A DNA stretch of 64,000 nucleotides, taken from NCBI RefSeq assembly GCF_000146065.2, contig NC_020449.1, positions 186,001-250,000 of the forward strand, in the 5' to 3' direction. Positions 1-64,000 of this stretch are shown piece by piece. The DNA is from Candidatus Cloacimonas acidaminovorans str. Evry. Its GTDB lineage: Bacteria; Cloacimonadota; Cloacimonadia; Cloacimonadales; Cloacimonadaceae. Position 1 is the first letter of the stretch, and each line of letters begins with the position of its first letter. The notes under the pieces are model-generated. The model saw only the letters and a program-made list of their open reading frames with translations. It had not been told where the DNA came from and did no database searches. A program made the translations under genes and the position numbers.

Positions 1-757
1 TATAAAGAGCCATCAGATCAGAAATACAAGTGGCAAAAGAAATATCGCTTCTTTTGGAAACGCTATTAATAAATTCAATTGTGGGATAGGAAGATATTCT
101 GGGAATATGAATAGGATTTTCCTGCATTCTGCGTAAGATTTTTTTGATTGCTTCCAATTGAGCAGTGGGACTGAATTCCTGATAATTTTTGTAGTCATAA
201 CCCTGAAAGGCAAAGGAGGTATCACTTTCATAGATATCAAAAAACAAATCCATTATTTCCGTGAAAGTTATATCGGGAATGGCAGGATTGGGAGAAGGAA
301 CAGCTAAAGCAATGCCTACAACTCCTTTGTTCCAAATTTCCTGAGCGGATTCTGCGTGATAAGGATAATCACCAATATCAATATGACCCCAAAGAGCCAG
401 AGAAGTAAAAGAATTGGCATTTACCAAAGCAATCTTCTTTTTGAGAGCAGAATTGTTAAAAACAGGGCTTTGAGTATGATAGCTAAGTTCAGCGAGGGTA
501 GTCCAACCGCCTTCTAAAGCAATTTTAGTTATTTTAGCCAAGTCAGTTGCCGAATCAGTATTTTTGGCTAAAATATGGGTATGGGGATCAATTCCACCAG
601 GGAGCATTAGTAAACCCTTGGCATCAATTATTTGGACATCTTCTTCCACTTCAATCTCATCAGTGGAGAGCTTGATAATTTTATCTTCAAACAGCACATT
701 CACTGTTTTCAGGGCTGTTGAAGAAGTGGGTAGGGAAACGGATTTAAGTAATTTCAT
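1..757 (-). CDS. Cyclic amidohydrolase, dihydroorotase/dihydropyrimidinase-like (3' end outside window)
   Basis: The first 252 residues of a metal-dependent amidohydrolase are visible; the C-terminal half lies beyond the window edge. The N-terminus has the small beta-sandwich typical of the family, then the metal-binding HxH in GGIDPHTHI (His59 and His61). In this superfamily the two histidines bind a binuclear metal centre used to hydrolyse cyclic amides. The ATG at 757 opens a frame that stays open to base 1. It lies downstream of the MlaD-like and lipoprotein genes on the same strand, with an 89-base gap, so it may share their transcript. The substrate cannot be told from this half; dihydropyrimidinase, allantoinase and dihydroorotase remain possible. 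Confidence 0.72.
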   Translation of the reverse strand, partial: MKLLKSVSLPTSSTALKTVNVLFEDKIIKLSTDEIEVEEDVQIIDAKGLLMLPGGIDPHTHILAKNTDSATDLAKITKIALEGGWTTLAELSYHTQSPVFNNSALKKKIALVNANSFTSLALWGHIDIGDYPYHAESAQEIWNKGVVGIALAVPSPNPAIPDITFTEIMDLFFDIYESDTSFAFQGYDYKNYQEFSPTAQLEAIKKILRRMQENPIHIPRISSYPTIEFINSVSKRSDISFATCISDLMALY

Positions 758-846
758 AATTTATTTCTATTTGAACCAAAGCCGACTTCCATCTTTGTTG
801 GAAGCAGTTTTTGGTTTCCTGTATATTATTATTCGGTTCATTTATT

Positions 847-1701
847 CTATTCTTTCAGCATTTTTTGCATAGTGGTGTTTAGTTCTTCCCGAGCGACATT
901 ATCCTGCAGAGAGCTGAAAATTCCTTCTGCCTTTTTCCAATATCTTTTTGCTGCAGGGATGTTATTTTCCGCAGCAGCAATTTGAGCTTTCAGCCACAAA
1001 CAATGAGCCATACCCCGAAAATTGCCAAAGCGATAATCCCAATCCTGAGCTTTATCAGCATAGAAATTGGCTGTTTCATAATCAGCAGTTCTATAATAAT
1101 AATAGGCAAGAGCATACCAGGCAGAAGAAAGCAGTTCGGGGTCATTATATTTTGCTTTTTTCTGCTGTTTTTCCATTTTTTTTGCTAAATTTATTAGTTC
1201 CTTAACCTGTTTTTCTTCAGCAATTGCCAGATAACTATCTGCCTGCAGTTTGTCTATAGCAAGTTTTAGATTAACTTCAGCAGGATAATCTATTTTGCTT
1301 ATAGCTTTTTGCGATATGGCAGAGTAGTTATTTTCCCGCTGGTAGTTATAAAGTTCCAGAAGCAGAAGATAATAAGCCAGTTCAGGAGCTGTATTTTGAA
1401 TTATTTCAGCCATTTGGTTTTTGTATTGCAGATAAGCTTTTTCATTATTATTTTCCAATTCTATTCTTGCCAAACCGCTTAAGCAGGCAAGCATACCTTT
1501 GATATCGGCAAAAGAACGATAGTTTTCCGTTAAGAAAATATAACTTTCCCGGGCAGAGGAAAAATCCCTGTTGTTTTCCATTTGCAAAGCAAAACGCAAA
1601 TGATTATTAGCATCTATTTTTGCCTGTGGTTCAACGGGAATTTTTACAGTAGAACAGGCAGTTAGAATTAGTAAAATTAGGAATAACCATTTACGGCACA
1701 T
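847..1701 (-). CDS. Putative outer-membrane lipoprotein with helical (TPR-like) repeats
   Basis: This is a 284-residue lipoprotein. The signal peptide ends in a lipobox, LTAC, with the lipidated cysteine at residue 16. The rest is alpha-helical with alternating aromatic and small residues (for example SSAWYALAYYYYRTADYETA), as in tetratricopeptide-like repeats. I chose the ATG at 1701 rather than an upstream start at 1827, because it places the signal peptide at the N-terminus. It overlaps the stop of the MlaD-like gene by 11 bases, which points to coupled translation. By position it may be the outer-membrane partner of the MCE protein, but that is inference. Confidence 0.7.
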   Translation of the reverse strand: MCRKWLFLILLILTACSTVKIPVEPQAKIDANNHLRFALQMENNRDFSSARESYIFLTENYRSFADIKGMLACLSGLARIELENNNEKAYLQYKNQMAEIIQNTAPELAYYLLLLELYNYQRENNYSAISQKAISKIDYPAEVNLKLAIDKLQADSYLAIAEEKQVKELINLAKKMEKQQKKAKYNDPELLSSAWYALAYYYYRTADYETANFYADKAQDWDYRFGNFRGMAHCLWLKAQIAAAENNIPAAKRYWKKAEGIFSSLQDNVAREELNTTMQKMLKE

Positions 1702-2773
1702 TGGGAACCTGATGTATATATTTTGGTGAAGGCATATTTTGTTCAGCAGAAGGACTAATCCCTTTCCGCAAAAGAGGATTGTTATTAAGTCCTTCCAAGG
1801 TCTTACGGGCTTTAGCCAAACTGTCATTCAAATTGCTTAAAAGTAAACGCAATTCAGGATTATTTACTGTAGCCAGAATTTTTGCCAGTTCAGCAGTAGC
1901 GGATTCCAGATTATTCAAGGTTTCCGAAAGGGGCTGTAAAATTTTATCCTGCATGGGATCAAGCAATTTTATCAACAGAGAATCGGGTTTTTTATAATTA
2001 TCAATAGCAGTTTGAGCACTCGCTAAAATAAATTCCAGTTCATTCATGCGGTTATTCAATCCTTGAGAGAGTTCTGCCAGATTATTCAAAGTTCTAAGCA
2101 AAACACCACTTTCGGGATTGTTATCCTGATTTAGGTTGGCGGTTAAAATTGAAAGCTCTGTAGTTATTTCTTCAACTTTATTCATACTGGCATTTGCTTT
2201 TTCCGAAGCATCTGCCAAATTTACCAGAAAACGGGGAATGGAACCTTTATCGGCATTGTAATCCTCATTGAGAGATGAAGAAAGCTGAGCCAAATTAGCC
2301 AAAATAAGGGAAATCGGATCACTGGTTTGAGGAGCTATCAATTTTAACTGTTTTTTACCCTCCGGAAAATCGGAAGAAAGTATAGTACTTTTATCCTGTA
2401 AGTGCTCCCTGGAATTGGGATTTTGAATAAATTCCAAAGTGGTCTTTCCGGTTATCGGATTTGTATTTCGTGCTAAAATGGAACCGGTAACCATTATATT
2501 TTTATAGCGATTAAGAATATAAAACTCCAGCCCGATATTGCCATCTTCCATAAGCGAAAAATCACGCACTCTTCCTACCTCAAAGCCCTTGTATAATACT
2601 GGAGTTTGAGTAGAAATTCCCATTGCATTTGCCAAAGTGCTGTAATATACATATTTCTTTTCCAGAAGGTTTTGCCTGATAGCAATAAAAACCATTGCCA
2701 GCAACAATAATAAAACTGGTATGCTAATAAAGGCAAAAACAATCTTTCGGCTGTGTTTGATCTTATCTATCAT
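1691..2773 (-). CDS. MlaD/MCE-family lipid-transport protein
   Basis: This 360-residue protein has one N-terminal membrane anchor (about residues 10-32). It is followed by an MCE domain (about 38-120) with the typical VLYKGFEVGRV and GKTTLEF strands. A long helical tail (about 150-325) is rich in Asn, Leu and Ala. MCE proteins form hexameric rings that carry phospholipids between inner and outer membranes in diderm bacteria, powered by an MlaE/MlaF ABC transporter. No mlaE or mlaF is next to it: the gene opens the operon behind its own promoter-like sequence. A lipoprotein gene overlaps its 3' end. Confidence 0.8.
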   Translation of the reverse strand: MIDKIKHSRKIVFAFISIPVLLLLLAMVFIAIRQNLLEKKYVYYSTLANAMGISTQTPVLYKGFEVGRVRDFSLMEDGNIGLEFYILNRYKNIMVTGSILARNTNPITGKTTLEFIQNPNSREHLQDKSTILSSDFPEGKKQLKLIAPQTSDPISLILANLAQLSSSLNEDYNADKGSIPRFLVNLADASEKANASMNKVEEITTELSILTANLNQDNNPESGVLLRTLNNLAELSQGLNNRMNELEFILASAQTAIDNYKKPDSLLIKLLDPMQDKILQPLSETLNNLESATAELAKILATVNNPELRLLLSNLNDSLAKARKTLEGLNNNPLLRKGISPSAEQNMPSPKYIHQVPNVP

Positions 2774-2797
2774 TTTTTAACCCTATTATGGCTTGTT

Positions 2798-2828
2798 ATT
2801 ATAATTTTGAAGGATAGTTTTTTGTCAA
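2798..2828 (-). promoter_or_regulatory. Candidate sigma-70 promoter for the MlaD-like operon
   Basis: On the minus strand TTGACA (2828-2823) is followed after 19 bases by TATAAT (2803-2798), about 25 bases upstream of the ATG at 2773. Both hexamers match the consensus perfectly. The spacer is two bases longer than ideal, or 18 bases if TTATAA is taken as the -10 box. Confidence 0.45.
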
Positions 2829-3227
2829 GCTTTTAATAGGGGATACCGAGAGAGAGTTTTTTTACAAAGAGAGAAAGAGAAAAAGAAGGATTATTTTAAC
2901 AAAGAGAGAAAGAGAGATTCACAATTTGAAGGGAAAATTGTTTGTCATTCCTGAGAAAGTAGGAATCCACAAGAGATAAAAAAATATTTATGTATTTCCA
3001 ACAGAGATTTATATTATTACTTAATCAACAAATAGATCAAGTTAAAACCTGTTTCCAAGTGATAATAATACTTCATTTTATTCGGTGTTCTCTGTGTTCT
3101 CATTGTCTTCTGTTTAAAAAAATAATACTAACCCCGGCTATCAGTTCTTCATTAGTAAAATCACAAAAAAGAACTTGACTGTTAAATAGTATATTCAATA
3201 AAAGGAATTAAATAAGATAAGACAGGA
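2829..3227. other. Intergenic region with short degenerate repeats
   Basis: No gene was found here. It holds purine-rich words (GAGAGAAAGAG) that are the reverse complement of the pyrimidine-rich tracts at 21.1-22.0 kb. It also has the hairpin word ATTCCTGAGAAAGTAGGAAT, related to one near 13470, and a TCTCTGTGTTCTC phrase near 3085. A weak promoter-like pair for the methylase gene sits near 3175-3203: TTGACT, then an AATAAA-like -10. Confidence 0.5.
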
Positions 3228-3236
3228 TTGATAGAG

Positions 3237-4376
3237 ATGAAATTCAATGATTCAAGTCAATTGACAATACCTATTAGGGAAGAAATGCCGAAATTTAATA
3301 GTGTAGTAATATTAAATCAGGAAAAGTTGATAGAGGTTTTGGAAGAGATTGAAAAAATAGATAATGTGAACTTGATGAAAAACAGAATTCTCGCGTTAAA
3401 AGCTATTATCAATAATTATAATAATGATAGAGAAGGATTACTAAATATAGATTCCAACGGAGAGACAATTTCCCTACGCAGGGATATTTTGTTTTCAGAA
3501 TTAAATCAAATCTTAGAATCCCAAACCCTGGAAAGAGCACAGTATTACCTTAAACGTCTAAAAAATGGGATAAAAGAAGAAAAAACAAGTAAGATAAATG
3601 ATATTAATCTTCACAGATGGAAAGAGTATGACGATATTTTAACCGACAGTTTATGGTTATTTGATAAAAGAAACACCTCTGGTGCACATTTAGGATGGTA
3701 TTGGGGTAATTTTATTCCTCAAATTCCACATCAGATGATGTTAAGATATACAAAGAAAGACGACTGGGTGTTAGATACTTTCTTGGGAAGCGGAACAACA
3801 TTAATTGAAAGTAAGAGATTGGGAAGGAATGGAATAGGAATAGAATTAAATGCTGAAGTAGCAAATAAAGCCGAAAAACTAATCCAAATGGAAGCTAATA
3901 AATATGATGTGATAAGCAATGTTATTATTGGGGATAGCAGAACTATAGACCTGAAACCAACTTTACAAAAATACAATATCAATAAATTTCAACTGCTTAT
4001 TATGCATCCACCCTATCATGATATTATCCGGTTTTCTAAAGACGATAAAAATGATCTTTCTAATACGGAAACCACAGAGGAATTTTTAGAAATGTTTAAG
4101 GCAGTTGTAAATAATGTAACATCTTATCTGGAAAAAGGGCGCTATTTAGTTTTGGTTATTGGAGATAAATATTCCAAAGGTGAATGGATTCCTTTAGGTT
4201 TTTATTGTATGCAGGAGGTCTTAAATAGTGGTTATCTGTTAAAAAGTATCATTGTGAAAAATTTTGAGGAAACCAGAGCTAAAAGAAATCAACAGGAGCT
4301 TTGGCGTTATAGAGCACTGGTCGGCGGTTTCTATGTTTTTAAGCATGAATATATTATGCTTTTTAAGAAAAAATAG
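3237..4376 (+). CDS. DNA methyltransferase of a type II restriction-modification system
   Basis: This is an S-adenosylmethionine-dependent amino-methyltransferase acting on DNA. Numbered from an upstream TTG at 3228, the cofactor motif DTFLGSGTT lies at about 183-191 and the catalytic motif IV reads HPPY at 260-263, where most relatives have SPPY or DPPY. The motif order (cofactor first, catalytic second) is the alpha/gamma-type arrangement. The N-terminal 130 residues are helical and may recognise DNA. I prefer the ATG at 3237, which has AGG about ten bases upstream. The next gene, 13 bases downstream, has a nuclease motif, so the two form a restriction-modification pair. The base modified (N4-cytosine or N6-adenine) is unknown. 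Confidence 0.8.
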   Translation: MKFNDSSQLTIPIREEMPKFNSVVILNQEKLIEVLEEIEKIDNVNLMKNRILALKAIINNYNNDREGLLNIDSNGETISLRRDILFSELNQILESQTLERAQYYLKRLKNGIKEEKTSKINDINLHRWKEYDDILTDSLWLFDKRNTSGAHLGWYWGNFIPQIPHQMMLRYTKKDDWVLDTFLGSGTTLIESKRLGRNGIGIELNAEVANKAEKLIQMEANKYDVISNVIIGDSRTIDLKPTLQKYNINKFQLLIMHPPYHDIIRFSKDDKNDLSNTETTEEFLEMFKAVVNNVTSYLEKGRYLVLVIGDKYSKGEWIPLGFYCMQEVLNSGYLLKSIIVKNFEETRAKRNQQELWRYRALVGGFYVFKHEYIMLFKKK

Positions 4377-4389
4377 ATAGGAGAAGTAT

Positions 4390-5229
4390 ATGCCTTTATA
4401 TAGTAAAAAAGAGATATTAAATTTGAAGCTTAATAGTATTAAAAGTAAGGAGTTAAGAGTATTAGCCAAGAATCTTGGTATTTCCCCGAAAGGTTCAGCA
4501 GCGGAAATCATTAAAAGGATTTTGGAAATGAAACCACAATCCCCTGAAAATATTGTTGATGCTTACATTAAATCCATTTTCCTGCAAAGCATACAAGAAC
4601 GCAAAGAACTTATATCTGATGATGATTTAAAAAATGAACTTTCTAAAGTAAAATCTTTTTCCTGGGGCACCAAACAGGGAGAGTTGGATCAAAAAATACA
4701 AAAAGATTTTGTAAGAATATATTGTCACTATGATGATTTAGTCAGTCATGTGGAAGCCACTTTATTTAAAGATGTAACTAATTATGTTATATGCAGTTGG
4801 TATAATTATTGGACTACAGTTTATATAGAAGAGCATATTGGTATGCATCCTAAAGTTATTCCTACTATTAAAAACATAAAAGGAATTGATATCTTCTTTG
4901 ATGGCCAACCCTTTGATTTAAAAATAAGTTATGTGCCTCGTAATTATAACATTGACGAGGCGGTAAAGAATCCTTTGAATTTGGCGGTTTGGATGTATGA
5001 AAACCAAGGTGCTGAAAGGTTTGGCGCAGATAATAGATTATTTTTTATCCTCTTAGATAAAGATAATACAAATAAAAGCTGGGAACTGAAAAGAGATTTT
5101 GACTTGATATTCAGCAAAATTGACTCTTTTTTCAGTAAGGAAAAAGTATCTGACAGTGGCGAGATTGTTTTTAGTTACAAAGGAAAATCCTATACGGCGA
5201 TTACAAAAGTTCTGTTAATTACAAAGTAG
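4390..5229 (+). CDS. Putative type II restriction endonuclease, SAP-like plus PD-(D/E)xK
   Basis: This 279-residue protein is probably the cleavage partner of the upstream methylase. The first 45 residues resemble a SAP DNA-binding motif (KELRVLAKNLGISPKGSAAE). The centre carries a PD-(D/E)xK-like signature: Asp167 in GIDIFF, then Asp176 and Lys178 in FDLKIS. This would bind magnesium and cut the phosphodiester backbone. A good ribosome site (GGAGAAG) precedes the ATG, 13 bases after the methylase stop, so the pair is co-transcribed. The family and the recognition sequence are unknown; assignment rests on motif and neighbourhood. Confidence 0.65.
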   Translation: MPLYSKKEILNLKLNSIKSKELRVLAKNLGISPKGSAAEIIKRILEMKPQSPENIVDAYIKSIFLQSIQERKELISDDDLKNELSKVKSFSWGTKQGELDQKIQKDFVRIYCHYDDLVSHVEATLFKDVTNYVICSWYNYWTTVYIEEHIGMHPKVIPTIKNIKGIDIFFDGQPFDLKISYVPRNYNIDEAVKNPLNLAVWMYENQGAERFGADNRLFFILLDKDNTNKSWELKRDFDLIFSKIDSFFSKEKVSDSGEIVFSYKGKSYTAITKVLLITK

Positions 5230-5270
5230 AATATTTTTCCTTTATTTGGAAAGCAGTTCCTTGCTTGCAA

Positions 5271-5310
5271 CCCATCATCCACCCAACCTAAAGGATGAGT
5301 TGATGATGGG
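5271..5310. other. Stem-loop between convergent genes
   Basis: CCCATCATC (5271-5279) pairs perfectly with GATGATGGG (5302-5310), and an inner CATCC/GGATG pair can extend it. It lies between the convergent endonuclease and carboxypeptidase genes. No U-run follows on either strand, so it is not a classic intrinsic terminator, though it could slow or end transcription or protect a 3' end. Confidence 0.4.
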
Positions 5311-5468
5311 AAATTACTTGGTAAGGGTATAGTAGGATACAGAAGAAAGTGTAGTAATTATTTGTGCCATAAGGAAAAAAGAAGAGAAAAAGAAACAGGG
5401 AAGAAATTTTTTCTCCAGCTGTGGTTAAATGCTAATAACAGAGGTGTAAGGGGATAAATGGGAAAGGA

Positions 5469-7763
5469 TTACTTTAAAAGGAGCATTTTATGAGTTTGGG
5501 TTTTGCCATCTGCAACTAAAGAATAGAGATAAACTCCGCTGGCTACAGGATGTCCACCATTATCTTTTCCGTTCCAGACATAGCGGTAATCTCCTTTTGC
5601 CAAATCGGTATCCACTATGGTTTTTACCAGCTGTCCTTTTGGATTGTAGATTTTTAAGGTTGCTCTGCTGTTTTTTGCCAGAGTGAAACTGAGAGTTGTT
5701 TCCGGATTAAAAGGATTGGGGTAATTTTTATACAGCAAAGTAAGCGGCGTCAGATCATTATTGAGGTCGGAATTTTCTGTGGCAGTTCCGCATACAATCA
5801 TAATATTATCCAGTGTCCAACCCGGATCGGTTAAGTCAATATCATTGGAAGAATCGGTTAAGCGGAAACGAAGATAAATTGATTGTCCGGCAAAATCACT
5901 TAAGGAAACAAATTCCTTTCTAAAGCTATCCCACTGTCCAGATTTGAGCCAAATTTCCTGCCAGTTGTTTCCATCCGGGGAAATTTCCACTCTGCAGGGG
6001 TCATAATTCCATTCTGTATAAAGGTGGGAATCGAAAATAAGCCAGGTTTGATTCGTAGCGGGAATCAGAACCGGGTTGATGGTTTTAATCCAGACATTGC
6101 AATTAATAGCATAAAAACCATAACCACCAATGCTGTCGGTAATTGCATATCCTGAAGCGGCAATCTGATTTTGCACTTTCCAGGGTCCTTCTATTTCCCA
6201 ATCAAAACTTCCGTTTTCCCAATCCTCACTGAAAACGATTGTGGCAGGACTGAGGTTAAACTCCAAATGATTATGACCTTCTGTAAGATTTACAGTTCCG
6301 ATATAGGGAGTGTAACCTAAAGCATAAATTTGCATTGGATAGTCCCCAGCATAAGTATTCAAGTTAGCAAAACCATTCACAAAAAGTGTGTCAGGGAAAA
6401 TATCACCGATAATAACTCTCGCTGAAACGGGTTCAGAACCGCAACGAACACCTATTCTTAAAGTAGCTGGAGGTTTTGGTTCCAAATTTATCTGGATATT
6501 TGTCCACGAGCCGTTATTTACTATTTGATTATTGATAATCTTGTCGTAATACCCTTTTTTGCGAGCTATAACGGTGTAAGAACCACTGGCTAAAGGACGG
6601 TAAAATTTTCCATTTTGGGGAAAAGAAGTTCTGGGACGAAACCAAGGCGCATTATGTTGCTGGATAATAATTTCCGCTTCTGTTGGTATTCCTGCTGCAG
6701 TAACGGTTCCGGTAAGCATTGAAGAAGAAGGAACTGCCGAACTAAACATTAAAGCTCTGTTTATCAACCAGCGAACTCCATTACTGCAACGCTGAATTGT
6801 TCCTACCATAACAGTTGAATCCGGTTGAATATCGCTGGTTCCACATTCAACTAAAAGAGCGATTGTGCCATATTGCTGATAAAGCCAATCGTGAAATGCA
6901 CCCTGACGACTCAAATTGGGATATGCCTCATAGGTTCCAGTGCCACTTTGTTTGATAATTTGAGAAGCAAAACCGGTAGCAATAGAAGCAGCAAAATTAA
7001 GGTCGGGACTGGGACGAACATATTTCCAGTTAAAAGGATAATAGACCTTTTCCGATAAATTGCCTGTCCGGGAAGAATGCCAACAAACGGCATAAATGAA
7101 TTTTCTTTGCTCACAAAGCTGTTGAAAGCCAATAATTTCACTTTCACTCATTGGGGCAGGACCACGATAATAATCATAGGTCTCATCTCCAACCGGACAA
7201 TACAGTGTATCCCCATGCACCCAATTGAAGGCAAAATTGCGATTTATATCCACTCCGTCTATATCACCTCCGGTTATCGGGTCAAAATCAAAAATGCCGT
7301 TGTTATTGTTATCCCGTTTATTCTTACGGTAGGAAACATCCAGATTTTCCGTAACTACATTGTGCCCTTCAGGATTGAGAGTGGGAATAAACCATAAGTC
7401 AAGCTGCGAAATCCATTGAGCATAAGGTTGCTGATAGCGATAAGTTAATATTTCGGCAATATTAGCCATAGTTGTTTGAACTCCCAAAACCTCTTCCGCA
7501 TGAACTTGTCCGACAAATAGCAAAGCCGGTTCGTATTCATCAATTTCCACATTATCGGAAATACGAATAGCATAAATAGGAATATGATCTTGCTGCGAAT
7601 AACCAATGATATATAGTTTAGCAATATCGGGATGTGATTGCTGATGGCTTTGCAATAAAGCATAAATTTTGGCATAAGTATAATAACAAGTAGGCAAGGT
7701 TGCACTTATCAATGCCGGCAAAAATAGCATAATGCATATTATTATCTTCATCGCTATCTTCAT
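5469..7763 (-). CDS. Secreted M14 zinc carboxypeptidase with C-terminal sorting domain
   Basis: This 764-residue exported peptidase has an N-terminal signal peptide (about 1-21), then a complete M14 domain. Zinc ligands are His88 and Glu91 (QVHAEEV) and His229 (VCWHSS). Arg175 sits in DINRNF for substrate binding, and Glu306 (LLVECG) is the catalytic base. A carboxypeptidase-regulatory-like domain follows, then a jelly-roll-like domain, and a C-terminal Ig-like sorting domain with YPNPFNPETT and a terminal HKMLLLK. Such C-termini direct type IX-like secretion in related phyla. I moved the start from 7853 to the ATG at 7763 (GGAAG ribosome site), because the longer frame reads through a small repeat element. 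It probably degrades peptides outside the cell. Confidence 0.88.
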   Translation of the reverse strand: MKIAMKIIICIMLFLPALISATLPTCYYTYAKIYALLQSHQQSHPDIAKLYIIGYSQQDHIPIYAIRISDNVEIDEYEPALLFVGQVHAEEVLGVQTTMANIAEILTYRYQQPYAQWISQLDLWFIPTLNPEGHNVVTENLDVSYRKNKRDNNNNGIFDFDPITGGDIDGVDINRNFAFNWVHGDTLYCPVGDETYDYYRGPAPMSESEIIGFQQLCEQRKFIYAVCWHSSRTGNLSEKVYYPFNWKYVRPSPDLNFAASIATGFASQIIKQSGTGTYEAYPNLSRQGAFHDWLYQQYGTIALLVECGTSDIQPDSTVMVGTIQRCSNGVRWLINRALMFSSAVPSSSMLTGTVTAAGIPTEAEIIIQQHNAPWFRPRTSFPQNGKFYRPLASGSYTVIARKKGYYDKIINNQIVNNGSWTNIQINLEPKPPATLRIGVRCGSEPVSARVIIGDIFPDTLFVNGFANLNTYAGDYPMQIYALGYTPYIGTVNLTEGHNHLEFNLSPATIVFSEDWENGSFDWEIEGPWKVQNQIAASGYAITDSIGGYGFYAINCNVWIKTINPVLIPATNQTWLIFDSHLYTEWNYDPCRVEISPDGNNWQEIWLKSGQWDSFRKEFVSLSDFAGQSIYLRFRLTDSSNDIDLTDPGWTLDNIMIVCGTATENSDLNNDLTPLTLLYKNYPNPFNPETTLSFTLAKNSRATLKIYNPKGQLVKTIVDTDLAKGDYRYVWNGKDNGGHPVASGVYLYSLVADGKTQTHKMLLLK

Positions 7764-7775
7764 TGTAACTTCCTT

Positions 7776-7841
7776 TGTGTAGCCAGAGCTTGCTGTAATT
7801 CCTTTTTTTCTTGCGGAGGAACGGTGTCCTCCGGCTACACA
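7776..7841. repeat. Small element with inverted ends, copy 1
   Basis: This 66-base block begins TGTGTAGCC and ends GGCTACACA, an exact 9-base terminal inverted repeat. Inside are an AGAGCTTGCTGTA half and a GCGGAGGAACGGTGTCCTCC hairpin half. Related copies lie at 14290-14431 (opposite orientation, longer centre) and 21741-21836 (decayed). The layout resembles a miniature inverted-repeat element or a hairpin repeat; there is no coding capacity. Confidence 0.6.
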
Positions 7842-7874
7842 GTTATAAAGCAATTTTCAGTCCAAACAACTGTT

Positions 7875-7984
7875 CTTTGAGTTAAAATCGGTTTTATTTA
7901 TACTGCCGCTCTCTTTTTATTAAACAAGATATCTTTGAACTGGTCTATAGTTATCAATTGTTTCCAGCCGATTTTGACTCAAAG
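7875..7984. repeat. 17-base inverted repeats flanking a 76-base spacer
   Basis: CTTTGAGTTAAAATCGG (7875-7891) and CCGATTTTGACTCAAAG (7968-7984) are inverted copies with one mismatch. The block lies in the 340-base spacer upstream of rpmE and contains no open frame. It could fold into a long hairpin or be another small non-coding element. The rest of this spacer is AT-rich, with degenerate CACTTTTT-like words near 8005-8030 and a TTGACA at 8035-8040 that may be part of the rpmE promoter. Confidence 0.5.
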
Positions 7985-8103
7985 TAGGAACCGGGTTTCA
8001 CCTTTCCACTTTTTCACTTTTTTACTTTTTTGTATTGACATAATTCAGTGAGCTAATTTTTTGGTTTACTTGTATTGATTTATAAACAAGGAGAATTAGA
8101 TAA

Positions 8104-8313
8104 ATGAAGAAAGGAATTCATCCCAAATATGAACTGGTAACAGTTACCTGTGCTTGTGGAAATACATTTCAAACCCGGAGCACAAAAGATAAATTGCAGG
8201 TAGAAATTTGCAATGTATGCCATCCCTTTTACACAGGAAAACAGAAGATAGTTGATACTGCCGGAAGAGTAGAGAAATTCAACAAAAAATATAACCTTAA
8301 ACAAGAGAATTAG
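8104..8313 (+). CDS. rpmE: 50S ribosomal protein L31
   Basis: This 69-residue protein is a large-subunit ribosomal protein of the zinc-binding L31 type. It starts MKKGIHPKY and has the cysteine pairs CAC (16 and 18) and CNVC (36 and 39) that bind zinc. The typical HPFYTGKQ segment and basic tail follow. A ribosome site (AAGGAG) lies about ten bases before the ATG. A strong intrinsic terminator follows within 20 bases, so it is mainly a single-gene unit. Confidence 0.95.
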
Positions 8314-8330
8314 GGTTTTACACCCGATAT

Positions 8331-8376
8331 ACGCCATTTTGTCCGTTTCCTGAATACGGGAAAATGGCGTTTTTTC
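8331..8376 (+). terminator. Rho-independent terminator after rpmE
   Basis: ACGCCATTTT (8331-8340) pairs perfectly with AAAATGGCGT (8361-8370), and CCGT/ACGG inside the loop extends the stem. The downstream arm runs into six T residues. It lies between rpmE and the DUF1385 gene. Confidence 0.88.
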
Positions 8377-8392
8377 TATCTTAGGGAGAAAA

Positions 8393-9367
8393 ATGCAGGA
8401 AAAGAAAGAAATCAATGTTGGCGGTCAAGCTGTAATTGAAGGCGTGATGATGCGCGGTCCGGATAAATTAGCAACAGCTATTCGCAGAAAAGATGGCAGT
8501 ATTGAATTATTAAAAACCCCTTTTATCAGCATCACACAGAAGAAGAAATTTCTGGGTCTGCCTATAATTCGTGGTTTTGTTTCGCTGATTGAGATGATGA
8601 TAATTGGCATAAAGACCCTCACCTTTTCTGCCAATCGTTTTGAACTTGATTTACTAGCAGAAGAGGAAAGCGAAGGCAAAAAAACAAAAGAAAGAAGTAA
8701 AACGGCAGAAAATACAGCAAACATAGTTAGTTATATAATTGCCTTCGGTTTAGCTTTTCTGCTTTTTGGCTGGCTGCCTTATAAACTTGCGGATTGGATG
8801 CATCTTTCTCGCAAAGATATTCTATTTAATCTTTTTGCCGGAGCTATTAGAATTGTCTTTTTTGTGCTCTATGTATATCTGATTTCTCTAATGAAAGATA
8901 TCAAGCGGCTTTTCCGTTATCATGGTGCTGAACATAAAAATGTGAATGCTTATGAACATAATTGTCCCTTGATAATTGAAAAAATACAGGACTGGTCAAC
9001 AATTCATCCTCGCTGTGGCACAAGTTTCATCTTTTTTGTGCTCTTGATCAGTATTCTTATTTTTTCTCTTGTGGATACATTGGTTTCAGCGTACATTTTA
9101 CATACTCCTGTTCCGGTTTATTTGCGCTTGGCATATCATATTTTGCTTTTGCCTCTTGTTTCAGGTGTATCTTATGAAGTGCTGAAATATTCCGGTAAGA
9201 ATTTAAACCACCCTATTGTAAAACTTTTAACTGTTCCCGGAATGGCTTTACAACATATAACTACTCAGCCACCCGATAATGATATGATAGAAATTGGTTT
9301 GGTAGCTATGAAAGCTGCTTTGGATATGGATTTAAGTGAACATAAGGTAAAAATTATAGAGGAATAA
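8393..9367 (+). CDS. DUF1385 (YqhQ-like) membrane protein
   Basis: This 324-residue integral membrane protein is of the DUF1385 family. Family signatures visible are [14 protein letters not shown] near the N-terminus, [13 protein letters not shown] in the middle and [11 protein letters not shown] after it. Hydrophobic helices lie at about 110-135, 150-170, 208-230 and 245-265. Its biochemical role is not established. In many bacteria the family sits beside rpmE and prfA, exactly as here, with prfA starting six bases after its stop. Confidence 0.88.
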
Positions 9368-9372
9368 ATCCC

Positions 9373-10440
9373 TTGCTTCCCCAAGAAAAATTACAAATCC
9401 TGGAAAATGAACTAAAGGAAATGCAGGAACAAATAAGCGATCCTGCTGTTATTAACGATGCCCAAAAATATCGCGACTGCCTGCGGCGCTTTAAGGAATT
9501 AAGAGAAATTAATGCTGCCTGGAAACATTATCAAACCCTAAAAAAGCATATTGAAGAAGTTAATGCCCTGGAAAAAACGGAAAATGATCCAGAAATGCTT
9601 GATTTGATAAAAGATGAAGAGCGTTCTTTGCAACAACAGCTGGAACAGACAGAACTGAAACTAAAGGATTTGCTTATTCCTGCTGACCCTAATGATGCTA
9701 AAAATGCCATAGTAGAAATTCGTGCCGGAACAGGTGGCGAAGAAGCAGCTCTTTTTGCTGCCGATTTATTCAGAATGTATAGTTACTATGCAGAGATGAA
9801 GGGTTGGAAATTGGAAGTAATTTCTATGAACCAAACGGAACTCGGTGGCTATAAAGAAATCATTTTTCAGCTAAGCGGTAAAGATGTATATTCTTATATG
9901 CGCTTTGAAAGCGGTGTCCATAGAGTGCAAAGAATTCCTGTAACCGAATCCTCAGGCAGAATTCATACTTCTGCCGTTACTGTTGCTGTTTTGCCTGAAG
10001 CGGAAGATATAGATATAGACATTCAGGAAAGTGATTTACGCATAGATGTTTACAGAAGTACGGGACATGGCGGTCAAAGTGTAAATACAACCGATTCCGC
10101 AGTTAGAATTACCCATTTACCTACAGGAATTGTTGTTACCTGCCAGGATGAAAAATCCCAAATTAAAAACAAAGCCAAAGCACTGAAGGTTTTACGCAGT
10201 CGCTTATTGGATGAGGAAATCAGCCGCCAGGAACAGGAAATTGCCAAAGCAAGAAAGGCACAGGTCTCTACAGGTGATCGCAGTGCCAAAATCAGAACTT
10301 ACAATTTTCCCCAATCAAGAGTTACAGATCATAGAATAAACTTGACAAGTTATAATCTGGATTCCTTTTTGGCAGGAAACATAGAGGAGTTTATTCAAGC
10401 ATTACGACTTGCCTGGAGAAACGAAAAGGTGAACACATAA
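9373..10440 (+). CDS. prfA: Peptide chain release factor 1
   Basis: This 355-residue class I release factor recognises UAA and UAG and triggers peptidyl-tRNA hydrolysis. The hydrolysis motif GGQ is at 233-235 ([10 protein letters not shown]). The codon-recognition tripeptide is PVT at 189-191, as in RF1; RF2 would have SPF. The length matches the family. The start is a TTG at 9373 with GAGG about ten bases upstream; no better ATG fits the conserved N-terminus. It is packed between the DUF1385 gene and the CorC-like gene, whose ATG follows the stop directly. Confidence 0.95.
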
Positions 10441-11706
10441 ATGTCTGTGGTTCAGATTGTTCTGATCCTGTTGGTGTTACTTTTCTTTTTATTGCTCAGC
10501 TTTTTATTTGCCGGTTTGGAAACAGGAATGCTTTCTATAGACCAGATAAAATTAGAGCAGGAAGCGAAAAAAAGTAAAAGTAAAGCAGCCATTCTGCAGT
10601 TTGTCCGTCAACCGGATAGATTTTTAGGGACAACGCTAATCGGCAATAACATTTCCAATGTGATTATGGCATCGCTTTCCACCTATTTAGTTAATCGTCT
10701 TTTTGCTCCCGTTTTTGATGCGCGTTACACTTCTCTGGTGGTGGGCATAGTTGTGTTGATTTTTGGTGAAATTGCTCCTAAAGCAATTTTTCGGGATAAT
10801 GCCGAAACCCTTGTTCCCCTATTATTTCCCTTTTTGCAATTCTTCTATTATTTGCTTAAGCCATTTGTAATGGTTGTTACCTGGTTGAATAACTTTCTGC
10901 GTAAATTGTTGAAACTGGAAGAGGGTTATCAATATGACTATTTAACTAAGGATGACCTTTCCTTTTTGCTTTCTCAGGCAGCTAATGCTGAAACGGAAGA
11001 TAACCAAATGGAAATGATTGAAGACGCTTTGGATTTTACTGAACTGGATGCAGGAAATGTTATGGTTCCGCGCACGGAAATTGTTGCCATTCAAGAAAAA
11101 ACTCCTCTTTCGGAAGCTATCAATATTGTAAGGAAAGAAGGTTTTACCCGCTATCCTGTTTATCGGAATAACATTGATGATATAATAGGGATTTTAATTA
11201 TCTTTGATATCTTGAAAAAGGATTGCACTCCGGATATGATTGCTGGAGATATTATTCACGAACCGCTTTTTGTTCCTGAAAATATGGATTTGGATGTTCT
11301 TTTAAAAGAAATGCAAACCAAGCAACGCAGTATGGCTATTGTAGTTGATTCCTTCGGGGGAACGGCAGGAATTGTAACGATGGAAGATATTTTAGAAGAA
11401 ATTGTAGGTGATATAGAAGATGAGTACGATATAGATGAAGATGAACATTCTGTCCAGCAAGTTGGTCCCAATACTTGGCTGGTAGCTGCTGATACGGAAA
11501 TTGATAGATTAGCGGATGATTATGGCATTGAATTGCCTGAAGGTGACTATGAAACAATAGCAGGTTTGATTTTAGACCGCCTGGAAAGAATTCCTCATCA
11601 GGGTCAGGTTATTAATATTCCACCGTATAAAATACAAATTTTGCAGGCAACTGCAAAGCAGATTATTAAGGTTAAAATACATAAAACGAGTAAGATAGAG
11701 GTTTAA
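10441..11706 (+). CDS. CorC/HlyC-family CNNM-type membrane protein with CBS domains
   Basis: This 421-residue protein has three parts. A DUF21 (CNNM) membrane domain covers about 1-180 with several hydrophobic helices. A pair of CBS domains follows (about 205-325, with MVPRTEIVAI and GIVTMEDILEEIVGDI). A CorC/HlyC C-terminal domain covers about 335-415. Family members are linked to magnesium or cobalt efflux, though older annotation calls them haemolysins. The ATG follows the prfA stop with no gap, and ftcD starts one base after its own stop, so the three genes form one operon. Confidence 0.88.
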   Translation: MSVVQIVLILLVLLFFLLLSFLFAGLETGMLSIDQIKLEQEAKKSKSKAAILQFVRQPDRFLGTTLIGNNISNVIMASLSTYLVNRLFAPVFDARYTSLVVGIVVLIFGEIAPKAIFRDNAETLVPLLFPFLQFFYYLLKPFVMVVTWLNNFLRKLLKLEEGYQYDYLTKDDLSFLLSQAANAETEDNQMEMIEDALDFTELDAGNVMVPRTEIVAIQEKTPLSEAINIVRKEGFTRYPVYRNNIDDIIGILIIFDILKKDCTPDMIAGDIIHEPLFVPENMDLDVLLKEMQTKQRSMAIVVDSFGGTAGIVTMEDILEEIVGDIEDEYDIDEDEHSVQQVGPNTWLVAADTEIDRLADDYGIELPEGDYETIAGLILDRLERIPHQGQVINIPPYKIQILQATAKQIIKVKIHKTSKIEV

Positions 11707-11707
11707 T

Positions 11708-13384
11708 ATGAAACTGATGGAATGTGTTCCTAATTTCAGTGAAGGAAGAGACAAGACAATTCTGGATGCCATTGCAACTGCCATTAAAAATGTGAAAGGG
11801 GTTGCTTTACTGGATATTGATCCTGGAGCTGATACTAATAGAACCGTTTTTACAATGGCTGGAGAACCTGAAGCAGTTGTAGAAGCAGCTTTTCAGGCAA
11901 TTAAAAAAGCAGCGGAACTAATTGATATGAGTAAACATAAAGGAGCTCATCCCAGAATGGGAGCTACGGATGTTTGTCCCTTTATTCCAATTTCTGAAAT
12001 GACTATGGATGAATGCGTTGAATATGCCAAACAATTAGGAAAAAGAGTTGGCGAAGAACTTGGCATACCTGTTTACCTATATGAATATGCAGCCACCAAA
12101 GAGGAATGGAGAAACCTGTCTAATATCCGTAACGGTGAATATGAAGCATTACCCGAAAAGGCAAAAGACCCTTATTGGAAACCTGATTTCGGTCCTCATA
12201 CCTTTAATGCCAAAAGTGGAGCTACTGCCATTGGAGCCAGAGAATTTCTCATTGCCTACAATATAAACCTCAATACCCGTGATAAAAAGAAGGCAAGTGA
12301 AATAGCTCAAATAATTCGTGAAAGCGGAAGACCCGCCAGAGATGAAAACGGTAAATTGCTGAAAGATGAAAACGGTAACCCAATTTATATTCCAGGTTTA
12401 TTTTCTCATTGTAAAGCGGTGGGTTGGTTTATTGAAAGTTATGACCGCGCTCAAATAAGCATAAACCTGACAAATTATAAAATTACCCCTCCTCATCTGG
12501 TTTTGGAAAAAGTGCGGGAACTGGCATCTGAAATGGGTATGCAGGTTACCGGAAGCGAACTTGTAGGTTTAATTCCCAAATCCGCTTTAGTGGAAGCTGG
12601 GAAGTTTTACTTACAACGCTTACAGGAAAGCACCGGCATTCCGGAAAAAATGATTATGCAAACAGCTATTCAATCAATGGGACTGGCAGAACTGGCTCCC
12701 TTTGATCTAAATAAAAAGGTTATTGAATATGCCATTGCCGGAAAAGACCTGCTGGTAAACCTGAAAGTAGATGCCTTTTGTGATCTGCTTTCTACAGATG
12801 CACCTGCTCCTGGAGGAGGAAGTGTTTCTGCTCTTTGTTCTGCTATAAGTGGAGCTCTTTCTGCAATGGTAGCTAACCTCACAATCGGTAAAAAGGGCTA
12901 TGAAAAGGTAACTGAAGAAGCAATGAAATTAGCTCCAAGAGGACAGGAAATCAAACAAAAGTCACTGGAAGTTATTGATAAAGATACCGATGCCTTTTTT
13001 GCTTTGATGGACGCAATGCGTTTACCAAAAAAGACAGAAGAGGAAATTGCATATCGGAAAGCGCAGATTGAAAATTGTACTCAACAGGCAATTAATGCGC
13101 CTCTGGAAACAATGCGGTTGGCATTTTCCGCTTTAGAGCTTGCCTCCAAAATAGCAAAAATAGGCAATACTAATGCTCTTTCCGATGCAGGAGTTGCTGC
13201 TTTAACAGCTTTCTGTGCATCTCAATCTGCCTACTATAATATTTTAATTAATATCCCCGGAATTACGGATGAGGAGTTTAAACAAAAAACCCTTGCCGAA
13301 GCAAAAGAACTGCTGGAGAAATGTAAGATTATTGCTGATAGTGTAGAAAAATATGTTTGTGAACAGTTAAAAAGTAAAGGGTGA
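11708..13384 (+). CDS. ftcD: Bifunctional glutamate formiminotransferase / formiminotetrahydrofolate cyclodeaminase
   Basis: This 558-residue cytosolic enzyme links histidine breakdown to one-carbon metabolism. The N-terminal part (about 1-330) is the formiminotransferase, beginning MECVPNFSEGRD and carrying the active-site histidine region KHKGAHPRMGATDV. The C-terminal part (about 355-555) is the helical cyclodeaminase, with STDAPAPGGGSVSALCSAIS. It moves a formimino group from N-formiminoglutamate to tetrahydrofolate and then releases ammonia to give methenyl-tetrahydrofolate. The fused form suits an amino-acid-fermenting lifestyle. Other histidine-utilisation genes are not in the window. 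It is the last gene of the prfA operon. Confidence 0.94.
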   Translation: MKLMECVPNFSEGRDKTILDAIATAIKNVKGVALLDIDPGADTNRTVFTMAGEPEAVVEAAFQAIKKAAELIDMSKHKGAHPRMGATDVCPFIPISEMTMDECVEYAKQLGKRVGEELGIPVYLYEYAATKEEWRNLSNIRNGEYEALPEKAKDPYWKPDFGPHTFNAKSGATAIGAREFLIAYNINLNTRDKKKASEIAQIIRESGRPARDENGKLLKDENGNPIYIPGLFSHCKAVGWFIESYDRAQISINLTNYKITPPHLVLEKVRELASEMGMQVTGSELVGLIPKSALVEAGKFYLQRLQESTGIPEKMIMQTAIQSMGLAELAPFDLNKKVIEYAIAGKDLLVNLKVDAFCDLLSTDAPAPGGGSVSALCSAISGALSAMVANLTIGKKGYEKVTEEAMKLAPRGQEIKQKSLEVIDKDTDAFFALMDAMRLPKKTEEEIAYRKAQIENCTQQAINAPLETMRLAFSALELASKIAKIGNTNALSDAGVAALTAFCASQSAYYNILINIPGITDEEFKQKTLAEAKELLEKCKIIADSVEKYVCEQLKSKG

Positions 13385-13596
13385 ACGGGTTAACAGGTTA
13401 ACAGGTGAGACCCACGATAGGCATAGTGACCAATTAAGCATTTGTGTTATAGCTATGTTTTTTTCCTTCCTGCGAAAGCAGGAATCAAGATAAAACTCAG
13501 CAATACAGAAAGAAACAGGGTTGCTGAATGCTGATTTTCTCCATAATTTTAGTCCTTTTTTTTTCAGGACAACTAAACCCTCACATTCTTCATTTT
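13385..13596. other. Intergenic spacer with short repeat words
   Basis: No gene lies in this spacer between convergent genes. It begins with a doubled GGTTAACA phrase. At about 13470 it holds the hairpin TTCCTGCGAAAGCAGGAA, a relative of one near 2947. It ends with TTCATTTTTCATTCGTCATT-type words. Confidence 0.4.
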
Positions 13597-14271
13597 TCAT
13601 TCGTCATTAGTAATGGCTTGCTTGTATATCTGTGATACCTGTTGCAGAAATTCAGTTTTATTGGCATAACGCATAACACTTCTAGCTGAAGGAGAAGGTA
13701 AAATCCCTATTTTTATTTCCCGTTGGGGATTATTTTTCAGGACAAGGGAATTACCATTATCTCTTATTTCAATAAGATTATAATGTTTCTGCTGTTTCAG
13801 ATAATCCATAAGCCAATAGTGAACTCTATTTTTGCTGGTGCATAAGATTTTTGTAAGAGAAGAATTATTATAAAGAATTCCTAAGATATCCTGATATTCC
13901 AGAACCGTTAATTTATAGTCCTCTGCGCTGGTTCCTTTTCTGCTAAACTTTAATAGGATATCTGCCATTCCGAGTTGATTTCGGGCTAAAAAGCTCTGTA
14001 GAAAATCAACCTGACAAGCTGTTTTAATTTTTCTGTCTTCTTCCAATGACCTCAAGGAAGAGATCTTATCTATTTTATCCGGTTCAAAAGCGTTAAACAA
14101 TATTTCCCAAAGGAGGTTACTGTTACTACCGTAATAGTAGTCCATATCCTTATTTTTCAGGTCATTAGCATTACCGGTACAAAAACGATAGGGAGGTGCA
14201 CTACCTAAAAGCAGAACTTTAGCATCTTTTGGAATAAAAGGTTTATAGGGATGATTTTGCATTTTCTCCAT
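13597..14271 (-). CDS. Uracil-DNA glycosylase-superfamily protein
   Basis: This 224-residue protein resembles the mismatch-specific branch of the uracil-DNA glycosylase superfamily, which removes uracil or mispaired thymine from DNA. Visible signatures are a first motif LLLGSAPPYRF, then YYYGSNSNLLWEIL, and a late LPSPSAR loop that in this superfamily inserts into the DNA minor groove. The catalytic residue is not clear from sequence alone. It follows the metallopeptidase gene on the same strand, separated by a small repeat element. The substrate is unproven. Confidence 0.68.
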   Translation of the reverse strand: MEKMQNHPYKPFIPKDAKVLLLGSAPPYRFCTGNANDLKNKDMDYYYGSNSNLLWEILFNAFEPDKIDKISSLRSLEEDRKIKTACQVDFLQSFLARNQLGMADILLKFSRKGTSAEDYKLTVLEYQDILGILYNNSSLTKILCTSKNRVHYWLMDYLKQQKHYNLIEIRDNGNSLVLKNNPQREIKIGILPSPSARSVMRYANKTEFLQQVSQIYKQAITNDE

Positions 14272-14289
14272 ATCATAAACTCCTAAAAA

Positions 14290-14431
14290 GTGTAGCTGGA
14301 GGACGCTGTTCCTCCGCTTTTTTGGAAAACCCTGTTCTTATGTTTTTTCCCATTTCCAATAAACCTTGTAGTTACTCTATTATTAAAAAAAATTAAAATT
14401 AAAGCGTAGCTACAGTGAGCTCTGGCTACAC
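14290..14431. repeat. Small element with inverted ends, copy 2
   Basis: This block starts GTGTAGCTGGAGGACGCTGT and ends GAGCTCTGGCTACAC, so its ends are inverted copies of each other (one mismatch in eight). It matches the reverse complement of copy 1 at 7776-7841 at both ends, but has about 75 extra AT-rich bases in the middle. No open frame is present. Confidence 0.58.
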
Positions 14432-14448
14432 AAAAAGGTGAGCTATGT

Positions 14449-15354
14449 TTACATTTCTGTTTCCTCATCTTCGGGCAAAGGTAAATCGGGAAGAGAGGCA
14501 AGTCGTTTTTTTCTAATTCGCCAGGCAATAATTAAAATAACAGGTATTAATAAAGCCAGGAGGGCATTTATACTCCAAAACAGATACTGGTAGCGCAGAT
14601 GTTTAATATATTTTGCATACTCCTTGTGAAAGTCATAAAAAGTAGTATGAAAAGCGCGGTTAAAGCAGTCGGTAAAAGGTGCCTGCAGATTTTTTCTATG
14701 GTGCTGAGCTACCATTTCCCAAAAGGAATTCCACTGTTCATTTTTCTTATTTTTCAGATAGCTGATTGCCATTGTGGAAGAAAGATAGAATAGGGACCAA
14801 TCCTCTTTTTTTTCTGGGTAGCTGTAACTAAGCCGAAAGAGGTCGCTTTTTTCCCCTAAAAAGCTCTGCTGTAGGAAGTATAAATATTGTTCAAAACCCA
14901 TTTGCCGGGAATAATGAGTTGCCATTCCTTCGTGAAACCACAAAGGTGTTTGCGTAAAGACCTGTTCCAGATACCAGTGAATATATTCATGCATTAGAAT
15001 TTTGCGGTGATTTTCCTGAATGGAAGCCAGGGGTTTTACATAAATTCTTTTTTCGGTTCCGCTATAGAAAGCATCGCTGAATTCCACAATTTTTGCCTTA
15101 CCCAAAGCCAATGTTTGATAACTTCTATTATTTTCAATCAGATAAACCGGAGCAAGAGCATCCACATAAACGCCCAGTTCCATCTGAAAAGAATCAATAT
15201 TCTCATCCATTGCTTTCAGCATTTCTGCCAAAGGTTGGGAAACAGGATTTTGAGCATAAATCGCCAAGTTATTGGTTTTAAGCTGTAAAGGATAGCTGGG
15301 ATAAAGAAACCCCGTTAGGCATAAAAGAATAAACAGCAAAAAATGCCTTTTCAA
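14449..15354 (-). CDS. Membrane-anchored MA-type (gluzincin) metallopeptidase
   Basis: This is an exported zinc peptidase of the peptidase-MA-like group. The zinc motif HEYIH is followed by the third-ligand glutamate in WFHEGMATHYS. A signal peptide (KRHFLLFILLCLTGF) lies at the N-terminus, and a C-terminal transmembrane helix (INALLALLIPVILIIAW) with a short basic cytoplasmic tail anchors it. I chose a TTG start at 15354 with AAGGAA upstream, because it gives a normal signal peptide. A GTG at 15420, also with a fair ribosome site, would add 22 residues. It lies in a minus-strand run with acetate kinase and an S4 protein. The substrate is unknown. Confidence 0.75.
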   Translation of the reverse strand: MKRHFLLFILLCLTGFLYPSYPLQLKTNNLAIYAQNPVSQPLAEMLKAMDENIDSFQMELGVYVDALAPVYLIENNRSYQTLALGKAKIVEFSDAFYSGTEKRIYVKPLASIQENHRKILMHEYIHWYLEQVFTQTPLWFHEGMATHYSRQMGFEQYLYFLQQSFLGEKSDLFRLSYSYPEKKEDWSLFYLSSTMAISYLKNKKNEQWNSFWEMVAQHHRKNLQAPFTDCFNRAFHTTFYDFHKEYAKYIKHLRYQYLFWSINALLALLIPVILIIAWRIRKKRLASLPDLPLPEDEETEM

Positions 15355-15445
15355 GTTTTGGTTCCTTGTTTTTTTTAACAGTGAACGGCAAATTCCATTT
15401 TGACACAAGGAATTCGGCACTCCGATATCCTTTAAAAGTATATTT

Positions 15446-15706
15446 TCAGGAAAGGTCTTCTTTACGCAATAATTCGTAATAGCGGGTAGCGTCCTTTTTA
15501 GCTACATTTCCTTCCGGGATTTGGGTTATCCTAATTTCGTGTTCCGCATTATACAAGCGGAAAATTATAATATCTCCTGCCTTTACATCTGCAGAGGCCT
15601 TAGCCGGTTTTCCGTTAATAAGCACCAGATTTTTATCGCAGGCATTTTTAGCTATGGAACGGGTTTTTGTCAGACAGAGTTTATGCAAAAGCACATCAAT
15701 GCGCAT
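15446..15706 (-). CDS. S4-domain RNA-binding protein (RqcP/Hsp15-like)
   Basis: This 86-residue protein consists almost wholly of an S4 RNA-binding domain. It shows MRIDVLLHKLCLTKTRS, then VLINGKPAKASADVKAGDII, a typical S4 beta-turn. Proteins of this size and layout (Hsp15, RqcP) bind ribosomal 50S subunits carrying stalled peptidyl-tRNA and help ribosome rescue; this role is by family analogy. It sits 73 bases downstream of acetate kinase on the same strand. Confidence 0.85.
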   Translation of the reverse strand: MRIDVLLHKLCLTKTRSIAKNACDKNLVLINGKPAKASADVKAGDIIIFRLYNAEHEIRITQIPEGNVAKKDATRYYELLRKEDLS

Positions 15707-15779
15707 ATTTATCCTTCCTGCTTAAAGTTCAAGAGAGCTCTTTCCGAAAGGAAAAGCCCTTTTAACAATTCATTATTTT

Positions 15780-16979
15780 TCAAGAAAGTAAGCGTTTTGT
15801 CTCCCGCGCAATCATCAATTCTTCGTTAGTGGGTATTTTCAGAACCGTAACCGAAGAATCATTTGCGCTTAAAACTTGAATTCCATCAGTCCGTTGGGAA
15901 TTTTCTTCCAAATTTAATTTTATGCCTATAGCTTCCAGATCACGGCAAACCTGTTCACGCAAAATAGGCATATTTTCACCAACTCCACCGGTAAAAACCA
16001 AAACATCCAATCCGTTTAAGACGGCAAAATAACTGCCAATGTATTTCTTAATGCGGTAACAATAGACATCCAATGCCATAATTGCTTTGGGATTGTTTTT
16101 TACTAAAACCTCATTTTCAATTTCCCGCATATCATTGGAAATATGACTTAAACCCAACATTCCGCTTTTTTTGTTCAAAATATTGTTTACTTCGTCCACA
16201 CTTAATCCCAGTTGTTGTTGTAAATGAATCGGAATAGCAGGGTCAATATCTCCGCAGCGAGTGCCCATCATTAAACCTTCCAGCGGGGTAAAACCCATAG
16301 AAGTATCAATGGATTTGCCGTTTTTGATGGCAGTCATTGAAGCTCCATTTCCCAAATGACAGGTAATAATTTTTAAGGATTCCAGAGGACGCTGTAAAAA
16401 TTCTGCCGCTTTCAAACTTACATATTTGTGGCTTGTGCCATGAAAACCGTAGCGTCGGATTTTATAATTTGTATAAAGCTCCAAAGGCAAAGGATACAAA
16501 TATGCCATAGCAGGCATTGTTTGATGAAAAGCAGTATCAAAAACACCGCATTGAGGACAATTTGGCATATTTACTTTCACGGCTTCAATCCCTTTCAAAT
16601 TGGCAGGATTGTGTAAAGGAGCAAGGGAAACACATTCCTGCATCACTTGAATAACATGCTCGGTAACTTTTACTGCATCCGAATAATGTTCTCCGGCATG
16701 CACCAAACGATGGCCTACAGCATCAATTTCGTCCAAACCGTTTAAAACGCCATTGGCAGGATCAATCAGAGCTTCAAGAATTAGTTGCAAGCCCTGTTCG
16801 TGATTATCCACCACCATTTCCCGTTTCTTTTTGGTGTATTTCTCACTTTTATAGGTGAATAGAGCAATATCTTCCCCTATTTTTTCTACGATACCTTCCG
16901 CCATTAAGCTCTCTGTTTCCATATCAATAAGTTGATACTTTATGGAAGAGCTGCCGCAATTCAAAACTAAAATTCTCAT
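15780..16979 (-). CDS. ackA: Acetate kinase
   Basis: This 399-residue enzyme interconverts acetyl phosphate plus ADP with acetate plus ATP, an energy-yielding step of fermentation. Signatures are NCGSSSIKY at the N-terminus, VGHRLVHAGE, the catalytic region VFDTAFHQTMP and RRYGFHGTSHKYVS, and the phosphate loop TCHLGNGAS. I chose the ATG at 16979, preceded by AGAGGA, over one at 16997. No phosphotransacetylase gene is adjacent. It heads a minus-strand run with the S4 protein and the metallopeptidase. Confidence 0.95.
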   Translation of the reverse strand: MRILVLNCGSSSIKYQLIDMETESLMAEGIVEKIGEDIALFTYKSEKYTKKKREMVVDNHEQGLQLILEALIDPANGVLNGLDEIDAVGHRLVHAGEHYSDAVKVTEHVIQVMQECVSLAPLHNPANLKGIEAVKVNMPNCPQCGVFDTAFHQTMPAMAYLYPLPLELYTNYKIRRYGFHGTSHKYVSLKAAEFLQRPLESLKIITCHLGNGASMTAIKNGKSIDTSMGFTPLEGLMMGTRCGDIDPAIPIHLQQQLGLSVDEVNNILNKKSGMLGLSHISNDMREIENEVLVKNNPKAIMALDVYCYRIKKYIGSYFAVLNGLDVLVFTGGVGENMPILREQVCRDLEAIGIKLNLEENSQRTDGIQVLSANDSSVTVLKIPTNEELMIARETKRLLS

Positions 16980-17229
16980 TTTTCCTCTTTTTTCCATTTA
17001 TTTTTTTTCTCAAAGTCCTGTTTATGAGCTATATGTCAAATAGTATTTTCTCGGTTTTCCCTTCCCTATCAGCTAAGAATTTTATTTATAGTAAGTTATA
17101 ACCAATAGAAGGGAACATTTCATTCTGTTTGTTTGCTCCTTTTCGGGTAAACGGGAGTGTATTAAGTATAATTTTCTACTTTTTTCCGCTCTTTTTTCCT
17201 TTTCTTTAAAGTTATATAGATCAATAAGA

Positions 17230-17294
17230 TCCCATATCTTTCCCATATCGCGATATGGGAACGATATGGGAATCATATCGGAAGGATATGAGTG
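17230..17294. repeat. 42-base near-perfect palindrome and 11-base direct repeats upstream of ackA
   Basis: The core CCCATATCG/CGATATGGG (17242-17259) is an exact 18-base palindrome. It extends to 21-base arms (17230-17250 and 17251-17271) with one mismatch and no loop. To the right the unit CGATATGGGAA repeats twice and then twice more in decayed form. It lies in the 357-base spacer (16980-17336) between ackA and the next upstream gene. It could be an operator, a transcript hairpin or a cruciform-forming element. The rest of the spacer shows nothing clear. Confidence 0.6.
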
Positions 17295-17336
17295 TTGGCT
17301 AAGTGCGAAAAGTTATCTTTATAGGTTTCTATATAG

Positions 17337-17909
17337 TTAGTTCTGATCTTCCGGAGGAATAGTTTGGAATGTAACCTCAAATTCCTTTTCGGGAGCAAAA
17401 TCAAAAAATTCCCAGATATAATTCCTGCCCTCTTGTTTCTGCAGAGGGAAAGGAAGAGAGCTTATTTGCACATTTATGCCCGGATGCAAAGTATATTTGG
17501 CGTAAGGTAAGGGTCTGCCCCAGGAATTTGTTGTGGTGATAATATATTTAGCATAATTGCTTTTAAGGGTTTGAGTGTAATCAAGGTGCAAAGAACAAAA
17601 AGAAAGAGCAGGCAGAGAAAGGAGAAAAGTGAAACCGTTCTTTGCTTGATTTAGCATAGTTACTACTCCTTCCTTGTCATCTTGAACAGATAATGCTTTA
17701 ATTTTAGGAGGCAAGCATAAACTATCACTGGGAACAGGAAAAAAGATCAGTTTGTGCGTGGAAAGCGAATCGTAATTGGCAAAATGAAATAGACCATCCA
17801 TTTCCCATAAATCATTTTCCAGATAGAAATTAAGCTCTTCCGCTTCAAAAGTGAGAGCGGAAAGCATCATAATTTCAGCTAATAACAGCAGGAGAAAAGC
17901 GTATTTCAC
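17337..17909 (-). CDS. Secreted protein of unknown function
   Basis: This 190-residue protein with a signal peptide (KYAFLLLLLAEIMMLSA) is not recognised. After cleavage it is rich in aromatic residues and predicted beta strands, and it ends in a short acidic tail. The start is a GTG at 17909 whose bases overlap the stop of the upstream gene (GTGA), so the two are translationally coupled. The pairing with a secreted sorting-domain protein suggests the two work together outside the cytoplasm. Confidence 0.6.
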   Translation of the reverse strand: MKYAFLLLLLAEIMMLSALTFEAEELNFYLENDLWEMDGLFHFANYDSLSTHKLIFFPVPSDSLCLPPKIKALSVQDDKEGVVTMLNQAKNGFTFLLSLPALSFCSLHLDYTQTLKSNYAKYIITTTNSWGRPLPYAKYTLHPGINVQISSLPFPLQKQEGRNYIWEFFDFAPEKEFEVTFQTIPPEDQN

Positions 17910-18913
17910 TTAAGTATAATAAGTTTAGCTGTCCCCAATGCCTTACCTTGATTTGTAAGACGCACAAAATAAATACCACTGGAAAGCTTTGGCAGCTGCC
18001 ATTCAATTTCATTTTGGTCATAAACTTTTTCCGCAAGATGGCGTCCTTTCAAATCGTATAAAACAAGTTCTGCCTTGCCTGTAAGCTTGGTATCATAAGA
18101 AATTCGGATACTTTCGTTCCAATGAGGATTTAATACGGAAGGATATAGATGGAGTTTTCCTGCAGGAATAGAAACGATATTTTCTTCCACACTAACAGGC
18201 AATTGCACAGAAAAGGGAATAAGAGCTCCCGGTTCAGCAAAAAACTGAGTATTAAAAGCTATTTCATTGGTAATAGGATTATTTACCCAAATCTGCGTTT
18301 TCATTGGATAAAGCTCCCCGGTAGCAATTCCTGCACTATTAGTAATCGCTGGATTTATAAAAATACCTCCGGCGGATTGACTATTATAAACTGAAACTCC
18401 AGCAACAGGTAAACCGCTTAAATCGGTGCATTCAATCCTATAGGTGAACCTGGCAGAACAATAATTCGGTCCGCAAACAGCCGGCGAAACATCTTTTGCC
18501 CAACCATAAACATTGTCACCAATAAGATTGGAATAAAGTATTTGTACCGCACATTGAGTTCCATTTAGGGGACTTAAATCGTTCTCCAAACCCGTTCCCC
18601 AATGAACTGTCTCTTCATATAGCTGAGGAATTCGGATAGTAAAAAAACCACTTGCAGGTATGTTAACACTCTGTGGCACATTAATTTGCTGAACAGTTAC
18701 GGCATTGGGATTAACCTGAATGGTAAGTGAGTCCTCGGCATCCAGATAAATTATTTCTGCTGTCTGAAATGTACCCACAAATGCAGAAAGCTCAATCTCC
18801 AATACATTTTCCTGCTCAAACCAAAATCTGCTGATCAAATTTGGCACGATGGGATTTGACCAAGCGGGAATAATGGTAATAAATAATATTAAGACCAAGA
18901 CGCTGCGTTTCAT
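17906..18913 (-). CDS. Secreted protein with type A C-terminal sorting domain
   Basis: This 335-residue exported protein has a signal peptide (KRSVLVLILFITIIPAWS) and a beta-rich body of unknown function. An Ig-like or carboxypeptidase-regulatory-like insert covers about 170-235. The C-terminal sorting domain is recognisable by YDLKGRHLAEKVY, SSGIYFVRL and a final AKLIILK. The ATG at 18913 has a strong AGGAGG site; an upstream start at 18934 would spoil the signal peptide. The NPFNP word of the other sorting domains is replaced here by SVLNPHWNE, so this is a diverged member. Confidence 0.7.
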   Translation of the reverse strand: MKRSVLVLILFITIIPAWSNPIVPNLISRFWFEQENVLEIELSAFVGTFQTAEIIYLDAEDSLTIQVNPNAVTVQQINVPQSVNIPASGFFTIRIPQLYEETVHWGTGLENDLSPLNGTQCAVQILYSNLIGDNVYGWAKDVSPAVCGPNYCSARFTYRIECTDLSGLPVAGVSVYNSQSAGGIFINPAITNSAGIATGELYPMKTQIWVNNPITNEIAFNTQFFAEPGALIPFSVQLPVSVEENIVSIPAGKLHLYPSVLNPHWNESIRISYDTKLTGKAELVLYDLKGRHLAEKVYDQNEIEWQLPKLSSGIYFVRLTNQGKALGTAKLIILK

Positions 18914-19605
18914 TTTTCTTACCTCCTTGAGCAAACACTAAAAATTTAGCACAAATATAAATAAAGCAATTTTTATTCCCTAATTAACAAAATAAGTAGG
19001 GGTTAGCTTGCATAGAACGCCAGGATTTTATCTATCCAGAAGCCACTGAAAACACTGAGAGCACCGAAAATAATTATAATTTGATAGTGTTTATATAATT
19101 TTTATATTCATAAACCGTAAATAATAGGGAAAAAATTTCGTCGGAAGGGCAAGAAAATAACAACAGGTTTTGAACCTTGTGCACAAATGAAAATGATGAG
19201 CTTTAAAAAGGGGATATCCCGTAACTAAAAGTTAGTTACAAGATAACTCCTTTTATCTATGGCTGATCAAAGAAAAAATATCGGGAGTTGTCACTGTTGA
19301 AAAAACTTCTATAATACCCGCAACATCTTTAGGCACTGAGGAATTACAGCAATTTGTTTATAGGATAGTTGCTGTCGGCATCAACTATGGATAATATTAT
19401 ATCCCTATTCATAAATTCTAAGCTTAAGAAATAATTCCTGCCAACTCTAACGGGATTGTTAAGATATAGCTTTTCAAAGGGAAAATCATATTAAGGGAAA
19501 ATTATGAGCAATGATTGCTTTTAGGGAACAGATATAATGTATGTTTCACCTTTCTATCTTTCCAACTTTTCGCTTTTCACTGTTCACCATTTACCTTTTC
19601 ACTGT
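18914..19605. other. Intergenic region, no supported gene
   Basis: No complete gene was found in about 690 bases. A CACTGAGAGCACCG-type phrase lies near 19050, and a small inverted repeat (GTAACT/AGTTAC) near 19219-19237. On the minus strand, 19484-19344 is open for 46 codons and reads plausibly protein-like (EKLYLNNPVRVGRNYF), but it has no start and stops at once, so it may be a gene remnant or chance. CACTGTTCACC words cluster near 19575-19605. Confidence 0.4.
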
Positions 19606-20484
19606 TCACTTAAGATTGGTAACCAGGAATTTGACTAAAAACTCCGGTTGATAGGAGAGTTTTGCCTGTCTTAAACCTTCCAGACCAAGGTCTTGTTCCC
19701 GGTTTAAATATTTATACCTTTTTTGGAGATATTTTGCTGTTTCCCAATTAACTAATTGAGCAGCGCCTTTTTTCTCCGGGTCAAATTTTTCAAAATGTTC
19801 CGTAACCATATCCTGTGTCTGAGGTGAAAAAATAGAAAAGGCAGCAATTTTATCGTGCAGGCAAATAATTATTCCTTCCGCGGGTAAAAGGTCCCACATT
19901 GCCAGAGTGTTTTCAATTGCCTTAATTTCCGTCATTAAATAAATACCTTCTGCACTGCGTTCCCTTTTCCATTTATAGGTAAAACGCAACAGGACCTCAA
20001 ATTTATCGCTGGTTACAGGCAAAACTTGATAATCGGGATAGGCACGAATAAATTGGGAAATAAGGTTCTTCTTTTTTGCCAACTTTTTACCGGAAAGCTG
20101 AACTAATTTATCTATTTGATAAACATAATCTGCCCAAGCTCTATCTTCCCGCACCGTAAAATAATTATCCAGTTCAGGATTTTTGGCATAATACTCTTCC
20201 GGAATAATGATTAATTCCGCTTCGGGATATTCCTGCTTGAAAAGAATTACTAAATCAGCCAAGTCCTTTGGAGTGAAATTTTCGCCTAAAGGAAAACAGA
20301 CATTCTGATATTTGGGATTGAAAATTACCAGGTTATCCTGCCACAAAAGATAATGATTCCGATAAATCTTTCCCCAGGCAAGGAGATTGGTTAAATTGAA
20401 GTCACAATTTCTTCTCGGATAACGGGTTAAAAATTCCTGGAGCAGAGGAATATGCTCTTCCGTGATTAATTGCAAATCCTTCAT
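19606..20484 (-). CDS. DUF2156 (phosphatidylglycerol lysyltransferase C-terminal-like) protein
   Basis: This 292-residue protein belongs to the DUF2156/LPG-synthase-C group, which has a double GNAT-like fold. Visible features are CDFNLTNLLAWG near residue 27, a KKLAKKKNLISQF segment near 133, and HFEKFDPEKKGAAQLVNWE near the C-terminus. Full-length relatives move lysine from lysyl-tRNA to phosphatidylglycerol. This one lacks the membrane flippase half, so it is a soluble acyl- or aminoacyl-transferase of unknown substrate. It starts four bases after the stop of a GNAT acetyltransferase gene. Confidence 0.75.
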   Translation of the reverse strand: MKDLQLITEEHIPLLQEFLTRYPRRNCDFNLTNLLAWGKIYRNHYLLWQDNLVIFNPKYQNVCFPLGENFTPKDLADLVILFKQEYPEAELIIIPEEYYAKNPELDNYFTVREDRAWADYVYQIDKLVQLSGKKLAKKKNLISQFIRAYPDYQVLPVTSDKFEVLLRFTYKWKRERSAEGIYLMTEIKAIENTLAMWDLLPAEGIIICLHDKIAAFSIFSPQTQDMVTEHFEKFDPEKKGAAQLVNWETAKYLQKRYKYLNREQDLGLEGLRQAKLSYQPEFLVKFLVTNLK

Positions 20485-20487
20485 CTA

Positions 20488-20904
20488 TTATTCACTTAAC
20501 AAAAATGGAGTGTAGGAAGTCATAACTTTAAAGCCCAAACCCTGATAAAAACTCTCATAACCAGGTTCGCTGATAAGTCCTATCCATCTCAGATTATTTT
20601 CTTTTAGAAACTTTATCAATGTGCGCATAATTCCTTTGCCGATACCCTTACCCCGATATTCCTTTTGCACGGTTACATCCTGAATATAAGCATCACTTAT
20701 TCCATCACTGATAGCTCTACCCATACCGACAATTTTACCATCTAAGATAGCAATAACAAAACAAAAGGAATTGGCAACAATTTTAGCAATAATGTCTAAG
20801 TCGTTATCACTGCTTTCTGATTGCCACCATCCGGCTTGTTGATATAGCTCTAAGATAGCTTTTGTATCCGTTTCCTGCACAATTTTATAATTTACCTGTA
20901 ACAT
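20488..20904 (-). CDS. GNAT-family N-acetyltransferase
   Basis: This is a compact 138-residue acetyltransferase. The acetyl-CoA-binding motif A is clear (DVTVQKEYRGKGIGKGIM, with the RxxGxG-type turn RGKGIG). The C-terminal GLGFKVMTSY strand is also typical. I took the ATG at 20904; a TTG at 20907 would add one residue. The acceptor is unknown. It leads the two-gene operon with the DUF2156 gene. Confidence 0.82.
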   Translation of the reverse strand: MLQVNYKIVQETDTKAILELYQQAGWWQSESSDNDLDIIAKIVANSFCFVIAILDGKIVGMGRAISDGISDAYIQDVTVQKEYRGKGIGKGIMRTLIKFLKENNLRWIGLISEPGYESFYQGLGFKVMTSYTPFLLSE

Positions 20905-20907
20905 CAA

Positions 20908-21340
20908 TATTTACATCCTTTTAGCAGTTAGAGTTTATATTCTGCAAAAGTAAACTATAGATGGATGAACTGATTTTTGTCAAGCTCCGTTTTTGTACCT
21001 CTCACAGATTTCACAGATTTCATAGATTTCACAGATTTCACAGATAAAAGATTATAGCACTGATTTAATGGATTTTTAATGAGGAATACGGATTTTTATT
21101 GATAATTCACAATTCTACTTTCCTCTCTTTTTCTCTTTGTGAATATCTCTCTTTTTCTCTTTTCCTCATTGTTTAAATTCCTCTTTTTCTCTTTTCCTCT
21201 TTGTGAATCTCTCTCTTTTTCTCTTTGTTTAAAAATTCTCTTTTTCTCTTTGTTCAAAATCCTCTTTTCTTCTTTTCCTCATTGTGAATCTCTCTCTTTT
21301 TCTCTTTTCCTCTTTGTGAATCTCTCTCTTTTTCTCTAAG
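20908..21340. repeat. Degenerate short-word repeats (CACAGATTT and CTCTTTTTCTC types)
   Basis: No gene was found here. At 21001-21047 the phrase ACAGATTTC repeats about five times. From 21119 to 21337 the strand is almost pure pyrimidine, with words CTCTCTTTTTCTCTTTGTGAA repeated imperfectly about ten times. Open frames across it, such as 21139-21339, code only for Leu/Phe/Ser low-complexity runs and are not genes. Confidence 0.6.
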
Positions 21341-21485
21341 AATAAAAAAACCCCTTCCTTGGGAAGGGGCTTAGGTCTTTGACTTAGGAGGTCGCACATT
21401 TGTGACTTTTGGGGGAAAAGTCACTAACCGGTAAGGGGGCACCGGTTTTTGAGATTCGTCTATTTTTAAAAGCATAACCTATGCC
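21341..21485 (-). ncRNA. Candidate structured small RNA with four hairpins and intrinsic terminator
   Basis: Four compact hairpins follow each other with little between them: GCATA/TATGC (21472-21484), AACCGGT/ACCGGTT (21426-21447), a perfect 9-base stem GTGACTTTT/AAAAGTCAC with five-base loop (21402-21424), and CCCCTTCC/GGAAGGGG (21351-21369). Read on the minus strand the last hairpin is followed by seven U residues, an intrinsic terminator. Two loops are then C-rich (GCCCCCUU and CCCCC), and an unpaired ACCUCCU resembles an anti-Shine-Dalgarno. Read on the plus strand the AACCGGT hairpin ends in UUUUU, so plus-strand transcription is also possible. A TATAAG -10-like word lies about 20 bases upstream on the minus strand, without a clear -35. 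The sequence is far more structured than its surroundings. Confidence 0.5.
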
Positions 21486-21740
21486 AAAAGGTTAATATCT
21501 TATAATCGCTTGCTATTCATACAGATATAGAATAGTCAATTATTTTATAAACATAAAATTGTGGAATTATTTACCCATTCTGTTGATATTATTCCTCAAT
21601 CTGAGTTTTCCTCACAGGGATTTCACAGATGAATTTAACACCGAAAACACCGAGGACACTGATAACACCGAGAAAAAATTAAAGAATTACATCCGTGAAG
21701 CCATTTTTGCTAAACTATTAGCTTTAACGACTCCTGAAAG

Positions 21741-21836
21741 CGTATTCGGAGCTTGCAGTAGCTCCGCGGTTTTAATATTTTTTTCAGTGACTACTTTTCC
21801 ACTTTTTGCGGAGGAAAGGCGTTCTCCGGTTACACA
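21741..21836. repeat. Small element, copy 3 (decayed)
   Basis: The left end CGTATTCGGAGCTTGCAGTA and right end GCGGAGGAAAGGCGTTCTCC with GGTTACACA match the two halves of copy 1 (7776-7841), in the same orientation and with more mismatches. The stretch between the RNA block and this copy (21486-21740) holds only AT-rich sequence and a CACCGAAAACACCGAGGACA repeat phrase near 21640. Confidence 0.5.
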
Positions 21837-22061
21837 AAGAAGTCATATCTCTTTTCCTCTTTGTTGAAATTCTCTCTTTTTCTCTTTTACTCTTTTTCTC
21901 TTTGTTGAAATTCTCTCTTTATCTCTTTTCCTCTTTGTTTAAATTCTCTCTTTTCCTCTTTTCCTCTCTGTGAATCTCTCTCTTTTTCTCTTTTTCTCTT
22001 TGTGAATCTCTCTCTTTTTCTCCGTGTCCTCAGTGATCTCGGTGTTAAAAAATCTCTCAGC
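21837..22061. repeat. Pyrimidine-rich degenerate repeat tract
   Basis: The CTCTTTTTCTCTTTGTGAAT-type words seen at 21.1-21.3 kb resume here for about 200 bases. The tract closes with a TCCGTGTCCTCAGTGATCTC phrase that belongs to the same family as those near 3085, 19050 and 21640. It reaches the stop codon of the tricorn gene. No gene or clear terminator is visible. Confidence 0.55.
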
Positions 22062-25000
22062 TCAGGGTAAGGTCTTGCGTGGTATCTTGCTAAAGTCAGG
22101 TTTTAGCGGAGGATTTTTCTTTATTTCTGCCAAGCAGGTTTTAATAGCAACATCCAATTGCGGATCTTTACCTTGAACATAATCCTGAGGCATAATATCC
22201 ACTTCAATATCGGGATCGGTTCCGTAATTTTCCACTCCCCAACCTACATCCTTAAACCAAAAACTGAATTCCGGTTGAGTTGTAATGGTTCCATCAACCA
22301 GCCAATGCCGGGGCCAAATTCCAATTACTCCACCCCAAGTTCTTTTACCAATCAGTTTTCCCAATCCCAGTAGTTTAAAACTGTGGGAGAAAATATCGCC
22401 ATCGCTGCCGGCATGTTCATCCGTGATACAAACCATAGGACCCATTGGAGCATTGTCCAAATAAGGATTATCATCCCACCAACGGGTTTTATCGTAGCCG
22501 ATTCTTTTACGAGCCAATTTTTGCAAAAGCAATCCGGAAACGCTGCCTCCTCCATTATTACGGACATCAATAATCAGTCCTTCATAATCCACTTCTGCCA
22601 GAAAATAGCGATGAAATTCAATCAAGCCATCTTTTTGCATATCCGGAATGTGGACATAGCCCAGTTTACCTTTAGAAACCTTATGCACATATTCACGGTT
22701 AGCTTCTACCCAATCACGATAACGGGCTTGCAATTCATCTTTCATTGTAGGAATGGTTACCACTTTTTCTTCTTTGTTATCGGGACTGGAAACTGTTAAC
22801 TGAACTTGTTGTCCGGCTAAATTCAGAGTTAACCTTTCCGGAGGAATCGTTTTAGTGACAGGAATTCCGTTTACGGCTTTAATTATCCAACCCTCGGAAA
22901 CATTCAATCCTGGGTTCATAAAAGGCGAACGATTTTCGCTTAGCCAGTAGTCACCTTTTAAAATCCGGATTATTTCATAACCCTTTTTGCGGGCATTATA
23001 GCGATAATCAATTCCCAGTTTGCCAATGCGGTAATTGGGACTTTGACGATAGTCACCGCCAAATTCATAACAATGGCTGGTTCCCAATTCGCCTTGCATT
23101 TCCCACATCAAATCGGAAAAATCACTTCTGCAAGCACAACGCTCAACTATAGGATAGTAGCGATCAAAAACCTTTTGCCAATCAATTCCTGCCATATCTT
23201 CCACCCAATAATGTTGTGTCTGTAAACGCCAGGCCTCTTTGAACATCTGTTGCCATTCCTGGATAGGCACAATTTCCACAGAGAATCTATTCAAATCTAT
23301 ATAGCCACTCTTTTTGCCGGGTGTTGCATCAGCAGGCAATTCCGCTTTGGGTTCAAGCTTGGCAGAAATAACGCGGACTTTATCTTTTTGTCTGATTAAA
23401 ATAGCAGAGCCATCCTGGCTAAGATCATAATCGGTAATATCTTTAGCATAAGTCCAACCCTCCAGTTTGTTCAAATCATAGCACATCAGATCAAACTTGG
23501 ATTCTTCATTCATACTGTCTTCCAGAGGTACATTTACATAGAACAAGCGGTCTTTGATTGCACCCAGACCTCCGATAATTCCTGGCTGAACCGGAAATTC
23601 TATTAAGCGGTCGCAGATACCGTCAAAATCAATTTCTACGGGTTTAACTTCTTCTTTTTGTTCTTTCTCTTCTATCTTATCCTCTTTCTTTGGGATTTCC
23701 GGTTTTGTTTCAAAGGGCTTGGATTCTGGAATAAAAGGAGAACGCAGGTCTTTTCTTAGCGGAATCAAATAGGGCTTATAGGAATTGGGATAAATGAAAT
23801 CAAACTGAATACTATCCCGTAAAGGGTTTAAATTGCGCACCGAGGCAAAATAGAGATACTTACCTTCCGGATCAAAAACAGGGACAGTATCATTTAACAC
23901 GGGTTTACTTACTATATGCGATTGATTTTCTTGGCTGTCCCAAATAATAATATGGCGGGTGTTTCTATCACGATTTATGCTATAAGTAAGCCAGCGTCCA
24001 TCCGGTGACCAGTTAAAAGCCCAAATTAAACCAAACCCGTTACGGTCTATATTTTTAAATTCTTTGCTTTCCAAATCCAGAACTATCAGCTCACAACGGT
24101 GATTTTCAATAGCAACCAGCGAGCCCTTCGGAGCCGGAACAAAATTTGTAACTCTGCCTAAATCGGGATTATCAATAATCACCACTTCTTCGGAAACCTT
24201 TTCAAAGTCCTTACGCAAAGGGTGAATTTCAAAACGCTCATAACCGGGCTCATCGGAAAGCAAAAGTAGATGTTTACCATCGGGCAAAATTTGAGGCAGA
24301 CGATAACGCACACCCTGTTTAAAACCATATTGTTGCACACTGCCTTCCCAATTTCCACTCACTAATGCTTTTCCGCGCAAGGCAAAGGAGATGGAACCTC
24401 CATCGGGAGAAAGATATATATCCTCCAAATTTTTAGGAGGGCTGACAAATTTGTGTTGCCTTTGTACCATCGGGCTGCTATAAGCAAAAGACAATTTTCG
24501 GGGTTTGTTTTCTTTAATGTCCATCAGCCAAAGGTCTGCTCCTGCGTGCCAGATAATACTTTTGCCATCGGAATATGCACCGCGGGCATAAAAGTCCTTA
24601 TGATTGCTGTGTTTTTGCAGGTCTTTCCCCTCCGGAGTGCAAGAATAAATATTGCCAATGCCTTCGTGATCGCAAATAAAGTAAATCCGGTTACCAATCC
24701 ACATAGGATGAGCAAAATTTCCTTTCAGGTCAATCAGTTTCTTGAATTTGCCATCGCCATTTTTATCCACTAATAAATAACCGGCTGTTCCACCTCTATA
24801 TCTTTTCCACCTTGCCGGGTTGCCTGTATTTCTACCTAAAACAACTCCTTTTTCACCAAAAGAAATATGGGTTGCTCTTCCATAAGGTAGTTCAACCGGA
24901 GATCCACCTTCGCTATCAATTTCGTAAAGATTGTAATGCTGGAGAGGAGAACTGTGTTGAGAAGCGAAAATAATTTTGCTGCCTTTCCATCTAAGCGTAT

Positions 25001-25262
25001 AAGGATAAGCTCCCAAATAAGTTAAGCGTTTTGCTTCGCCACCTTCAGAAGGCATTATATAAATTTCGGAAGTTCCTTCTTCTGTGCTGGTAAAAGCAAT
25101 TTGTTTACCATCAGGAGAAAATTGAGGATAGCGAATCATACCCAAATTAGCAGTTAGACGCCTGGCAACTTTATCTTTTAAGTTAAAAGTCCAGAGGTCA
25201 TCTTCAGCAATAAAGACCACTTGATCTTTATATATTGCGGGTTGACGATAATACGCATTCAT
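22062..25262 (-). CDS. Tricorn-like protease
   Basis: This 1066-residue serine protease of family S41 degrades peptides released by larger proteases. It has no signal peptide, so it should act in the cytosol. The first 500 or so residues are WD40-like beta-propeller repeats (FSPDGKQIAF, WSPDGRWLTY) that gate access to the active site. A charged Lys/Glu linker follows at about 515-545. The catalytic part contains Ser729-His730 (GELGTSHCYE), a PDZ segment, Ser953 (DEHAGSDGD) and Glu1011 (GWGVENYG), matching the known Ser-His-Ser-Glu tetrad. Ribosome site AAGGAG precedes the ATG. It is divergent from the CsgG operon. Confidence 0.93.
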   Translation of the reverse strand: MNAYYRQPAIYKDQVVFIAEDDLWTFNLKDKVARRLTANLGMIRYPQFSPDGKQIAFTSTEEGTSEIYIMPSEGGEAKRLTYLGAYPYTLRWKGSKIIFASQHSSPLQHYNLYEIDSEGGSPVELPYGRATHISFGEKGVVLGRNTGNPARWKRYRGGTAGYLLVDKNGDGKFKKLIDLKGNFAHPMWIGNRIYFICDHEGIGNIYSCTPEGKDLQKHSNHKDFYARGAYSDGKSIIWHAGADLWLMDIKENKPRKLSFAYSSPMVQRQHKFVSPPKNLEDIYLSPDGGSISFALRGKALVSGNWEGSVQQYGFKQGVRYRLPQILPDGKHLLLLSDEPGYERFEIHPLRKDFEKVSEEVVIIDNPDLGRVTNFVPAPKGSLVAIENHRCELIVLDLESKEFKNIDRNGFGLIWAFNWSPDGRWLTYSINRDRNTRHIIIWDSQENQSHIVSKPVLNDTVPVFDPEGKYLYFASVRNLNPLRDSIQFDFIYPNSYKPYLIPLRKDLRSPFIPESKPFETKPEIPKKEDKIEEKEQKEEVKPVEIDFDGICDRLIEFPVQPGIIGGLGAIKDRLFYVNVPLEDSMNEESKFDLMCYDLNKLEGWTYAKDITDYDLSQDGSAILIRQKDKVRVISAKLEPKAELPADATPGKKSGYIDLNRFSVEIVPIQEWQQMFKEAWRLQTQHYWVEDMAGIDWQKVFDRYYPIVERCACRSDFSDLMWEMQGELGTSHCYEFGGDYRQSPNYRIGKLGIDYRYNARKKGYEIIRILKGDYWLSENRSPFMNPGLNVSEGWIIKAVNGIPVTKTIPPERLTLNLAGQQVQLTVSSPDNKEEKVVTIPTMKDELQARYRDWVEANREYVHKVSKGKLGYVHIPDMQKDGLIEFHRYFLAEVDYEGLIIDVRNNGGGSVSGLLLQKLARKRIGYDKTRWWDDNPYLDNAPMGPMVCITDEHAGSDGDIFSHSFKLLGLGKLIGKRTWGGVIGIWPRHWLVDGTITTQPEFSFWFKDVGWGVENYGTDPDIEVDIMPQDYVQGKDPQLDVAIKTCLAEIKKNPPLKPDFSKIPRKTLP

Positions 25263-25396
25263 AGGGATGCTCCTTTTTCTGATAAAATTTTGACTGTTTA
25301 GTTAATGATTTGAAAAAGGATATTGCAGTCAAGAAGTTTATTAGAAGCTTAAAAGTATAATTGCTTGATAAGGTACACAAAAAATATAATATTCTT

Positions 25397-25424
25397 TTGC
25401 TTGAATTAACTTCTTGCATATAAT
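25397..25424 (+). promoter_or_regulatory. Candidate promoter for the csgG-like operon
   Basis: TTGCTT (25397-25402) and a perfect TATAAT (25419-25424) are spaced by 16 bases, 35 bases upstream of the ATG at 25459, with GGGAG as ribosome site. The region lies between divergent genes, where a promoter is expected. Confidence 0.5.
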
Positions 25425-25458
25425 ATCTGTATATGATGAAACAAAAGGGAGATAAATT

Positions 25459-26403
25459 ATGACTAAAATCCTGTACTTTCTCTGTATTGGTGCTTTACTT
25501 ATAAGCGCCTGTGCTCAAAATCAAGCTCCTGCAAAAGTGGAAGTGGTAAATCTGATGCCAGCGGAAAAGCAAATTACAGATGAACAGATTCATCTGAAAA
25601 AGAAAATTGCCATCGGACGGTTTACCAATGAAACAAGATTAGCAAACAGTTTTCTGAACGAAGGTAGCAATACGGGAAGCAGAATGAGCAAAGCAGCCAA
25701 TGATATTTTAGCCAGCAAACTGGCAATAACAAATCGCTTTATCCTGATTGAAAGACAGGACGAACTTATTTTGGATATAAATCAGCAAGTTGCCGATATT
25801 GCTCAATATCATATTCCTGCTGATTATATAATTTTGGGTTCTATAACTGAATTCGGAACCAGCAATACCGGTAATGTGGGCTTAATAGATCGCACTAAAA
25901 AACAAACCGCTTTTGCTAAAGTTAACTTGAGGATATTGGATACCCATACCGGAAGAGTAATTTACGGTGAAGAAGGTGCCGGTGAAGCTTCTACTTCAAC
26001 TTCTACTGTTTTAGGAATGGGTTCACAGGCAGGTTATGATACTTCTCTTGCCGATAAAGCAATTGATGCAGCTATTAGTAGTGTGATAGATAATATTGTA
26101 GCTAAGCTTTCTCAAGATAAATGGCGTTCTTATGTTTTGCAGCAGGAAAACAATCAACTGATTATTTCGGGCGGTGAAAAACAAGGAATTAAAGTGGATG
26201 ATGTCTTTAGCGTTTACCAGCGCGGAAAAACAGTTATGAATCCCCAAACAAACATCCCTATTGAACTTCCGGGTAATAAAATTGCCAGTATCAAAATAAC
26301 TAAACTTATACCCGGGGATGAAATAAGCGAGGTCTCTTATGCGGAAATTATTGAAGGGCAGGTCGTTGGAGACCTATCCTCACTGTATGTTTGTGAACAA
26401 TAA
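25459..26403 (+). CDS. CsgG-family lipoprotein
   Basis: This 314-residue lipoprotein has a lipobox ending ISAC (Cys18). The CsgG-like domain is recognisable from KIAIGRFTNETR, a long central helix-strand region with ASKLAITNRFILIERQD, and ADYIILGSITEFG. The C-terminal part (about 225-310) is a separate beta-rich domain (GEKQGIKVDDVFSVYQRG). CsgG proteins form outer-membrane pores that export curli subunits, but many relatives serve in other envelope assemblies. No curli subunit genes are nearby. The next gene overlaps it by 17 bases, so the three lipoprotein genes are one operon. Confidence 0.82.
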   Translation: MTKILYFLCIGALLISACAQNQAPAKVEVVNLMPAEKQITDEQIHLKKKIAIGRFTNETRLANSFLNEGSNTGSRMSKAANDILASKLAITNRFILIERQDELILDINQQVADIAQYHIPADYIILGSITEFGTSNTGNVGLIDRTKKQTAFAKVNLRILDTHTGRVIYGEEGAGEASTSTSTVLGMGSQAGYDTSLADKAIDAAISSVIDNIVAKLSQDKWRSYVLQQENNQLIISGGEKQGIKVDDVFSVYQRGKTVMNPQTNIPIELPGNKIASIKITKLIPGDEISEVSYAEIIEGQVVGDLSSLYVCEQ

Positions 26404-26761
26404 GAAAGCGAATTTGCGGAAATTTTTGGGTTTAGGAATTCTTATTGTTTTAGGAGGGTGTGCTGTAAGTCCACCTTATGTTTATTATGGAAATACTTCA
26501 CATAACTATTATCGTTATGTTAAAAAACGCGATGCCAATTCTTTGGAGCAATATAAAAAGTCCCTTGAATATGTTTTTGATTATAGTGAAAAAAAGGGAA
26601 TAAAAGTTCCTCCGGGACTGTATTGCGATTATGCTTTAATAATGCTTACCTTGGATCATAACGATTTAGCGAAAGAATATTTTCAGAAGGAAAAAGATAA
26701 CTGGAACGAATCTCAACCTTTGATGGATTTTCTTCTGCAACGGTATCATTTGAAAGAGTGA
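26387..26761 (+). CDS. DUF4810 lipoprotein
   Basis: This short lipoprotein of 124 residues has a lipobox LGGC. The mature part contains PPYVYYGNTSHNYYRYVKKR, typical of DUF4810 proteins, and a helical C-terminal half. I chose the ATG at 26387, inside the end of the csgG-like gene, rather than one at 26339, since it gives a normal lipoprotein signal. The family is usually found between a CsgG-like and a DUF799 gene, as here. Its role is unknown; a periplasmic or outer-membrane complex of the three lipoproteins is likely. Confidence 0.75.
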   Translation: MFVNNKKANLRKFLGLGILIVLGGCAVSPPYVYYGNTSHNYYRYVKKRDANSLEQYKKSLEYVFDYSEKKGIKVPPGLYCDYALIMLTLDHNDLAKEYFQKEKDNWNESQPLMDFLLQRYHLKE

Positions 26762-26772
26762 AGGAGCTACTA

Positions 26773-27459
26773 ATGAAACGGATTATATATCTTTTCCTTT
26801 TTCCTATAGTGCTTTTATATTTTTCCGGCTGTGCATATCAGGAATATACTTTGTTGGATGCCTATCCCAATCTTTATGAAAATCCTCCGGCATCTATCTT
26901 AATTTTACCTCCCGTAAATAAAAGTACTGCGGTTGAAGCCAAAGAATATTTTGCCTGTTCACTATCTGAAGCAATTGGAAGTAAAGGATATTATACTTTT
27001 CCTGTTGAAGCTGTTTTTACGGTGTTAAGAGATGAAGGTTTATACGATACTGAAATCTACACTCCCGAGCTTCTTACCAACCTCTATAAATATTTTCAGG
27101 CAGATGCAGTGTTACTAACTTCTATAGAAAAATGGGATAAAACCTGGTTTTTAACCTCAGGGAACTTACAGATAGATGCTAAATATACACTATTAAGCAC
27201 CACTACCGGCGAAAAAATCTGGGATTTTACTTCTCACACGGATGTTGAATTAACTTCCAGCAGCGATAATTTACTGGTTTCAATGTTGGAATCTGCCATC
27301 AAAACTGCAGTAGAGGATTATTTTCCTAATTGCCTTGCTGCTAATAAAGAGACAATGAATAGGGGCTTACCTTATGGAAAACACCATCCTCTTTTTGGCA
27401 CTGATACGGCGTATAGTATTCCACCAGGAAAGACAGTAGATATTAAAATTAATAAATAA
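26773..27459 (+). CDS. DUF799 (GNA1162-like) lipoprotein
   Basis: This 228-residue lipoprotein has signal KRIIYLFLFPIVLLYFSGC with the lipid cysteine at residue 19. The mature part shows ASILILPPVNKSTAVEAKEYF and ADAVLLTSIEKWDKTW, typical of DUF799/GNA1162 proteins, whose fold is related to TolB and CsgG N-terminal domains. The ATG at 26773 follows an AAGGAG site. It completes the CsgG/DUF4810/DUF799 operon, an arrangement known from Neisseria and others, with no established function. Confidence 0.78.
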   Translation: MKRIIYLFLFPIVLLYFSGCAYQEYTLLDAYPNLYENPPASILILPPVNKSTAVEAKEYFACSLSEAIGSKGYYTFPVEAVFTVLRDEGLYDTEIYTPELLTNLYKYFQADAVLLTSIEKWDKTWFLTSGNLQIDAKYTLLSTTTGEKIWDFTSHTDVELTSSSDNLLVSMLESAIKTAVEDYFPNCLAANKETMNRGLPYGKHHPLFGTDTAYSIPPGKTVDIKINK

Positions 27460-27598
27460 AGACCGTTGAATAATTGGCATATTAAAGTAATGTTTAGATA
27501 ATTCAAAGCTTCTCCCCTTTGTAGTTTGCTAAAGCGTATTTAGTTAGATATAAAAATTATATTTTATCCCATAATAACTATTGGACCAAGATGAAAAA

Positions 27599-28117
27599 GT
27601 TCCAACGGAACCTTTTTTACTCTGGTTTCTTTTCACCGGGTTAAAAACCCGTTGTTAGTATCTGTCGTTCCTACGGAACTCTTTCTCGGGTAAAGAGATA
27701 ATAACTCTATTGCTTGCTTTTCACCGGGTTAAAAACCCGTTGTTAGTATCTGTCGTTCCTACGGAACTTTTTCCCCAATAAATATAGTATTTTAGGTTCT
27801 TTTCTTATCACCGGGCTAAAAACCCGTTGTTATTTACCTGTCGTTCCTACGGAACTTTTTCCCCAATAAATATAGTATTTTAGGTTCTTTTCTTATCACC
27901 GGGCTAAAAACCCGTTGTTATTTACCTGTCGTTCCTACGGAACTTTTTCCCCCAATAAATATAGTTTTAGGTTCTTTTCTTATCACCGGGTTAAAAACCC
28001 GTTGTTATTTACCTGTCGTTCCTACGGAACTTTTTCCCCAATAAATATAGTTTTGTAGTTTCTTTTCTTATCACCGGGTTAAAAACCCGTTGTTAGTATC
28101 TGTCGTTCCGACGGAAC
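27599..28117. repeat. Tandem array of double-hairpin repeats, about 87-base period
   Basis: Six units each carry CACCGGGTTAAAAACCCGTT (a CGGGTT/AACCCG hairpin) and, about 20 bases later, GTTCCTACGGAAC followed by TTTTT. An extra GTTCCAACGGAAC with T-run opens the array. Units 2-5 are nearly identical over about 87 bases; the outer two differ more. Each GTTCC hairpin plus U-run looks like a weak intrinsic terminator. There are no variable spacers as in CRISPR. It separates the csgG operon from a convergent giant gene. Confidence 0.85.
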
Positions 28118-28230
28118 TGATATTCGGAATCCTGGAAATCCCATTTATCCTGTTTATCCCATACCTATTCTCATTTTTAATCTGCGTCATCTGCGTAATC
28201 TGCGTGAGTCCTTTTTTTCTTCACTATTCT
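28118..28230. repeat. Degenerate phrase repeats (ATCCTG and ATCTGCGT types)
   Basis: The words AATCCTGGAAATCCCATTTA, then ATCCTGTTTATCCC, then ATCTGCGTCATCTGCGTAAT form tandem imperfect repeats ending at the stop of the giant beta-helix gene. They belong to the same style of low-complexity intergenic phrase as those at 21.0 kb. Confidence 0.5.
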
Positions 28231-31200
28231 TCATTTCATAAGTAGTATTTTTCTTGTCAGCTGATTATCCTTCGTTTTCAAGCGGTAGAAATAGAATCCG
28301 GAAGCAACTTCACGACCCTGTTGATCAGCTCCGTTCCAAACAGCTTTATGTGCACCGGAAGGTTTATTTTCGCTTACTAATCTCTTGACCAATTGACCTT
28401 TCAGGTTATAAATTTCCAAAGTAACAAAGCTTTCGGCAGGAAGGTTATAACTGATTGTAGTTTCCGGATTGAAAGGATTGGGATAATTGCTTGCAGAAAA
28501 TACTTCTCTTTCACCACTATCATTGGCGAGAGGAATAACTTCCAGGCATAAAGGAATTAACCAGGGTTCTCCTTCTGAGTGAAAGATTTCTACATTCAGC
28601 AGGAAATCCTCATTTCTTAAATCAACAGAGCTACCATCGGCAGGATTTACAATGCGGAAAATATAACCCGCAGGAATCTTTTCTGCACCTAAAGCACTGA
28701 TGCGGATTATATCACTAAAAATTCCATCTTCCAGCATATTTTCCAGGTTGAGTAATAAATTCCAGCTCCAGGAACCATCCCTGCTATTTTTTATATCTCT
28801 GGTATAAAGTCCGGCATTATTTTCCCAATCATTATTGCAAATACTGAATTGCAGTATTCCGGTTTGCGGGAAAGGGGGATTGGGAATTTCAGGAATATCT
28901 AATGGATCAAGAGTATCTTTTGCTCCTTCGCCAACGCCTAAAATAATAGCATCACCTTTTTCTCCTGCTTTGGCACTAAGAGAAAACTCCCATTTCAGTT
29001 TGGGACGGGAAACTACATTGGGGATATCACTTACGAATGGCTGATTTTCATTTTCCTGACGCGCTTGTGAAGGATAATTTAAATATAAATGAGCATCCTG
29101 AACTCTGGCTTTCACAAAAAATCCACTCCACGGCTCAATAACCTCGGGATGTTCGGAATCAATAAAATAATAACTATTGGTCACATAATTATACTTTAGC
29201 AAACCAACCAATATTCCCTCTCCCAAAATGATACCATTATTCAGACCAATAGGAAGATCGTAAGGATTAGCTAAAAGATACCAGCCGTTATTAGGACTCT
29301 CGGTTCCATCTAAAACAACATTATAACTGCCATCATCCATTAAACCGTAAACATCTATCGTTGCAGGAGTGGCATAAGGATTGCGTACCCAATAACCTAT
29401 TCCGGGACGCACAAGAGAAGGAATAACATAGCTACCGGTGTAACTCATATCAATATGACCTAAGGTATCAGGTGGAGCAGATGGATTTAATTGCACAATG
29501 GAAGTGTAAGTTGGAGCCACATAAAAAGGAGAAAGATCATCCGCAAAAATGCTTACAGGAGTGCTATAGGTCTCTCTTGTCAAATATGGTACACCCATCA
29601 TATTCCATCCAGGATGCATAGTATAAGTTCGCACTCCTGCTAACACCTCAAAATCAAAAGGCATAGCTCCAATGCCTTGATTGGCAAGAGGAGAACGCGG
29701 TTTCAAATAGAAATTACCTTCATCAGGGGCTACAAATAGAGGGTCTGCATTCAGATTACCCGTTCCCGGGAATACACCCTGAGTATAAGAAATATCACTA
29801 TTGCTAACAGGTATATTGCTATCTTCCAGGATAACAGGAGTATTTAATTGTTCTCCATTAGTCCAGATAACATTATGCGTAAAGGTGCCGTTACTACTAC
29901 CCGTAGCATATAAACCAGTATTTAAACCCCAAATTGTGTTATGAGCTATTTGCGCGTTTTGCACTGTTTGCAGAAAAATACCATTACCACTCAGATTTCC
30001 CTGTCCAACCTGCACTTTCGGATAAATGATATTTTTATTTAAAGTTATTCCTGCTAGGTTTTTTAATACTACTCCCTTTAAGGGTTCTCTCAAAGTGCTG
30101 CTGGTATTGCGAATGCGGGTATTATTTAAAGATGGAGTTGTCCTGTTAAAAGGCATTCCAGTTCCTTCATAATAAATGCCGGTAGTGTAATCTTCTACAT
30201 AAAGAGAATCCATAGTCGCCAAAATCTGACCGTTAAAGTTTATACCCTTCGTTTCAGTTCTTAAGGTACTGCTGGTATTGCGAATACGGGTATTATTCAA
30301 AGAAGCTGTAGTAGTTAAAAGTCCGGAACCGTCATTAGTAATTTCTAATCCCGTGGGGTAACCGATAATGGAATCGTTTGTTATTGTTACACTACCGATA
30401 TTCATCATTACTAAACCTTTAGTTACGGAACGAAGTGTACTGCTCGTATTTCTAATCCTGGTATTATTTAGAGAAACAGTTGCACGGTCAGAAAACATTC
30501 CATTGCCTTCATAGTAAATTCCTGTAGAATATTCATCTATATCCAGAGATTCCATAGTCGCTAAAATATGACCGCTAAAGTTTATGCCCGTGGTTTCAGT
30601 TCTTAAAGTGCTGCTGGTATTACGAATACGGGTATTATTCAAAGAAGCTGTAGTAGTTAAAAGTCCGGAACCGTCATTGGTAATTTCCAAGCCGGTGGGA
30701 TAACCGATAATGGAATCATTTGTCATAGTGACTCTGCTGATATCAATCATTTTCACACCTTTGGCAACAGTGCGCAAAGTGCTGCTCGTATTTCTAATCC
30801 TAGTATTATTTAAAGAAGGAGTGCTTCTATAATCGGTTGTTCCTAAACCATTCCAATAAACACCATAATCGTATTCCTGAATATCTACATTGTTTACAGT
30901 TAATCCCACAGCTCCCAAAACATCCAGTCCGTGACTTTCCGTCCTAAGAGTACTGCTGGTATTGCGAATGCGGGTATTATTCAGAGAAGGACTGCTGGCA
31001 ACTCTTGCTTCATTTTCAAAAACAATGCCCATACTATAACCAATCACCTGCACATTATTTAATACCATATTAGATGCGCCTTGCACTTTTAGTCCAATTT
31101 CTCCGGTAAATATTTGGGTTTTACTAATCAGCAAATTGGTAATTGTGAAACTGCTGTTTATAATCTTTAAGCCGACTACAGCATTATAGATATTGCAGTT

Positions 31201-33783
31201 ATTGAAAGTTACAGGAGAAACGGGAGAATGCAGAACAATTCCTTTCCAGCCCTCTGTTTCACTTCCGGAAAAAGTAGCTCCATTAGCAGAAATTGAACCC
31301 CAAACCTCTAAACCTGCTTGCGGACCAAAGTTTACTATCACTCCATTATCAATAATAAGAGAACTCCCTTCCGAAATAGCAAGGGTAGCTGAATAATAAT
31401 AGGGTGAACCATCTAAGGTCAGATGAATTTGGGTATTGAACATTGCTTCTATGGTTTGTGAATAGCTGTCACTTTCGCCATTTTTATACACAGTTAGCGT
31501 TACAGTATATAAACCTGGAGTGTAATATATATGATAAGGATTGGGTTCAGTGCTGGTTTGTCCATCTCCAAAATTCCACAAATAGGAATCAGGATTTCCA
31601 CTGCAGTGTTGATGAAATTGCACCTGGGTTGAGTTTAGAGTATTAGTTATGGTAGCTGTAAAATATGCCGTTAAGTGCATTGTTCCCATAGCTAAACCCG
31701 TAGGATCAGGCAGGGTTAAATTCTGCTGAGTGCCATTTTCCAGATTGATATTAACTAAAATGTTGTTGGCTTCTGCGTCAAAGTCAGCAATATATGCCTT
31801 ACTGTTATCCGTGCTTAAAGCCAAAACATCCACTCCATAATATCCACCCTCCGAATAAAAGGGAAGATTAAAACTCTGCTGCCAAACCAAGCTACCATTT
31901 CCCTGCACATTATACTCCGCTAATATATCATTGGAGCTACTATATTCTCCTATTAAGGCAATTTGTCCATCTGAAGAATAAACAGCCGATTGAGAACTTA
32001 CTCCCAGGTTTTGTATTACATCTATAGTATTATCAGCATTAAGTTTTAGGACTTTAGTATCGCTATTATGAGAACAGGCAATGGCAAAATTCCCACCAGG
32101 ACTAATAACTGTATTCAAACAGGACGCTACAGGAATAGAAACACCAGAATAGGATAAATTGCCGGTGGCAAAATTTAAAAGATACTGATGCACATAACCA
32201 TTAGTGCAATCATTTATTAGGACTTTGCCATCAGGACCTATAGTTACCCCTTGAGCACAATGAGGATAAATATCCAAAACCTGCACAGTGGTTCTGGACT
32301 GTAAATCCAATACAGCAATATATGTGTTTGAAGGGCCACCATCGGCTACAATAGCATAACGGTTATCAACACTCAAAGTAATATCCTCCGCAGGGAAACC
32401 CAAATTATAAGAAGCAGCGATTGTCGGTTCCAGTAAGTTGCTAAGGTCTATTTGGTAGACGGTATCATTATTAAAATTGGAGACCAGGGCAAAATGCCCA
32501 TCGGAGGAAACCACTACATCTACAAGATAACTATAACCCAACTGACCTTGTAAAAAAGGACCAAAGACCTCATTGGTAGCTACATCTACCATATTGATAC
32601 TGGGTGAATTATGATTGGTAACTATTAAAAAATCTCCCAAGCGAGGAATAATCCTCACTGAAAAGCTGGCTACTGTTGATAGAGAAGGAGTCCCATTATC
32701 AATAGCGGTAATGGTTATCGTATGCAAACCTACATTATTGCGTAAACCGTTAATCGTCAAATTGATATAACAAGGATTTCCGGAAAGAATATCTGCATAA
32801 AAACCGGCTGTAAAATCACTTTGCACTTCCGCATAAACAGTATTTTCCGGAGCAGGAGAAGAAGCATTGATATGTAACTGAATGCTTTCTCCTTCCTGTA
32901 TGTTAACCGTCTCTGCAGGAAGGTTACCAAAAACAGGAGGCAGGAAATTTCCCTGAATAGCAGTAAACCTGAATAACTGGTTATCCAGATAGCTAACCCC
33001 TGAAGGTGCTCCTCCAGGACCATAATAGTCAATGCCTTCATGGTCAAATCTGCCAATTAAACCATAGTAAATTCCATCGCCTTTGTTTAAACCAACCGTT
33101 GCCGGAACTCCTCCAAAACCATTCTCACCTCCGGAAGCATCTCCAGTTGTCCATTGCATATCTGCATAACTGAAAGCAACATTATAACCCAACCCGACAA
33201 CAGGGTCCCAGCCATTGGTCAAAACAAGTTCAAAGGTATTTACTCTATCGGTATGATTAGAAAAATAGCCAACGGCATTCCAGATTACCGTTACTCTGTT
33301 GGATTCCATTTTGTAAAAGACCTGACCACCTGACCTTGTATCTACATCTGCCCAAAAAGGAGCCAGCATCGGAAATCCGTTTACCGGAAATCCATAAGAA
33401 GTGTAGGTACTGTAAGGATTGCCAAAGGAAACATTCCCATTGTTGTTGATGTAAAATTCCGTGTAAGTAGTTCCATAAAAATCAAAAGCAAACGGCAATT
33501 GAATCACGGAAGTGTAATAATCATCATTCCCTTCCATTGCCAGCTGGAAACTATCATCCAACGGAATTAAAAGACCCTCCCTCTGTTGTCTTTGAAACAC
33601 CAGAGGAATTTGTTCCCCTTTTGGCACATTGGAATATACCGGTGGCTGAACAGGTATTTTACCTATCAAACCCTCTTTGTAGTCCTGATATTCTTTGGAA
33701 GTTACAGGATAGGGAATTGTTTGAGCGCTAACTAATACTGCTGCAATTATAAACAGCAGAATAACAAACTTTCTTTTTGCCAT
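28231..33783 (-). CDS. Giant secreted beta-helix protein with sorting domain
   Basis: This 1850-residue exported protein begins with a signal peptide (KFVILLFIIAAVLVSAQ). Next come a nidogen-like domain (about 80-280), an Ig/cadherin-like stretch, and a YVTN-type beta-propeller (about 380-700, SSDGHFALVSNFNNDTVYQI). A PKD domain follows (YLWNFGDGQTSTEPNPYH), then a right-handed parallel beta-helix (about 800-1370) containing six copies of SLNNTRIRNTSSTLR. A beta-rich region leads to a C-terminal sorting domain with YPNPFNPETT and final TRKILLMK. It probably sits on the cell surface or is released. The ATG lies one base after the stop of the LRR giant, with GAGGAG as ribosome site, so both are co-transcribed. 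Substrate or partner unknown. Confidence 0.8.
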   Translation of the reverse strand: MAKRKFVILLFIIAAVLVSAQTIPYPVTSKEYQDYKEGLIGKIPVQPPVYSNVPKGEQIPLVFQRQQREGLLIPLDDSFQLAMEGNDDYYTSVIQLPFAFDFYGTTYTEFYINNNGNVSFGNPYSTYTSYGFPVNGFPMLAPFWADVDTRSGGQVFYKMESNRVTVIWNAVGYFSNHTDRVNTFELVLTNGWDPVVGLGYNVAFSYADMQWTTGDASGGENGFGGVPATVGLNKGDGIYYGLIGRFDHEGIDYYGPGGAPSGVSYLDNQLFRFTAIQGNFLPPVFGNLPAETVNIQEGESIQLHINASSPAPENTVYAEVQSDFTAGFYADILSGNPCYINLTINGLRNNVGLHTITITAIDNGTPSLSTVASFSVRIIPRLGDFLIVTNHNSPSINMVDVATNEVFGPFLQGQLGYSYLVDVVVSSDGHFALVSNFNNDTVYQIDLSNLLEPTIAASYNLGFPAEDITLSVDNRYAIVADGGPSNTYIAVLDLQSRTTVQVLDIYPHCAQGVTIGPDGKVLINDCTNGYVHQYLLNFATGNLSYSGVSIPVASCLNTVISPGGNFAIACSHNSDTKVLKLNADNTIDVIQNLGVSSQSAVYSSDGQIALIGEYSSSNDILAEYNVQGNGSLVWQQSFNLPFYSEGGYYGVDVLALSTDNSKAYIADFDAEANNILVNINLENGTQQNLTLPDPTGLAMGTMHLTAYFTATITNTLNSTQVQFHQHCSGNPDSYLWNFGDGQTSTEPNPYHIYYTPGLYTVTLTVYKNGESDSYSQTIEAMFNTQIHLTLDGSPYYYSATLAISEGSSLIIDNGVIVNFGPQAGLEVWGSISANGATFSGSETEGWKGIVLHSPVSPVTFNNCNIYNAVVGLKIINSSFTITNLLISKTQIFTGEIGLKVQGASNMVLNNVQVIGYSMGIVFENEARVASSPSLNNTRIRNTSSTLRTESHGLDVLGAVGLTVNNVDIQEYDYGVYWNGLGTTDYRSTPSLNNTRIRNTSSTLRTVAKGVKMIDISRVTMTNDSIIGYPTGLEITNDGSGLLTTTASLNNTRIRNTSSTLRTETTGINFSGHILATMESLDIDEYSTGIYYEGNGMFSDRATVSLNNTRIRNTSSTLRSVTKGLVMMNIGSVTITNDSIIGYPTGLEITNDGSGLLTTTASLNNTRIRNTSSTLRTETKGINFNGQILATMDSLYVEDYTTGIYYEGTGMPFNRTTPSLNNTRIRNTSSTLREPLKGVVLKNLAGITLNKNIIYPKVQVGQGNLSGNGIFLQTVQNAQIAHNTIWGLNTGLYATGSSNGTFTHNVIWTNGEQLNTPVILEDSNIPVSNSDISYTQGVFPGTGNLNADPLFVAPDEGNFYLKPRSPLANQGIGAMPFDFEVLAGVRTYTMHPGWNMMGVPYLTRETYSTPVSIFADDLSPFYVAPTYTSIVQLNPSAPPDTLGHIDMSYTGSYVIPSLVRPGIGYWVRNPYATPATIDVYGLMDDGSYNVVLDGTESPNNGWYLLANPYDLPIGLNNGIILGEGILVGLLKYNYVTNSYYFIDSEHPEVIEPWSGFFVKARVQDAHLYLNYPSQARQENENQPFVSDIPNVVSRPKLKWEFSLSAKAGEKGDAIILGVGEGAKDTLDPLDIPEIPNPPFPQTGILQFSICNNDWENNAGLYTRDIKNSRDGSWSWNLLLNLENMLEDGIFSDIIRISALGAEKIPAGYIFRIVNPADGSSVDLRNEDFLLNVEIFHSEGEPWLIPLCLEVIPLANDSGEREVFSASNYPNPFNPETTISYNLPAESFVTLEIYNLKGQLVKRLVSENKPSGAHKAVWNGADQQGREVASGFYFYRLKTKDNQLTRKILLMK
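30087..30987 (-). repeat. Six cassettes encoding SLNNTRIRNTSSTLR
   Basis: Six cassettes of about 45 bases lie at intervals of 168-174 bases (57 codons) inside the beta-helix gene. All six encode exactly SLNNTRIRNTSSTLR. Cassettes 1, 3, 5 and 6 use CGC ATT CGC AAT ACC, while cassettes 2 and 4 use AGG ATT AGA AAT ACG, so the peptide is constant while codons differ. The intervening coils vary, except that a segment ending in GYPTGLEITNDGSGLL occurs twice, showing a larger two-unit repeat. Confidence 0.85.
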
Positions 33784-33784
33784 T

Positions 33785-36700
33785 TTATTCTCCTCTTTTA
33801 GGCATAATTGCCCTCGGCTTTGTATTTTGTTTATTTTCTATTTCTCCCCGCATATTAGGCACGGCAAATACCCGGTAGAAACATTTATTGGAGAGAGTAT
33901 CCGTAAAGCTGGTCTCTGTTACATTTACAGGACCGTTCCAACCCTCCGGAAACTCCGCATAAGGATTTTCCGACCAATATACATAGTAGCTTTCCTCATC
34001 CCTTCTGCGTTGCCAAGATAAACGCACTTGATTTTGTAAGGCATTTATCGCTAAAGTAACAGGAACCGGTTCTAACATAGATGTATTACCCGCTCCATAA
34101 GCACCGGTAGTGAAACTCCACATACCACTCCAGATTTGTTCGGTTGCCGAAATAACCCTCACACGCCAATAGTATTGAGTGTAGGGTTCCAGTATTGGGT
34201 TGAAGGAATAAAGATATTCCGTAGTATTTACCATTTGAGTTACAACACCCTGATAGAACAGTAAATATGGATTAAACCCTAACCAGACCTCATAATATAC
34301 ATCTGGGCTATTTTCATAATTCCCTTTCCAGGATAAAGGATAGTTTACTAAAACATTGGTAGCATCTCTATTCGGATCAGGATAACAAGGGGAAAGGGGA
34401 TTATAACTTGTTGTTGACCAAGGTAAAGACCAACTCTGAGCAAGTAGCATTGACTCATAAGATATAGGATTACCATCAAGCCACAGCCACCAAAGATTAG
34501 TCAACCCCGCTAAGGGACTAAGGTCACTTATCTGGTTAGAATCAAGCCACAGATATTGCAGATTAGTCAGCTCGGCTAAAGGACTAATGTCACTTATCTG
34601 GTTATAATAAAGATGCAGATATTGCAGATTAGTCAGCCCGATTAAAGGACTAAGGTCACTTATCTGGTTATAAGCAAGATACAGATAATGCAGATTAGTC
34701 AGCCCGGTTAAAGGACTAAGGTCACTTATCTGGTTATAATAAAGATGCAGATATTGCAGATTAGTCAGCTCCGCTAAGGGACTAAGGTCACTTATCTGGT
34801 TAGAATAAAGATTCAGCACTTGCAGATTAGTCAAACCCGCTAAAGGACTAAGGTAATTTATCTGGTTCCAACCAAGATACAAATCTTGTAGATTAGTCAG
34901 ACCCGCTAAGGGACTAAGGTCACTTATCTGGTTATAACTAAGATCTAGATACCACAGATTAGTCAGCTCCGCTAAGGGACTAAGGTCACTTATCTGGTTA
35001 GAATAAAGATCCAGCTCTTGCAGATTAGTCAAACCCGCTAAAGGACTAAGGTCACCTATCTGATTCCAATAAAGATACAGCTCTTGCAGATTATTCAGAC
35101 CGGCTAAAGGACTAAGGTCACTTATCTGGTTACCCCCAAGATCCAAATATTGCAGATTAGTCAGCTCGGCTAAGGGACTAAGGTCACTTATCTGGTTATA
35201 ATAAAGATACAGCTCTTGCAGATTAGTCAAACCCGCTAAAGGACTAAGGTCACTTATCTGGTTAGAATCAAGATCCAGCGATTGCAGATTAGTCAGATAT
35301 TGAGCACCTTCTATGCTAATAATATTCCGACCATCAGCATGTAAATTTCCAGCTAATCCTTGTAGATCTGCTATGGTAGGTTGATAGTCAGAGGGTTGAC
35401 CTAAGGCATCATTGATTGCCATTCTAAAATTGTCATCAGGGATATAGGCAATAGGGCTGTTAACTATATATTCAAGAGGAACGGTAATAAGAGGTGAGAC
35501 AGGATCATTGGAGGAGAGCTGAAGTTCATAGTTATAGGTGCCAGGTGTATCTTTAGGAATAAAATTCAGGATACAGGTTACAGAAGAATAGGGTTCTATA
35601 GTTCCGGAAGAAGGCGAAAGGTTAATTTCCGGCATTGTGAATGTGCTATCTCTAACATTATCTGTTATATTATCTTGGGTATTTGCCTTTCTGCCATCAC
35701 TATCTATTCCCTCTAAACCAAATTTATCAGACAACATTCTATCTCTACTTACACTATTAAAATACCTTTTTTCTGCGCTATAGTTTTGTTCCTGCTCGTT
35801 ATTATTTTCCGGAATAAGACAAGGATGAGTTCCTGTTTTCTGCTCTGCCCGGGTTAAGACAATATTACTATTCCAGTTAAGGGGAGCAGTGCCATTATTG
35901 GTAATAGTTATTTCTCTTTGGCTGGTTTCTGCAGTAGTTAATTCCTGATAAATACTGGGTGGAGTAACAGCAATAACTGGCTGGTAGTATCCTTCCCCTG
36001 TAGTGAAACTCCACATACCACTCCAGATTTGTGCGGTGGATGAAACAACCCTCACACGCCAATAGTATTGAGTGTATGGTTCCAGTATTGGGTTGAAGGA
36101 ATAAAGATGTTCCGTAGTATTTACCATTTGAGTTCCAACACCTTGATAGAATAGTTCAACAGGGCTAATCCCTAACCAGAGCTCATAATATACATCTGGG
36201 CTATTTTCATAATTCCCCTGCCAGGATAAAGGATAGTTTACTAAAACATTGGTAGCACCTCTATTCGGAACAGGATAGCAAGGGGAAAGGGGATTGTAAG
36301 TTGTTGTTGACCAAGGTAAAGACCAACTCTGAGCAAGCAACATTGATTCATAAGATATAGGATTATAATCCAGATACAGCTCTTGCAGATTAGTCAGACC
36401 CTCTACAGAACTAAGGTCACTTATCTGGTTATAAGCAAGATACAGATAATGCAGATTAGTCAGCCCGGTTAAAGGACTAAGGTCACTTATCTGGTTATAA
36501 TAAAGATGCAGATATTGCAGATTAGTCAGCCCGATTAAAGGACTGAGGTCATTTATCTGGTTGTTATCAAGCCACAGACCTTGCAGATTAACCAGACCCA
36601 CTAAGGGACTAAGGTCACTTATCTGGTTATAACTAAGATCTAGATACCACAGATTAGTCAGCTCCGCTAAGGGACTAAGGTCACTTATCTGGTTAGAATA

Positions 36701-39700
36701 AAGATCCAGCACTTGCAGATTAGTCAAACCCGCTAAAGGACTGATGTTACTTATCTGGTTATATTCAAGCAACAGATATTGAAGATTAGTCAGCCCTGAT
36801 AAAGGACTAAGGTCACTTATCTGGTTATAATAAAGATACAGCTTTTGCAGATTAGTTAGCCCGGCTAAAGGATTGATGTTACTTATCTGGTTATTATTAA
36901 GATCCAGCTCTTGCAGATTAGTCAAACCCGCTAAAGGACTAAGGTAATTTATCTGGTTCCAACCAAGATACAAATCTTGTAGATTAGTCAGACCCGCTAA
37001 GGGACTAAGGTCACTTATCTGGTTACCCCCAAGATCCAAATATTGCAGATTAGTCAGCCCGGCTAATGGACTAAGGTAATTTATCATGTTATCCAAAAGA
37101 TACAGCTCTAGCAGATTAGTCAAACCCGCTAAAGGACTAAGGTCACTTATCTGGTTAGAATCAAGATCCAGCGATTGCAGATTAGTCAGATATTGAGCAC
37201 CTTCTATGCTAATAATATTCCGACCATCAGCATGTAAATTTCCAGCTAATCCTTGTAGATCTGCTATGGTAGGTTGATAGTCAGAGGGTTGACCTAAGGC
37301 ATCATTGATTGCCATTCTAAAATTGTCATCAGGGATATAGGCAATAGGGCTGTTAACTATATATTCAAGAGGAACGGTAATAAGAGGTGAGACAGGATCA
37401 TTGGATGAGAGCTGAAGTTCATAGCTATAGGTGCCAGGTGTATCTTTAGGAATAAAATTCAGGATACAGGTTACCGAAGAATATGGTTCTATAGTTCCGG
37501 AAGAAGGCGAAAGGTTAATATCCGGCATTGTGGATGTGCTATCTCTAACATTATCTTTTATATTATCTTGGGTATTTGCCTTTCTGCCATCACTATCTAT
37601 TCCCTCTAAACCAAATTTATCAGACAACATTCTATCTCTACTTACACTATTAAAATACATTTTTTCTGCTTTCATTCTTTCAATGTCTGTTTTCTCATCT
37701 ATGCCATATTCACTTAGAGGATTTACCGGTTTACCATCTCTCCTTAGCATTTGCCTATCTTCCTCTCTCTGTCTCATTCTATTTTCCGCTGTGTTTTCCC
37801 TTCCCGCGTTTAGTTCCTTGTCTATCTTTACTTCTTTGTTAATGCAAGGATGAGTTCCTGTTTTCTGCTCTGCCCGGGTTAAGACAATATTACTATTCCA
37901 GTTAAGGGGAGCAGTGCCATTATTGGTAATAGTTATTTCTATTTGGCTGGTTTCTGCCGTTGTTAATTCCTGATAAATACTGGGTGGAGTAACAGCAATA
38001 ACTGGCTGGTAGTATTCTTCACCGGTAGTGAAACTCCACATTCCACTCCAGATTTGTTCTGTTGCCGAAATAGCTTTCACACGCCAATAGTATTGAGTGT
38101 TTGCTTGCAGAGTTATATTAAAGGAATATTGATGTTCCGTAGTATTTACCATTTGAGTTACAGAACCTTGATAGACAAGTGAATCTGGGCTAATCCCTAA
38201 CCAGACCTCATAATATACATCTGGGCTATTTTCATAATTCCCCTGCCAGGATAAAGGATAGTTTACTAAAACATTGGTAGCACCTCTATTCGGATCAGGA
38301 TAACAAGGAGAAAGAGAATTGTAACTTGTTGTTGACCAAGGTAAAGACCAACTCTGAGCAAGTAGCATTGACTCATAAGATATAGGATTACCATCAAGCA
38401 ACAACCACCAAAGATTAGTCAACCCCGCTAAGGGACTAAGGTCACTTATCTGGTTATTATATAGAAATAGATATTGCAGATTATTTAACTCTGATAAAGT
38501 GCTTATATCATTTATCTGGTTATTTTCTAAATATAACTCTCGTAGAATACTTAATCCTGCCAAGGGGCTAATGTCAATTATCTGATTTCCATCAAGATAT
38601 AACCATTGTAAATTTATTAGTCCTGATAAGGCATCAATATTATTTATCTGATTATGATAAAGTTCAAGTCCTATTAAATGAGTAAGCCCTGCCAAAGGAG
38701 TAATGTCAACTATTTGATTACTGCCAAGTGCTATACCTCCTATATCAATCAATGCTGCTAAAGGAGTAATATCACTTATTTGGTTATAATGAAGCTGCAG
38801 ATTTCTTAGATTATATAATCCTTCCAAAGGAGCTATATTACTAATATAATTACCAAAAAGAAATAACCAACTAATATTTGTAAGCCCGGCTAAGGGATTG
38901 ATATCACTTATCTGGTTACTGCCAAGATTCAGACCTTTTAGATTAGTTAAACCAGCTAAGGGATTGAGATTACTTATTTGGTTATAAGACAAATACAGAG
39001 AATCCAAATTTGTAAAATATTGAGCACCTTCTATGCTAATTATATTCCGACCCTCAGCATACAAGTATCCTGTTAATCCTTGTAGATCAGCTATGGTAGG
39101 TTGATAGTAAGAGGGTTGACCTAAGGCATCATTGATTGCCATTCGGAAATTATCATCAGGGATATAGGCAATGGGGCTGTTAACTACATATTTAAGAGGA
39201 ACTGTAATAAGAGGTGAAACAGGATCATTGGATGAGAGCTGAAGTTCATAGTTATAGGTGCCAGGTGTATCTTTAGGAATAAAATTCAGGATGCAGGTTA
39301 CAGAAGAATTGGGTTCTATAGTTCCGGAAGAAGGCAAAAGGTTAATATCCGGCATTGTGGAGGTGCTATCTCTATCATTATCTTTTATATTTGCCTTTCT
39401 GCCATCACTATCTATTCCCTCTAAACCAAATTTATCAGACAACATTCTATCTCTACTTACACTATTAAAATACCTTTTTTCTGCTTTCATTCTTTCAATG
39501 TCAGTTTTCTCATCTATGCCATATTCGCTTAGAGGATTTACCGGTTTACCATCTCTCATTAGCATTTGCCCATCTTCCTCTCTCTGTCTCATTCTATTTT
39601 CCGCTGTGTTTTCCCTTCCCGCGTTTAGTTCCTTGTCTATCTTTACTTCTTTGTTAATGCAAGGATGAGTTCCTGTTTTCTGTTCTGCCCGGGTTAAGAC

Positions 39701-42700
39701 AATATTACTATTCCAGTTAAGGGGAGCAGTGCCATTATTGGTAATAGTTATTTCAATTTGGCTGGTTTCTGCAGTAGTTAATTCCTGATAAATAATGGTT
39801 GGAGTAACAGCAATAACTGGTTGGTAGTATTCTTCACCGGTAGTGAAACTCCACATTCCACTCCAGATTGTATCAGCTGAGGCAACAGCTCTTATACGCC
39901 AATAGTATGGAGTGTTTGTTTGCAGAGTTATATTAAAGCAATATTGATGTTCCGTAGTATTTAACATTTGAGTTACAACACCCTGATAGATAAGTGAATC
40001 AGGGCTAATCCCTAACCAAACCTCATAGCTTACATCTGGGATATTCTCATAATTCCCCTGCCAGGATAAAGGATAATTTACTAAAACATTCGTAGCACCT
40101 CTATTCGGATCAGGATAACAAGGGGAAAGGGGATTATAACTTGATGTTGACCAAGGCAAAGCCCAACTCTGAGAAAGCAACATTGACTCATAAGAAATAG
40201 GATTATTATCAAGATACAGATACCAAAGATTAGTCAACCCGGCTAAAGGACTAAGGTCACTTATCTGGTTATATGAAAGATTCAGAGACCAAAGATTAGT
40301 CAGCCCGGCTAAAGGACTAATATCATTTATCTTGTTCCAACCAAGCAACAGATATTGCAGATTAGTCAGACCCGCTAAAGGACTAAGGTCACTTATCTGG
40401 TTATTTTTAAGATTGATTACTCGCAGATTAGTCATCCCGGCTAAAGGACTAAGGTCACTTATCTGGTTAGAATGAAGATACAGCTCTTGCAGATTAGTTA
40501 GACCCGCTAAAGGACTTAGGTAACTTATCTGGTTAGAATAAAGATCCAGCACTTGCAGATTAGTCAGACCCGCTAAGGGACTAATATCACTTATCTGGTT
40601 ATAAGCAAGAATCAGATTTTGCAGATTAGTCAGACCCGCTAAGGGACTAAGGTCACTTATCTGGTTATATTGAAGCAACAGATATTGCAGATTATTCAAC
40701 CCTGCTAAAGGACTAATATCACTTATCTGGTTAGCATAAAGCAACAGCTCTTGCAGATTAGCCAGACCCGCTAAGGGACTAAGGTCACTTATCTGGTTAC
40801 TATAAAGATACATCACTTGCAGATTAGTCAAATATTGAGCACCTTCTATACTAATAATATTCCTATCCCATGCATTTAAGGTTCCTGTTAATCCTTGTAG
40901 ATCTGCTATAGTAGGTTGATAATCAGAGGATTGACCTAAGGCCTCATTGATTGCCATTCGGAAATTTGCATCAGGGATATAGGCAATAGGGCTGTGGACA
41001 ACAAAATCTGCCGGAATTTGGATTACAGGATTAGTTATATCATTAGAATTAAATTGCAGGTTATAATGATAAACGCCAACTGTATCAGCAGGTGTAAATT
41101 CCAACAGGCAAAGTGCTGTTGCTCCAGGTTCAAGAGTTCCATAAGAAGGAGTTATAGATATACACAAATCCCTATTAGTTGCTCTTTTGTCTTGTCTGGT
41201 TACAACATAGTCATCCGATATTATCTGGCAATTCCAATTTAGGGGAGCATTTCCTGGATTGTGGACATTAATTTGGACATAACAGGTATCTTGAGTAGTT
41301 AATTCCTGATAGATACTGGTAGGAGTTACAGCAATAACTGGAATTTTAATAAGTTTATTGGAGAAAGCGGGTGTGGAATAGTTGTCGTCTTCATAGTGAG
41401 CTTTAATAGCCCATCTATAATTTCCGGTAGGAAGGTTTTGCCAGGCAAAGTCATAAAAGGTAAGTTCGCCTGTAGTATAGCCGATTTGTTCCCAAAGGTA
41501 TTCCTCATCTTCCTGTCCTTCCTGTAATCTATAAAGAATATAACCCTGTTCCAATCCGGAAACTGACGGCTGCCAGGAAATTTGTAATAAACTATCAATA
41601 AGAGCAGCAGAAACATTTTGCGGAGGGTAAATATAGGAAATAGTTACCGTGGCAGGATTGGAAGGTTCGGATTCAGCGGTTTCATAGAGAGCAGTTACAT
41701 AGTAAGTATAATCCCCCTGGCTCAGGTTTTCATCATAATAGTAAGGATAATAGCTATTACCAATCAGAGTTCCATTCCTGTAGATATTAAAATTCTGCAA
41801 CCCGCGTAGGGGAATTTGGAGAGAGTTTGAAGATGCAGCCAGAGTTCCTAAGGAAGTAGTTTTTTCCTGATTAGGGCTAACAGGAATATTCAGTAAAGGC
41901 AATTCTGTCAGTTCTCTAAAACTGCTTTGGACATAAGCCCGGATACAGAAATTATAATTAAGATTGCTATTGGCTTCCATTAATTCCATCCAGTTATAAC
42001 CATCATTAAGTATAGCTCCTTTTCCTGGAACTACAGGACCTTCATCTACTCCAGCAGGATAGGTATATGCCAAAACCTGATCTATATTATAGCCAATCCA
42101 ATAGGCAGTTGCAGGTTGAATTTGCACGGGGGTAATTAAAGAAACAGTATTCCAGTTATTCATAATAAGATCGTTCGTCTGTAGCGGTTGATCTACTAAA
42201 AGAACGGAAGGACCAATATTATTATCGTCGCCACTCCAGATTCTTATTCTGTAGTTAGAACTGGCTTCGCAGGGAGTAAATTTAACTTGAGTGATATATT
42301 TTCCGGTGTGAGAAAGCAAATCAGACGCAGCAAATTTACAGGCAGCATCCCAAACTTTCGGACTATTAACATATCCGATAGAATTATTTAAATATCCTGA
42401 ATCCCAATAAAGCCAATCGGGCTCACCCAGATTCCAGTTCAATTGGACATTTTTCCAGTTTTCAATAGTGGCAGTAAGGTTTATGGGTTTAATTATCTGT
42501 TCTTGGGTGGTAAAATACCAATTGGGCACATCTTCGGCATAAAGATAGGTATTTCCCTCGCCGAAAGTGTAAGGAGTAACTATCCAATAATATTCTGTTT
42601 CATAATCTAAAGGATTAGGGATTTGATAAGATGTAACATTTCCCACATCTATATTCACCACCGAGAACCCTGCTAAACTCATAACTTCCAATAAATAGCC

Positions 42701-44122
42701 ATCTGGCAAAGGATAATTATTATAAGTAACAGGAGACCATTGCAAAAGAGGCAAGGTCTCTATATAGGTAGCTCCATTATCAGGAAAAACACAATTGGCA
42801 GGCAGAGGCGGAAAATACACAGTAAAAGAAACTGGTTCAGAAAGTGTTGATTCTCCCCCTAAATACACAGCACTAACCTGATAGCTATAATTTTCCTGGT
42901 GATATACATTATTATCTATAAAAATGCTATCGGTAACAGTAGCATAAAGCACTCCGTTTTTATAGATATTAAAGCTCGTATAAGAAGCAACATAAGGAAC
43001 GCTCCACTGTAAAATAACGGAGTAATTTTCTATCTGATAGCGTAAATGAGAAATCGGAGGGCAGGGATACATCCATTGCAAATAGGGATAACCCCCATTC
43101 ACAAAATATTGAGTATCGGGTTGCCAAATATCGGTTAAATCCCAGTCGGTATAAGTGTTTGAGGCATAAGGATAAGTCATTTCGTCTGCAGTTCTACCAA
43201 TTCCACCGGCAGAAATTGTCTGTCCGCTGCTTTCCACATTCCAATAGCTAAAAAGTGTTTGGCTGACAACATTTCTGCCAATAAGTCCACCAGTATTACT
43301 ATTTCCTGTAACGCTACCGAGAGAATAACAGTAAGAAACCGAACTTTGGGTGTCATTAACTCCAAGTAATCCACCAGCACCCCAATTTCCCTGAACAGCG
43401 GAAGTAGAAAAACATTGGCTTAAAGTAGAATTTCCTTGTATACCAACCAGACCACCGGTAGCATTATTACCTGTAACAGTTCCTTTGCTATGAGAAGAAT
43501 AAATTTCACTAGCGCCTTTACTATAGCCGCAAAGTCCGCCGGTAGCAAATTGACCGTTGACCACACAATTAGCAAAGCATTTTTCCAGATGGCAGGATAG
43601 TTCCAAAGAACCAACTAAACCACCGGTTACAGAAGCGCCTGTAATTGTGCCTTTGCTGCTGCAACTTTCAATAAAACACTCTGTTGCTGATCCAATCAGA
43701 GCACCGATATAGTCCTTTCCGTTGATGTATACATCTTTTAGAGTAATATTTTTCAGGACAGCAGAATGGGCATAACCAAACAAACCCAGATTATTTCCCT
43801 CAGGTTGATTGATGTATAGGTGGTAAATATGAAAATTATTGCCATTATAAGAACCTGTAAAAGGAGCGGACTGAGTGCCTATAGGTAACCAGCCAAATCC
43901 TGAATTATAAGGTTCTTCGTTTAGATAAATATCGTCGGTTTGTAAAAAGAACGCACCGGCATAATTCCGCACATTGTTTAAATGTTGTGCAGTGGCAACC
44001 AAATAGGGTGCTGCCTCAGAACCTGTTCCTCCGGCAAATTGAGCCAAACAAGGGCTGATTGATACACAGAGGAAAAATAAAATAAGTGCTAAAGGCAGGA
44101 TTTCAAGTTTTCGGAATTTCAT
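33785..44122 (-). CDS. Giant secreted leucine-rich-repeat protein (internalin-like arrays)
   Basis: This is a 3445-residue exported protein. After a signal peptide (residues 1-27) come GLUG-type repeats (about 100-300, TGGLVG and GGLIGR motifs) and fibronectin-III-like domains. Four LRR arrays follow, of about 9, 9, 12 and 12 units, each 22 residues (LTNLQYLDLGGNQISDLSPL), the SD22/internalin class. Each array ends in NPISYES and is followed by a short domain, a fibronectin-III-like domain and an Ig-like domain. The LRR cap AYIPDDNFRMAINDALGQP opens the next array. The concave LRR faces probably bind proteins or glycans. Unlike its neighbours it ends in RAIMPKRGE and lacks an NPFNP sorting domain, so secretion may differ. 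Confidence 0.82.
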   Translation of the reverse strand: MKFRKLEILPLALILFFLCVSISPCLAQFAGGTGSEAAPYLVATAQHLNNVRNYAGAFFLQTDDIYLNEEPYNSGFGWLPIGTQSAPFTGSYNGNNFHIYHLYINQPEGNNLGLFGYAHSAVLKNITLKDVYINGKDYIGALIGSATECFIESCSSKGTITGASVTGGLVGSLELSCHLEKCFANCVVNGQFATGGLCGYSKGASEIYSSHSKGTVTGNNATGGLVGIQGNSTLSQCFSTSAVQGNWGAGGLLGVNDTQSSVSYCYSLGSVTGNSNTGGLIGRNVVSQTLFSYWNVESSGQTISAGGIGRTADEMTYPYASNTYTDWDLTDIWQPDTQYFVNGGYPYLQWMYPCPPISHLRYQIENYSVILQWSVPYVASYTSFNIYKNGVLYATVTDSIFIDNNVYHQENYSYQVSAVYLGGESTLSEPVSFTVYFPPLPANCVFPDNGATYIETLPLLQWSPVTYNNYPLPDGYLLEVMSLAGFSVVNIDVGNVTSYQIPNPLDYETEYYWIVTPYTFGEGNTYLYAEDVPNWYFTTQEQIIKPINLTATIENWKNVQLNWNLGEPDWLYWDSGYLNNSIGYVNSPKVWDAACKFAASDLLSHTGKYITQVKFTPCEASSNYRIRIWSGDDNNIGPSVLLVDQPLQTNDLIMNNWNTVSLITPVQIQPATAYWIGYNIDQVLAYTYPAGVDEGPVVPGKGAILNDGYNWMELMEANSNLNYNFCIRAYVQSSFRELTELPLLNIPVSPNQEKTTSLGTLAASSNSLQIPLRGLQNFNIYRNGTLIGNSYYPYYYDENLSQGDYTYYVTALYETAESEPSNPATVTISYIYPPQNVSAALIDSLLQISWQPSVSGLEQGYILYRLQEGQEDEEYLWEQIGYTTGELTFYDFAWQNLPTGNYRWAIKAHYEDDNYSTPAFSNKLIKIPVIAVTPTSIYQELTTQDTCYVQINVHNPGNAPLNWNCQIISDDYVVTRQDKRATNRDLCISITPSYGTLEPGATALCLLEFTPADTVGVYHYNLQFNSNDITNPVIQIPADFVVHSPIAYIPDANFRMAINEALGQSSDYQPTIADLQGLTGTLNAWDRNIISIEGAQYLTNLQVMYLYSNQISDLSPLAGLANLQELLLYANQISDISPLAGLNNLQYLLLQYNQISDLSPLAGLTNLQNLILAYNQISDISPLAGLTNLQVLDLYSNQISYLSPLAGLTNLQELYLHSNQISDLSPLAGMTNLRVINLKNNQISDLSPLAGLTNLQYLLLGWNKINDISPLAGLTNLWSLNLSYNQISDLSPLAGLTNLWYLYLDNNPISYESMLLSQSWALPWSTSSYNPLSPCYPDPNRGATNVLVNYPLSWQGNYENIPDVSYEVWLGISPDSLIYQGVVTQMLNTTEHQYCFNITLQTNTPYYWRIRAVASADTIWSGMWSFTTGEEYYQPVIAVTPTIIYQELTTAETSQIEITITNNGTAPLNWNSNIVLTRAEQKTGTHPCINKEVKIDKELNAGRENTAENRMRQREEDGQMLMRDGKPVNPLSEYGIDEKTDIERMKAEKRYFNSVSRDRMLSDKFGLEGIDSDGRKANIKDNDRDSTSTMPDINLLPSSGTIEPNSSVTCILNFIPKDTPGTYNYELQLSSNDPVSPLITVPLKYVVNSPIAYIPDDNFRMAINDALGQPSYYQPTIADLQGLTGYLYAEGRNIISIEGAQYFTNLDSLYLSYNQISNLNPLAGLTNLKGLNLGSNQISDINPLAGLTNISWLFLFGNYISNIAPLEGLYNLRNLQLHYNQISDITPLAALIDIGGIALGSNQIVDITPLAGLTHLIGLELYHNQINNIDALSGLINLQWLYLDGNQIIDISPLAGLSILRELYLENNQINDISTLSELNNLQYLFLYNNQISDLSPLAGLTNLWWLLLDGNPISYESMLLAQSWSLPWSTTSYNSLSPCYPDPNRGATNVLVNYPLSWQGNYENSPDVYYEVWLGISPDSLVYQGSVTQMVNTTEHQYSFNITLQANTQYYWRVKAISATEQIWSGMWSFTTGEEYYQPVIAVTPPSIYQELTTAETSQIEITITNNGTAPLNWNSNIVLTRAEQKTGTHPCINKEVKIDKELNAGRENTAENRMRQREEDRQMLRRDGKPVNPLSEYGIDEKTDIERMKAEKMYFNSVSRDRMLSDKFGLEGIDSDGRKANTQDNIKDNVRDSTSTMPDINLSPSSGTIEPYSSVTCILNFIPKDTPGTYSYELQLSSNDPVSPLITVPLEYIVNSPIAYIPDDNFRMAINDALGQPSDYQPTIADLQGLAGNLHADGRNIISIEGAQYLTNLQSLDLDSNQISDLSPLAGLTNLLELYLLDNMINYLSPLAGLTNLQYLDLGGNQISDLSPLAGLTNLQDLYLGWNQINYLSPLAGLTNLQELDLNNNQISNINPLAGLTNLQKLYLYYNQISDLSPLSGLTNLQYLLLEYNQISNISPLAGLTNLQVLDLYSNQISDLSPLAELTNLWYLDLSYNQISDLSPLVGLVNLQGLWLDNNQINDLSPLIGLTNLQYLHLYYNQISDLSPLTGLTNLHYLYLAYNQISDLSSVEGLTNLQELYLDYNPISYESMLLAQSWSLPWSTTTYNPLSPCYPVPNRGATNVLVNYPLSWQGNYENSPDVYYELWLGISPVELFYQGVGTQMVNTTEHLYSFNPILEPYTQYYWRVRVVSSTAQIWSGMWSFTTGEGYYQPVIAVTPPSIYQELTTAETSQREITITNNGTAPLNWNSNIVLTRAEQKTGTHPCLIPENNNEQEQNYSAEKRYFNSVSRDRMLSDKFGLEGIDSDGRKANTQDNITDNVRDSTFTMPEINLSPSSGTIEPYSSVTCILNFIPKDTPGTYNYELQLSSNDPVSPLITVPLEYIVNSPIAYIPDDNFRMAINDALGQPSDYQPTIADLQGLAGNLHADGRNIISIEGAQYLTNLQSLDLDSNQISDLSPLAGLTNLQELYLYYNQISDLSPLAELTNLQYLDLGGNQISDLSPLAGLNNLQELYLYWNQIGDLSPLAGLTNLQELDLYSNQISDLSPLAELTNLWYLDLSYNQISDLSPLAGLTNLQDLYLGWNQINYLSPLAGLTNLQVLNLYSNQISDLSPLAELTNLQYLHLYYNQISDLSPLTGLTNLHYLYLAYNQISDLSPLIGLTNLQYLHLYYNQISDISPLAELTNLQYLWLDSNQISDLSPLAGLTNLWWLWLDGNPISYESMLLAQSWSLPWSTTSYNPLSPCYPDPNRDATNVLVNYPLSWKGNYENSPDVYYEVWLGFNPYLLFYQGVVTQMVNTTEYLYSFNPILEPYTQYYWRVRVISATEQIWSGMWSFTTGAYGAGNTSMLEPVPVTLAINALQNQVRLSWQRRRDEESYYVYWSENPYAEFPEGWNGPVNVTETSFTDTLSNKCFYRVFAVPNMRGEIENKQNTKPRAIMPKRGE
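34080..41300. repeat. Four duplicated 1.5-2 kb modules and 66-base LRR minisatellites
   Basis: The gene body is built of modules starting near 41300, 39784, 37966 and 35943, marked by a shared CCTGATAAATACTGGGTGGA stretch. Within each, 66-base units encode one LRR (around 40200-40850, 38390-39020, 36370-37200 and 34440-35310). The two modules nearest the 3' end share long identical stretches, so they are recent duplicates. The 38.4-39.0 kb array has diverged most. Confidence 0.8.
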
Positions 44123-44264
44123 CGTATCCTCCAGAAATTATATTAGTTTTTGGTTTATAGTTAAAATTCATCATTTTTTTGCCGGTTATAATCTCGCAGA
44201 TTAGGTTTTTTCATATTCATAGAATAACTTAAGTTTATCTGTCTGCTTTTCATAGTGTTCACGC

Positions 44265-45599
44265 TTATTCGTTAACTGAGATAACTTTAATAAACATTCT
44301 CTCACTCTCTACAGGAATAAGAATATCAGGGGAGGTAAGATTAGTATATTGATGGATTAGTTGAGTTCCGGAGCTATCAGCATAGAGCATAACTTTGTAT
44401 TTAAGCCCGCTAATAGGCAAACCGGAAGTATCAGTATGAACTGTTTGCCAGGTAAGCAGAAGAGAGTTTTCCGGCAAAAGTTGCAGAACCAAATTTTGAG
44501 GACTGGCAGGAACAGCAGGCAAAACGGTTACTGGAATTGTATAAATAACCGGGGAATGCAAATTATCCGCAAGAGAAAATTGGAAGTTTGTTTCACCCTT
44601 AAAACCGAGAGCCGGAATAACAATTGCCTGTTGCAATGTTTCATTGGGTTCAATGCTGATATTTTCTCCCCCGGAAAAATTGATTGTAACCGTATCCAAA
44701 TCGGGATCAAAAACCATTCCGTTCCAGGAAAAAATACCCTGTTGATTTTGGATAATTTCCAAGGGTTGAATAGTATCCCTAAAAACGGGCGGTGAATTAG
44801 TAGCATCACGAGTAATAGAAATTTGGGCATTAAGGGTTCCACCGGTTCCGTGAACAGTTAATTCTGCAAAAGTTGTTCCTGTAAAACCAGCTACAGGATA
44901 AATATTTAGCCACACAGAATCCTGATTAGTAACCATATTCTGCACTAAATTGTTATTGGGAAGAATAGAAAAAGAGAGAGTGCCACTGCCTACTTTAAAA
45001 TATCTGTTCAGATTTAACTCTTGGGTAAGGTTATTGGAAAAAAGCAATTCCGGTAAGGGTTCCAATTGATAGGGCACTGAATTATTATATTGCATTTGGA
45101 TGGAACCGGAGTAAAGCCAACCTGTGTAAGAATAGCTACTCTGAGTAAGCATATTAATATTTTGGCTGTTAAAAATTAACCGGGGCTGATAACAAGCGGG
45201 AAAAAGTCCTGTTATCTCCCAGGAGAGACGATAGTTATTACTTAAGGGAGTGCCGCTTTTGGAGAAAGTAAAATTCCAGGTCTTGGCAGCAGGATTGATA
45301 GACCTGATGTCTTTCATATAATTTCCGTTGTAAGTTGAGCCCCAATCATTGTGAGGAAAATAGGCACACACATAAGGAGAATTATTGGGAGGAGGACCAA
45401 GAGGAAAATCAAAAGCATCAAAACTATCCGCAGCACCTGTGCTTTCCCCTAAATAAACAGTAGCACTTATTAGGGAGCCATCAGAACCCAAATTGGCAAG
45501 ACAAAAATCCATTCGCCAATCGGCATTTAAAGTTAACCCAGCGCAAAATGTAAGAATAAAAAGAAAAGAAAACTTACACCGCGCTAAATACTGTCCCAT
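44265..45599 (-). CDS. Secreted protein with Ig/fibronectin-like domains
   Basis: This 444-residue exported protein has a signal peptide (CKFSFLFILTFCAGLTLNA). The N-terminal 170 residues are of unknown type. The middle has cadherin-like Ig domains (SPPVFRDTIQPLEIIQNQQG), and the C-terminus is fibronectin-III-like. No sorting domain is present. It is the first gene of the minus-strand cluster of giants, 142 bases upstream of the LRR gene, and may be co-transcribed. Function unknown; an envelope or surface role is likely. Confidence 0.68.
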   Translation of the reverse strand: MGQYLARCKFSFLFILTFCAGLTLNADWRMDFCLANLGSDGSLISATVYLGESTGAADSFDAFDFPLGPPPNNSPYVCAYFPHNDWGSTYNGNYMKDIRSINPAAKTWNFTFSKSGTPLSNNYRLSWEITGLFPACYQPRLIFNSQNINMLTQSSYSYTGWLYSGSIQMQYNNSVPYQLEPLPELLFSNNLTQELNLNRYFKVGSGTLSFSILPNNNLVQNMVTNQDSVWLNIYPVAGFTGTTFAELTVHGTGGTLNAQISITRDATNSPPVFRDTIQPLEIIQNQQGIFSWNGMVFDPDLDTVTINFSGGENISIEPNETLQQAIVIPALGFKGETNFQFSLADNLHSPVIYTIPVTVLPAVPASPQNLVLQLLPENSLLLTWQTVHTDTSGLPISGLKYKVMLYADSSGTQLIHQYTNLTSPDILIPVESERMFIKVISVNE

Positions 45600-45716
45600 A
45601 TAATCACCTTCGCCAGCATTTATCCATAATTTACTTTACTAATCCTTCAGCTTTTTCTGTCAAGTTATTTCTGATAAGGGAAACAAATTTCTATAAAATT
45701 CACTATGCGTTCTCAC

Positions 45717-46138
45717 TTATTTTTTCAAATTGTATCAAATTTTTTTCAAATCGGCGTTTTTGGTGGTTTGCGATATCACGATTTTTTCAAATCGATATCA
45801 CGATTTTTTCAAAATTAATTTCACGATTTTTTCAAATGGATTTCTTAATCGTTTCAGTGGAACAAGTTATGAATTTTGGATTGCAAATCGATAAAACGAA
45901 GCTAAATCAGGTGAAAATATCACGATTTTTTCAAATAGATTTCTTAATCGCTTCAGTGGAACAAGTTATGAATTTTGGATTGCAAATCGATAAAACGAAG
46001 CTAAATCAGGTGAAAATATCAACAATTATTTCAAATGGATTTCTTAATCGTTATCAGTGGAACAAGTTATGAATTTTGGATTGCAAATCGATAAAACGAA
46101 GCTGAATCAGGTGAAAATATCACGGTTATTTCAACTGG
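45717..46138. repeat. 99-100 base tandem repeat with ATCACGATTTTTTCAAAT motif
   Basis: Three units start at 45839, 45938 and 46038, each holding GATTTCTTAATCG, CAGTGGAACAAGTTATG, GATTGCAAATCGATAAAACG and AATCAGGTGAAAATATCA. Upstream, the sub-motif ATCACGATTTTTTCAAAT or close variants recur at shorter spacing from about 45725. Open frames across it repeat 33 residues and then break when a unit gains one base, so it is probably not coding. It lies at the border between host and phage DNA. Confidence 0.8.
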
Positions 46139-46368
46139 ATTTTGCATATCATTGTCTGGCTTGCGATTATGGTAGGCACTCATTCTATCTGATTGTTTAT
46201 CAAGACATCAATCTTTCTTATCATATTGAGCGGATAGGACTTGAACACTTTTGTGAGGGGATCATAGTCGCAACTACAAATTTATCGGTCGGGTAACCGC
46301 GAAGGGGATCAATTATCAGTACCCAGCCCACTCATTAACCCTATTCTACCGGGTTTCTCTCTTGGGCA
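46139..46368. other. Junction DNA between the tandem repeat and the phage operon
   Basis: There is no supported gene here. The plus frame continuing out of the repeat (to 46296) has no independent start with a ribosome site. The phage operon ends at 46369. A left attachment site could lie here, but its partner would be outside the window. Confidence 0.35.
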
Positions 46369-47025
46369 TCATTTAGCGAGGGCAAGGAGCTTATAGAAAG
46401 GATCGGTAGCAGTATATACTTGGCTGATCCCAATCAGAACTGTTACGAGGTTTTTTTCAATCTTGACATTGGCTATATAGAGAAAGGCATCGCACTGGTT
46501 AGTCAGGATGATGTGGGGTAGCTCCGGATACTCCTTATCCAGAATGTGGGTAATGATCTTGTCATCATTCAGCTTGGCAGGGCTGGAATGGCTGTTGTCT
46601 CCTACTCCCTTATTCTGATCCTGAAGCTCGTATTGGAGTTTAGAGAGTGATAATAGTCCATTCTGCAGGTGTTCTGTACCGATAGCTGCATTAGCGATCT
46701 TGCTTCCCGTAACCACTCCATCCAGGATGTGATTACCATAGATGCAGTTGGTCTGCAGACCTCGGGCATCGAGCTTCCCAATAGTGCAGGTCTTGCCGCT
46801 GAACTGGCCTTGGGGATTACCGTGATCGTCCCAGAGCTCATAGAATCCGCAGTCGGCTTCAGCTTCAATGCTGATCTCATAGTATCCCGAGTTGGGAGTG
46901 GTTTCGATGAGCTTCTTGCCCTCTGGCCAAGATTGACCAGGCCTGAGCAGTCGGATATCGACTCCCGATTGAGGCTTCCGCTCGGTGCCCTCCATTGTAT
47001 AATAGCTGATGGCGAACTTGTACAT
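46369..47025 (-). CDS. Phage tail fibre or receptor-binding-like protein
   Basis: This 218-residue protein is the last gene of the phage operon, where host-recognition proteins usually lie. The N-terminal half is beta-rich (SGYYEISIEAEADCGFYELW). The middle reads GVVTGSKIANAAIGTEHLQN, a pattern common in tail fibres and spikes that form trimeric beta structures. The family is not firmly recognised. It starts 35 bases after the preceding gene. Confidence 0.5.
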   Translation of the reverse strand: MYKFAISYYTMEGTERKPQSGVDIRLLRPGQSWPEGKKLIETTPNSGYYEISIEAEADCGFYELWDDHGNPQGQFSGKTCTIGKLDARGLQTNCIYGNHILDGVVTGSKIANAAIGTEHLQNGLLSLSKLQYELQDQNKGVGDNSHSSPAKLNDDKIITHILDKEYPELPHIILTNQCDAFLYIANVKIEKNLVTVLIGISQVYTATDPFYKLLALAK

Positions 47026-47059
47026 TTATGCTCCTGTTGTGAGTATATAGTTATTAGGT

Positions 47060-47521
47060 TTATATTTGGGTTTGTCCTATCACCGTCTCGTCAGAGTCGG
47101 TGATAATGATGATGCCGAAGTCGATATAGCCGGGACTGCCTATGTATCTCGATTCCATACTGAACTTGACCTTAGTGGGATACTCGTGCAGATCATCCGG
47201 ACACTTGGGTAGTTGAGAGATCGTGACCGGGAACTGGCTGTTAATGCTGTTGTAGGCAGTGTATTCCAGATAGAGCTTACCGGGACCGAGGAGGAAGTTC
47301 ATCAGACCGTAGTATTCGGATGGGGCGAGCACCGCTTCCAAATCGAAGGAGTCCTCGCGGTATGCTTCCCTGCGGTGGATGACTGTGGGATCGTAAGCAT
47401 TCTTCTTCTCGATGCGGTATTTCTGGCTTGGATTGTACTCTACCTGTCCATTCTGACAGGTAAAATAATAGATGCCGTCATCAGCCCAGCGGATAAGCTT
47501 GAAACCCTTTATAACAGCCAT
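47060..47521 (-). CDS. Phage distal-tail protein, unknown function
   Basis: This 153-residue protein overlaps the end of the 495-residue tail gene by 13 bases. It reads as beta strands (DGIYYFTCQNGQVEYNPSQK) and is not assigned to a family. Position after the tape measure and hub-like genes suggests a distal-tail or baseplate component. Confidence 0.5.
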   Translation of the reverse strand: MAVIKGFKLIRWADDGIYYFTCQNGQVEYNPSQKYRIEKKNAYDPTVIHRREAYREDSFDLEAVLAPSEYYGLMNFLLGPGKLYLEYTAYNSINSQFPVTISQLPKCPDDLHEYPTKVKFSMESRYIGSPGYIDFGIIIITDSDETVIGQTQI

Positions 47522-48996
47522 GCTTTCACCTTGTATTCATCATCTATGTAGTTCCGCTCCAGTTCGGTTATCGCATAGATCTTATTCTGGATGCGCAGCT
47601 TGGACTGGAGAGAAAGGTTGTATTTACTGAGCTGATCGATGGTAGCTTCGCAGCTCCACTTGGAGTTATGAAAGTCGATCAGGTAGTCTTTAATCCTGCC
47701 TTGCAGTTGAGTTGTATCTCCTGCCAAGATATCCAGACAGTTAATCTCCGGCTTCTCCGGATTGCCCCGTTTGCTGACGAAGCTGACTACATCATCCGCA
47801 TCAATATCAATTATCGCACTGGTATAAGCATCCTTGTTCTTGAGCACAATACGTCCCTCGGGATCGGAGAAGATGGTGGCATTATAGAGCATAAGCATGG
47901 CCTGCAGAGCTTTTAGGTTATCGGTTTGCTCATCATTGTAGTTCTCATAGGCCTTGCCTGGAAACAGCATAGCCGGGAAGAGATTACCATGAAAATGAGC
48001 TTCGACCCAGTGGCCAATGTAATGACTGCTGCCATAGCTGCGGCCATCTATTAATCCTACGGATACTAATCCGGTATAGAGAGTAGTCTCGGAGATACCG
48101 TTCTCAATATAGAAGCCGATAAACTCATTGGAAGCGTTTTCCAGTGAAGCCAGATCTTCCACCCAGTCGGTCTTTTCATCATACTCAATAACAACAGGAC
48201 AGATGTTATTGAAGAACTTGTAGATGCGTCCACGATAACGGCCTTGGTATCTGGTCGTGGCAGGATTGGGATAAGTGGCTTTGATCACTTTCTTATAGGC
48301 AAATACAAAACTGATGCGGTTTACTACGGTATCGATCCTGAAGCCACAGAAAGGTCCCGGCCAGCCTGAGCTGTCATAACTGTAAGTCCAGCCACCGGTG
48401 GGGTTGGGAAATTGAATTAGGTCATCAAAGTCGATATGGGCAATGGTCATAGCGCTACCGGAACTGATGTTCAAAGTTGGGAGAGTGAACTGGTTGGAGT
48501 ATGGAATGCTGATCGGTATCTTCTGCTCTATGTCTTGTATAAAGTAGCCGAGTATCCATTGGGGTAGATAACCAGCTGTAAGCGAGTAATAGTGAGTAAG
48601 GTCGGAGAACAGGGATAGCAGCTTGATCTTATCGTAACAGGTGATCTTGAGCACTCCCGATGATACATCAAAGGATAGTTGTGATGTGTCTATAATACCT
48701 GTAAAGAATAATGAGTTATCCCGATAGACCCTAACCTCGAAGTGAGATATGTAACGCTCATGCTCATTGTTCCCACTGAGGATGTTCTCCTCTATCCAAG
48801 TAGTGGGAAAGCACTCAAAGACTAGCCGCTTGGGTTCTCTGCTGTAGTTGGAGACCGACTGCAGCTTATCGGCAGAGACAGATAGGCTGATGATGGCTCG
48901 GTTAGTAGCTGTATCTTCCAGGCTATGCTTGACCTGGTTATAGTCAGAAGCATCGGTCTTGCCTTGGATGAAGTCGATCTTGAAGAGGTTGGGCAT
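47509..48996 (-). CDS. Phage tail hub/baseplate-like protein
   Basis: This 495-residue protein starts on the TGATG overlap with the tape measure stop. Beta-rich throughout, with VRVYRDNSLFFTGIID and a C-terminal part ending in ITELERNYIDDEYKVKAWLL, it resembles tail-associated hub proteins that follow the tape measure in siphoviruses and contact the fibre. Assignment is by position and general character, not by a diagnostic motif. Confidence 0.55.
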   Translation of the reverse strand: MPNLFKIDFIQGKTDASDYNQVKHSLEDTATNRAIISLSVSADKLQSVSNYSREPKRLVFECFPTTWIEENILSGNNEHERYISHFEVRVYRDNSLFFTGIIDTSQLSFDVSSGVLKITCYDKIKLLSLFSDLTHYYSLTAGYLPQWILGYFIQDIEQKIPISIPYSNQFTLPTLNISSGSAMTIAHIDFDDLIQFPNPTGGWTYSYDSSGWPGPFCGFRIDTVVNRISFVFAYKKVIKATYPNPATTRYQGRYRGRIYKFFNNICPVVIEYDEKTDWVEDLASLENASNEFIGFYIENGISETTLYTGLVSVGLIDGRSYGSSHYIGHWVEAHFHGNLFPAMLFPGKAYENYNDEQTDNLKALQAMLMLYNATIFSDPEGRIVLKNKDAYTSAIIDIDADDVVSFVSKRGNPEKPEINCLDILAGDTTQLQGRIKDYLIDFHNSKWSCEATIDQLSKYNLSLQSKLRIQNKIYAITELERNYIDDEYKVKAWLL

Positions 48997-51974
48997 CAGA
49001 TCTCACTCCTGATCATCTTGCCGGTATCGGCTATCTCCGAGACCTTAACCGGATCATTGGAGAGTGGATCGACATTGACTTCGATGATGGGCTTGGAGTC
49101 CATGACTGTTTGCTTGAGAGAGACGATTTCATCTTTCAGGGCGGCGATCAGGTCGATCAGGGTATTCATACCGCCTCCGGAAGAGATAGTGCCACCGGCG
49201 GCATAATATGAGCCCAGGTTACTGGGAATAGGCACTGAGGGAACAGGCATACCCGCAAAGGCAAGCTTCACCTGTTCCAGAGGGGCAAAGTTGAGGAAGT
49301 CAAAGAGGTTCCTGCCCAAGGCCTTGACCCTATCTTTAGCGGTGACGTATTCATCACCCTCGGCTTCGATCAGGATGCCTCCCTGATTGTGGGAGGGCCC
49401 GGTTAAGAGACCACCAGTGGCTTTCTTCTCGAACTTGGTGGCATTGATCCTGGCGATGTTGGCTATGCCCGCAGCCATCGCAGCTGCAGCAGCCGCCACT
49501 GCCAGTCCGGGTCCCACTACAGGAATACCCACCATTGACTTATAGGCACCGATAGCGGCAGAGAATGTATCCACATAACCTTGAGCTATAGCCGAGGCTT
49601 TCCAAAGTTTGAAACCACGCTCGGTGTCCTTATCCTGAGCTGCAGCGAGGTCCCCGAAGATCTTGGAGACGCCACTGGAAACCTGAAGCTGGTAATTGGT
49701 TCTGAGAGTTTTCAGTGTCTCCTGCTTCTGCCGTTCGATTTCCTCTTCTGTATAGCCGGCTTCCAAGAGTTTGGATTTCATCTTCTCATAGTATCTATCC
49801 ACTTCCAGAAGCTGCTTGCTGTAGCTGTCACCTATATTATCGAGGTCACGAGAATAGAACTCGTCCCGGATATCCTGCAGTTCCTGCAGCTTGGCCTTCT
49901 CTTCATCTTGACGTTCTTGGAGCAGTTTGACGTGCCGGGCATCTATCTCTGCTATCTGAGCATGGATCAACTGCTGTTCCTGCTGAGGCAGGTTCTGCTG
50001 AGCCCAGGCATAATACTCTTCCATGCTCGCTTTGAGAGCAGTATAGGAATCGACTCCTAAGTTCTCCAGATTGGAGAAGTAATCGATCTCAGCCTTGTAT
50101 CTGGCTTGGACGGCATCCTTCTCTTTGGTAGTGATCTCGTTATCCTGCTGATTCTTCCAGGCATCAAGGTTCTCGATGGCCTGCTGTTCCGCTTCACTGC
50201 CCTCCTGAGTGAATTCCCTGATCAGAGCTAACCTTCTCTGGTATTCGGCTTCTATCTTCTCGGTCTCAGTTTGTCTCAGCCTGGCAAGGTCTTCCATCAA
50301 GCGTAACGCTTCCTTGCGTCTAGCTTCAGCTTCGGCAGCGGCTTGATTGGGTGTGGTGCTACCACCTCCACCGCCAGAACCACCAGTAGTTTGAAAACTC
50401 AGATCGGGAGCATCCAACATCGCTTGGCGATAAGCTTGACCTATCTGCTGCAGATCGTTCTTGGCAGCCTGCAGTTGTCCAGTTAATGCCCCAAAAGAGT
50501 TGATCCGTCTTTCTAACTTGAGCCACTCACCATCATTACCGAAGTAGGAAGCAGGATTGAAACCCATAGCGTTTTGATCACTGGTGAGGAACTCCCAATC
50601 CACAGATGCCTTCAATTGGTTCATCCGAGCATTAGCTGCATTGTAATCCGCTCGCTTCTCATCCAGTTCGATCTGGAGTTCAGCTACCTTCCTGATCTGG
50701 GCATTGTACTTCTCTCCATAAACTTCGGCTATCTTCTTCTGCACCAGTGCATCGGAAACTGCGCGCAAGGCGGTAGCTAGGTTATTATATGCTGCTGTCT
50801 CCAGATTGATATTGCCGAGATACTCGGAGTAGTTGTCATTCAAGGACTTGATGACATTCTTCATCTCCCTCTTATCTGCGGCTGTGAGAGAAGTAGCAGA
50901 ACGCAGTTCCAATAGCCTGGAAGCCAGTAAACTGAACTTCTCAGCTTCCACAGATACCTGCCGCTGGGCATCCTTGATCTCGTCATTCATACTTCTCTGA
51001 GCAACACTAACCTCATCGGTCTTAGTGGATGCTGCAGCCAGTCCAAAGCCCATGGCAGACAATGCACCCACCGCTATACCGATGATGCCAGCAACCGGGT
51101 TCATGGCTACCTGCAGGGCATGATAAGCCGCTGTCAGAGCAGTCACCGCAGTGGTAACAGTCCCGATCACTGGTATAGCGATTACTATCCCTGCTACGAA
51201 GCCCTTCATCACTGGAGACAGGCTGTTATAGGCATCCATCAGTAAGTGAAGCCCCTGCAAGAGAGGATTGATTAGAGTGGTCAGCATATCGCCTACTGTC
51301 TCCTGGATATCTCCCCAGGCATTAACATTCTGCAAACGCAGATCAGCCAGAGCAGTTGCTGTTCCGCCATAGTCCTCACCTAACTTCTCGACCAGATAGG
51401 ATACACCTTCTGTCTTCAGACGGGTATCATCCAGCTCGATGCCATATCTGCCCAGCATCTCGGTATGCCCATTCAGAGCCCGACCCATGAGATCAAAGGC
51501 AGATTCCACGCTCATCCCGGTAGCTTTATTGGCTTCGGTAAAGTCCAGCAGTACCGGCACAAGTTGTTGAATCTCATCTTTATTGAGTTTGAAAGTCTGG
51601 GAGAGTTTGGACATCAGAGATAGAAGCTTATCATCTTCAAAATTGGTCACAGACTGCATGGAGGATGCAAAATTGCCCATCTCACCAGCAGCTTCGCCAA
51701 AGGCTATCGAAGCCAAAGTCATGGCTTGTCTTTGTCCCAGTGAGGCATCGAGCAGACCATTCATAGACCTGACCAGACCTCCCACTACCTGCAGGACTCC
51801 ATCCACTGCGATCTTGACATCTCGAATGGTAGCCAATGCCTGTTCCGCAGTAATTTTCACAGCAGCAGGCTTCTCCACTGCAGACTGGGTGGACTCCGCC
51901 TCCTGCTTTACTTCGGCAAGCTTTAGTGAAGCATCATTAGTGACGAGGACGAGCTTAAATGTTAGGTCTGGCAT
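48996..51974 (-). CDS. Phage tail tape measure protein
   Basis: This 992-residue protein sets tail length and is ejected with DNA. It is the longest gene of the phage operon. The N-terminal third is helical with Ala-rich and Gln-rich segments. The centre has hydrophobic stretches (VMKGFVAGIVIAIPVIGTV and VAGIIGIAVGALSAMGFGL) that could insert into the host membrane. A long charged coiled coil follows (about 480-760, EAEARRKEALRLMEDLARLR), then a Gly/Ala region. At the usual 0.15 nm per residue a tail near 150 nm is expected (inference). A tail assembly chaperone lies upstream as usual. Confidence 0.85.
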   Translation of the reverse strand: MPDLTFKLVLVTNDASLKLAEVKQEAESTQSAVEKPAAVKITAEQALATIRDVKIAVDGVLQVVGGLVRSMNGLLDASLGQRQAMTLASIAFGEAAGEMGNFASSMQSVTNFEDDKLLSLMSKLSQTFKLNKDEIQQLVPVLLDFTEANKATGMSVESAFDLMGRALNGHTEMLGRYGIELDDTRLKTEGVSYLVEKLGEDYGGTATALADLRLQNVNAWGDIQETVGDMLTTLINPLLQGLHLLMDAYNSLSPVMKGFVAGIVIAIPVIGTVTTAVTALTAAYHALQVAMNPVAGIIGIAVGALSAMGFGLAAASTKTDEVSVAQRSMNDEIKDAQRQVSVEAEKFSLLASRLLELRSATSLTAADKREMKNVIKSLNDNYSEYLGNINLETAAYNNLATALRAVSDALVQKKIAEVYGEKYNAQIRKVAELQIELDEKRADYNAANARMNQLKASVDWEFLTSDQNAMGFNPASYFGNDGEWLKLERRINSFGALTGQLQAAKNDLQQIGQAYRQAMLDAPDLSFQTTGGSGGGGGSTTPNQAAAEAEARRKEALRLMEDLARLRQTETEKIEAEYQRRLALIREFTQEGSEAEQQAIENLDAWKNQQDNEITTKEKDAVQARYKAEIDYFSNLENLGVDSYTALKASMEEYYAWAQQNLPQQEQQLIHAQIAEIDARHVKLLQERQDEEKAKLQELQDIRDEFYSRDLDNIGDSYSKQLLEVDRYYEKMKSKLLEAGYTEEEIERQKQETLKTLRTNYQLQVSSGVSKIFGDLAAAQDKDTERGFKLWKASAIAQGYVDTFSAAIGAYKSMVGIPVVGPGLAVAAAAAAMAAGIANIARINATKFEKKATGGLLTGPSHNQGGILIEAEGDEYVTAKDRVKALGRNLFDFLNFAPLEQVKLAFAGMPVPSVPIPSNLGSYYAAGGTISSGGGMNTLIDLIAALKDEIVSLKQTVMDSKPIIEVNVDPLSNDPVKVSEIADTGKMIRSEI

Positions 51975-51992
51975 TATGCTTATTTTTAGTCA

Positions 51993-52020
51993 TTGACATT
52001 TTAAGTGTACGTGCTGTTTT
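51993..52020 (+). promoter_or_regulatory. Weak candidate promoter for the opposite-strand gene
   Basis: TTGACA (51993-51998) is perfect. A poor -10 (TGTTTT, 52015-52020) follows after 16 bases, 26 bases before the start codon. The only support is the -35 match and its place ahead of a gene that opposes the operon. Confidence 0.3.
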
Positions 52021-52045
52021 GTGCCAAATCACAAAGGAGTTCATC

Positions 52046-52309
52046 ATGTTACTAAAAGGTGAGTACAAGCATCTAGAAAGTGTGGTGGGACCAAAAACCA
52101 AAATTCTGTATCATATTGGGTTTGGAGAATTCCCAGATAAGGATACCCTTATCCCTGAATACCATGCAACGGTTTTCGATCTTAATGGATATCCAATTGA
52201 TCCTACAAAAAGGATTGTCTTGACTTATAATGAGTACCAAGCATTGCTTGATGATCCCAAGGAGAAGGACAAGATAGTAAATCAACTCGTAACTCAGTTC
52301 GATTTGTAA
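52046..52309 (+). CDS. Small opposite-strand gene inside the phage operon (moron-like)
   Basis: This 87-residue protein of unknown function lies on the plus strand in the gap between the second Dam-like gene and the tape measure gene, both on the minus strand. It starts MLLKGEYKHLESVVG and continues through YHATVFDLNGYPIDP to a helical C-terminus. An AAGGAG site lies six bases before the ATG at 52046, which I prefer to a start at 51959. Its last 16 bases overlap the methylase 3' end. Lower GC than the neighbours, its own promoter-like TTGACA and the inverted orientation fit a moron, an extra cargo gene. Confidence 0.65.
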   Translation: MLLKGEYKHLESVVGPKTKILYHIGFGEFPDKDTLIPEYHATVFDLNGYPIDPTKRIVLTYNEYQALLDDPKEKDKIVNQLVTQFDL

Positions 52310-53079
52310 TTCCTAATCAACAGTTCCGTCTCAGTTTGGAACGCTCCAGACACTGTGTACTGTGTCTCGACTTCATCAATGACGCAGCCATCGTATAGCT
52401 GTCTGATGTAAGGATCATTGTTGTAGGAGAGCAGGAACTTGCCCTTGATCTGTTTCAATACTTCGGCCAGCTCTTTATGCTGGTTGAAGGCGTCAGCATC
52501 TTCACGTTCGTAGAGGTACTCCTTGGTATAATAGGGAGGGTCCAGATAGAAGAACGTGTGGGGGTGGTCGAACCGGGATACGATCTTCTCCCAAGGTTGT
52601 TTTTCGATGATCACATGACGCAGGCGTTCCGAGGCTTCTTTCACCTTGTCCAGATTGCGGAGAGGCATGTACTTGTAGCCCTGATTGACGCAAAAGTTTT
52701 TACTGCGTGAGCCATAACTGCAGGCGAGGTTGTAGTAGAACTTGATTGCTCTCTCCAACTCGGTTCTAGGTTCATGCTTCATAAAGTTATCGAACATCTC
52801 CCTCGATACTAAGTACTGGTTCAACTCAGTCACAAACGCTTCAGGATGCTGTTTTATGTATCTCCAGAAGTTCACCAGATCGCCATTGATATCGTTATAG
52901 ACCTCAGTATAGCGGCTCTTCTTAGATAACTGCCAGTCTTCCTTGTTGGCACTCTTCCCGAACAGTATCCAGGCAGCACCGCCAAAGACTTCACAGTAGA
53001 TGTCATGCTTGGGGATAAGTGGCAGTATCTTCTTGCGTAAAATGCGCTTACCGCCAACCCAGGAGATGATGCTGTTCAT
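52294..53079 (-). CDS. DNA adenine methylase, D12 class (Dam-like), second copy
   Basis: This 261-residue D12-class N6-adenine methyltransferase begins ISWVGGKRILRKKILPLIP, where the family binds cofactor. Next come CEVFGGAAWIL as motif I and the catalytic FFYLDPPYYT. It starts on an ATGA overlap with the stop of a paralogous methylase. The two share layout but are clearly diverged, so they may recognise different sites. In phages such enzymes protect DNA from host restriction. Confidence 0.88.
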   Translation of the reverse strand: MNSIISWVGGKRILRKKILPLIPKHDIYCEVFGGAAWILFGKSANKEDWQLSKKSRYTEVYNDINGDLVNFWRYIKQHPEAFVTELNQYLVSREMFDNFMKHEPRTELERAIKFYYNLACSYGSRSKNFCVNQGYKYMPLRNLDKVKEASERLRHVIIEKQPWEKIVSRFDHPHTFFYLDPPYYTKEYLYEREDADAFNQHKELAEVLKQIKGKFLLSYNNDPYIRQLYDGCVIDEVETQYTVSGAFQTETELLIRNYKSN

Positions 53080-53891
53080 GAAATCCCCCTAATGTCTCTG
53101 GTTTTGGTCTTGATTTTGGAGTTCTCCTGCTCGGATTCTACAAGATCGAAGTTGGCGATGATCACTTCATTGAATTCGGACTTGCCTTCCTTGCGGTTGA
53201 TGCCCTTAGTGCGGGTAACGTGCTTGATATTAAAACTCTTGTATAGCTTGAGCACTTCCGGGTTGTCATCATAGCTGAGTATGAAACGTCCCTTGATGCC
53301 TTTTAGCTTCTTGCAGAGTTCCTCATGACTGAACTGCTTGGAGTTCTCGTAAGTATAACCAAGCATGTAGGGTGGGTCACAGTAGAAGAAATTGCTCTTG
53401 GTGTCATACTTCTCTATTACCTTCTCATAAGAGAGGTTCTCGATGATTACCATATCCAGGCGTCTGTGGAGTTCTTTGATACGTTCCAGGCGGTTATACA
53501 TACTGGAGGTGCCACGCTTCTGAGAGGTGCCGAAGCTGTCACCTTTGCTGCCAAATGATCTGGTTATCAGAAACATGAACCTGGCCGCCCGCTGTATCTC
53601 GGTTAATCCTTCCTGCTTGAGGATATCACCAAAAAGCTTGCGGCTGGCTACTAACCAGTCCAGTTCTTTGATCAGCTCATCAGGATGATACTTCACCTGC
53701 AGGAACAGGTTGACCAAGCGGTTATCCAGATCGTTATAGACCTCCAGCTCTCCCCACTTCTCTTTGTAGAGGAGCATCCAGGCAGCCCCACCGAAGGGCT
53801 CGATATACCCGGTGATATCCTTGGGGATAAAGGGAGCGATTACTTTCCGAAGCAGGCGTTTACCGCCTATCCAGCCGATGATGGCATCCAT
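53076..53891 (-). CDS. DNA adenine methylase, D12 class (Dam-like), first copy
   Basis: This 271-residue D12-class N6-adenine methyltransferase has IIGWIGGKRLLRKVIAPFIP at the N-terminus, YIEPFGGAAWML as motif I and the catalytic FFYCDPPYML. Its ATG overlaps the stop of the frameshifted tail chaperone (TAATG), and its own stop overlaps the next methylase start (ATGA). Two methylases between chaperone and tape measure is unusual, as that slot is normally empty. Confidence 0.88.
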   Translation of the reverse strand: MDAIIGWIGGKRLLRKVIAPFIPKDITGYIEPFGGAAWMLLYKEKWGELEVYNDLDNRLVNLFLQVKYHPDELIKELDWLVASRKLFGDILKQEGLTEIQRAARFMFLITRSFGSKGDSFGTSQKRGTSSMYNRLERIKELHRRLDMVIIENLSYEKVIEKYDTKSNFFYCDPPYMLGYTYENSKQFSHEELCKKLKGIKGRFILSYDDNPEVLKLYKSFNIKHVTRTKGINRKEGKSEFNEVIIANFDLVESEQENSKIKTKTRDIRGIS

Positions 53892-54342
53892 TATGCATCT
53901 CCATTTTGGTCGGTGATACAGATCCGAAGGTAAAGTTCGGGCAGAGTCATATTGTTGAAATCATCATTGGTGAAGCCCAGTTTACGCAAGATCATTTCGA
54001 ACCTCTCGAAGGGGTATTTGGAGACGCTGTTACCGCCAATCCGAAACTCCCGAGCCAGCTTGCGAACCTCTCTTTGTTGGCTCTGATATAGACGAAAAAA
54101 GCGGAGATATACTCCAGGGCTTCGAGGGCGTCCATTTCGTCAGGTTCTCTTCCTGAGATGATTTTTATCAGCTCTTTATCGGCTTCCGATTGGCTGATCA
54201 GTTCCAGCAATTCCACCTCACTGACCTTGGCTACCTGGCCGGAGAGGAAGTCCTCAAGCTTGGCTTTCAGGGTAGCATTGGAGATAGTGAGGCAGAGTAT
54301 TTGCCGCAGTTGGCTATAGCTGAGTTTGGGTTCTCGCTTCAT
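53891..54342 (-). CDS. Phage tail assembly chaperone, made in two forms by -1 frameshifting
   Basis: The zero frame gives a 116-residue helical protein ending at 53992. At codons 82-83 (TTT TTC) lies the slippery heptamer T TTT TTC. Shifting back one base gives a 150-residue protein that continues FRLYQSQQREVRKLAREFRI and ends NGDA, stopping at 53891 exactly where the next gene starts. The -1 extension is the more protein-like frame (YPFERFEMILRKLGFTNDDF), while the zero-frame tail is short and Ser/Pro-rich. A short and a long chaperone upstream of the tape measure is the lambda gpG/gpGT arrangement. The ATG has an AAAGGA ribosome site. Confidence 0.78.
54052..54100 (-). promoter_or_regulatory. 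Programmed -1 frameshift signal
   Basis: The slippery heptamer UUUUUUC covers 54100-54094. After a ten-base spacer, GAGCCA (54083-54078) can pair perfectly with UGGCUC (54057-54052) around a 20-base loop. A heptamer plus downstream stem at this distance is the usual signal for -1 ribosomal frameshifting. Confidence 0.7.
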
Positions 54343-54356
54343 AGAATAGTCCTTTT

Positions 54357-54599
54357 TCAGTTGCCGAAGAACATCTTGAAGGCAATGCCCAACAGCAAGA
54401 AGAACTGGGAGGTGGAGACGGACAGAAGTATCTTCATATTCGTCTCCACTCTCGCCATTCTGGTTACCAGTGACTTGCTGCTGTCACCATTGCCGTAGAT
54501 CTCCTCGTGCACTGAATCTATCTTTTCTTTGAGCACCCCACAGCCCGACAAGTCGTGCTGCGAGGACCCCGCGATTTCAGGTTTACATAGGCAATCCAT
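54357..54599 (-). CDS. Small coiled-coil membrane protein (XhlA-like)
   Basis: This 80-residue protein has a Cys-rich N-terminus (MDCLCKPEIAG), a coiled coil (KEKIDSVHEEIYG to TRMARVETNMKILL) and one C-terminal membrane helix (SQFFLLLGIAFKMFF). The layout resembles XhlA-type lysis helpers, but it lies between tail tube and chaperone. The ATG at 54599 has AAGGAA just upstream; a GTG at 54650 would add 17 residues. Confidence 0.5.
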   Translation of the reverse strand: MDCLCKPEIAGSSQHDLSGCGVLKEKIDSVHEEIYGNGDSSKSLVTRMARVETNMKILLSVSTSQFFLLLGIAFKMFFGN

Positions 54600-54642
54600 C
54601 TTGGTTCCTTGTTTTAGAGTGTAGTTGCGAAGTGCTGTTAGA

Positions 54643-55188
54643 TCAGACACCCGCAGGGATATCCTTGAGCAGGAAGATCTTGTTGGAAGTTACTCCGGAG
54701 AACTCAGTGGAAATGACTACATTGAAGAGGCCGTCAGCCTCTCCCGACCAGTCAACTGTCCAGCGGAGTCCGGTGAAGATCACAGCTCTGTCATACTCTT
54801 TGGAGACCACCACGATGGTGGTATCCTTGCTCATGAACAGAGTGCTTTCCAGGAAGTTCTTCTGCTTGGTGGATAGTCCGGAGATGTTGAGTTCGACCGT
54901 GCTGGTGCGCTTGCCCGGAATGGTATAGTTGCGGGTCTTGAGCTTGGTCAGCTTGGAGTCCGTCTTACCGGGCTTCTCGGCTAGTTCCCCGAGCAGATCG
55001 AAGTTGGTAGTCAGTTCCGTCTTGACCGAGCCTTGAGTGGCATACAGCGTATCGATGGAGGTCTGATCATAGGTGCCGATCCCGAAATAGACGAGATCAG
55101 CGACCAACACATCCATGAGCTTGCTGAAATTGAGATCAGCTTCGGTCATAGGGGCGGGATAAGTGGGTGGTATGATGGGATTGGGCAT
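54643..55188 (-). CDS. Probable phage major tail tube protein
   Basis: This 181-residue protein has beta-rich segments (STVELNISGLSTKQKNFLES, then TTIVVVSKEYDRAVIFTGLR) and no membrane helix. It lies between the capsid genes and the tail chaperone/tape measure, where the tail tube gene is expected, and its size fits. It starts on a TGATG overlap with the upstream gene. No sheath gene precedes it. Identity is inferred from place, size and strand pattern. Confidence 0.58.
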   Translation of the reverse strand: MPNPIIPPTYPAPMTEADLNFSKLMDVLVADLVYFGIGTYDQTSIDTLYATQGSVKTELTTNFDLLGELAEKPGKTDSKLTKLKTRNYTIPGKRTSTVELNISGLSTKQKNFLESTLFMSKDTTIVVVSKEYDRAVIFTGLRWTVDWSGEADGLFNVVISTEFSGVTSNKIFLLKDIPAGV

Positions 55189-55538
55189 CAGAACACCCCT
55201 CTGATCTTCTTGCCGATGCTAAAGAGCCATTTACGGTTGTGGAACACGTATTCGATGGCTCCTCCGATGGTGCCGAAGACCTTGAGGATGACATTCGTCT
55301 GCCTGGCCGGGAGGGACTTGGTGGCTCGCTCCACAGCCAGTTGTTTTTTAGCATAATCATCCAGGTCTTTGGTGGCAGGATTGATCTTGATGTCCTGGAT
55401 GATGTCCAGGATGATAGCCAGAGCCGAGTTGACCTTGGCCTTGTCGATCAGCTTCCCGGTGGTTCTGGAGATGATCCAGACCACCAGAGCCGAGATCAGA
55501 CCCAGGAAAAATTCCTGATTGGCAATAATGAAGTCCAT
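55188..55538 (-). CDS. Small phage membrane protein, possible holin
   Basis: This 116-residue protein has one clear N-terminal membrane helix (FFLGLISALVVWIISR), then a basic helical part (DDYAKKQLAVERATKSL) and a weakly hydrophobic C-terminus. A good ribosome site (AAGGAGT) precedes the ATG. A holin is possible because the endolysin is in the same operon, but it could also be a virion protein. It lies between capsid and tail tube genes. Confidence 0.42.
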   Translation of the reverse strand: MDFIIANQEFFLGLISALVVWIISRTTGKLIDKAKVNSALAIILDIIQDIKINPATKDLDDYAKKQLAVERATKSLPARQTNVILKVFGTIGGAIEYVFHNRKWLFSIGKKIRGVF

Positions 55539-55569
55539 AGTTACTCCTTTATTCTTTGGTTGTTAATGC

Positions 55570-57300
55570 TTAGGTGGTGAGTTTGAACACTTTCACGAAG
55601 CCGGAAATGTAGGTGATGCCGGGACGGATACGGATGTACCAGTGGTACTTCCAATCGCTTCCGTGGTGTTCTACTTTGAGTTCGGCATCGGTGCGATAGC
55701 CGACGATGATGAACTTGGGCAGACCGCCGATGATGTAATCGGCATCCATAAGACGGGGCTTTACAGGGATACCCGCAAAGGAGACATTACCGCCTTCTAA
55801 CAGCAGCCGATCTCCTGCTCCGGTCTCACGCTTGGCAAGTTCGGCCCGGATGCGGATCAGGTCTTTATGACTGACGTAGAACTTGAAGTTCTCCTGCTCT
55901 TCTAACATCTCATCGGAGAAGGCCAGAAGAGCGGCTTCGAAGCGCTTCGCCCAGTCAGTGTAGGTTGCCTTGGAGAGATTGGTAACATCAGTGGCAGTGG
56001 TAGCCAGTTTAATCACTCCATCAAGAGCCTTGATCTTGGCAGTGGCGGAAGCTCTATCACCCTTGAAGAGCAGCATGCGGATGGCTTTCTCGGTCTTCTT
56101 GGCGATGTGATTCTCCACATAAGCACCGAAGGCATCTTCACCGTACTTGTCCTTGTAGAACTCGACCACATCTCTCCCTAAGGTGAACTCGGCATTGAGT
56201 ATCCCGGTGGGAACGGAAAGATCAGCAGTTGATACATTCTGAGCCGTCAGAGCGCCATCGAGGGAGTTCTTGAAGACCAGGTCATCGATCAGGCCAACGT
56301 CGATCTTCTCGTCCTTCAGCAGGGGCAGAACCGAGATATCCGAGAGGGTATCTCCCGGCTGGCTACCGATCACCTCATCGATAAACAGAGAGGTAGTATT
56401 GGCACTCAGGATGTTCATGGGCTTGCCGGAGTCCACATCGGAGATACCTTTGTAGATCTCTCGGTGGCTGGCTTTGACCATAATCTTGTTGCCATCGATG
56501 GTCACCTCTTTGTCCACATTGGACTGGTTAGCATCAGGTTCTCCGGGTATTGATTTGGAGATGGCTCGGCTCATTGTAACTGATAAGTCTTTGAGGCTCT
56601 TCTCGATGCTGTAGATGGCATCACCAATCTGGAGGTTGGGATTGCCCTTCTCCAACTCACTGATCTTCTCAGTGATAGCAGTAATGCCCTTCTGCAGCTC
56701 GGAGTTGTTGTTATGCTCCGCTACCTTACGCAGGTTGTTGAGCTCGTTCTTGATCTCAGATAAGCTGGCTTCGGTTCCGCTGTAGTCATCAGCTCTGCCA
56801 TAGATGGATACCCCATTGAACTCGCCTTTCTCGACCTTCTGCCAGAGCTCACTGCCCAGATCTTCACACTTCAAGACCTGGACCCAGGCACCCACCTTGG
56901 TATCGGGGAAGTGTTCCCGGTCGCTGGTCTTGAGGATGTAGTTCTCGACCACGGTGAACTCAGGTACCGGCTGCATATTGTGGTTCACATCGCATTTACC
57001 GACTAAGCCGTGCTTGGCAAAGTGGTCACAGGCCTTTTGAATCTCTTCCCGGGTGTAATAGTCACCCTGGGAATCGTGGATGTTGGGCTCCATCAGAGTG
57101 ACATAAAGCCGTCCTTGAGTGCCACTCGTTTCACTCTTGAACTTGCTGGAGTTGATCTTGTGTTCGAAGCTTCTGCCGGAAGCGTTCTTGACCACAAAGC
57201 CCTTCTGGTTGGCGGGAGTCATTTCTCCGAAGAGGAGCGAGACTAACTCGACTTCCACGTTGCGGAGTTCTCCCTTGAGAATGGTGCGTTTACGATTCAC
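55570..57300 (-). CDS. Prohead protease (XkdF-like), scaffold and major capsid protein fusion
   Basis: This 576-residue polyprotein combines three functions usually split. Residues about 60-170 form an XkdF-like serine protease with His107 (DVNHNM) and Ser165 (FNGVSIYG). Residues about 178-250 are a charged coiled coil like a scaffold or delta domain. The remainder (about 270-576) is a major capsid protein. Cleavage within the coil would free the mature capsid subunit (inference). I chose the GTG at 57300 because AAAGGAGG lies just before it; the ATG-like frame from 57408 overlaps the portal gene. It starts 73 bases after the portal stop. Confidence 0.8.
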   Translation of the reverse strand: MNRKRTILKGELRNVEVELVSLLFGEMTPANQKGFVVKNASGRSFEHKINSSKFKSETSGTQGRLYVTLMEPNIHDSQGDYYTREEIQKACDHFAKHGLVGKCDVNHNMQPVPEFTVVENYILKTSDREHFPDTKVGAWVQVLKCEDLGSELWQKVEKGEFNGVSIYGRADDYSGTEASLSEIKNELNNLRKVAEHNNNSELQKGITAITEKISELEKGNPNLQIGDAIYSIEKSLKDLSVTMSRAISKSIPGEPDANQSNVDKEVTIDGNKIMVKASHREIYKGISDVDSGKPMNILSANTTSLFIDEVIGSQPGDTLSDISVLPLLKDEKIDVGLIDDLVFKNSLDGALTAQNVSTADLSVPTGILNAEFTLGRDVVEFYKDKYGEDAFGAYVENHIAKKTEKAIRMLLFKGDRASATAKIKALDGVIKLATTATDVTNLSKATYTDWAKRFEAALLAFSDEMLEEQENFKFYVSHKDLIRIRAELAKRETGAGDRLLLEGGNVSFAGIPVKPRLMDADYIIGGLPKFIIVGYRTDAELKVEHHGSDWKYHWYIRIRPGITYISGFVKVFKLTT

Positions 57301-57373
57301 GCTACCTCCTTTAGTATTGTTGTTTAGTTGATTGTCAGTTGAATAGTTATACATAGTTATTGCGCTCCAAAGC

Positions 57374-58561
57374 CTACAAATTGCGATTTTGCATAAAGAG
57401 CTGTTCATCAGCAGTCTGCAGTACCTCGGTCAGGTTACCGAAGTTGAAGTCCTCCGGCTTCACATTCCAGCCGAAATCAAAGTTGAACTCGTTTGCCAGA
57501 GCTAAAGCCAGGCGGTTCTGCAGCGGTCTGACCACGAACTGGTAGAACATCAGCATATCGCTTCGGTTATCGCCACCAAGCTGCCCGGGAATGAGTTGGG
57601 AGACGATCCTGGCAGGGACCCTATGATAAGCGAGGATGCCTTCTCTCAGGTCTTTCTTGAGCCCAAGGAAGCCCCCTTCCCGGTCTTGCTGACGCAGTGG
57701 TTCAAGGCGTATCTTCACATCCCTGTTCTCACTCTCGATCAGGACTGTAGAGTGGCTCTTGGCATTGCCTTTGACCTCGGTGAGCGCTTTCTCGATCTCG
57801 GTATAGGCATCGGTCAGCACTTCATTGCCAGCTTCGTCAGTTACAGTTCCATCCCGTAGGGTACCGCCTTCCACGATTACGAAGTAGTCGATCATTAGGC
57901 CGTTCTTGAAGTTGTTGTAGTCGAAGGTCTTGATCTCGCCCAAGATCTCGATGTTGATGGCTATGGGCAGGCAGGCCAGGCCCCAGGCGTTAGATCTATG
58001 GGTGGACTTCTTCACGTGGATGATGTCCTCGTAGGCAAAGTCCTTCTTCTGGTTGTTCTTGACTTGGATGTAGTTGGGTTTGAAGAAGCCGAACTCGTCG
58101 TAATTCTCCACTATCTGAACTTCCGAGGGAAGCATGCGCTCCAGTCCTATCCACTCACCTTGAGCGTTCCGCATCTTGATCAGGAAGCCATTTCCACAAG
58201 CCAGATAGAACTTCATCAGCTCGCCTAAGATAGTGGTCTGATCTTCACAGGCAGGAAACTCGGCAGCTTCCATCCAGGACTTAACCTGGCTGTTCTTGCA
58301 ATCGAACTGCATGATAGTAGCCATAGTGAGGGCATCTATGCAGCCGGAGTGGTACTCGTCGGTATCCAGGAGATTGAGTAGCTTGCTCATCGAATAGGGT
58401 TGAGAAACCACTTTCTTGGTCTCGGCTGCCTTACTTACGAGTTGCTTACCGATACGCTGATACTTGGATAGATCTATGGGCTCTGGTTTGTACTTACTTT
58501 CCAGCAAATCACTTGCAGAGCTGATCGCCAGGTTATAGGCACCAAGTCGCATCACCTTCAT
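57374..58561 (-). CDS. Phage portal protein
   Basis: This 395-residue portal subunit forms the dodecameric ring through which DNA enters the head. Recognisable parts are the central SMSKLLNLLDTDEYHSGCID, FYLACGNGFLIKMRNAQGEW and VKNNQKKDFAYEDIIHVKK segments, and the C-terminal GLKKDLREGILAYHRVPARI. Length fits the PBSX/HK97-like family. It starts on an ATGA overlap with the preceding gene and lies directly upstream of the protease-capsid fusion, the normal order. No terminase gene lies upstream. Confidence 0.82.
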   Translation of the reverse strand: MKVMRLGAYNLAISSASDLLESKYKPEPIDLSKYQRIGKQLVSKAAETKKVVSQPYSMSKLLNLLDTDEYHSGCIDALTMATIMQFDCKNSQVKSWMEAAEFPACEDQTTILGELMKFYLACGNGFLIKMRNAQGEWIGLERMLPSEVQIVENYDEFGFFKPNYIQVKNNQKKDFAYEDIIHVKKSTHRSNAWGLACLPIAINIEILGEIKTFDYNNFKNGLMIDYFVIVEGGTLRDGTVTDEAGNEVLTDAYTEIEKALTEVKGNAKSHSTVLIESENRDVKIRLEPLRQQDREGGFLGLKKDLREGILAYHRVPARIVSQLIPGQLGGDNRSDMLMFYQFVVRPLQNRLALALANEFNFDFGWNVKPEDFNFGNLTEVLQTADEQLFMQNRNL

Positions 58562-58959
58562 GATCCCGCTCCGGTACCGCTTTTCAGCAGATCTATCTTA
58601 GCGATTCTGACCAGTCTAGTGCCATCGATGCGGCTGGTATAGTATTCCACACTGGGCAGGTCCCGGTTCATCAGCTTCTGGTAGAAACTCCGGAACTTCT
58701 CTTTGAGCAGGTATAAGTCATTATCAGGATCATCCACGTTCTGCGCATTGACGATTAGGAATACTGTCCATGCCAGGTCTGTACTAACATACTGTCTGGA
58801 AGTGCCATTCTTGCCTGTCTCCGAGTCCAGAATCACAATAGCGCAAGGTAACTGCTTGGGTATTGCATCCTTGTTGAACTGGATGGTGGGGATATCAGAA
58901 AACTTGAGGGCATCGACTATTCGGTTCCGGTCTGCGATAAACTTATCATGTGCGGTCAT
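58558..58959 (-). CDS. Phage protein, possible tail terminator
   Basis: This 133-residue alpha/beta protein (PCAIVILDSETGKNGTSRQY, then WTVFLIVNAQNVDDPDNDLY) resembles tail-terminator or neck proteins of siphoviruses in size and pattern. The ATG at 58959 forms an ATGA overlap with the upstream stop; a start at 58998 is less likely. It precedes the portal gene, which is not the usual place for a terminator, so the call is tentative. Confidence 0.42.
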   Translation of the reverse strand: MTAHDKFIADRNRIVDALKFSDIPTIQFNKDAIPKQLPCAIVILDSETGKNGTSRQYVSTDLAWTVFLIVNAQNVDDPDNDLYLLKEKFRSFYQKLMNRDLPSVEYYTSRIDGTRLVRIAKIDLLKSGTGAGS

Positions 58960-59444
58960 AGGCTTACCTCGATTGAATTCAATTGTTGATATATCCACTG
59001 CTCCCGGTTAGCTATGACAGTAGCGAATACATTACGGGCGGTGATGCCTTCCCGCTTGATCTTGCCCCGGATGAGATAAGCGATCTCGGCTACGGTCAGA
59101 GCTTTCCCTGTCTCTTTATCAGTCCAAGACAGGTGCTTGCGTTCGACCCAAGCAATGAGGGGAGCGATCGGAGTCCAGGAAGGCACTTTACCGCCCAAAA
59201 CAAAAGGCTCGTGACGCACATTCGAGCCAACTCTTAAGATCATGGCTGTATCGGTGGTCTGCAGCAGATAGCCGGTATTGCCATAGAAGTCACCCTTGTC
59301 ATAGATCTGCTGTGCCAGTATCTCCTTGCGGGACTCGGCATCGATCACAGAACCGATCAGATGTAGACGGCTCTCCAAGGCAGCATAGATTGCCAGGTAG
59401 ATATCCCGCATCAGTTCATCCGGAGAAGTATAGCTATCCGGCAT
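58956..59444 (-). CDS. Phage protein, possible HK97 gp10-like head-tail joining protein
   Basis: This 162-residue protein contains EPFVLGGKVPSWTPIAPLIA followed by WVERKHL and AYLIRGKIKREGITARNVF. This order recalls HK97 gp10-type or related minor tail and neck proteins (a plain glycine loop, then a helical basic tail). It starts by TAATG overlap with the upstream gene. The match is by eye and the exact role is open. Confidence 0.5.
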   Translation of the reverse strand: MPDSYTSPDELMRDIYLAIYAALESRLHLIGSVIDAESRKEILAQQIYDKGDFYGNTGYLLQTTDTAMILRVGSNVRHEPFVLGGKVPSWTPIAPLIAWVERKHLSWTDKETGKALTVAEIAYLIRGKIKREGITARNVFATVIANREQWIYQQLNSIEVSL

Positions 59445-59902
59445 TAGATCACTCCCACCCGGATCAGGCGAGCTTGTCTGGGCTTGAGTTCGTTCAAGCG
59501 ATCCAAACCAGTAGGATTCAAATAGGATTGCAGGATGGTCAGTGCTCTCAGTTCAAGATTAGCTTTAAAGGCATCAATTTCGCTCCCTGTGAGCAGTTCG
59601 GTAGCGGACTGGTCTAATCCTACGGTCTTGACTATGCCCTCGCCGAGGGTCTTCAAATTGAGAAACTCACAAGTACTGTGCAGCATCAGGAAACAGAACC
59701 CAAAACGAAAAGAAACCAGGAAAGGCTCTTCTTCTGGCAGGTCATCGTGAGTTGCCCGATCATAGTGCTCCTGCAGCACAATAGAGTGGATCATCTCCAT
59801 AACCAAGCCCTGGTGCTCCTTGAAAATGCCATTATCCCTCATCTCTTTGGGCAGGTTGAGGATAGCGAGCATGGCATCAATCTCTACCGGAATGGGTATC
59901 AC
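59444..59902 (-). CDS. Phage protein of unknown function
   Basis: This 152-residue mostly helical protein is not recognised. It is acidic in the first half and more basic at the C-terminus (NELKPRQARLIRVGVI). The start is a GTG overlapping the lysozyme stop (GTGA), so the two are coupled. It may be a small head or connector protein by position. Confidence 0.45.
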   Translation of the reverse strand: MIPIPVEIDAMLAILNLPKEMRDNGIFKEHQGLVMEMIHSIVLQEHYDRATHDDLPEEEPFLVSFRFGFCFLMLHSTCEFLNLKTLGEGIVKTVGLDQSATELLTGSEIDAFKANLELRALTILQSYLNPTGLDRLNELKPRQARLIRVGVI

Positions 59903-60324
59903 TTGCCTTTCCTCATCAGCTCAGAAAGCTCTATTGCTCTCATGCCCACCTGTTTTGCCCACTTGGAAGCTAACATGCCATTGGCGGCTCGTTCCCAGTC
60001 TCCAGTACCGATAAATGCCAGAGTGTTCTTGAACTCTAATAGTCCTTGGATACCGAGATTGAAACACATGTTCAGCAGCACCGACTGGCGGACCTCATCG
60101 AGCTTATTGTAAACCTCAGGTATCTCATCCATAAGCTGTTTCTCGCAGTTCTGGATATCATTCTCCAAGAGCATATATGCTTCTTTCTGGGAGATACCCC
60201 TGTCATCGAGATTGCGGCCAATACCGATAGTCAGTTTACCTGCAGTACAGCGATATGGCTTCAGCCGCAGACCTTCATGTCTGACTAACTGAGCTTTAAT
60301 TCGGTTCATCAACGCTTCGGTCAT
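59899..60324 (-). CDS. Phage endolysin, T4-type lysozyme (GH24)
   Basis: This 141-residue peptidoglycan-cleaving enzyme lyses the host at the end of infection. The catalytic spacing E-8-(D/C)-5-T is present as Glu17 (RHEGLR), Cys26 and Thr32 (TIGIG). The second residue is Cys instead of the T4 Asp, a known variant. The usual signal-anchor helix is absent, so export would need a holin. AAGGAG precedes the ATG. It is the first gene of the operon, an unusual place for lysis. Confidence 0.88.
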   Translation of the reverse strand: MTEALMNRIKAQLVRHEGLRLKPYRCTAGKLTIGIGRNLDDRGISQKEAYMLLENDIQNCEKQLMDEIPEVYNKLDEVRQSVLLNMCFNLGIQGLLEFKNTLAFIGTGDWERAANGMLASKWAKQVGMRAIELSELMRKGK

Positions 60325-60399
60325 TCTATCTCCTTGTTCCAGATGTGATTATTGATCCAGAGCCAGGAAAGCACTACCCTTTATGCTGACAAATCAGGA

Positions 60400-60453
60400 T
60401 GCATAACGATGCAACAGATTTTTTGATTGACAAATTCCAACATTGCATATCCT
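60400..60453 (+). promoter_or_regulatory. Candidate promoter and inverted repeat for the restriction-modification operon
   Basis: In the 162-base gap between the divergent endolysin and nuclease genes, TGCAT (60400-60404) and ATGCA (60409-60413) form an inverted repeat that could bind a regulator. TTGACA (60427-60432) is followed after 15 bases by TATCCT (60448-60453). The spacer is shorter than ideal. Confidence 0.32.
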
Positions 60454-60486
60454 TGAAAAAAAAGAAAATCACGCTGTGAGGGATAG

Positions 60487-61626
60487 GTGAAAAAGATAAT
60501 TGATAACATCCGCAAACTCTTGGCAGATGGCGCATTCAAGGATGAACAGCATGTGCGTTTTTCCTTGGTAGGGAGAATATGCCAAGAACTTGGATGGGAT
60601 ATATGGAATCCTGAAGAATTCTATACTGAGTACCCAGTAAAGAGATACCCACTTCAAGAAATCACAACTGAACTTCGAGGAAGAGTTGATGTTGCTTTGA
60701 TACTGCCAGAAAAGCGCTCGGAGATTGCGGAAGTTTTCATTGAAATCAAAAGTCCATACAAACTTCAGAATGAGCTTGTTGCAGGTGAAACGCAACTAAA
60801 AAGGTACAATTGGTCTGACAAATCAGCGATCAGCATCTTGACTGACGGCATCATTTGGCGCTTCTATTTACCATCTCTTGGGGGATCCTTCGAAGACAGT
60901 CTTTTTAGTGAGATAAATCTACTTGAAGATGACATAGAGTCTGTTTGCATTGTATTTGATCAAGTACTGAGGAGAGATAACTTTAGAAAACAAGCTGTAG
61001 AATCCGCTGAAGCCATTTTTGAAGAAATCGCCAGGATTAAAAAACTTAGTCTTGTTAAAAGTGAAGCAGAGGAAATAGCAAGGAAGACTGGCTTGCAGAA
61101 ATTTACAATTGCATCCCAGCTATTAAAGAATCAGCATGCATACGAAATGGACGAATCCGAAATAGCGAGCTTGTGGGATAAAAAAATACCCAAAGTAACA
61201 CAAGCTCCAACAGTAGTTTTTCCGCCTGTTCCCCCGGGAAATAAAGGAACAACACAGGAACCGCCTAAACTAGGTGAGGTTGACTTCACAGTGTTACAGG
61301 ATTACAGTTACAAATCAGCAAGGGTAGTTGTAGTTGGTGGCATAACCACTCCAGTAAAACACTGGTGGGAGATTAAGAAGCATGTTTTCAACTATTTGCT
61401 TGAGAAGAATCCTGCACTTGCCTCATCGGATATCCTTGCGCTATTTACGAAAAGGACTGATAGTATGGATATAAGGTTGATAAATGGTATGTATTCAAGA
61501 GGAAGAATGTCGGCGACGGGCATCGTAAAGCAATGTAGAGCTGCTATGAAAATTGCGGGATATGAACCATGTAAAGATTTACAGGTAGGCTTCGTTGAAT
61601 CTGAACGTAAAAGGAAAGGTCAATGA
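60487..61626 (+). CDS. Type I restriction HsdR N-terminal-like nuclease, without motor domain
   Basis: This 379-residue protein has an N-terminal PD-(D/E)xK nuclease of the HsdR-N type: Asp68 (RGRVDVAL), Glu86 and Lys88 (VFIEIKSP), then KRYNWSDKSAISILTDG. Real HsdR subunits exceed 900 residues and carry two helicase domains, which are absent. The middle is helical (about 165-220), a Pro-rich linker follows, and the C-terminus (about 275-375) is a separate unknown domain. The GTG start has GAGGGA upstream. The stop overlaps the HsdM start (ATGA), so the two proteins are made together. Confidence 0.72.
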   Translation: MKKIIDNIRKLLADGAFKDEQHVRFSLVGRICQELGWDIWNPEEFYTEYPVKRYPLQEITTELRGRVDVALILPEKRSEIAEVFIEIKSPYKLQNELVAGETQLKRYNWSDKSAISILTDGIIWRFYLPSLGGSFEDSLFSEINLLEDDIESVCIVFDQVLRRDNFRKQAVESAEAIFEEIARIKKLSLVKSEAEEIARKTGLQKFTIASQLLKNQHAYEMDESEIASLWDKKIPKVTQAPTVVFPPVPPGNKGTTQEPPKLGEVDFTVLQDYSYKSARVVVVGGITTPVKHWWEIKKHVFNYLLEKNPALASSDILALFTKRTDSMDIRLINGMYSRGRMSATGIVKQCRAAMKIAGYEPCKDLQVGFVESERKRKGQ

Positions 61627-63695
61627 GCCAGAACCACTCTCAAATCGCATCCTTTATCTGGAGTATATGTAACCTCCTCAGAGGTCCCTATAAACGCAAC
61701 GAATACCGGAAAGTCATCTTGCCCTTTACTGTGCTCAAGCGTTTTGATTGCATCCTTGCACCCACCAAAGACAATGTCCTGGCAGAGCTCCCTCACCTCT
61801 ACGGCAAATCTGATAACATCATATCCGAGAGCCTGATCAGGATCACAGGTGTTCCCTTTTACAACAAATCACGTCTGGACATGAAGAAACTGCTAGACGA
61901 TACAGAGAATATCGCCATCAACTTGCAGTCTTACATAAACGACTTTTCGCCCAATGTGCAAAAGATCATAGAGTACTTTGCCTTCTCAGAGCAGATCGCT
62001 CGTCTGCAGGATGCCAACCTGCTTTATCTGGTGCTGCAGCGCTTTGTAACCGATGAGCTCGATCTCAGCCCCCAAGCAGTGGATAACATTCAGATGGGAC
62101 TAGTCTTTGAGGAACTGATCCGTATTGGGGCAGAGCAATCCAACGAGGAAGCCGGAGAGCACTTTACGCCCCGTGAGGTGATCAAGCTGATGGTGAATCT
62201 GCTGCTCAGTCCTGAAGCCGACCTTGCCAAAAGTCATGTCGTAAAAACTATCTTTGACCCAGCTTGCGGAACCGGAGGGATGCTAACAGCCGCCGAAACC
62301 TATATCAAAGAACTGAACCGCGACGCAAAACCTCACCTATATGGTCAGGATTGGAATAAAGAATCTTATGCTGTATGTTGTTCGGACATGCTGATCAAAG
62401 GTGAAGTTGCTAAAATACACTACGGCTGCTCCTTCGAGCAGGATGGCTTTTCCACAGACAAGTTTGATTATATGCTTGCCAATCCTCCTTTTGGTGTAGA
62501 ATGGAAAAAGCAACAAAAGACCATTACCGATGAACATGAAAAGCTTGGCTACAATGGCCGCTTCGGAGCCGGACTGCCCCGCATTAACGATGGCTCCTTG
62601 CTCTTTTTGCAGCATATGATCTCCAAAATGAGGTCAGTGGAGGAAGGCGGTAGCAGGATTGGCATTGTCTTCAATGGTTCGCCCCTCTTTACCGGAGATG
62701 CAGGAAGCGGGGAATCCAATATCCGCAAATGGATCATCGAAAACGATTGGCTGGAAGCTATTATCGCCATGCCCGACCAACTCTTTTACAATACCGGCAT
62801 CAGCACCTATATTTGGATCATCACCAATAAAAAAGAAGCACACCGCAAAGGCAAAATCCAGCTTATCGACGCTCGGCAATTTTACAACAAAATGCGCAAA
62901 AGCCTGGGCAATAAACGCAACATCATCGGAGATGGAGAGGATAACCGTTTTGACCACATCAGCTTGATCACCCGGATTCACAGCGACTTCATCGACAATC
63001 AGGAATTGGAATTCACCTGTAATGGCACTACGAAAACAGCTATCGTCAGCAAGATCTTTGACAACAAGGACTTCGGCTACCAAAAGATAACCGTGGAGCG
63101 CCCCTTGCGCCTGAACTTCCAAGTTTCACAGGAACGCATTGCCCGGCTGGATAATAATACTACCTTTGCCAAGCTTGTCGAAAGCAAGAAGAAAGACCCC
63201 ATCGAAAAGCAGAGAGAGATGGATGCTGGCAAAGCTCTGCAAGACAGAATAAAAGCAGCTCTGAACAGTATGGATGGAAGCATTATATACATGAACCGGG
63301 AGCAATACCTCAAAGCACTCAGGCAGGCACTCTTACAGCATCATCTGTCATTGGGCAATCCGGAGCTCAAAGCAATCCTGGAAGCCCTCTCCGAGCGTGA
63401 TGAAACTGCCGATATCTGCAGAGATTCCAAAGGCATGCCGGAAGCTGATACCGAACTGCGGGATACAGAGAATGTACCTCTTAAGGAAGACATTGATACT
63501 TACTTCAAGAGAGAGGTGCTTCCCCATGTTCCCGACGCCTGGATTGACTACTCCAAGACTAAGATCGGCTATGAAATCCCGTTTAACCGCCATTTTTATG
63601 TGTATCAGCCGCCAAGGGGATTGGAAGTTATAGAAGCAGAACTTTTCAACATAGAGAAAGAGATTGAAGCTTTACTACTGGATTCAAATGTATGA
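61623..63695 (+). CDS. Type I DNA methyltransferase subunit (HsdM-like)
   Basis: This 690-residue N6-adenine methyltransferase is of the HsdM type. The N-terminal helical HsdM domain (about 5-130) includes NEYRKVILPFTVLKRFDCIL. The Rossmann domain has FDPACGTGGM (motif I, about 211-220) and NPPF (motif IV, 287-290). The C-terminal 200 residues are an extension common in long HsdM forms (FGYQKITVERPLRLNFQVSQ). It would need a specificity subunit; the next gene overlaps by ATGA and may take that role, but its visible part does not look like HsdS. Codon use is more GC-rich than in the nuclease gene. Confidence 0.85.
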   Translation: MSQNHSQIASFIWSICNLLRGPYKRNEYRKVILPFTVLKRFDCILAPTKDNVLAELPHLYGKSDNIISESLIRITGVPFYNKSRLDMKKLLDDTENIAINLQSYINDFSPNVQKIIEYFAFSEQIARLQDANLLYLVLQRFVTDELDLSPQAVDNIQMGLVFEELIRIGAEQSNEEAGEHFTPREVIKLMVNLLLSPEADLAKSHVVKTIFDPACGTGGMLTAAETYIKELNRDAKPHLYGQDWNKESYAVCCSDMLIKGEVAKIHYGCSFEQDGFSTDKFDYMLANPPFGVEWKKQQKTITDEHEKLGYNGRFGAGLPRINDGSLLFLQHMISKMRSVEEGGSRIGIVFNGSPLFTGDAGSGESNIRKWIIENDWLEAIIAMPDQLFYNTGISTYIWIITNKKEAHRKGKIQLIDARQFYNKMRKSLGNKRNIIGDGEDNRFDHISLITRIHSDFIDNQELEFTCNGTTKTAIVSKIFDNKDFGYQKITVERPLRLNFQVSQERIARLDNNTTFAKLVESKKKDPIEKQREMDAGKALQDRIKAALNSMDGSIIYMNREQYLKALRQALLQHHLSLGNPELKAILEALSERDETADICRDSKGMPEADTELRDTENVPLKEDIDTYFKREVLPHVPDAWIDYSKTKIGYEIPFNRHFYVYQPPRGLEVIEAELFNIEKEIEALLLDSNV

Positions 63696-64000
63696 TTGAG
63701 CATAGTTCAATTAAGCTATCCAAGGAGATAATAGCCTTAAGCAATTCAACTACTTGGGAATCAGCTATGAAAGAATGGGTGTTGAGTGAAGTATATTCAG
63801 ATAGGATATTTGCAGCAATTAAACGAATATCAAAAGATAATGCCAAATCCTGGAATATAGAAGCTATAGAATATATGAATGAACGTGGATGGCTTACGGA
63901 ATGGGAGTATGGGTTTTGCATAAACACAATGAAGAAAAGAGTGCTATCAGAAAGACAGTTGAAATCCAGGGTAGATATAAATCAAAAACTTCTAAGGAAA
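63692..64000 (+). CDS. Unknown protein of the restriction-modification operon (cut by window edge)
   Basis: The first 103 residues are visible and the frame is open to the last base. It starts MIEHSSIKLSKEIIALSN and is helical with Trp and Lys-rich segments (SAMKEWVLSEVYSDRI, YMNERGWLTEWEYGF). It overlaps the HsdM stop by ATGA, so it is translated with it. The family is not recognised from this part. It does not resemble the target-recognition domain of HsdS, though the remainder might. Confidence 0.6.
   Translation, partial: MIEHSSIKLSKEIIALSNSTTWESAMKEWVLSEVYSDRIFAAIKRISKDNAKSWNIEAIEYMNERGWLTEWEYGFCINTMKKRVLSERQLKSRVDINQKLLRK

Follow-up and report, generated by a model that had tools for sequence, protein, structure and literature searches.

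A probable programmed -1 ribosomal frameshift in a putative tail assembly chaperone gene of a Mu-like prophage from the Cloacimonadota

A Mu-like prophage in the genome of a Cloacimonadota bacterium very probably encodes two versions of a chaperone in one gene, and we propose with high confidence that these are two tail assembly chaperones made by programmed -1 ribosomal frameshifting, as with gpG/gpGT of lambda. This arrangement had been suggested in a preliminary description of the DNA, and it is supported here by a comparison of 44 loci, by evidence of selection on two overlapping reading frames and by the position of the gene. The analysis covers a 64-kb stretch of DNA (the window) from a host genome that consists of a single contig of 2,246,820 bases; the genes and elements of the chaperone region all lie on the reverse strand.

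The zero-frame open reading frame, G (53992..54342), identified by ORF calling and by its homologues, encodes the short form of the chaperone, with 116 amino acids. It contains a slippery heptamer, T TTT TTC (54094..54100), from which a -1 frame extension of 67 amino acids, T, runs to its TAA stop (53891..54094); in the window sequence, a -1 shift at the heptamer gives a G-T fusion of 150 residues. The two frames overlap for 99 nt (53995..54093), and both are under selection there. Because the -1 frame carries stops on the 5' side of T, the only start available to the extension is an ATG at the G stop (53995); the locus therefore consists of two overlapping frames, the second of which is in -1 and has no start at its beginning. 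The T stop (TAA, 53893-53891) and the ATG of the next gene, which starts at 53891, have one base in common (TAATG). The end of the short frame at 53992, the heptamer at 54100-54094 and the 67-residue extension given in the preliminary description were all found again in the sequence, and the extension does stop where the next gene starts, by virtue of this one-base overlap. The peptide across the G-T junction is YISAFFRLYQSQQR, and the tail of the short form is SWLGSFGLAV.

Homologues were collected from 125 genomes of the phylum Cloacimonadota, from IMG/VR and from GTDB contigs. Fourteen of the 125 genomes were positive (16 with a profile search, the two extra being doubtful), and the GTDB-contig relatives found with this protein are all titled Cloacimonadota or Cloacimonetes. 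Weak matches in genomes G092 and G005 were rejected as relatives, as the stretches examined hold no phage genes. None of the peptide patterns used for the initial IMG/VR and GTDB collections covered the heptamer, so that these collections are unbiased towards it; one later IMG/VR pattern included the Phe-Phe-Arg junction. Removal of duplicates left 41 loci with full sequence, to which three were added later to give a set of 44, many of them close relatives, such that counts over the set are not independent. L072 was excluded, its site being masked.

The heptamer is in X XXY YYZ phase (GCT TTT TTC), taking in codons 82-83 of G and the last base of codon 81. Its conservation in related phages had been proposed as a check of the frameshift, and the result is favorable: T TTT TTC is present in 43 of the 44 distinct loci, and L069 has T TTT TTT, within a run of seven T. 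The motif itself is too common for its rarity to serve as evidence, and we dropped that argument; the window holds 55 copies of TTTTTTC, both strands counted, and a search for the heptamer combined with an open -1 frame gives six crude candidates among 145 ORFs of at least 60 aa. The motif alone would therefore not suffice, and it is conservation that carries the argument. Within the final 80 codons of G, compared in 20 disjoint pairs of loci, synonymous change reaches its minimum at the slip site, where the lowest three codons show 4 synonymous changes against 17.0 expected (z -4.2) and the last five show 5 against 22.0 (z -4.6). The first slip codon is TTT in 41/41 loci, while the other phenylalanine codons of G are TTC in 39 instances and TTT in four; where alanine precedes it, the alanine codon is GCT in 36/36, compared with 34/205 for alanine elsewhere. 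These observations indicate a slippery heptamer conserved in the correct phase, as would be expected of a G/GT pair.

A second element at the locus, GGAG (54112..54115), lies 11 nt 5' of the heptamer and resembles an internal Shine-Dalgarno sequence. It is conserved at synonymous positions: its leucine codon ends in G in 40/40 loci and its glutamate codon is GAG in 40/41, in contrast to the glutamate three codons earlier, which is GAA in 33/34. The 3' end of the host 16S rRNA, CACCTCCTTT, contains the anti-Shine-Dalgarno sequence complementary to GGAG, and the combination GGAG-N11-TTTTTTC is found once in the 64-kb window, against 0.09 expected. Internal Shine-Dalgarno sequences stimulate -1 shifts at a distance of 9-14 nt (PMC5009743), and the GGAG falls within this range, as in a dnaX-type site; we therefore regard it as a putative stimulator, overlooked in the preliminary description, for which the sequence data give better support than for the downstream stem. 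RNA folding indicates that GGAG could also pair weakly with bases adjoining the heptamer.

In the mechanism that we propose, the occurrence and efficiency of slippage, the part played by the stem and the function as a chaperone are all inferred. Most ribosomes would read G to its stop and release the 116-aa short form. A minority would be paused by pairing of GGAG with the 3' end of the 16S rRNA, and perhaps by the stem too. These ribosomes would slip back by one base on T TTT TTC, pair again there and go on to complete the 150-aa G-T fusion. On the lambda model, the fusion would be the minority product, the G part would coat the tape measure protein and the T part would recruit tube subunits. 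In a more elaborate version, which we think unlikely, reinitiation at the ATGA would add a T fragment of 34 residues to the G-T fusion and to the short form, whose own tail is under selection. A cassette of Shine-Dalgarno element and stem would set the ratio of the three, and the chaperone family would be restricted, within the limits of the searches, to phages of Cloacimonadota.

The T run at the slip site could also act during transcription. RNA polymerase slippage on it would produce altered mRNAs from which the fusion is made by standard translation, and the six T of most loci, or the seven of L069, offer a substrate of this kind. The run is short, however, for such a process, since the slippage reported for bacteria in a review takes place on nine A or T (PMC5009743). 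Slippage by the polymerase would also leave the conserved C after the run, the presence of GGAG at frameshift spacing and the maintained reading phase without explanation, and we consider it very unlikely.

The stem noted in the preliminary description, with six bases on each side and a ten-base interval from the heptamer, is present at exactly that spacing, with a 5' arm GAGCCA (54078..54083) after a 10-nt spacer and a 3' arm TGGCTC (54052..54057); we treat both arms as weak assignments. The alignment shows eight column pairs in which 94% of cells are paired and two pairs are changed on both sides, and RNAalifold, unprompted, recovered seven of the eight; the region is dual-coding, and the covariation is confounded by this. 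The stem is absent from the relative L013. When five copies were folded and compared with shuffled sequences, only that of L014 was clearly more stable (z -3.7). The stem is a plausible stimulator, but it adds little to the argument because the copy in the window is no more stable than its shuffles (z +0.9). The preliminary description had combined heptamer, stem and gene position against the possibility of a sequence error; the rejection of an error stands, while the weight given to the stem does not.

The distribution of changes between codon positions points to selection on both frames. In disjoint pairs, 63% of the changes in G before the slip site are at codon position 3. Within the overlap, position 3 of the -1 frame takes 31%, which corresponds to an even spread, and on the 3' side of the short frame's stop its share rises to 65%. 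When synonymous codons of G were redrawn, the similarity of the -1 frame in the overlap exceeded the null with z 14.6-16.2; the same test in ten control windows upstream gave z from -1.1 to 2.2. No -1 stops are found in the overlap in any of 11 sequences, where 5.5-5.6 would be expected from the redraw, and in the ten upstream control windows they occur in 8-11 of the 11 sequences. Across the aligned loci the overlap varies in length by whole codons only. This pattern argues that the T extension is selected as protein, as in a G/GT pair. The tail that belongs to the short form alone is likewise conserved across loci, and for this reason both products are probably in use.

Selection on the -1 frame bears on a further possibility, namely that T is never fused to G and that its last 34 residues alone are made by reinitiation at the ATG overlapping the G stop (ATGA). 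The overlap of G stop and -1 frame ATG is found in 40/41 loci, and a purine-rich stretch frequently precedes it. Against this, protein-level selection on the -1 frame starts at the heptamer, well upstream of the ATG; L127 has no start codon at the zero-frame stop, and the stop of L014 is elsewhere. Reinitiation also leaves the slip site unexplained, and we judge it less probable still than polymerase slippage.

The division between G and T is itself conserved. In all 44 loci, from Cloacimonadota genomes and viral contigs, the two are in separate frames with one joining point, and the divergent L013, L014 and L127 (roughly 35-50% identical) retain the split. Two outcomes had been named beforehand as speaking against frameshifting, a continuous frame in relatives and an extension without homologues. 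We looked for both: there is no continuous frame among intact related phages, and the extension does have homologues, which share 42-100% identity and without exception lie in the -1 frame with respect to G. The genome carries another copy of G at a different site (97% identical), and this copy shows the same split. A sequence error, the alternative raised in the preliminary description, or a recent mutation that disrupted a single continuous frame is thus reduced to a negligible probability and effectively excluded, even though a homopolymer run is a typical place for errors. The two-frame layout is shared by the second genomic copy and by 43 further distinct loci, which come from independent assemblies, and both frames are under purifying selection.

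Several loci depart from the common form. A seemingly continuous frame in genome G054 (L078) was rejected as a deletion remnant that fuses G to the tape measure gene, beside a repeat. This interspersed repeat of 33-59 bases (L078 4477-4542, 4963-4995 and 5167-5232) lies within and next to the chaperone and tape measure genes, both degraded, of this relative, which belongs to a different family within the same order. In L126 both G and the overlap contain deletions and the two frames are retained; it may be a poor assembly. A 9-base insertion, GCYTACAGW or close to it, recurs near the end of T in L035, L044, L047, L070 and L071, so that several lineages carry an added Ala-Tyr-Ser/Arg at an identical position, and L071 has a second copy in the dual-coding overlap, where both frames are kept.

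Neither G nor T has a significant match to a described family in Pfam, PHROGs, NCBIfam or PDB sequences. The proposed search of the -1 extension against phage tail proteins thus gave no significant match in these four collections, and the only named hint for the chaperone halves is the non-significant match of PHROG 441, a tail assembly chaperone family (E 0.22). The structures that AlphaFold predicts for G and T are helical and of modest confidence, and fold searches with them returned no match; the G-T fusion has no relative in phage GenBank records, and a search of Rfam yielded only a chance snoRNA match. Tail chaperones as a class keep their layout although their sequences have little similarity (PMC5009743), and because of this we do not count the lack of a family match against membership of the G/GT class. 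The chaperone name is putative; it is drawn from where the gene lies and how it is built, and sequence homology plays no part in it.

In most loci the gene order is portal, protease-capsid, small membrane protein, putative tube, small gene, G/GT, two methylases and tape measure, with synteny in 40 loci; in L076, L077 and L127 the methylases are absent and GT is followed directly by the tape measure gene. The tape measure protein (48996..51974, 992 aa) matches PHROG 3336 (E 6.9e-18). The putative tail tube protein (54643..55188, 181 aa) is named from position and synteny only, having no family match in Pfam, PHROGs or NCBIfam searches, and its gene is duplicated in L077 and L127. The chaperone gene would accordingly be the small gene expected between tube and tape measure, with the tube putative by position. 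The putative tube gene is flanked by two small proteins with a stretch resembling a membrane helix (54357-54599 and 55188-55538), holin/XhlA-like by eye and with no family match in Pfam, PHROGs or NCBIfam.

The gene that overlaps the GT stop by one base encodes a D12-class adenine DNA methyltransferase (methyltransferase 1, 53076..53891; Pfam PF02086, E 3.1e-27), and the next a Dam-type DNA methyltransferase (methyltransferase 2, 52294..53079; NCBIfam TIGR00571, E 4.7e-23, below the curated cut-off). The interval between GT and tape measure, occupied by these two Dam-type genes (52294-53891), is an unusual cargo place inside a tail module. We read the prophage as a Mu-like transposable phage from its genes for a Mu-type transposase, a TniB/AAA-type ATPase, a Mu F-like protein and an S24 repressor; it also has a weakly recognised small terminase, a portal and an XkdF-type protease. 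On the opposite strand of the prophage (window 60487-64000, L150 1-6699) there is a complete-looking type I restriction-modification set (HSDR_N-like, 379 aa; HsdM, 690 aa; HsdS-like, 440 aa; HsdR, 1011 aa), and beyond it an XRE-peptidase-like protein of 390 aa and a PIN-like protein of 164 aa, both named by eye. Just outside the prophage, 33785-44122 encodes a probably secreted protein of 3445 aa with long arrays of leucine-rich repeats in near-identical blocks.

Programmed -1 frameshifting at this locus would extend a known principle and add none, and the mechanism would not surprise a specialist. Its significance is that of a probable tail-chaperone frameshift in Cloacimonadota phages, in proteins that none of the searched libraries recognises; the phylum and the unrecognised proteins make the locus worth annotating, and annotators gain a rule for joining the G and T ORFs. 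The internal Shine-Dalgarno element, slip site and dual-coding overlap together form a well-defined natural cassette for tests of the short-to-long ratio in phages.

Comparison with known systems places the locus closest in layout to lambda gpG/gpGT, where a small ORF between the tube and tape measure genes undergoes a -1 shift near its end (PMC5009743). The position, the -1 extension and the second overlapping frame without its own start are alike in the two systems (PMC5009743); the Cloacimonadota locus differs in its slip site, in its internal Shine-Dalgarno element, in having no detectable sequence similarity to the lambda proteins and, usually, in the two methylase genes between GT and tape measure. 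The chaperone frameshifts of Mu, FluMu, P2 and D3 likewise precede the tape measure gene, and Mu is also transposable (PMC2628397); the shift reported for Mu is -2 (PMC2628397), whereas that of the Cloacimonadota prophage would be -1. In its signals the locus resembles E. coli dnaX, which combines an upstream Shine-Dalgarno sequence, a homopolymer-type heptamer and a downstream stem (PMC5009743), although the stem is less certain here. In dnaX about half of the ribosomes are shifted on A AAA AAG to an early stop, while in the Cloacimonadota prophage the shift would lengthen the protein.
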